30,097 nt of DNA from Cochliopodium minus (taxonomy: Eukaryota > Discosea > Himatismenida > Cochliopodiidae). The notes below the pieces were generated by a model. That model saw only the letters and a program-made list of their open reading frames with translations, had not been told where the DNA came from and did not search any database. The stretch is taken from contig JAMYWO010000174.1 of the NCBI GenBank assembly GCA_024220525.1, forward strand, positions 1-30,097, in the 5' to 3' direction. The position numbers and the translations under genes are program-made. Shown here one piece after another: positions 1-30,097 of the stretch (position 1 is the stretch's first letter; every line of letters starts with the position of its first letter).

Positions 1-140
1 GAAGTAAAAGTATATAAATAAAAAGAAAATATAAAGTAAAAGTATATAAATAAAAGAAAATATGAAGTAAAAGTATATAAATAAAAAGAAAATATAAAGT
101 AAAAGTATATAAATAAAAGAAAATATGAAGTAAAAGTATA
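1..140. repeat. Minisatellite R, copy 1 (31-32 bp units)
   Basis: About four and a half units of 31-32 bp alternate in two variants (each unit contains gtaaaagtatataaataaaa). On the minus strand the array lies inside a channel-gene intron whose donor is at 170-171. The same array, in the same orientation, occurs at about 20051-20120. The array runs off the left edge of the window, so its full length is unknown. Confidence 0.9.
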
Positions 141-171
141 AGAGTAAAAATATTGAAATATCTAATGTTAC

Positions 172-1634
172 CTCCCACTCTCAAAACACAACGAACTCCA
201 TAATCCACTGCATATGCTATTTTAAACAAAGTATTAAAAAAGATAACAATAAAATAATAAAATAAATTAAAATATCAAAGATTGAGTAATGAAGAAATTA
301 AATAAAATAATTAAATATTAAGATTGCAGTATTGAAGAAGTTAACTGATACAATTAAATATTGAGATTTCAGTATTGAAGAAGTTAACTGATATAATTAA
401 ATATTAAGAGATTGATAATAAATAATATATAAGATTACAAGTATTGAAGAATAAGGTTATTAAAGATTACAATATTGAAGAAAGAGAGAAGAGTTTTGAT
501 AAGAGGAGGGAATGGAAAAAGAATTTCCGGGCCATTTTTCTAAATATGCTAAAAATATATATATACATGCCACCCAATGTACCACCAATCCCAACATCAC
601 TATCAATTGTCCCAGTCTTATCCATGACACAAACCTTTAAAAAAATAAAATTTAAATAATAATAGAATATTTATATAAATATATTAATATATATATTAAT
701 ATATTTATAAAATATAAAATATAAATATATTAATATATTAATAAAATATAAAATATAAATATATTAATATATTAATAAAATATAAATGTTACATTAATGA
801 AGAAATACCTTATAGTGTTGTGTCTCCAAGATTGGAATATTTCAGAGAAATGAAATAAACGTAAAAAAATTAAAACTCTGGGAATTGAATGCACCCATGT
901 AAATAATCCTATCAAACTTAAAGGACAAGATATGGAAGCCATCAAATCTACAACAAACCTGTTGAACAAAAGAAATGAATTTGAAATTTTAATTAAAAAA
1001 AAAAAGAAATTACCAAGTTCTCAAATAATTTTTGGCAATCAGCCTTTTGTTTTTGATCAAGAAACCATCAAGATAATAAAAAGTGTGAAATCTTAAAAAA
1101 ATGTCGCACAAAAAGAAAAAGTCTCCAATAAAATCGAATGCCAACAAAATATATGTTGATTCATTTCTTTTCCATGAATCTCTGAAACATAATCTCAATG
1201 GAACTACAACACAATTGTAAATAGTGAAAATCCTGAAAAAATAAAAGGAAGAATGATAAATATGAAAATAAATTTAAAGATTTTACATTATAATCATATT
1301 CCACCACAATCTCCTTTCTCTTCTAAAAGGATCCCTCAATCTAAATTTAAATATATTAAATATTAGCTAAGTAACGGAGGAAAAATATTTATTTTTACCT
1401 TTGTAAAAAGGATTTCTTGTACTTTTCTTTATCTTTTTTGATCTTCTCTTCCTCTATCGATTTTTACAATATAAAATATTTAAAAACTTTTATCTCTTTA
1501 CTTTGTTTGACATAAGAATCTATATCTATAGTTTCCAAATTGTTTGCATTTATTTTGAAATCCTGTGGTATAGGTAGATATCTGCTCTTTGTTGTTTTTT
1601 GAATTAATTCAAATTCAAGAATATCATTCTTCAT
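172..1634 (-). CDS. Cyclic-nucleotide-gated-type cation channel, 5' half (S1 to pore helix)
   Basis: Eight exons, 5' to 3' on the minus strand: 1634-1502, 1453-1399, 1340-1287, 1232-1014, 958-809, 634-567, 548-471 and 216-172. They give 267 codons plus one base. A charged N-terminus leads to RLRDPFRRERRLWW before S1. S1-S3 carries the CNG/HCN-like pattern LCDIFLRFHTFYYLDG followed by LIAKNYLRTWFVVDLMAS. S4 is the IPRVLIFLRLFHF region, S5 is LIVMLGLVVHWVA, and the pore helix is YAVDYGVRCVLRVG. The coding sequence stops at a phase-1 donor inside minisatellite R. The matching phase and the rest of the protein are found only at 20027-17354, so this is half a gene in this arrangement. The start ATG (1632-1634) follows an A-run. 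The start and exon 7 are the least certain parts. Confidence 0.85.
217..470. repeat. Degenerate tandem repeat in a channel intron
   Basis: This intron of the channel gene contains two clear copies of a unit of about 44 bp (cagtattgaagaagttaact followed by gatacaattaaatattgaga), plus decayed copies near 430-480. On the minus strand each copy resembles the 5' splice-site neighbourhood of the exon ending at 471. The array probably grew by duplication of the exon-intron border. Confidence 0.7.
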
Positions 1635-1764
1635 TTTTTTTTTTTTTATAAATTATTTTTGTAAATTTCACAAATTTTGTCACCCAATTTTCAACACCAA
1701 TTTCAAAAAGAGGAAGAAAAAGGAGATGAGAAATAAAATAAAATTTAATTAATTAGTTGAAGTC
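1635..1764. other. Short spacer between two minus-strand genes
   Basis: 130 bp separate the stop of the DH-PH-RhoGAP-LIM-RasGAP gene (1765) from the channel start (1634). The sequence is AT-rich. I see no further gene or RNA in it. It must hold the 3' end of one gene and the promoter of the other. Confidence 0.6.
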
Positions 1765-4700
1765 TTATTTTTTCTTCTCTAGCACAGAGAGGATGGATTT
1801 AAGAAGGTTTTGATCATTAGGGCCATTCTAAAGAAAAAATGAGTATAAAGTCAAAGAAAAAAAAAGAAAAATGGCTTTTTACAAGATTCTCTTTAAAATT
1901 GGGAATTCTGACAGACAATTCTTCCTTGATTTTTTCCAAAAGATTAGGAGGTTTATAAGGTTGATTAAAAAAGAGTTGATTAGAAGCAGAAATGTTGGAA
2001 TAGTCCACCACGCTGATTTGTTGGATAAACTTGTCAAAATCTTGTTTACGTTTTTTCAAAATAGATTCATTGGCAAATTGCAAATAAACTTCTTTTTCTT
2101 CGAAAAATACTCCATTTGATAAATTTTGAATTATTTTCGAAATGAGCATCAGAATACGTGATTGATTTGGTGCCAATGTTGTTCCTTGTGGAAGTAACCC
2201 AAAAGTATGTGGTGCTACGATCGCAGGGCAAATGAATCTCAGAAATATGTATCTTTTTTTCAAAAAAATAAAAATAAAAATAAAAATAAAAATAAAAATA
2301 AAAATAAAATAAAAATGAAAATGAGAATAAAATAAATTTTATATAAATTAATTAATAATTAATTTTATATAAATTAATTAATAATTAAATAAAATGAAAT
2401 ACCCTCCAACAGCAGAAGAACCACTTTTATTGTATTTGGTGATAACGTTGATGTACAGAGTTTCACAAATTTGACGAATGGTGAAAGGAACAGAGTCAAT
2501 AGAGTTGAAAATAAAAGTTAAAAATTGATTAGTCAACATATCTATAATGTGTTGATTTTCTTGTATCGTTTTTTCGTCCAATGTCGCCTTACGTGGATCT
2601 TTAAATAATAAAAAATAAAAAATGAAAAAGTAAAAAAGTAAAAATTAAAAAAATTAAAAAAAATAAACACATTTGAATGTGGAAGAAAATAACAGAATAA
2701 TTTTACCCAATTCAATGACTTGATCAGTTTTGAGGATGAGGGACATAGGATCTTTCAAAGAAGCAAAAAGAAAAGGTATTCCAACAAAATTTGTGAAATT
2801 TTTCATCAGTTTCGTTGCTAACGTATTTCCTCTAAAAAGTGTTCCTATAAAAGAATATATTATAAAAGATTCGTTATAAAAATTAAATATTTTTTAATTT
2901 ACTTAATTTTTCATTATTTAATTTTTTAAAATTTTTTTATATTTTAATTAAAAACGTACCAGAGGAACTGGACTTTGCAACTTCTTTTTTCACAAAAAAT
3001 TTTACAAGATCAATCGTTTTTCCATGTAAATCAAACAATCTACCATCAAAAAAAAAAATAAAAAATTAATTAAAAATAAAAAAAAAAAGGAAAATAACCT
3101 TAATAAATTATTTGCAAGTTCATCACTTCCCGCTCCAACTGCATCCGATATCTCACGCAGAAAACAGCAATCACGTTGTAATAAAAGATCAAGAAGAGGA
3201 TTACTTTTTCAAAAAAAATTATTTTTAAAAAACAAAAAGAAAATAAAATGTGGAATAAAAAAAAAAAGTTCACAAAATTTTTCAAATCAATAAAAAATAA
3301 TAATTTTAAAATTCTTATATTTTTTTCGTAGCCTTTCCTCAAACAAATCAAAAATAAAAATAAATTTTGTTCTGTCCCAGGTAGATTAAATCAAGATCAA
3401 AAAAAAAAAATAAAGAAAAGAAAAAATAAAGAAAAGAAATAATAAAGAAAAGAAATAATAAAGAAAAGAAATTAATAAAGAAAGAAAAAATAAAGAAAAG
3501 AAATTAATAAAGAAAGAAAAAAAATAAAGAAAAGAATTAAACCTTTTTTCAGTGGGGGTATTTTTTTGTAGTTTTTTATCAATGGAAGGTTTGATGAGAG
3601 TACAGGTGTTACAAAAAAGGATTCCATTAACTAATGAATAATTTTCTTTTTCCATTTCACTTTCCAAAGAAATTCCACATTTTGAACAAACGCAACATGC
3701 TGCGTGATAATTGTCTCCACTTTTACTTTCTATCGTTTCTCCTTCTATTGGACTGAAACAGATCAAACCTTTAACAAAAACAAAAAAAAATTAATCTTTT
3801 TCCGTGAAAATTTTGAAAATTATTTATTTTGATACATTAATTTGAAAATTATTTATTTTGATACATTAATTTGAAAATTATTTATTTTTATACAATATTT
3901 TTAAAAATTATTTATTTTGATACATTAATTTGAAAATTATTTATTTTGATACATTAATTTAAAAATTATTTATTTTGATACATTAATTTAAAAATTATTT
4001 AAAAGTGTTCAATAAAAAATTGTTTCAATAAGTTAAAAAATTATTTGTTTTTATAATTTAATTAAATATGTTAATTTTAAAAAAATTAATTATTTAAATA
4101 TGTTAGTTTTTAAAAAATTGATTATTTAAATGTGTTAGTTTTTAAAAAATTGATTATTCAAATGTGTTAGTTTTTAAAAAAATGTTAAATTTAAAAAACT
4201 AATAACTGATTATATTTTTTAATGAAAAAAAAAAGAGGTACATCTAACTCCATACAATTTCGAGTAGTCAGCAACACATAAAATGAGAGCATTTTGTTCC
4301 ATGTAACCATACTTTAAATTTCTTGGACAAAGTGTACATTTCCTTTTTTTTGTAAAAAAATTTTGATATTTTTTCTTATTTACTTTTTATTAATTATTAT
4401 TGTTGTTATTTTTATATCATTTCAATTTTTTTAAAAAAATACCAGAATTTTTTTTCTTAAATAAAATTATTTCATTTATTATTATTTAATTCATTTTATT
4501 ATTTAATTTATTTAATTTGTTTTATTATTTAAATTGTTTTTTTTTTAATTATATTTTATTATTTAATTTATTTTATTATTTAATTTATTTCTTATTTAAT
4601 TTATTTTCTTGTTCAATTTATTTTCTTATTTAAATTATTTTTTATTATATTTTAAATTTAGGTATCAATTTTTTTTTTAAAAAAAGAGAATTATACATGC

Positions 4701-7700
4701 AATCAACATGAAAGAGATACTTGGAGGTGGTGGCGCAAATTTCGTCATTCATAAGTGGCTTGTTACACTCATTACACTTGTAAACAGGATTTTCGGTGTT
4801 ATAATTTTCTCCTTTAAATAATAAATATATAAAATAAAAATTAAATTTAAAATAAAAAAATAAAAAATAAAATAAAAAATTGTTGAAATAAAATAAAATA
4901 AAATAAATAAAATAAAATAAAAATAAAAATAAAAATAAATTAAAAAAAAAATCTAATTTGAAGAAATAAATAAATTAAAAATTTAAAAGAGAAAAAGGAA
5001 ATAGAAACCTTTAGGGTTAAGGGGAGACTGTAAATGATCAGGAGGTAAACGCTCAAGAAAGGATTTGGAATCGAAAGTGAAGGGGACAGGTGTTTTGAAA
5101 TTGGCAACAACTTGACGAGTGAGAAGATCAGTTGAGGAGACTTTTATTGGAGGAGATATGTTTCTTTCAAATACTTCCACAAAATTCTCCATTAAAAATT
5201 GCACTCCTCCATAGATGCTCTCATAATCAAAATTTCTCCCTTTTTTCAAATGAATTAAAAAAAAATGATAAAAATAAATGACTTAATGCGACACATTTAA
5301 AAATTGTTTAAAAAAAAATTTAAAAAAAAAAGTATCTTTTAAAATAAATAGGATATATTTTAAAATAAATAGGATATATTTTAAATAAAAAGGAATTCCT
5401 TTTTCTAATATAAAATTCATTTCTTAAAAATAATTTAAAATTCATTTCTTAAAATTTTTGAAATGTAAATTTTTTTTTTTTAAAAGATTAAAATTGATTT
5501 CTGATTATGAAAAATTAATTTTTGAAATAAAAACAATGAAAGTTCAAAAAAAAGAGTACCCATGTGATTCTCCTTGGTACGAGGTTCAGGGCAAAGGATA
5601 CCACAACCCAAAGAAATAGCAAGAGAATTGGAATCAATTTTGTTTTTTTCTTTATGAAGAAGGAGAAGTGAAAAAAAATCAAACAAATAAATCAACAAAT
5701 CATATCTGTATCCCTGTAATTTCCTCAATATTTCCTTTTTTTAAAAAAAAAAAATTTAAAACAAACCAAGATTAAAGATGAATTAATTGGATTATTTAAA
5801 TAAAGATAAATGTGTTAATTAAAGATAAATTAAATAAAAAAAAGAAAATAATGATGAATTTAAAGATTAATTTTAAAAGATAAATGAACAAATGATTAAT
5901 ATTGAGATAAATGAATTTAAAAAGATTAAGATTTAAAGATTAATGAATTTTAAAAGATAAATGAACAATTGATTAATATTGAGATAAATGAATTTAAAAA
6001 AAAGATAAAGATTTAAAGATGAATGAATTTAAAAAGATTTAAATCAAAAGATAAATGAATTTAAAAAGATTAAGATTTAAAGATAAATGAATTTAAAAAA
6101 AGAGGGAGAGATACATTGATCTTTTTTGATTTGGCAGAAACAGAGTCTTGAGATTTGATGACAAGGGTGATGGGATGAAATAAATCATAAGAAACAACAG
6201 GATCAGGTAAAGAACGAATGAAATTTTTCAAAACTTCACCAACCGTATCTGTTGCATAATCTGTCACATGTATCATTGCTCCTCTGTTTATTGATTCTAT
6301 CACAAAATTACTTTCATTATTTTCATTTTCTTTTATCATTATTCTTGATATGTCCAATCCAAATTGTTTTATGTTTTCTACCAATGTTGTCACCAACTCT
6401 ATTATCTCCAACCTAAATTTTATTTAATATTTCATACGAATTTATTAAAACAAATAAAACAAAAATAAAAATAAATAAAAAATAAATTATCAATAAAAAA
6501 ATGAAAAATAAAATAAAAATTCATGATTAAAAAAATAATTTTTTTTCTTTAATAAAATCAATTTTTTATTATTTTTTATTAACAATATTAAAATAAAAAA
6601 TAATTAGCAATTATTTTCTGCGAAAAATGTTTTTTTACCCATCATTCTCTTTTTTCTTCATGAGGACATCAAGAGAGACACCAAAGTACTTGGTTTTGAA
6701 AACGTTATTAATGGAACTTTTCAAAGACAAAATCCAACGAGTTCTAGAGTTTTCCACTTCTGCATCCATTTTCATCTTTTCTTCATCATGTATTAAATCA
6801 AAAGATACTTCGTTTTCAAATTCCTATTTCAAACAAAAATTTTTAAAAAATATTAATAATGATAATTTAAAATAAATAAATAAAAATCAAGAAATAAATT
6901 ATAAGAAAAAATTTTACTTCAATCTGTAATTTCTCAACGTAATATTTTTTACGGAAACTATATTTGTTGGGGACGGACTTGTTGGGTTCAGCAGAAATGA
7001 GGATGTCATTAAATAACCACCAATAAGTCGGGATTTTTTTTTTCCCTTTTAACTCGTGCAACAGACCTCTTTGTAACAAAATTCTTCCTGGTACTGCCAA
7101 TTTTTCCTAATTTATAAAATTTTTTTTGATATTATTTTGAATCTATAATTAGATAATATATATTATAAGATTATAAATAATTATAATATAATTCAAAATA
7201 TAAAAAATATATTATAAATATAAAATTAAAATCTTCAAAGATATAGAAAGGATATTTAAAAAAATAAATTTCAGAAAAAATTATGGAAAGATAATTACTG
7301 TCAAACCAGTGATCTCAGTGGATAACTTTTCAATTTCAGACATGGATCTACTCTCACCAGTTTGTTCCTTTAATTCACCAAGTTCAAAGATTGCTTTTTC
7401 AAGATATTGATAATCAGGATCAGAAGATTCTGTCACCTTTTTCAATTCTTCCAATTCTATTTGATATTGAGTGATTCTATTAAGAGGAAAAGTCAACAAA
7501 ATATCAAAAGGAATTCCGGGACAATGATTGCAATTTTCCTTTCCATTTTCCAAGAATTCAGTGAACCAGGTGTTCTTTTTCAATTCAGAAACTTCTATTC
7601 TCGCATTTCTCCAATTATTCAGATAATAGGAATAAATTCTCAAATTCGGAATCTTGAGATAAAAATAAGATTTAATTTAAGATTATTTTATAATAATTAG

Positions 7701-8555
7701 AAGAATAAAAAAATTTTAAATAGAAAAAGCAAAAGAAAATTTTTTTTTTTTTTTTACCAAATTCCAAAAGAGTGTTCCAACCAAACAATATTGAGGTTTT
7801 TTCTTCAGAATGAAAATTTCTTTAACAATGGTGTTGTGCAATTTCCAAATTTGTTCAATATTTGCAAATAAATTCAAAACAGAGAGTGGTTTGAGACTCT
7901 TGGATGATTTGATTTTCTTTTTTTCAAAATTAAGATTTCCCACACTCAATCTTTCTTTATAAGTTTTGCAAATAGAAAAGAGTTTGCTTATATAATCGGT
8001 CTCTGAGGAGATGATCCTGGCAAGGATTTCTATTCTTTGATGAATGAATTGATTTGATCCAGTAGAATTGGTTTCTTTGACTATAGGAGATATAGTCCAT
8101 TGATTATTAATATCCTTTGTCAAAGTCAATCTTCTTTTATTCACGTAGACAATGATTTTGTTAGTATTTGTTTTTATTGCCTCATTTTTGTTTTCTTTCA
8201 ATTTATCTATTTCATCAAATAATTGTGGAGAGGAAGATAGACTATAGGGGTTTTGTATTTCATCATTTACTGTATTTTCATCTATATTCTCTTCTATCTG
8301 AGAATTTTCATTTGAGGGATTGTTCCCTTTGTTATTCTCATACGTATCATAATGAGAAAATTCTTGTAATTTATTTTCTATTGATGAAAAAATGGATTGA
8401 TCATCCAACTCTTCTGTTTTTAAGTCTTCATTGAATTCCATACTGGCTTTCCTCGAATTTATTGACTCGATCAATTTTAATACTTCACTGACTTCTTGTT
8501 CATTAAAAGAGATGCTAATAAGGGATTCCTTGATTATATTCAAGACAGAATTCAT
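1765..8555 (-). CDS. DH-PH-RhoGAP-LIM-LIM-RasGAP multidomain GTPase regulator
   Basis: Sixteen exons, 5' to 3': 8555-7758, 7652-7299, 7106-6918, 6823-6639, 6412-6115, 5734-5560, 5239-5009, 4811-4697, 4342-4242, 3768-3543, 3203-3099, 3039-2960, 2844-2707, 2598-2403, 2252-1883 and 1827-1765. Together they give 1,207 residues with every splice phase consistent. Order: acidic leader (1-165); RhoGEF DH (about 171-384); PH (about 385-500, GRILLQRGLL and WWLFNDILIS); RhoGAP (about 494-680, VGEVLKNFIRSLPDPVV); two complete LIM zinc fingers (about 752-870, e.g. CNEC, HVDCMKCTLC, HAACCVCSKC, CNTC); RasGAP (about 890-1187). The RasGAP keeps the arginine finger (TLFRGNTLATKLM) and the FLRFICPAI motif, so it should stimulate Ras GTP hydrolysis. 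The RhoGAP GIFR loop is altered (DISR) but retains an Arg. By family knowledge the protein would load one Rho-type GTPase, switch off another, and switch off Ras. It shares a 156-bp spacer with the divergent ataxin-3 gene. Confidence 0.9.
2265..2312. repeat. (aaaaat)n microsatellite in an intron
   Basis: A run of aaaaat units lies within the RasGAP intron 2253-2402. The intron also contains two copies of aattttatataaattaatta at about 2334-2385. Confidence 0.8.
3823..4005. repeat. Intronic minisatellite, about 29-bp unit
   Basis: Five to six copies of a unit containing gaaaattatttattttgata sit in the intron 3769-4241 between the two LIM exons. The copies differ by a few substitutions, so the array is not perfectly homogenised. 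Confidence 0.85.
4060..4200. repeat. Second intronic tandem repeat, about 34-bp unit
   Basis: Roughly four copies of a unit with aaatgtgttagtttttaaaa and attgattatt follow the 29-bp array in the same LIM intron. Copies decay toward the edges. Confidence 0.75.
5760..6110. repeat. Intronic degenerate repeat between RhoGAP exons
   Basis: The intron 5735-6114 is filled by loosely repeated blocks such as gataaatgaatttaaaaaga, gattaagatttaaagat and gaacaattgattaatattga. No coding signal is seen on either strand. Confidence 0.7.
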
Positions 8556-8711
8556 ATTTCTTTTGAATATTTTTTAAAAAGAATAGTATTAATATTTTTT
8601 TTTTATTTTCAAATGAATTTTAAGTTCTTGGATTGAAATAAACTGCTTTGAAAACATCAATGATGGTTCTGAATTTCTTTCCAAAATAAAAAAAAAAATC
8701 GAACTTCAAAA
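8556..8711. promoter_or_regulatory. Divergent spacer, RasGAP-family gene and ataxin-3 gene
   Basis: 156 bp separate two start codons that point away from each other, so both promoters must lie here. The sequence is AT-rich with a 12-A run. I recognise no named element. Confidence 0.5.
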
Positions 8712-10293
8712 ATGAATAATAAAGATGGTATATTGATTTATTGGGAGAAACAAGAGGTATTTATTTATTTCTATTTTATTTTTTCACATTAAATAAATTC
8801 AAGGCTGGATTATGTGGAGTTCATTGTGTAAACAGTAATCTTTTTTTGATCATAATAAAGTTTTATTTTAAAAAATATTTAAAATGAAAATAGCCCTTTT
8901 ACAAGGTCCTTATGTAACCGAAATTGAATTAGCTCAAATAGCTTTGAAATTGGACGTAAAAATTATCAATTAAAAATGAATATAAAATGTTTATTTCTTA
9001 AAAAAGGATAATGAAAAATTGTTGATGAGAGAAAATGGGACAGAATCTGAAGATTTTCTAAAATTCATGGCAGAAGAAAGTGGAAACGTTGCATTAGATG
9101 GGAATTATAGTATTCAGGTATTATCGGAAGCATTAAAAGTATGGGATCTAAATTGTATTTCAATCACTTCAAAAGAAGAATTCACCAAAGATATAAAACA
9201 AAATCCCTCCAAACAACAAGGATTTATTTGCAATCTTGTAAACTTTTGTTTTCAATTTAATTTTTTAATCCCCTTTTTTATACCTCCATAAACAAATAGG
9301 CTGCTCATTGGTTCACAGTCAGAAAGATTGAGGGTCATTGGTGGAATCTTAATAGTCTTTCGGAAGAAGGTATGATGTCTATTTTTTTATTTCATGGAAA
9401 CATATTTTTAACGAGGAAAAAAAAAACTAACATCCATATTGTTATTTTCATTTGGTGTATACAATTGGAATCGCAATTACATATTTATTATTTTTAATGA
9501 TTATTATGAAAGGACCTACTTATGTTGGTGAACTTTATTTGACTGCAATGCTTGATACATTAGTTCTTGAGGGATATTCTATTTTTGTTGGTAAGAAAAT
9601 CAAAATTTGATTCTTGATTTGGTTTTTATCCAAAATTAGAGATGACCCTAATTATTATAATTCACTTAATTCTTTTTTTTTCCAAATTTGATTAAAAGTA
9701 CAAGGAAATTTTCCACAAACTAATTCTAGTCTTTCAAATTCATTTACGATGGGGAGAGGGAAATGGCTAAACAGATTTCCTCCTGGTCAAAAACAGCAAC
9801 CAAAGAATAATCCTTTTTCCACTCCTGGACACCGATTGGGAGGAGATAATGATAATAACAATGGTGGTGGTGAAAATATGACAGATGAAGATATTGAATT
9901 CCAAAAAATCTTGGAATTATCCATGCAAACTGCCAAAGAAGAAAAACTTTTGAAAATTAAAGATGAACCGGAAAAAGGTATTAATTCTTTTATTTATTTT
10001 TTATTATTATTTTTTATTCATTTGTTTTATTTCTTTTATTTCTTTTTATTTTTATTCAAAAAGGTAAGGATGTCACTGAACTCTCCATACAAACACCACT
10101 CGGTAATTTCAAACGCAGATTTCTAAAAACAGACAAAACGGAAATATTGTATTCTTATTTGGAGGCTAACGGGATTGATTTCAATATGTACAAGATCTCC
10201 ATCAATTTTTCAAATGATGTTATTGATCGCGAAAAAACTTTTGAAGAGTCCAAGTTACATCCTAGATCCGCTTTGATTGTCAAAAAGAACTAA
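8712..10293 (+). CDS. ATXN3: Ataxin-3-type Josephin deubiquitinase with UBX domain
   Basis: Eight exons: 8712-8756, 8804-8834, 8894-8955, 9007-9237, 9300-9369, 9513-9590, 9699-9977 and 10064-10293, giving 341 residues with consistent phases. The Josephin catalytic set is intact: Gln in WEKQE, nucleophile Cys in AGLCGVHCVN, His in AAHWFTVRK and Asn in WWNLNSL. SGNVALDGNYSIQVLSEALK matches human ataxin-3 closely. After it come a Gly/Asn/Pro-rich linker with NPFSTPGHRLGG (resembling the SHP box that binds Cdc48/p97), a UIM-like helix DEDIEFQKILELSMQ in which the usual Ala is replaced, and a C-terminal UBX-like domain (TPLGNFKRRF to SALIVKKN). It should trim ubiquitin chains at Cdc48/p97. There is no polyglutamine tract. 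A 31-nt exon carries the catalytic Cys. Confidence 0.93.
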
Positions 10294-10480
10294 AAAAAAA
10301 TTAAAATTATCTTTTTCTGAAAATATTTGTCTTCATCTGGAATATGGTAATAAAATAATTTTCACAACATTAATCACAAATAATAGTTTGAACAAGAATA
10401 AGGAGAAGATATTAAATTTTCGGTCAATTTTATGTAAAAAATAAAAAAAAATCACAAAATAAAAAAAATTGTAACTTGAA
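10294..10480. other. Spacer between ataxin-3 and WIPI-like genes
   Basis: 187 bp of AT-rich sequence between two plus-strand genes. No ORF, RNA or repeat could be supported. It should contain the 3' end of the deubiquitinase gene and the promoter of the next. Confidence 0.5.
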
Positions 10481-11195
10481 ATGCACTTTAATGATAATAT
10501 AAATTCTTTGAGATTTCATTCCAATCGCACACGCCTATTTGTTGCCACCACAAAAGGATTTGCAATAATAGATTTGTCGAATAAGAAAGAAAAATTGGCA
10601 GATACAAGAAAAATAATCAATAAAGGGATCTCTATTGTTGCCCAGATGGGAACTACAGATAGAATGGGATTGGTGGGTGGCCCTATAGAGCCTTATGAAG
10701 GAGGAAGTTTTATTGGATGGGATGATAGGTGAGTTTTATTGTTACTCTTTCCTATAATTTAGCCTTTTTTTTAAAAAAATATTCTTACAAAATTAATTCA
10801 CATTTTTAGGCATTCTGAACATGAATTTGCCAATCTTAAAAGTATTAATGATAAAATCACTGATATGAAAATCGAAAATGAAAAGTAAAAGATATGTTTT
10901 TCCCTTTATTTTTTTTATTTCTAATAAAATCTAGATTGTACTTAGGTGTGGTTGATAAATTGTACATTTATCAATTTCCCTCAATGAAAGAATCTTTGGA
11001 GGGTATTTTTTTTACTTTTGTTTGATTGAAATTTAATTAAATATTTAATAATTACTCTTTCCATTTAGTTTCATTTTATAACACTGAAAATGAAAGAGGC
11101 ACATTTGACGTAAAAGCAGAAGGGAAAAGAGAGATATTTTCCTATCTTTATTCCAAAAATAGTTTTCGTGTTTATGATCTCGTATCTCAACAAAG
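10481..11195 (+). CDS. WIPI/Atg18-like beta-propeller protein, 5' part
   Basis: Exons 10481-10728, 10810-10884, 10935-11002 and 11069-11195, with consistent phases. The last ends at a donor 113 bp before the N gap. The start (MHFNDNINSLRFHSNRTRLF) and blades such as LFVATTKGFAIID, LVGGP, GGSFIGWDDR and LYLGVVDKLYIYQFPSMKESL follow the PROPPIN pattern. PROPPINs bind phosphoinositides on autophagosomes and endosomes. The F/LRRG lipid-binding motif is not in the visible part and would lie in or beyond the gap. The third exon's end could be 11001 or 11002; phase favours 11002. It could instead be another small WD-like propeller. The family call is moderately sure. Confidence 0.7.
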
Positions 11196-11213
11196 GTATT
11201 CTTTTTTAATTTT

Positions 11214-11308
11214 ATATTTTTTATTTTTTTATTTTATTTTTTATTTTTTATTTTTTATTTTTATTTTTATTTTTATTTTTATTTTTTATTTTTTATTTTT
11301 TATTTTTT
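11214..11308. repeat. (attttt)n microsatellite at the edge of the gap
   Basis: A long run of atttttt/atttttatttt units in the WIPI intron leads straight into the Ns. This kind of sequence commonly stops short-read assembly. Confidence 0.9.
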
Positions 11309-11746
11309 NNNNNNNNNNNNNNNNNNNNNNNNNNNNNNNNNNNNNNNNNNNNNNNNNNNNNNNNNNNNNNNNNNNNNNNNNNNNNNNNNNNNNNNNNNNN
11401 NNNNNNNNNNNNNNNNNNNNNNNNNNNNNNNNNNNNNNNNNNNNNNNNNNNNNNNNNNNNNNNNNNNNNNNNNNNNNNNNNNNNNNNNNNNNNNNNNNNN
11501 NNNNNNNNNNNNNNNNNNNNNNNNNNNNNNNNNNNNNNNNNNNNNNNNNNNNNNNNNNNNNNNNNNNNNNNNNNNNNNNNNNNNNNNNNNNNNNNNNNNN
11601 NNNNNNNNNNNNNNNNNNNNNNNNNNNNNNNNNNNNNNNNNNNNNNNNNNNNNNNNNNNNNNNNNNNNNNNNNNNNNNNNNNNNNNNNNNNNNNNNNNNN
11701 NNNNNNNNNNNNNNNNNNNNNNNNNNNNNNNNNNNNNNNNNNNNNN
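11309..11746. other. Assembly gap (438 N)
   Basis: Unknown bases. The WIPI-like gene loses its 3' part here, and the next sequence begins inside a different open frame. The order and distance of the two sides rest only on scaffolding. Confidence 1.
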
Positions 11747-11896
11747 TTCAAACCTGTAAATGGTACTTTTCCTTCCCTTATCAACAAAGCAACCAAAAAA
11801 AGACTCATCGAGAAAAAAGAAAAGTCATTAACCCATTATCCCCATTTGGAGACGAACCAGGGTCTTCATACCCTCTTTAACAATGGAGACTCGTAA
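11747..11896 (+). CDS. Unrecognised C-terminal tail (49 residues), partial
   Basis: An open frame from the gap edge to TAA at 11894-11896 has balanced codon use and more G+C than the introns around it. It begins FKPVNGTFPSLINKATKKRL, is basic, and ends NNGDS. It does not look like the end of a WD propeller, so it need not be the continuation of the WIPI-like gene. I do not recognise a family, and it may be non-coding. Confidence 0.35.
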   Translation, partial: FKPVNGTFPSLINKATKKRLIEKKEKSLTHYPHLETNQGLHTLFNNGDS

Positions 11897-12061
11897 CCCT
11901 TGAATAGACATTAATAATAATAAAGGAATCTTTTTCTTCAAAACAAACTATCTTTGGAAAATCCAGAGTGTTGGTAGAGAATACTGGTAAAAATTGATAA
12001 AAGCAGGAATGGAAAGTAACAAAAACTTTAAAGTTGAATGAAAGGGCGAAAGAAAAACTTA
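11897..12061. other. No gene seen
   Basis: Sequence of mixed composition between the unrecognised tail and the kinase pseudogene. It may be decayed 3' flank of either. No convincing frame was found on either strand. Confidence 0.4.
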
Positions 12062-13297
12062 TTAAGTATTACAAATAACGTAATTAAAAAATAATTTAAT
12101 CCTTTTCTTCAAAATCTTGAGAATTTCTTGCGCAGTGGGCCTATTGTTTGGGTCTTTGGACAAACAAGATTCGATCAAAGGATTTAGTCCTGTCATTTTC
12201 TTTTCTATTTCGTTGATGATCCACTTATGGTACTTAAATAAATAATCGTATACAGTTATTTTCAATAACTCTTCCTCTAAGAAGAAAGAGGATGACAAAA
12301 TTTCTGCCAAACAACCCCAAAAGAATAAATGTCTGCCGAATAATCGTACAAATCGTTGATTAAAATTTGGAGTTTGAATGATTTTTGTAAAATTTAAAAT
12401 AATGTGTATTAAATTTAACAAAAAAATGAAAAACCATTGTATTTTTTTGTAAACCTAACTTGATTTTGGGCTTCACATCTGTGACAATCTTGTGGTAACT
12501 GACTCCAAAGTCCCCAACAAGACACGTAAACTATTGTTTCATTAAATAAATTTTTTTAAGAAAAAAAAAAAAATACCCTTTCTTGAAAATGACAAAAATG
12601 TTTTCAGGTTTTATGTCGTTATGGATGATCCCGTTGGAGTGTAAAGACTGATTCCTTTCACTATTCCTTTGGCGTACCTGAGACTTATCATTGTGGGAGG
12701 TTTGAAGATTTGGTATGATGGCAGACAATGTTGTATCAGCCTTTTTTAAAAAAATTAAAATTTAAAAAAAGATTTAAATAATACAAAAATCAAGTAAGCT
12801 TCGTCTTCAACAGTGATAACATCCAAAAGTTTTACAATATGTTTGCTTTCAATGAAGAGTGCACTCTATTTCATTGACCAATCTTTCTTTTGGAAATCTT
12901 CTCTTATGTCCAATTTCTTTACTGCAACTTTCAGGTGGGAATAAGTTGATCTTTTGATAAAAAATAAATAAAAAAACAATTTAATTCCAAAATAATATTT
13001 GTTACGCTCTTTTTTCTGAAATTTCTAATTATTTTTTTAAAAAATTTTAAACATTTTTAAAATAATTTCTTAATTACGAAAGAAATTTTTACTAATTTTT
13101 CTCTTCTTGAGAATCATCAATTTCTTCAATTTTTCTCAAATAAAATTTTTGTATTCGGCAAACCACACGTTTTTGTGCCTTTGTTTACCCAACTTCAAAA
13201 GTTTAAAAAACTTGTTTGTTTGTTGGAAATGTATCTCTGTTAAAAAATTACAAATTGGCTTTCTGAAACTTGTTATTTCCAACAATTTAACGTTCTA
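12062..13297 (-). pseudogene. Decayed protein kinase gene
   Basis: Almost every kinase subdomain can be found in order on the minus strand, but in shifting frames. They are a Gly-loop region with lost glycines and NVWFAEYKN (13146-13172); VAVKKLDIREDF (about 12928); NEIECTLH of helix C; ESKHIVKLLDVITVEDEAYL; the catalytic loop HNDIKPEN (12600-12623); VGDFGVSY (DFG at 12503-12511); SADIYSFGVVW (12316-12336); and CLSKDPNNRPTAQEIL (about 12119). Adjacent motifs lie in different frames in at least four places, and internal stops occur. It was probably a Ser/Thr-type kinase of the host. HND replaces HRD. Sequencing error alone is unlikely to cause so many breaks. No functional product is expected. 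Confidence 0.8.
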
Positions 13298-13340
13298 AAT
13301 GTTAAAATAATATTGAATATTAATAAAGGTATATTTATTA

Positions 13341-15911
13341 TTAAATACTTTTAAATTTTATTTTTACTTTGATATAATTAGAGTTAGAAGAGATCCAACC
13401 CTTGAGTTGAGCAGCCTGCTTTCCGATCTTAGTGAGGGTATTCACATTGTGTTGGATAGAACTCCAGAAGAAATCTTGATGGTATTTAGTCACCTTCTTT
13501 TTGATTTTTTCTTTCATCTCGTTGAAAATTTCCTTCAAGTTCTTCTCTGTTATTTTCTCCTTAACTTCTTTCACCAAATGATCTTTTTTTGTTTAAAAAA
13601 TAAAAAAAGGAACTGAATAAAATTTTAAAAAAAAAAAAATAAAATTATCAAATTTAAATTTTTAAAAAAAATAAATCAAAAATTTTTACTCAAAATTTCG
13701 ACTAATCCATATTCCTTTTTCAATTCCATCAAGTTTAAGCTCTTTCTGACATTAAAAGTTTTGATCAAAAGTTGAGAAATGAGATTTTTCATGTAATCCA
13801 AATTAATCTCCTTTTCCATACTCTCAATCTTTTTCACCAAAAATTTTTTTGTTTCAACAATTTTTTGTTCTAAACTTATTTTTAAAATTGGATTAAATAT
13901 TTTATTTTATTTTATTTTATTTTATTTTATTTTATTTTATTTTATTTTATTTTATTTTATTTCATTTTATTTTATTTTATTTTATTTTATTTTTTTACCT
14001 CATAAAATCAACAAAAAGAAGTCCGTCAGTGAGAAATTTTTCTTTCTCTAAAATATCAAAGAATTTATTGTGGATGGATCCCATGCTCTCAGCTCCCATT
14101 GAAAACAAACTATTCACAATTTCTCCGTTTAAAGAATTATTCGTTTTGCTGGAAAAAAAAATTTTTTTTTTTAATATAAAAATTAATTTTAATTAATAAA
14201 ATAAAAAATATGTAAAAAGCGAACCTTTTAAAAGAATCAATGAGATCTTTGGAGTACTGGTCATCAAAGGCCCGAGAAAAAAAGGTGTAAATAGAAAACA
14301 AAGTGGCCTGTTTTTCGTGGATCTTTTCAAAGATGTGGCGAATCTTTTGATGCAAAGTGAAAGAGAAGAAGTTGTGGCATTTTTGTAAATTATCGTAGAA
14401 AGAATTTTCTTTTTTTTTGAAATCAAGGAATACGATGTCGTACACCCTTGGGAAGAATCCAAGAATTTTGGTTTCAATCATGGCTTTTGTCTTTTCCTTT
14501 TTTATGCAATTTCCCCAATTTGTTACTACCACCATCACTTTTTATAAAAACATTTAAATCACATAAAAAAAGAAATTAAAAAATATTTTAAATTCAAATA
14601 AAACAATAGAAACATTGAAAAAAAAATTAAAATATAATTACCAGACTTATTCTTAAAATTTTTGAGTTCATTAAATGTTTTCTCAAGACTTTCAGAAATA
14701 CCAGGGTTTTGAGAGTTGATAACCAAGAAAATACCATCAGATTTCTTCACATTGAAGTAAGCCATCTTTCTTGATAATTCCCTATGATCATTAATGCCAG
14801 GTCCATCCAATAAATTTACATTCTGAATAAATTTGGAGGGAGTCAATATTTCTAGCATTCCGCTTGGGTTCTTCTCGAAGATCGCTCTCACTGATCTTCT
14901 CACTTCTTCTTTTGATACTTCTTCGTTCTCCTCTGTTTCATCTAATGTCTCATTTTCTTAAAAAAATATAATCAAAATGATTTTCATTTTAAAATAAAAA
15001 AATAATCAAAATATTGGACAACTTTGTTAGCGGATATTAATTTATAACTAACAAATTTTGAACTTTTGTAAAGTTTTGAACATCTCTATCAAAATATTGA
15101 AAATTTTTATTTAAAATTGAAAAATATATCATTTACCCTCAATGTTTATGATTTGGGGACTCTTTTTGGTATCATTTATTTTGGAGATGAGATCCTTCAG
15201 ATCTGTGTTTCCCTTATCATTCTCGAGGAGGATATCTTGGAGGGATTCATCATTTCTTGTATTCACCAGACAATAATAGTTCTTATCATTCAATGAGAAA
15301 GTGATTCTGATGGATCCCAGAGTATTCATACACATTCCAGTTGGCAGCACCTTATATCCAATCAAAGCATTCAATAGTGTGCTCTTTCCCGAGTTTATCT
15401 CTCCTATTACTGTCACATTGATGAAGGTATTCATCTTCTCCTTTAATTCTATTAATTCTTCCTTGATTGGTTGCAAGATACACGAGGTGGATGGATTGAT
15501 ATCAATTGAATTTATCATCTTTGTGATCATATTAACCATTTGGGAGATGCGGCTCATCTTGTTTTCTATATTGCATACATAATATTTTATTGCCTCATCA
15601 AATTCATCTCTATTGCATTCCACCTTACATTTTTTTAAAAATTTATTTGTTCATTATTTTACATTTCTTACCTTTATTTCTTTTATGATTTTTTCTTTCA
15701 CTTTCAATTCCAGCGGATCCTGCTTCAAGAATGTTTCCCAACCACTCTCGACTAGATTGTAAACCCTACTTTGCTTTTTGAAGATTAAATCGAAACAATT
15801 TTTTCTCAGATTGCAAATTTGCTCCACTTTAGTGACTAAATCTTGATAATCTTTGATGACAAGAGGGTAAAATGTATCAAGATAATCAATATCAATATCA
15901 TAACTTTTCAT
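13341..15911 (-). CDS. Dynamin-like large GTPase
   Basis: Seven exons, 5' to 3': 15911-15672, 15623-15137, 14956-14642, 14537-14225, 14148-13999, 13874-13690 and 13582-13341. They give 643 residues and all phases agree. A helical N-terminus precedes the P-loop GEINSGKSTLLNALIG (about 154-162). Switch I is LPTGMCMNT. G3 is LLDGPGIND (about 293), where dynamins usually have DTPG. G4 is VVVTNWG (about 351-356), which lacks the usual K and D of NKxD. The rest is helical and Lys/Glu-rich, with no clear membrane anchor. Family members remodel membranes. The overall pattern resembles bacterial-type dynamin-like proteins more than classical dynamin, and the weak G4 suggests altered nucleotide specificity. 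It is divergent to the four-pass membrane gene, 64 bp away. Confidence 0.82.
13893..13996. repeat. (ttttatt)n microsatellite in a dynamin intron
   Basis: About twenty near-perfect copies of attttatttt fill the intron 13875-13998 of the dynamin-like gene. On the coding strand it forms a purine-poor A-rich tract next to the donor. Confidence 0.9.
15010..15092. mobile_element. MITE-like palindromic element, copy A
   Basis: About 83 bp within the dynamin intron 14957-15136. It holds inner inverted repeats tttgttagcg and aactaacaaa around an AT core. Its outer arms pair loosely: ggacaactttgtt on one side, and ttttgtaaagttttgaacat on the other. A homologous element in reverse orientation lies at 26610-26697. 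It has no coding capacity. Confidence 0.65.
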
Positions 15912-15975
15912 TTTTTTTTTTTTTCAAAATGAAAATTCTTAAAATTAAATTAAATTAATAATTAAAAAAAAAAAA
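15912..15975. promoter_or_regulatory. 64-bp divergent promoter region
   Basis: Only 64 bp separate the start codons of the dynamin-like gene (minus) and the four-pass membrane gene (plus). The spacer is flanked by an A-run and a T-run. Both transcripts must start here. Confidence 0.55.
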
Positions 15976-16551
15976 ATGAATTTTTTGAGAACAAATTATT
16001 ATACACCATTAGCCTCATCTATTACCATCTTGAGTGTAACTCAAATGGGAGTGTACATTTATTATGCAGTAACAGATTCGATCTCCAAATTGAATTTGAA
16101 TTACTACAATTCCAATGTTCATGGTGAGTGGTCTTACTTTATATTGATCTCACATATCTCAATGGGAATTTTTCTTGCGATTTGTGGATTGATTGAACTT
16201 GGAATAATCATCAAGGCATTTTATCATCTCTATTGGAAAGAATATCATCTCTCAAATCTTCCCAATAACAATGATATTAATCCTATTGTTTCTCAAAAAT
16301 TAAAATATATTTCCTGGATCTATTTTCTTTTCACATTCACTGGATTCAAATTTCTGATTATAATCTTGCACGCTATCCCAAACATCTTTACATTCAAAGA
16401 AAATAAACAAAGCGATTATATAATTCCCCATCTCTTCCTCTTTTTAACTAATGCCATTAACTTTCTTGCACTTATTTTTCTCCTTGGTGAAGAAAGAAAT
16501 GATGAAAAAGATTTGAATATCTCAATAGATGGTGAATTAATAAATGTTTAA
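15976..16551 (+). CDS. Four-pass membrane protein, family unknown
   Basis: A single-exon gene of 191 residues. Four hydrophobic segments are visible at about 14-35, 53-80, 110-135 and 150-168. A loop of about 30 residues between segments 2 and 3 contains NLPNNNDINP, and the tail is acidic. There is no signal peptide distinct from the first segment and no cysteine pattern of tetraspanins. The next gene is a diverged tandem copy: IELGIIIKAFYH matches LLESILITKALYH, and GFKFLIIILHAIPN matches GIKLVIAIMQSIPN. It lacks introns, unlike nearly all its neighbours. I do not recognise a function. Confidence 0.75.
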   Translation: MNFLRTNYYTPLASSITILSVTQMGVYIYYAVTDSISKLNLNYYNSNVHGEWSYFILISHISMGIFLAICGLIELGIIIKAFYHLYWKEYHLSNLPNNNDINPIVSQKLKYISWIYFLFTFTGFKFLIIILHAIPNIFTFKENKQSDYIIPHLFLFLTNAINFLALIFLLGEERNDEKDLNISIDGELINV

Positions 16552-16606
16552 AAAATTTAAAATTTTTTTATTTTTTATAAAATAATAATAAAAAAAAAAA
16601 TTAGAA

Positions 16607-17216
16607 ATGAAAACTTTAAATCCAAGAAAATCATTCACTTCTTTGTGGATATCAATTTTAATTCTTGTAAATGTTCCAATGGTATTCTTTACTTTCTATG
16701 GGCAAAGAGATTTAAGATTTTTAATCAATGGGGACTACACTTTGCAATCAAAGTGGATAAATAAATTCTATATTGTTGTTGATTCAATTATGATGATTTA
16801 TTGTTTGTTGGAATCCATTTTAATCACAAAGGCACTATATCATAAATAAAGAAAAGAAAAAAAATGACAAAATGAAATTTCAATCAGAAAGTGATTCTCT
16901 AGAAATTATTCATTCTCAATTTTTTGAAAATGAAAATGATTCATCCAATCATTATTTGAAGTTTCTTCAATTAATCCAAATTCTAATTTATCTCTCAGGT
17001 ATAAAATTGGTTATTGCCATCATGCAATCTATTCCAAATAAAGAAAGTAAAGATGGGATACTTCCCTCTATCTTTTTAGTGATGTTCTCATTGGTTGGGT
17101 TTCTCTTTTACTTGTTCATCCTTTCCAAAGAATTGAAATTTAACTCCACCTACACTAAAAAGGGGTGTTGTACTTTTGATTTGAAGCTTAACAAATACTT
17201 GAAAATAAAAAATTGA
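16607..17216 (+). pseudogene. Tandem copy of the four-pass membrane gene, split by a frame break
   Basis: Two consecutive frames, 16607-16849 (80 residues) and 16872-17216 (114 residues), together cover the whole length of the preceding gene. The first ends right after KALYHK, and the second resumes with the loop and segments 3 and 4. The shift falls in an A-rich stretch (16847-16871) with no GT-AG intron to bridge it. The tail differs and ends Lys-rich with a CC pair. Either this is a recently broken paralog or the assembly has a small indel there. Two separate half-proteins are the less likely reading. Confidence 0.65.
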
Positions 17217-17353
17217 TAATTACAAATTATTTTTGTTTTGAACTCTTTCACTTCTTCTCTCTCAATAATATTCATTTGTAGCATTGAAAAGAAGATTTTG
17301 AGAGAAAGATTATTTTTTCTTTGGTTTTTTCTATAGAAATCTGTCTATAAAAT
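17217..17353. other. Spacer between convergent genes
   Basis: 137 bp between the 3' ends of the membrane-gene copy and the channel 3' half. No gene is seen. An imperfect inverted match (tcactt...tctctc and gagagaaag) could reflect 3'-end signals. Confidence 0.4.
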
Positions 17354-20027
17354 TTATTTTAAATTTTTTTTGGTAAGAAATTCAATGAATTGCAAAGAAG
17401 AGGAAAACAATTTTTGAGATTTATTGTTTAAATGAAAGAGTTGTTCTAAAGAAAAGTGTTTGAGGTTTTTCTCAAAGTTTTCAAGTAAAAGATCCATATC
17501 TTTCAAAATATTTAGTGATTCTTCGTTAAGTTGGGAAGAAATGAAAGAAGAGTGTAACATTCTTTCTTTTTTTCCTTTTTCGCAAATTTCCAAAAAAGAA
17601 TCCCACAAATTATTTTCAAATCCATAATTCCCTTTTATTTCTTTTAATGCTTCATAATCCATTTCCATTAACACACTATTTTTCTTTGCAACCAATTTCT
17701 TTTCTTTTAAATATATTAATCATTTTATTTAATTTTTGAAAAAGAAAATGTTTTACGAGAAAGGCCATCCTTTAACATTTTTGTGTTTCCAACCAAAGAG
17801 AATGCTCCTTCGATTAATACTGGCTTTTCTAAATTACTTTCAAATGAATAAATTAAAAAAATGAAAGAAAATAAAATAATAAAAATAAAAAAGAAATTGT
17901 TTATTATTATTTAGAAATAATTAGAAAAAAATAATTAAAATAAAATAATTAAAATAAAATAAAATAATTAAAATAAAATAATTAAAAGAAATTGTTTATT
18001 ATTATTTAGAAATAATTAGAAAAAAATAATTAGAAAAAAATAATTAAAATAAAATAATTAAAATAAAAAAGAAATTGTTTATTATTATTTAGAAATAATT
18101 AGAAAAAAACCTGGTGATTTCAATTTCTCCATCAATGAGAAAATAAACAGAAGAAATAGTTTGATTTTCCCTGACAAGAGTTTTGTCAGTGTTGTAAATT
18201 TTGAAATCTTTAAACTTTTCAATGAAATGATTGCATTGTTTATCTGGATATTTTTCATATTCCAAAAACTTATTTTTAATTTTCCTTTTCATTTCTCTCG
18301 TTTTTGCTTAAAAATTTTTATTGAAAAAAGAATTAAGCAATAAATAAGAACATCAATAAAGAATTAAGCAATAAATAAGAATATTAATAAAGAATTAAGC
18401 AATAAAGAAGAACATTAATAAAGAATTAAGCATGAAATAAGAATATTAATAAATAAAGATAAATAAAAGATGAATAAAGTAAGAATAGATTAATAAAAAA
18501 ATAATAAAGAATATAATCAAAATATTAATAATTATTTACCTATTGATTCTACATAGACTTTCATTTTAACAAAGTTTTTGATAACTAATTTCAAATAAAA
18601 AATAAAAATAAATAAAAAAAAAAATAAAAATAAAAATAAAATAAATATAAAATAAAAATAAAATGTAATATAATAAAATATAATAAAATATAATAAAATA
18701 TGATAAAAATAAAATAAAATTAAATAACAAAAACAAATAAAATAAATTAAAAAAGGGGTAGAATAATATAGAAGAGTAGTGAGGTATTTTTTTACTTTCG
18801 ATAAAAATTTTTTTATTGACAACAAAAAGTTCAGTAGGAGTGAGAGCTTCAACACTATATTTTCTTTTATTTTTATTTCCTCTTTTTTCTATCATAAATT
18901 CTTCCCCAAAAAAATTCCCCTCGTTCACCACTTGATATGTATTTATTCCATATTCACTTTTTTAAATGACAAAATAAAAAAATAAATAAAAAAGAAATTT
19001 AAAAAATAAAATTAAAATTATAATTTAAATTATAATTTAAATAAAATAAATATAAAAAATTTTAATTTGTAAAAACAAAAATTAATGAAAAAATTATTTT
19101 AAAAAAAAAAAAAAAAATTGAAATTTTACTCTTTGATAGCCAGGTCACCACGAATAACAAAATAAATATCATTACAAGCATCTCCATGCATGATAACAAA
19201 ATCTCCTTCTTCGTGTATTTCCCTTTGAAGAAACGGAATTATCTTATCCCTAAATTCCACTTTTTTTTTGAATTATAATCAAAATAAAGAAAATAATCAA
19301 AATAAAGAAAATAATATTATAATCAAAATAAAGAAAATAATATTATAATCAAAATGAAGAAAATTTTTATTTTTTATTATCTATTTTAAATTACGATCGC
19401 TTTTGAAAAGAGGAATGTTATCAACCAAACATAAATGTATTTCAGCAATTATATCATTTTTTAATTTATGAGGAAACATTTCTAATATTGTTTTTTCTTC
19501 TGACAACACTCCTACAAAAATTTAATTATTATTTTTTAATTTTCAATAAAAATAATAAATAATAAATAATAAATAAATAATATAATTAGAATAATAAATA
19601 ATAATTAGAATAATAAATAAATAATAATATAATTAGAATAATAAATAATAATAGAATCAATTTTAGAGGAAGAAATACCCTTGGAATATTCGCGAGAAAT
19701 GAATTTTCGAAGACGACGGGTGAGGGGTTTGGTTAATTTTTTACGTTGACTGAAATGATTTAAACGTTGAATTTTAGAATCAAAAAGTTGTTTTTCAGGA
19801 TCAAATTGATTCATCAAACTCACCACACTTCCTATTATCAATGCACTCAAAAATATTATTATTGGTCCTTCCATGTTTACTATCGCCTTTTCTTTGAAAA
19901 TTTTTTTTATTTTTTTATTATTAATTTATTTATTTTTAATTTTTAATTTATTATTTTTTATTTTATAAATTGAATTTTAAAAGAATTTTTTATTTACCCA
20001 AAATGGTGACAGGAGGAGGAACACTTC
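17354..20027 (-). CDS. Cyclic-nucleotide-gated-type channel, 3' half (pore, S6, C-linker, two cNBDs)
   Basis: Nine exons, 5' to 3': 20027-19998, 19891-19679, 19511-19395, 19259-19130, 18956-18796, 18557-18540 (an 18-nt microexon), 18306-18111, 17836-17757 and 17703-17354. They encode 431 codons including the stop. The first exon begins in phase GA and reads GSVPPPVTIL, the CNG pore exit (compare GETPPPV). Then come S6 (IIIFLSALIIGSVVSLMNQF), a C-linker (KPLTRRLRKFISREYSKG) and cNBD1 (GDFVIMHGD, DIYFVIRGDLAIK, FFGEEFM, RKYSVEALTPTELFVV). A second, more degenerate cNBD follows (VYFLIDGEIEIT, GAFSLVGN, KKLVAKKNSVLMEM), without a clear FGE/Arg cassette. Its upstream acceptor lies at the edge of minisatellite R. 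Added to the 172-1634 exons it makes a complete 698-residue protein, with phase matching exactly. Confidence 0.87.
17870..18110. repeat. Intronic minisatellite, about 60-80 bp unit
   Basis: Three copies of a block containing gaaattgtttattattattt then agaaataattagaaaaaa fill the channel intron 17837-18110. They are spaced by (aattaaaataaa) units. The last copy abuts the splice donor. Confidence 0.85.
18318..18450. repeat. Intronic minisatellite, about 32-bp unit
   Basis: Four copies of aagaattaagcaataaataa followed by gaa(c/t)attaata occupy the channel intron 18307-18539. Confidence 0.85.
19265..19372. repeat. Intronic minisatellite, about 30-bp unit
   Basis: Copies of aatcaaaataaagaaaataa tattat sit in the channel intron 19260-19394. 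A related AT tandem (ataataaataataattaga) fills the next intron at 19550-19660. Confidence 0.8.
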
Positions 20028-20050
20028 CTTTATAAAGATAAATTAAAGTA

Positions 20051-20120
20051 TAAAAAGAAAATATGAAGTAAAAGTATATAAATAAAAAGAAAATATAAAG
20101 TAAAAGTATATAAATAAAAA
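20051..20120. repeat. Minisatellite R, copy 2
   Basis: Two full units and a partial unit are nearly identical to 1-140, including the two-variant alternation and the same orientation. Just to the left is the acceptor of the channel pore exon (20028-20029). To the right follow (ataaaaa)n and then the PP2C exon. It marks the breakpoint of two genes. Confidence 0.9.
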
Positions 20121-20247
20121 ATAAAAAATAAAAAATAAAAAATAAAAATATAAAAAAAAGTAAATTATAAAATAATAATAAATTAAGAAAATGTTTATTA
20201 AAAAATTAAATTTTATGAAGATTTTAATTTTTTTTTGTTAACAAAAG
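20121..20247. other. Low-complexity stretch before the PP2C exon
   Basis: (ataaaaa)n followed by AT-rich sequence ending in the acceptor acaaaag. It reads as the 3' part of an intron whose upstream exon is not in this window. No coding sequence is seen. Confidence 0.6.
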
Positions 20248-20988
20248 GACTTCCTGACATGAGAAACTTGAAGGTGGACTACTGTACACTCAAACAAGGG
20301 GAATATTTAATGTTGGTTTCCGATGGAGTGTCAGACAACTTTGACCCCGAACAGCTCGGTTACTCCCCTTCTGAGATTGGAATTAAAGATGTCCAAGATG
20401 ACAACTGGAAAATGGTTGACAAACGTAAAATAGTTTTTTTATTTTTTTATTTTTTTTTTATTAATTTTATTTATTTAGTTTTTTTTAATACTTTTTTATT
20501 TTTTATTTTTTATTTATTTTAGTTTTTTTTTTTAGTTTTTTTGAAATTTTCTCGTTTTTTATTTTTGTTTTTTAGTTGTAGCCATAGAAGCCAAAGCAAA
20601 GTGGTCCAACCATAAAATGGAAGAGGTTCTTAACAAAGCAACTTTTCCATTCATGTCCAAAAATTTAAGTAAAAAAATTTTTTTTATTTTTTTATTTTTT
20701 TTTATTTTTTTTTTTTTTTATTATTTAGTTGCACCCTCCAAAGTTTTGTCACACGCAATCGTGAGACACTGCACAGACAGTACCTACAACGGCAGAAACT
20801 GGATGGAGAACAACCCTACCCTGCCTCTCCCCATCGACTACAAGAACTACCCTGGCAAGATGGATCACACCTCAGTCGTAGTTATGAGATTAGATGAATC
20901 CTTTTCTTTCAAAAAATATTCAAAGAAAAATTTTTTCAATAACACTCACTTAAGAAGGAGTTACAACTTAAATCATAACAACAATTGA
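20248..20988 (+). CDS. PP2C-type protein phosphatase, 3' half
   Basis: Exons 20248-20424, 20576-20668 and 20729-20988, with consistent phases and TGA at 20986-20988. GEYLMLVSDGVSDNFDPEQL is the PP2C motif with a metal-binding Asp, and GKMDHTSVVVMRLDE matches the C-terminal D(N)xTVVV strand. The linker between them, including NPTLPLPIDYKNYPGKMDH, resembles plant and amoebal PP2C proteins. The N-terminal half with the first catalytic motifs is missing: upstream there is only repeat R, and the first exon begins with two bases of a split codon. The last exon uses many C- or G-ending codons, unlike its neighbours, which hints at high expression. PP2C enzymes remove phosphate from Ser/Thr using Mn/Mg. 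Confidence 0.8.
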
Positions 20989-21141
20989 TTTTTGTTGAGA
21001 GGATTTTTTCATCTTATAATTTGTTTTGATGGTGTTTTTTGTTTATTATTTTCTTTTTTTTATTTTATTTTATTATTAGAAAATTAAAAATTTGTTTAAA
21101 TTATTAACACATTACTTGTTTGTAAACTATTGTTTTAATAT
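20989..21141. other. Spacer between convergent genes
   Basis: 153 bp of T-rich sequence between the PP2C stop and the TBC gene stop. It holds both 3' ends. No other feature is seen. Confidence 0.5.
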
Positions 21142-24112
21142 TTAATTTATTAATCTCAAATTCATTCTCTCTTTTTCGTAGCTGACTTGTATCCTCAAAA
21201 TCAATTTTCTGTAATGATCGTATGATTTAGAAATGGTTTCTACAGACAAAAATAATTCTTCCTCATCAATGTGATCACTAAAGTTCTTTAAAAGGATACT
21301 TATTTCGTCAATTTGTGAACCAATTAAATTTTTTCCTTTTATTCAAAAAAAAAAAAAAAAAAATAAAAAAAATTATTGTTGAAAAATAATCTTTGTTAAA
21401 TTGTTTACTCAAAAGTTTCAATATGGCCAAGGCAGTTGTATATATTGAAATTTCACCTTCCACCACGAAACAATCCCAAACTCTGGCGGAAATATGTATG
21501 GGCAACCTCCTACTAAACATCGTCATGATCCAGTCAAAAAGATACAGGTCAGGAGAGACATTAATTCTTTTAAAATGATCATAGATGTCCGGCAAGTTTT
21601 CGCAGAACATCATCTCGAAGATTTTGATGTGTTTGAACATCTCAGGGAAGTTCATGTCGTAGATCGAGCTGAAAAGATGTGAGTTCATAAGGTTTGCGAA
21701 ACAGACAAATGCATCGTAGGGACTTGTGTTCATTAATAACATTCCAGCCAAATAAGACATTCCTAAACAAAGAAGAGAATATAAAACTTTTTTAAAAAAT
21801 TAATTATTTTTTGATATAAAAATTTTTTGAACTAAAAATCATTTTAATATTTATTTTTAAATCAAAATTTTTTTAAAACTAAATTATTTTTTTGTTGAAA
21901 TAATCTATATTTTTTTTACCTTGAATATAACCCAATGATTTGTTATAAATAGCATACGCTCCAAGTATATGCTTCAAATCGAGAGTGAAGGGGTCAGTAG
22001 GCTCGAAAAAGACGCCGCACTCATGGAAAGTCCTAGGGAGATCGTGCTCGATCAACTTCAAGTTGAGCGTGTCAAAAGGAGACTCGCTTCTGATCCTCTT
22101 ATTGATATCCTCCCTCCGAATCTCGAAACTGTCATGTTTACTATTGAAATTCTCAAAACTGTTGTGTGTGCTGTCACAAGGACTAAATCTATCGAAGCTT
22201 CCCTGACTACTCGGAGGAGATCCGAAACTGTCGAAACTTCCGTGGTTGTTCTTCGAAGTGATGTGCTCCACGTCTTTGTCAGTATCTTCGTTGATGTATT
22301 CAAGACCACTAATCTCCAAATCAACAACAACATTGCTGCTCTCTACAGTTGATCTCAAATTTTCTTTTTTTTTTATTTCAATGCTTTTTTTGTTTTTTTC
22401 AAACTTATTTTCTGATAGATTTTCTGATTTATTTTCTGATTTATTTTCTGATTTATTTTCTGTTTTATTTTCTGTTTTATTTTCCGATTTATTTTCCGAT
22501 TTATTCTTCGATTTATTTTCCAATTTATTTTTCGATTTATTTTCGTTAGCGTCTTTGTTCACGTTTTCCCTTATTTCCAATGCTTCGTTACTTCTCGAAA
22601 GTTTTCTGTTGAATTCGTTTATTTTTTCATTTACGTCCATTTCTACATTTTTCGCTATTTCGAAATATTTCTTTGCTTCTTCTATGAATATTTCAAAATC
22701 TTTTTTTGTCAACCTAAGTTTATTTTTGATGGATTTCTCCCATACAATAGCTGTATAGAAAAGGAATGCTTTATTATTTTCTTAAAAAAAAAACAAAAAA
22801 AAATATACGTCTGATGGAAACAGGAATCCCTTTTCTTGCAAATGCTACTTTTTTGTTTGGATCAAATGTTTCCCAATTGGGAATTCTACAATTTTTTAAT
22901 TTTTAATATTTTATTTTTTATTTCAAATTTTTATTTCAAATTTTTTTTTCATTTTTTATTTCAAATTTTTTGTATTCAGATTAATTTTTAATTCTTAATT
23001 TTTCTATTTATTAGTTTTTATTTTGAAAAATTGTTACATTTCTTCCAACCAATATCTTCTATCTTTTTCGCTAACTACAGGGCTTTTGTTGGGACTTTCC
23101 AAATATTTTAATAAATTTACGACTTTTTTATTCACCAAATTGGTAGATGATTTATGTCTAAACTGCAAACAAAAAATAAATAACAAAAGAAAAATTAAAA
23201 TATTGAAAAAAATATTTAAAAAATTAAAATATTTAAAAAAAATCTTTTTTTTTTTTTTAACCAATGAAGATTCGTTATCGATTTCTTCTCGGATATTGTT
23301 TGGCAATTTCTTTTTGAGATCAAGAGTCAAATCTATGATTTCTTGCATTGAAACAGTAGCTTCTTTAACCCAATATTCCATCTGTTTGACTGTTGATAAA
23401 TTAAAATATTTGAAAAAAAAATGTAAAAATTTTAAAATAATAATAATAAAATGAAAAATAAAAAATAATTTTTTTTTTATACTTTCATTTGTTAAATTTG
23501 ATCCAAAATGTTCATTTAATTCTGTTCCAAAAAGGGCGAAATTGTGCATTGTTCTCAAACAAGTTGTATCTACCTCGTTTATTTTATGTTCGAGTATCTT
23601 CTGCCCGTTGCTGATCAATGTATTCATGGCGTGTTGATATTCATAGAATGAAACCATGATCTGATGAATATTATTGCTTGGAATTTTAACTGAAAATAAA
23701 GTGAATATATAATTTATATTTCAGTGAAATAATTAATATTTTACATAATTTATCAGTATTTCCCTTTGGCTTCAATATCCATGCCTTTTCACTTCCTTCT
23801 ATCAATGGAGATGCAATCACAAAAGGTATATCTTTAATATTATTACAATTATCCGTGGAGATCTTTTTATCTTTCAACAATTTCTTTGATATTTGAAAGA
23901 GAAATGGGATATATAAAATTATTTATTGATTAAGTGAATTATGATCTCCATAATGTTTAATTTCAAACTAAAATTTGAATTTTTATTTATTTTTTTACAT
24001 TGTATAAAATTTCATCTTCTCTTGAAGTGTTCGATTGGGGTTTATCGACCGAAAATAATGTGTATTCAACTTTATTATCGTTTGGATCATCTTTTACGTT
24101 CTTATTTCCCAT
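21142..24112 (-). CDS. TBC-domain RabGAP with a low-complexity insertion
   Basis: Nine exons, 5' to 3': 24112-23999, 23883-23745, 23689-23483, 23389-23262, 23162-23038, 22885-22809, 22750-21920, 21762-21409 and 21335-21142, giving 722 residues with all phases consistent. It begins MGNKNVK (a Gly at position 2, but a poor myristoylation context). The TBC domain starts at about 250 (KGIPVSIRPIVWEKS). Its arginine finger motif LIEHDLPRTF is at about 495 and its glutamine finger LGYIQGMSYLAG at about 540. Both catalytic fingers of TBC RabGAPs are therefore present. Between the first two motifs lies an insertion of about 190 residues: ENKS tetrapeptide repeats, then Ser/Phe-rich GSF/NSF repeats. 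The enzyme should accelerate GTP hydrolysis by a Rab. The first 240 residues match no family I recognise. Confidence 0.88.
22400..22560 (-). repeat. 12-bp coding repeat (ENKS)n
   Basis: About twelve copies of a 12-bp unit such as tcagaaaataaa within the TBC gene encode ENK(S/T). The repeat also opens long frames in the other strand (encoding FSDL repeats), which are shadows and not genes. Confidence 0.85.
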
Positions 24113-24289
24113 TTTTTTTTTAAATATTTTCAAAAAAGCAAAATAAACTTCAATATCTCAGAAAATTTGAAGGGAAAATAATAAAATTTTGAAGAAAGGA
24201 TCATTATCAAATTAAAAAGGGTTTTATTTATCATTCATTCCATTTTCTTTCTAAAAAAATAAATTATTGTGTATGTTTTCCTCAATGAA

Positions 24290-24571
24290 TTAACGTGCTG
24301 TATATTGGATGACTATATAAAGAGAAATATTAGATTTGTTAAATAAATATTTGATTGGGGAAATATATTGGAAATGATTTTTACCATTTTTGGTTCTTTT
24401 TTTATACAATATTCTATGTCCACATTTCTTGCATCTGATAGGTTCATTTGGTTTGATATCATTTTCAGTTGCACATTCTGATTAAAAAATATGAAGGATA
24501 AGTAAATTAATTTAAAATGGGATATGATGTTTGTTAATGCATGATATAAAACCTCCACAAATGTAAATCAT
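24290..24571 (-). CDS. RPB12: RNA polymerase I/II/III shared subunit RPABC4 (RPB12)
   Basis: Three exons, 5' to 3': 24571-24553, 24477-24385 and 24312-24290. They encode 44 residues, against 58 in human and 70 in yeast. Starting MIYICGEC, it keeps both zinc-binding pairs (CGEC and CKKC), the signature [16 protein letters not shown] and the aromatic C-terminus VIQYTAR. This is the small zinc-ribbon subunit shared by the three nuclear RNA polymerases. It has essentially no N-terminal extension. The first exon is only 19 nt. The gene is divergent from the RhoGEF-RasGEF gene, 209 bp away. Confidence 0.93.
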
Positions 24572-24780
24572 CTCTTTTCAATTTTTTTATTTTTATTTCA
24601 TCTTTAAAAATATATAACTACATTTGTCAAGGTCTTTGAAAATTGGAATATTCCAATTTGAAAGATAAACATGATTTGAATCGAATGTCATTCTTTTATA
24701 ATAAAAAAATGCAAAGTTCACCAAACCTTTGGTTAAAATAGAAATCCAAAAATATAAATTTGTTTGTGGAAAAAAAAAAA
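24572..24780. promoter_or_regulatory. Divergent spacer, RPABC4 and RhoGEF-RasGEF genes
   Basis: 209 bp between two outward-facing start codons. It is AT-rich and ends in a 12-A run before the plus-strand ATG. It should contain both promoters. An open frame through it on the minus strand (24593-24859) has no protein-like composition. Confidence 0.5.
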
Positions 24781-27700
24781 ATGAATAAGAACAATATTTG
24801 TTCCGTATGCCACAAAGAAGATTCAATAAACAAGTTCGGATGCATAGAATTTCAGCCACAAGCTTGGAGACGGAATAAATGTAACATAATATATCAACAT
24901 CTGAAGTGGTTTATATTGATAAATATACGAATATACTGCAGATGTATTTATTATAAAAAAATACGATTCAATAATTTTAACCTAATAGGTGTTAATTGTT
25001 TCCATGATGTGGAATTTCATTTGATCAAAAAATGCGATAAATGCAACCATGATAGTTGTATTTGCGATAGTGAAGGCTCATTGTTAAAAATAACATCAAC
25101 GAAAAAGAATGAGGTGATAAATGAAATGATGATGGAGAAGAAAGAATCAAAGATCAATTCAATAAAGATGTCGAATGATAAAATAAAATCGAAAATAACG
25201 GAATCTAATAAATTATATGTATTGGGATTCGAATCCACAGAAACACATGGATCAGAAATGATAGATTCAGACAATTCAAGAAAATCATCGGAAGATTATT
25301 CCTCAAGGAGATCATCAGAACTGGATTATACAAGCGAAGACAACGGAGATTCAAAAACAACCAAGATTTTGAGAACGAAAACAAAAGAAAGCAATGATGA
25401 AGAAAGCAGTACAACAAGCGAGAACGGGGAAAATAAAAGTTTTAATAGAAGAAGCACGTTGACAAGATCTAAATTGAGCAAAGTAGAAGAATTAAAAAGT
25501 CTAAAGATGATACCTAGAAAAAGCAGCTTGGATAAAAGTTTTGTGGATGATGGATCTTTTTTTGAAGGACTAAAAAAGAAGAGGGACAGCAAACTGGAAA
25601 AGACGGGAGAACATGAACTTCTGGAGCAGCTTTATTACAATAAACTTAATGAGAAAGAGAGCAAGGAGAACAAAACATTGATGGAGACAAAAGCCTATCT
25701 GAACATGACAGACTTTTGGCAGCTCGAAGAGGAAAACCCTCTCAACTCTCAGATTTTCGAGCAATTTCTCCAAAATCACAAAGAAAGTGATAAAAAGGAG
25801 GATGGAGTGCAATGGAAACAAAATGCCAATGAACTACTCGAATTAGTAACCAATCTACATCTCGAATTACAAAACATGGCTCCTGTAGAAATTCCTTTCT
25901 TATTTATTTATTTATTTAATAATAAAATTTTTTTCATTTTTTTTTTATTTTATAAATCTAGTTGAAAAATCTTTTGCTCTCTTTGTTTCCCACAGAATCT
26001 TTTATCAAACAATTACTCAACAACGCAACAATTATAGAGAATTACTTGGGAATACTCAAAGAAGATTTCAGAAAACAGATAGAAAACATAGAATCAAAGG
26101 ACTTTTCTTTCGGTAAAAATTTTTTATTTTTGTTATTTCATCCAATCTTTTTTTGTGATTTCTTCAAATTTTCAATTTTTTTTCATTTTATAGGAAATAC
26201 ATGGACTCAATTGGCAGATTTCATCAAACTTTATTCTCCATATGTTCTAGAGCATTCAAAAGCGATCAATTTAATACAATCAAGTCTTGGAAAGATACCC
26301 AATCTCAAAACTGATTTGCTGGTTGGATTCAAAAGAAAAATTTTCAATTTTTAAAAATAATATTTTTTTTTTCATTTTAGAAATTGCCAAAAGAAAAAGG
26401 TTTTCATTTGTTCAATAGACCTCTAAACCATCCAAACGAATTGGTCAAAGGATTAGAAAAGTTTTTGATATCAACACCAAGTAAAACACCATTTTAAATT
26501 TTTTTTTTTACAAACTTTTAAAATATTTTTTAAACTCTTTATTTACATGGGGAATATTTTCATTCAAAAACATTTAAAACATATTTTGTTTTAAATAAAC
26601 TTTTAAAATTAGGGATGTTCAAAATTTTACAACAGTTTAAATTTTGTTAGCAATTAATTTATATCCGCTAACAAAGTTGTAATATTTGGACATGTCTAGT
26701 CTATTTTAAAATATTTTTTAAAACTTTTTATTTACATGGGAAATATTTTCATTCAACGTTTGAAACTATTTTTTAAATTTTTTTTAGTTGAAAATAAGGA
26801 ATATGAATTACTTAAAACAGCTTGGAAAAAAATGAGTCAGGCAGTATATTACCTCAAGAAAAAGAACACGGAAAATCAAAACATAGAAATCGTGCTTTCC
26901 ATCTCCAACAAAATAATGAAATCCCCAAAGGGATTCTACCTCGCCGAACCACATAGAAGATTCGTGTCAGAAGGAGAGTTCATCATCGAAAGGGAAGTGT
27001 CAAAGAAGAAATCGATCAACAAAGAAGACAAAGTGACAGTCGTTCTTTTCAATGACATGCTCGCTTTTTTCAACAAAGACGAGAAATACACCTTTCTTTT
27101 TTCAGTGGACATTTCACAAATCAAAGTGGATGCTAAAGCAATGACCAACAACTTTATCTGGCTCAAATTAAATTCAACGGGGGTCCACTTAAGTACCTCC
27201 AAAAAAAAATTCATTAAAGTTCGTTCCAATGGGAGCAACAAAGTCAAATTGGTCCCCATTTCTTCCAACTCCAAAACTCTCAAGCATATTGTCAGGGAAT
27301 GGAAACAAGTCATTTTTTTTCTTTGCAGAAAAACAAATGTCAAAAGTGATACGTCTGGATTTGAAGTTAAAAAACCTACAACAGAAAAAACTAAATCAGG
27401 AACATTTGAAGTAAAAAACATTTTTAAAACCATTTCAATTAAGATATTTTTAATATTTTTAATAAATTTTTTTTTTATTTATATTTTTAATTTTTCAATG
27501 ATAATTTAAAATTTTATTGTTAAAATATTTATTTAAGGATATTTTTTTTAACATTTCAATTACAATTTTTTTAATATTTTTAAAAAAAATTAATATTTCA
27601 ATATATTTTTTTTTCAAAGAATAATTTTAATAATATTTTTTTTTTGAATTCTTATTTCAATATTTTTTTTCAAAGAATAATTTAATAATATTTTTTGAAT

Positions 27701-28536
27701 AAATTTTTATTTTGTTTTTAAAGGAAATTCTTTTTGGTTACACAGATCCTTATATTGAAACACCTGACAAAGAAGAAGCAATGTCCATTATTTTGACTCA
27801 TTCTATTTACACATCTTCCGAAAAGGTTCTAGAATACTTATTCTTCCGCTTCAACACCACTCCAAGCAAAACCATGGATGAAAAAGAGTCAAAAGTCTTC
27901 AATTTAACAATATTAGAAGTAATAAGGAACAGGGTGTTTGAATTTTTGAATGATTGGATTGGTTAAATTTTTTATTTTTTTTTATTTTTTTTATTTTTAT
28001 TTTTTTAATTTATTATGTTCATTCAAATAATTTTTTTAATTTTATTTGATTATTTTCATTATTTTTTATTTTTTGTTTTATATTTTTATATTTTTGATTA
28101 TTTTTTAATATTATTATTTTATTTTTTATTTTTATTCATTTTATTTTCATTTTCATTTATTTATTTATTTATTTTTATTTTTTTTATTTTTTTATTTTTT
28201 TTATTTTTTCTCTTTAATTATCTTATTTTTTATTGTATTTAATTATTTTTTATTTTTTTTTAATAGTTGTTAATTTTTTTTTATTTTTTTTTTTATTATT
28301 TTTTTAACATTGTTATTATAGTAATTTCATTTTTTTTATTTTTGATTGTTAGATAATTCGCCTTCAGATTTTATTCAAAATGATGGTAACATCAGCGATC
28401 TCCTTAAGAATTACCTTTCCAAACTCCAGTCCAACGGACAAGTAACACAAATTAAGAAAAAACTCGAAAAGATAGCCATCGAAAAATATAAAAATAAAGA
28501 ATCAAACCTCAAAAATATCCAGCTTGTAAGTCCAAG
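24781..28536 (+). CDS. Zinc finger-RhoGEF(DH-PH)-RasGEF_N protein, 3' end missing
   Basis: Eight exons: 24781-24880, 24989-25884, 25962-26112, 26194-26321, 26381-26480, 26788-27410, 27724-27961 and 28353-28525 (or 28536). They make about 803 residues with consistent phases. The N-terminal zinc finger has CSVC, then FQPQAWRRNKCVNCFHDVEF and CDKCNHDSCIC. It resembles the short finger at the start of myosin-phosphatase Rho-interacting protein. The first intron splits its key Cys codon. After an acidic Ser-rich linker come a DH-like helical region (about 320-510), a PH domain (RRFVSEGEF, VTVVLFNDMLAFF) and a RasGEF N-terminal domain (EKVLEYLFFRF, VIRNRVFEFLNDWIGDN). The catalytic Cdc25 domain expected next is absent: the sequence enters a (tttttta)n run and an N. 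The protein would link Rho and Ras activation. Confidence 0.8.
26517..26766. repeat. 62-bp direct duplication flanking the MITE-like copy B
   Basis: Two copies of about 62 bp (26517-26580 and 26705-26766) share tttaaaatattttttaaa and ttcattcaa with only a few differences. They lie 188 bp apart within the intron 26481-26787, on either side of the palindromic element. The second copy abuts the 3' splice site. Confidence 0.8.
26610..26697. mobile_element. MITE-like palindromic element, copy B
   Basis: An 88-bp element. Its left arm, tagggatgttcaaaatttta caac, is an imperfect inverted match to its right arm (gttgtaatatttggacatgtcta). The inner arms are ttgttagc and gctaacaa around an AT core. 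It is homologous to 15010-15092 in inverse orientation. It has no ORF and would be non-autonomous. Clear target-site duplications could not be defined; flanking ttttaaaat occurs on both sides. Confidence 0.7.
27411..27723. other. T-rich intron
   Basis: A 313-bp intron of the RhoGEF-RasGEF gene, built of loosely repeated tcaatatttttttt and caaagaataattttaataat blocks. No coding signal is seen. Confidence 0.7.
27962..28352. other. T-rich intron
   Basis: A 391-bp T-dominated intron of the RhoGEF-RasGEF gene. Open frames in it encode only Phe/Ile/Leu/Tyr runs and are not genes. Confidence 0.7.
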
Positions 28537-28583
28537 GTATTAATTTTTTTTTTTGTTTTTTTTTTTAGTTTTATGATTCAATT

Positions 28584-28665
28584 TTTTGAATTTTTTATTT
28601 TTTATTTTTTATTTTTTATTTTTTATTTTTTATTTTTTATTTTTTATTTTTTATTTTTTATTTTN
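28584..28665. repeat. (ttttta)n run ending in a single N
   Basis: An array of attttttatttttt units ends at an undetermined base (28665). The next base begins a different tandem repeat in another reading context. This is a probable unresolved gap or misjoin. Confidence 0.85.
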
Positions 28666-28845
28666 AATACTACTAACAATAATACTACTAACAATAATAC
28701 TACTAACAATAATACTACTAACAATAATACTACTAACAATAATACTACTAACAATAATACTACTAACAATAATACTACTAACAATAACACTACTAACAAT
28801 AACACTACTAACAATAATACTACTAACAATAAGACTAATACAATT
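28666..28845 (+). repeat. 15-bp coding minisatellite (NTTNN)n
   Basis: About twelve nearly perfect copies of aatactactaacaat encode Asn-Thr-Thr-Asn-Asn. A single T-to-C change recurs in two neighbouring copies (aacact), which suggests duplication of a variant unit. Confidence 0.9.
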
Positions 28846-29877
28846 AGCAATACTACAAATAACGATATTAACAATATTTTTGATACAAATAAATATAACA
28901 CAAATAGTAAGAATAAAGGTAATGAGAAGAAGAAAGTAGAGAATGGAAGAGAGAAAAAGGAGGAAGGAAATAAAATAAATAAAATAAAAAATAAGGGTAC
29001 CAATGAGGGAATACAAACTCCACCAACACCTCCCTCTCTTCTTTCTTCCCCTTTCATCTCTTCATCTCTCTCTCCTTCTAAATCTGTTCCTTTTTACATT
29101 AAAAACTTTAAATCTCCTTCTTCCTCTCCTTCTAATTCCCCCTCTCTTACTCTGTCAATAAACAATAATGGCAATAATAATGATAATTTTAATAGTACAG
29201 TTAATATTGTTAATGATAATAATGGCAATAATGATAATGAAAAGAAAAGTAAAACTAAAGAGGGTAACAAAAGTTTTCTTACATCTTCCCCACTTCTACC
29301 ACCTGACAAACCATTTGAAGATAATAATGATTCAGACTCTAGCATGGAAGATGTTTACCTCTCTCCTCCTCTCTCTCTTACCAATCACAATGACAGAAAA
29401 AAGAAAAAAAGTAAAAGAGAAGAGGAAGACGAAGAGGAAGAAGAGAGTTCAATGATAGAAAGTTTGAACGATTTGATTACTTCAACGTTTGGAAATAAGA
29501 TATTTACGCCCATAATGCTCAAAAAACTGAAAAAATGGCCTTCTTACGTAGATTTGTGCGGAAAAGTAGTAATCATCTTAACAGGAAATTTGGAATCAAG
29601 AAAAGCATATTCAAAGTTTACCAAGTATCCTGTCTGTTTTTTGGATTTCTTTTCTGACGAAACTTTTTTCAAATCTTCTTTTTGTTCTTCCAACAATCTC
29701 TCCAATATTTTACAATGGAGACAATCTGGCCTTCTTACCCGCCTTTTTCAATTTAATTTGAAAGAATTTAATCTTTCTTCCAAAAAAGAAATATTTTCAA
29801 ATTTTTTATGTACTGATTTTCCCTTATCCAAAGAGTATACCAATCTCTCTACTTCTTGTTTTGATCTAATTGATTAA
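28666..29877 (+). CDS. Asn/Ser-rich protein, 5' end missing, function unknown
   Basis: The frame is open from the N to TAA at 29875-29877, about 403 residues. It starts with the NTTNN repeats. Lys/Glu/Asn-rich, Pro/Ser-rich (TPPTPPSLLSS, SSSPSNSPSL) and acidic (EEEDEEEEE) stretches follow. The last 145 residues have a normal composition (LNDLITSTFGNKIFTPIMLK, KAYSKFTKYPVCFLDFFSDE). I see no Cdc25 catalytic motif, so it is probably not the missing end of the RhoGEF-RasGEF gene. Asn-rich insertions of this kind are common in AT-rich amoebae. The upstream exon or start is hidden by the N. Confidence 0.6.
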   Translation, partial: NTTNNNTTNNNTTNNNTTNNNTTNNNTTNNNTTNNNTTNNNTTNNNTTNNNTTNNKTNTISNTTNNDINNIFDTNKYNTNSKNKGNEKKKVENGREKKEEGNKINKIKNKGTNEGIQTPPTPPSLLSSPFISSSLSPSKSVPFYIKNFKSPSSSPSNSPSLTLSINNNGNNNDNFNSTVNIVNDNNGNNDNEKKSKTKEGNKSFLTSSPLLPPDKPFEDNNDSDSSMEDVYLSPPLSLTNHNDRKKKKSKREEEDEEEEESSMIESLNDLITSTFGNKIFTPIMLKKLKKWPSYVDLCGKVVIILTGNLESRKAYSKFTKYPVCFLDFFSDETFFKSSFCSSNNLSNILQWRQSGLLTRLFQFNLKEFNLSSKKEIFSNFLCTDFPLSKEYTNLSTSCFDLID

Positions 29878-29898
29878 ATTATTTTTATTTTGAACTAT
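29878..29898. other. 21-bp gap between convergent stop codons
   Basis: Only 21 bp separate the stop of the plus-strand Asn/Ser-rich gene from the stop of the minus-strand partial gene, so their transcripts must overlap at the 3' ends. Confidence 0.5.
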
Positions 29899-30097
29899 CT
29901 ATTGTTTTTGGAGAAATAATGTTTTCCACATAATGATATCACTGATTGATTTTTTGAGTCTTTCATTTAGATTGGAAATGAAAATAGAATCATTGAAGTA
30001 TTTTTCAGGAATTTGGAAGGTTCGCTTCTCTTTGGTTTTCTCCTTGTCCAACTCTGAGTTTAGCGGAATAGAGAATACTTGTTTAATTGCTTTGTGG
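29899..30097 (-). CDS. Unrecognised protein, C-terminal 65 residues, partial
   Basis: An open frame enters from the right edge and ends at TAG (29899-29901). Codon use and composition look coding: FSIPLNSELDKEKTKEKR, FQIPEKYFNDSIFISNLNER, ending MWKTLFLQKQ. No family is recognised. The rest of the gene is outside the window. Confidence 0.6.
   Translation of the reverse strand, partial: HKAIKQVFSIPLNSELDKEKTKEKRTFQIPEKYFNDSIFISNLNERLKKSISDIIMWKTLFLQKQ

Follow-up and report, generated by a model that had tools for sequence, protein, structure and literature searches.

A circularly permuted channel gene in a Cochliopodium minus contig is probably an assembly error, not a DNA circle

Introduction

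How does the 5′ half of a gene come to lie on the wrong side of its 3′ half? The question is raised by the first 30,097 bases of contig JAMYWO010000174.1 of Cochliopodium minus (C174; 87,784 b), a stretch that starts at base 1 of the contig and is called the window below. Here one CNG-type channel gene is split into two halves in exchanged order, with copies of the same minisatellite, R, in both half-introns. The preliminary description concluded that ends 1 and 20120 were once adjacent and proposed three causes: an extrachromosomal circle integrated at R, a tandem duplication of the block, or an assembly path error through R combined with a wrong join over an N gap. Its interpretation is partly supported: the adjacency of the ends is borne out, and the third cause fits better than the other two. 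The permuted look of the channel probably stems from the assembly rather than from a DNA circle. The result is of value as a correction to the assembly, so that no permuted gene, DNA circle or duplication is reported falsely.

Results

The two channel halves and minisatellite R

172..1634, minus strand: channel 5′ half, S1 to pore helix (model phases and splice sites; Ion_trans; CNGA2 match of the joined protein)
1634-1502, 1453-1399, 1340-1287, 1232-1014, 958-809, 634-471, 216-172, minus strand: channel exons 1-7 (model)
17354..20027, minus strand: channel 3′ half, exons 8-16 (20027-19998 to 17703-17354; model; cNMP_binding)
1..140, no strand: minisatellite R, period 31, 4.4 copies, at the left contig end in the intron after exon 7 (repeat and pattern search)
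20050..20119, no strand: minisatellite R in the intron that precedes exon 8 (2.6 copies in the Tandem Repeats Finder row 20050-20132)

The exons and coordinates of the split, as first described, hold. In our model, which was made by hand and in which it is a matter of judgement where exactly the first exons end, seven exons in 1634-172 and nine in 20027-17354, with all 15 introns set at GT...AG, give a frame open from ATG to TAA; the length comes to 714 codons (713 amino acids and the stop), so that the earlier figure of 699 was slightly off. The phase across the break is 1 (G, then GA), and the join reads RVG-G-SVPPPV, as had been claimed. The 3′ half encodes the selectivity filter, S6, C-linker, CNBD, a further CNBD-like stretch and the C-terminus; cNMP_binding was found as one stretch in one domain search and as two in the joined protein, which carries Ion_trans (72.4 bits) and cNMP_binding (74.6 bits) in one chain (cut-offs 25 and 27.5). 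Against CNGA2 the joined protein gives a single collinear stretch (residues 46-509, E 7.5e-47). In blastp against a paralogue on contig C28 it gives one stretch over the join, with 55% identity over 71 aa, while the halves alone give directly adjacent stretches (58% over 36 and 51% over 35); C28 has a single open frame that runs across the position of the break in the window gene.

Searching the assembly with each half revealed no second copy of it: the seven matches of the 5′ query comprise three in the window gene, three in C33 and one in C28, and the nine of the 3′ query four in the window gene, one in C33, two in C28 and two weak ones (25% identity) in C444.

R is indeed present in both half-introns. 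Bases 1-55 equal 20065-20119 exactly, as do 52-118 and 20053-20119, the latter match ending at 20119. A 19-base stretch of R has at least six exact matches across the 44.65 Mb assembly, all in C174 (four starting between 4 and 99, the others at 20068 and 20100), and a 31-base stretch allowed up to three mismatches has at least three, again all in C174 (one match for the backward control). Counts from these two pattern searches of the assembly are lower bounds; among the matches listed, none lies outside C174. The matching phase, the shared R and the collinearity of the joined protein with CNGA together argue that the two ends belong together, and the channel is, judged from its sequence, most likely an ordinary linear gene, one of whose introns holds a minisatellite.

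The join at 20119 cuts a PP2C-like gene

20112..20148, no strand: putative false join 1, R into a (TAAAAAA)n tract, with 37 bases exactly common to the left-end tract of contig C469
20248..20988, plus strand: PP2C-like 3′ half; its 5′ half on C469, from about 1451 down to 250, minus strand

At about 20119 the channel intron passes into an intron of a PP2C-like gene, whose 3′ half starts at 20248 on the plus strand; the gene lacks its 5′ half here and is cut at the right edge of the block. At the left end of C469 lies a PP2C-like 5′ half whose phase matches and which shares the (TAAAAAA)n tract; R was not seen there. Its exon ends in GAA G/gtaaat at 250, and the C174 exon starts after ag at 20248 with GA CTT CCT; the joined protein reads VKE-G-LPDMRNL against SKT-G-EPDLRNL in C131, with which it forms one alignment (E 1.5e-48; halves 2.7e-24 and 1.1e-20). 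PP2C_2 scores 21.8 bits in the joined protein, below Pfam's 24, and the halves alone gave no Pfam family (E<=0.01 for the 3′ half, E<=1 for the 5′ half). One of the three C469 matches that pointed to the 5′ half stands at 3.4e-10 and two are weak (E 0.03 and 0.52). A further weak PP2C match lies in C551.

The cut intron has (TAAAAAA)n on both sides, and the two PP2C halves match up across the putative insertion site; on the left, C174 ends at base 1. There is no N at 20119, which places the making of this join at the sequence level. In a likely course of events, the channel intron would hold (TAAAAAA)n beside R, and the assembler would have left it through the matching tract of the PP2C intron.

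The join over the N gap cuts a PROPPIN-like gene

10481..11195, plus strand: PROPPIN-like WD gene 5′ half, running into the N gap; 3′ half from C454:2660 onward
11232..11308, no strand: (TTTTTTA)n-type tract of 77 bases, ending exactly at the gap and equal to C454:2557-2633
11309..11746, no strand: N gap (438), putative false join 2, with low complexity at its left edge and a dispersed sequence of about 79 bases at its right

Contig C454 opens with 2,556 N, and its first 77 called bases (2557-2633) overlap C174:11232-11308 exactly, end to start. Phase 2 of the PROPPIN-like gene is completed by the T at C454:2660, and the joined protein aligns with a paralogue on C414 in one stretch over the join (E 4.5e-39; halves 3.3e-24 and 8.5e-15). 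Right of the gap in the window, the best match to the paralogue's 3′ half has E 0.011 (16642-16809, with stop codons). The 5′ query gave five matches, in C174 and C414 only, and both C414 and C32 carry both ends of the gene, which leaves the 5′ half on C174 as the partner of C454 by exclusion. Possibly a different PROPPIN-like 5′ half lies inside the leading 2,556 N of C454. Weak WD matches occur in C452, C78, C99 and C264.

Two further observations were set aside as proof of this pairing. The 77-base overlap serves as support only: the tract occurs once elsewhere (C328:15650-15726; one match for the backward control pattern), and the overlap in the channel intron is 55 or 67. Assemblers commonly use words of length 77. 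Little is gained from the Pfam PROPPIN model, as the C454 half alone already scores 27.8 bits against 30.2 for the joined protein (cut-off 30); a differently named WD40 model reaches 31.2 bits.

The assembly search did not turn up the true left neighbour of 11747; in it, the sequence of about 79 bases at this point matched elsewhere imperfectly (97% in C18, 94% in C320; its first 38 bases also in C39). Here two true neighbours that share an orientation may have been put in reverse order by the scaffolder, as would follow from a misread orientation of paired reads.

Discussion

What, then, is C174? On the evidence of its sequence it is very probably a chimeric scaffold, in which three pieces, P1 (1-11308), P2 (11747-20119) and P3 (20120 onward), would have been wrongly strung together at repeats. 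Both joins cut a gene that is completed in compatible phase at another contig end, the PP2C-like gene by C469 and C174 and the PROPPIN-like gene by C174 and C454, and the breaks fall in repeats or gaps: R and (TAAAAAA)n at about 20119, (TTTTTTA)n and the N gap at 11309, and the dispersed 79-base sequence at 11747. Since both joins interrupt other genes, with the missing halves at the ends of C469 and C454, a path error through R with a wrong join over the gap fits best of the proposed causes. Our confidence in the individual joins rests on phase, paralogue alignment and exclusion. The real order would be P2-R-P1-C454, that is [11747-20119]-R-[1-11308]-C454, with C469 in reverse followed by P3 as a separate stretch, C469(rc)-[20120...]; the permuted look would stem from P1 having been set to the left of P2 instead of the right. 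The likely software step behind each join we only infer. A linear order most likely suffices, as far as the sequence tells, with need of neither circle nor duplication.

A real rearrangement of one allele, in which P1 and P2 have traded places and are joined to the PP2C intron while the other allele keeps the ordinary order, would agree with the draft's evidence of both sets of adjacencies, and real breaks can also land in simple repeats. It would, however, take several breaks, all at repeats and one coinciding with the N gap, and the stretches of P1 and P2 searched have no near-identical second copy, short repeats aside (the longest close repeat has 79 bases, 97%, in C18). We therefore hold this reading to be very improbable. 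Equally small is the chance that both sets of adjacencies exist, with the block opened within R sitting in the PP2C intron in some chromosomes or as a minority circle; if true, it would mean a broken channel gene and an interrupted PP2C-like gene.

A circle of about 20 kb that held the complete channel gene, was opened within R and then integrated in the PP2C-like intron would explain why R occurs at either end of the block and why the PP2C halves flank the place where the insert would sit. But the join over the gap, which lies within the block, interrupts the PROPPIN-like gene, the fitting half of which is on C454, and the C469 end has only (TAAAAAA)n without R. The block does not appear to be closed: base 11308 would continue fittingly in C454, and with this other partner a circle is not needed and has very little probability. 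A tandem duplication of 1-20120, collapsed in the assembly, would also put 20119 beside 1; the right flank would then meet the block as it did ancestrally, with the PP2C-like gene expected to be intact, yet that gene is cut at the block's edge and its fitting 5′ half is on C469, which makes this cause scarcely credible. Two different truncated channel genes at two places by chance are scarcely credible either, for although their phases would match in about 1 of 3 cases, the pattern searches listed R at these two places only, no second partner of either half was found and the joined protein aligns collinearly with CNGA channels.

The case also illustrates a cheap test for draft genomes that needs no reads: when genes interrupted at a suspect join find their remainders at the ends of other contigs, this counts against the join.

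Comparison with known systems

In CNGA-type channels (PDB 9upf, 7o4h) S1-S6, PPPV after the filter, C-linker and CNBD are collinear, as they are in the joined window gene. The filter of CNGA2 is TIGET, whereas that of the window channel is RVGGS; the glutamate after the filter glycine (GE in CNGA1 and CNGA2) is absent from it, and two paralogues have RVGG[ST]. It further differs from CNGA in an extra CNBD-like stretch and a longer C-terminus. By its domains the gene is a predicted CNG-type channel, one without the filter glutamate.

Integrated extrachromosomal circular DNA would likewise give a circularly permuted gene order; unlike such a circle, the block here need not be closed, since 11308 has a fitting partner in C454. 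For scaffolding, passages of one study describe how reads misaligned at tandem repeats mislead scaffolders, and include tests of libraries with contaminating short-insert pairs; in S. aureus gap sizes came out wrong and reconstruction failed or was incomplete, while simulated C. elegans libraries gave misassemblies and biased gaps (PMC9326850). The faults reported in these passages are other than the order error of C174. The likeness to repeat-induced scaffold misassembly lies in the breaks within tandem, low-complexity and dispersed repeats, in the one N gap, and in the cut genes that are completed elsewhere.

One channel gene in two pieces

On the evidence of sequence, the two pieces of the channel gene that lie in circularly permuted order are parts of one CNG-type channel. 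In a hand-made model of 16 exons, with all 15 introns set at GT...AG, the 5′ half (1634-172, minus) and the 3′ half (20027-17354, minus) together make 714 codons, stop counted. The joined protein gives a single alignment with CNGA2 (residues 46-509, E 7.5e-47), and the Ion_trans family covers model positions 3-220 of 241 in it (72.4 bits) and positions 10-148 in an earlier model of just the 5′ half (64.3 bits). Confirmation of the join, which falls at residue 273, comes from the paralogue on contig C28, whose open frame runs uninterrupted across the corresponding point (...YSYALNYAVRFVTRVGGTMADPVTTFSRAICDIEAIIII..., where the window gene has ...YSYAVDYGVRCVLRVG|GSVPPPVTILEKAIVNMEGPIII...); in the stretch read, N precedes C28:61087. 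Contig C33 carries both channel halves in order.

Pattern searches of the assembly, whose counts are lower bounds (one had a single match in its backward control), placed R, the period-31 minisatellite of both half-introns, at two places in contig C174 only, and bases 1-55 are identical to 20065-20119. The central proposal of the preliminary description, that ends 1 and about 20120 belong together, stands because of the joined-protein alignment, the paralogue frame, the distribution of R and this identity. The channel gene is an ordinary one.

Genes cut at the two joins

The assembly comprises 44.65 Mb in 598 contigs, of which C174 (87,784 b) supplies the window, whose left edge (base 1) coincides with the contig end and whose right edge is base 30,097. 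G+C of the window is 24%, and its genes are rich in introns, which points to a eukaryote; open frames with a P-loop (GEINSGKSTLLNALIG) at 14559-15650 (minus) look by eye like a dynamin-like GTPase gene. The runs of N are as follows.

C174:11309-11746, gap of 438 N
C174:28665, single N
C174:30098-38371, long N run, its first N directly after the last base of the window
C454:1-2556, long N run at the very start of that contig

At about 20119, where R passes into (TAAAAAA)n, a PP2C-like gene is cut: its first exon in the window begins at 20248, and no 5′ half was found in front of it. Paralogue queries led to contig C469, whose left end carries such a half.

C469:1314-1451, minus, E 0.03, one of four matches of one query
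C469:242-502, minus, E 3.4e-10, among two of the 11 matches of another query
C469:739-930, minus, E 0.52, likewise among those two of 11

Reading of the DNA placed the end of the last C469 exon at 250 (GAA G|gtaaat), with an intron that passes into the (TAAAAAA)n tract terminating the contig; this tract has 37 exact bases in common with the tract at C174:20112-20148. The C174 acceptor supplies GA CTT CCT, which completes VKE-G-LPDMRNL. The protein made from both halves aligns with that of C131 in a single stretch of 321 columns (E 1.5e-48; halves separately 2.7e-24 and 1.1e-20). PP2C_2 reaches 21.8 bits in it, below the Pfam cut-off of 24; searched separately, the 3′ half matches no family at E<=0.01, nor does the 5′ half at E<=1.

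A PROPPIN-like gene is cut at the 438-base gap. It begins at 10481, and its last exon in the window ends at 11195 in phase 2, followed by an intron extending to the gap. No 3′ half for it turned up elsewhere in the window; the strongest match there of the paralogue's 3′ half (16642-16809, E 0.011) contains stop codons. Across the assembly this query gave nine matches (two each on C454 and C452, one each on C414, C32, C78, C99 and C264); C414 and C32 each have their own 5′ end, and those on C452, C78, C99 and C264 are weaker. The first 77 bases of C454 after its N run are identical to the last 77 before the gap in C174 (up to 11308), and the phase is compatible across the junction (AG|T, C454 exon start 2660). 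The joined protein aligns with that of C414 across the join (E 4.5e-39; halves 3.3e-24 and 8.5e-15). Among 17 families listed for it, the PROPPIN model scores 30.2 bits (cut-off 30) and a WD40 model under another name 31.2; the 5′ half alone has a weak WDR55 match only (18.2 bits). Because the C454 half alone already scores 27.8 bits, the PROPPIN model serves to name the gene and is of little weight for the join. The 77-base tract is repetitive, with a further copy in C328 (its backward control gave one match), and a repeat of this kind gives an assembler cause to break. Immediately right of the gap lies a sequence of roughly 79 bases (11747-11825) that recurs in C18 (97%) and C320 (94%); C39 shares its first 38 bases.

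Origin of the permuted order

The draft assembly itself most likely created the circularly permuted order; this is the last of the three possible causes in the preliminary description, a path error through R together with a wrong join over the N gap. Cuts at both joins yield P1 (1-11308), P2 (11747-20119) and P3 (20120 onward), with the adjacencies P2-P1, P1-C454 and C469-P3, one gene speaking for each, and this arrangement is linear. Splice phase fits at all three junctions (about 1 in 27 for random phases). P1 and P2 would be true neighbours with orientation kept and order swapped, possibly through misread pair orientation, while the join at 20119, made at sequence level, may have arisen when the assembly path jumped from one (TAAAAAA)n tract to another. 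PMC9326850 describes how scaffolding goes wrong at tandem repeats and when mate-pair libraries are contaminated.

A circle integrated at R or a tandem duplication, also proposed earlier, is not needed to explain the permuted channel, for which the linear P2-P1-C454 order accounts; the PP2C-like gene cut at 20119 and C454 as the partner of P1 both count against them. An allelic rearrangement or a rare circle is unlikely.

At 28560-28876 the single N marks the exact boundary of a (TTTTTTA)n tract with a (AATACTACTAACAAT)n array, which translates as an Asn/Thr-rich protein; this is probably a further scaffold join at simple repeats. Single Ns at C174:48377 and C33:161888 also lie within or next to simple repeats.

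Features of the channel

The intron between exons 6 and 7, with its surroundings (218-325), holds a dispersed repeat of about 100 bases (14 matches, 75-82% identity, 10 other contigs). In the joined protein Pfam finds cNMP_binding twice, and exons 14-15 (17757-18306) resemble a second CNBD, as a candidate. Where CNGA1 and CNGA2 have IGET in the selectivity filter, the three family members seen, namely the window gene (172-216 and 19998-20027) and its paralogues on C28 and C33, have RVGG[ST]; the pore glutamate is therefore missing in these three channels, and their ion selectivity may differ.
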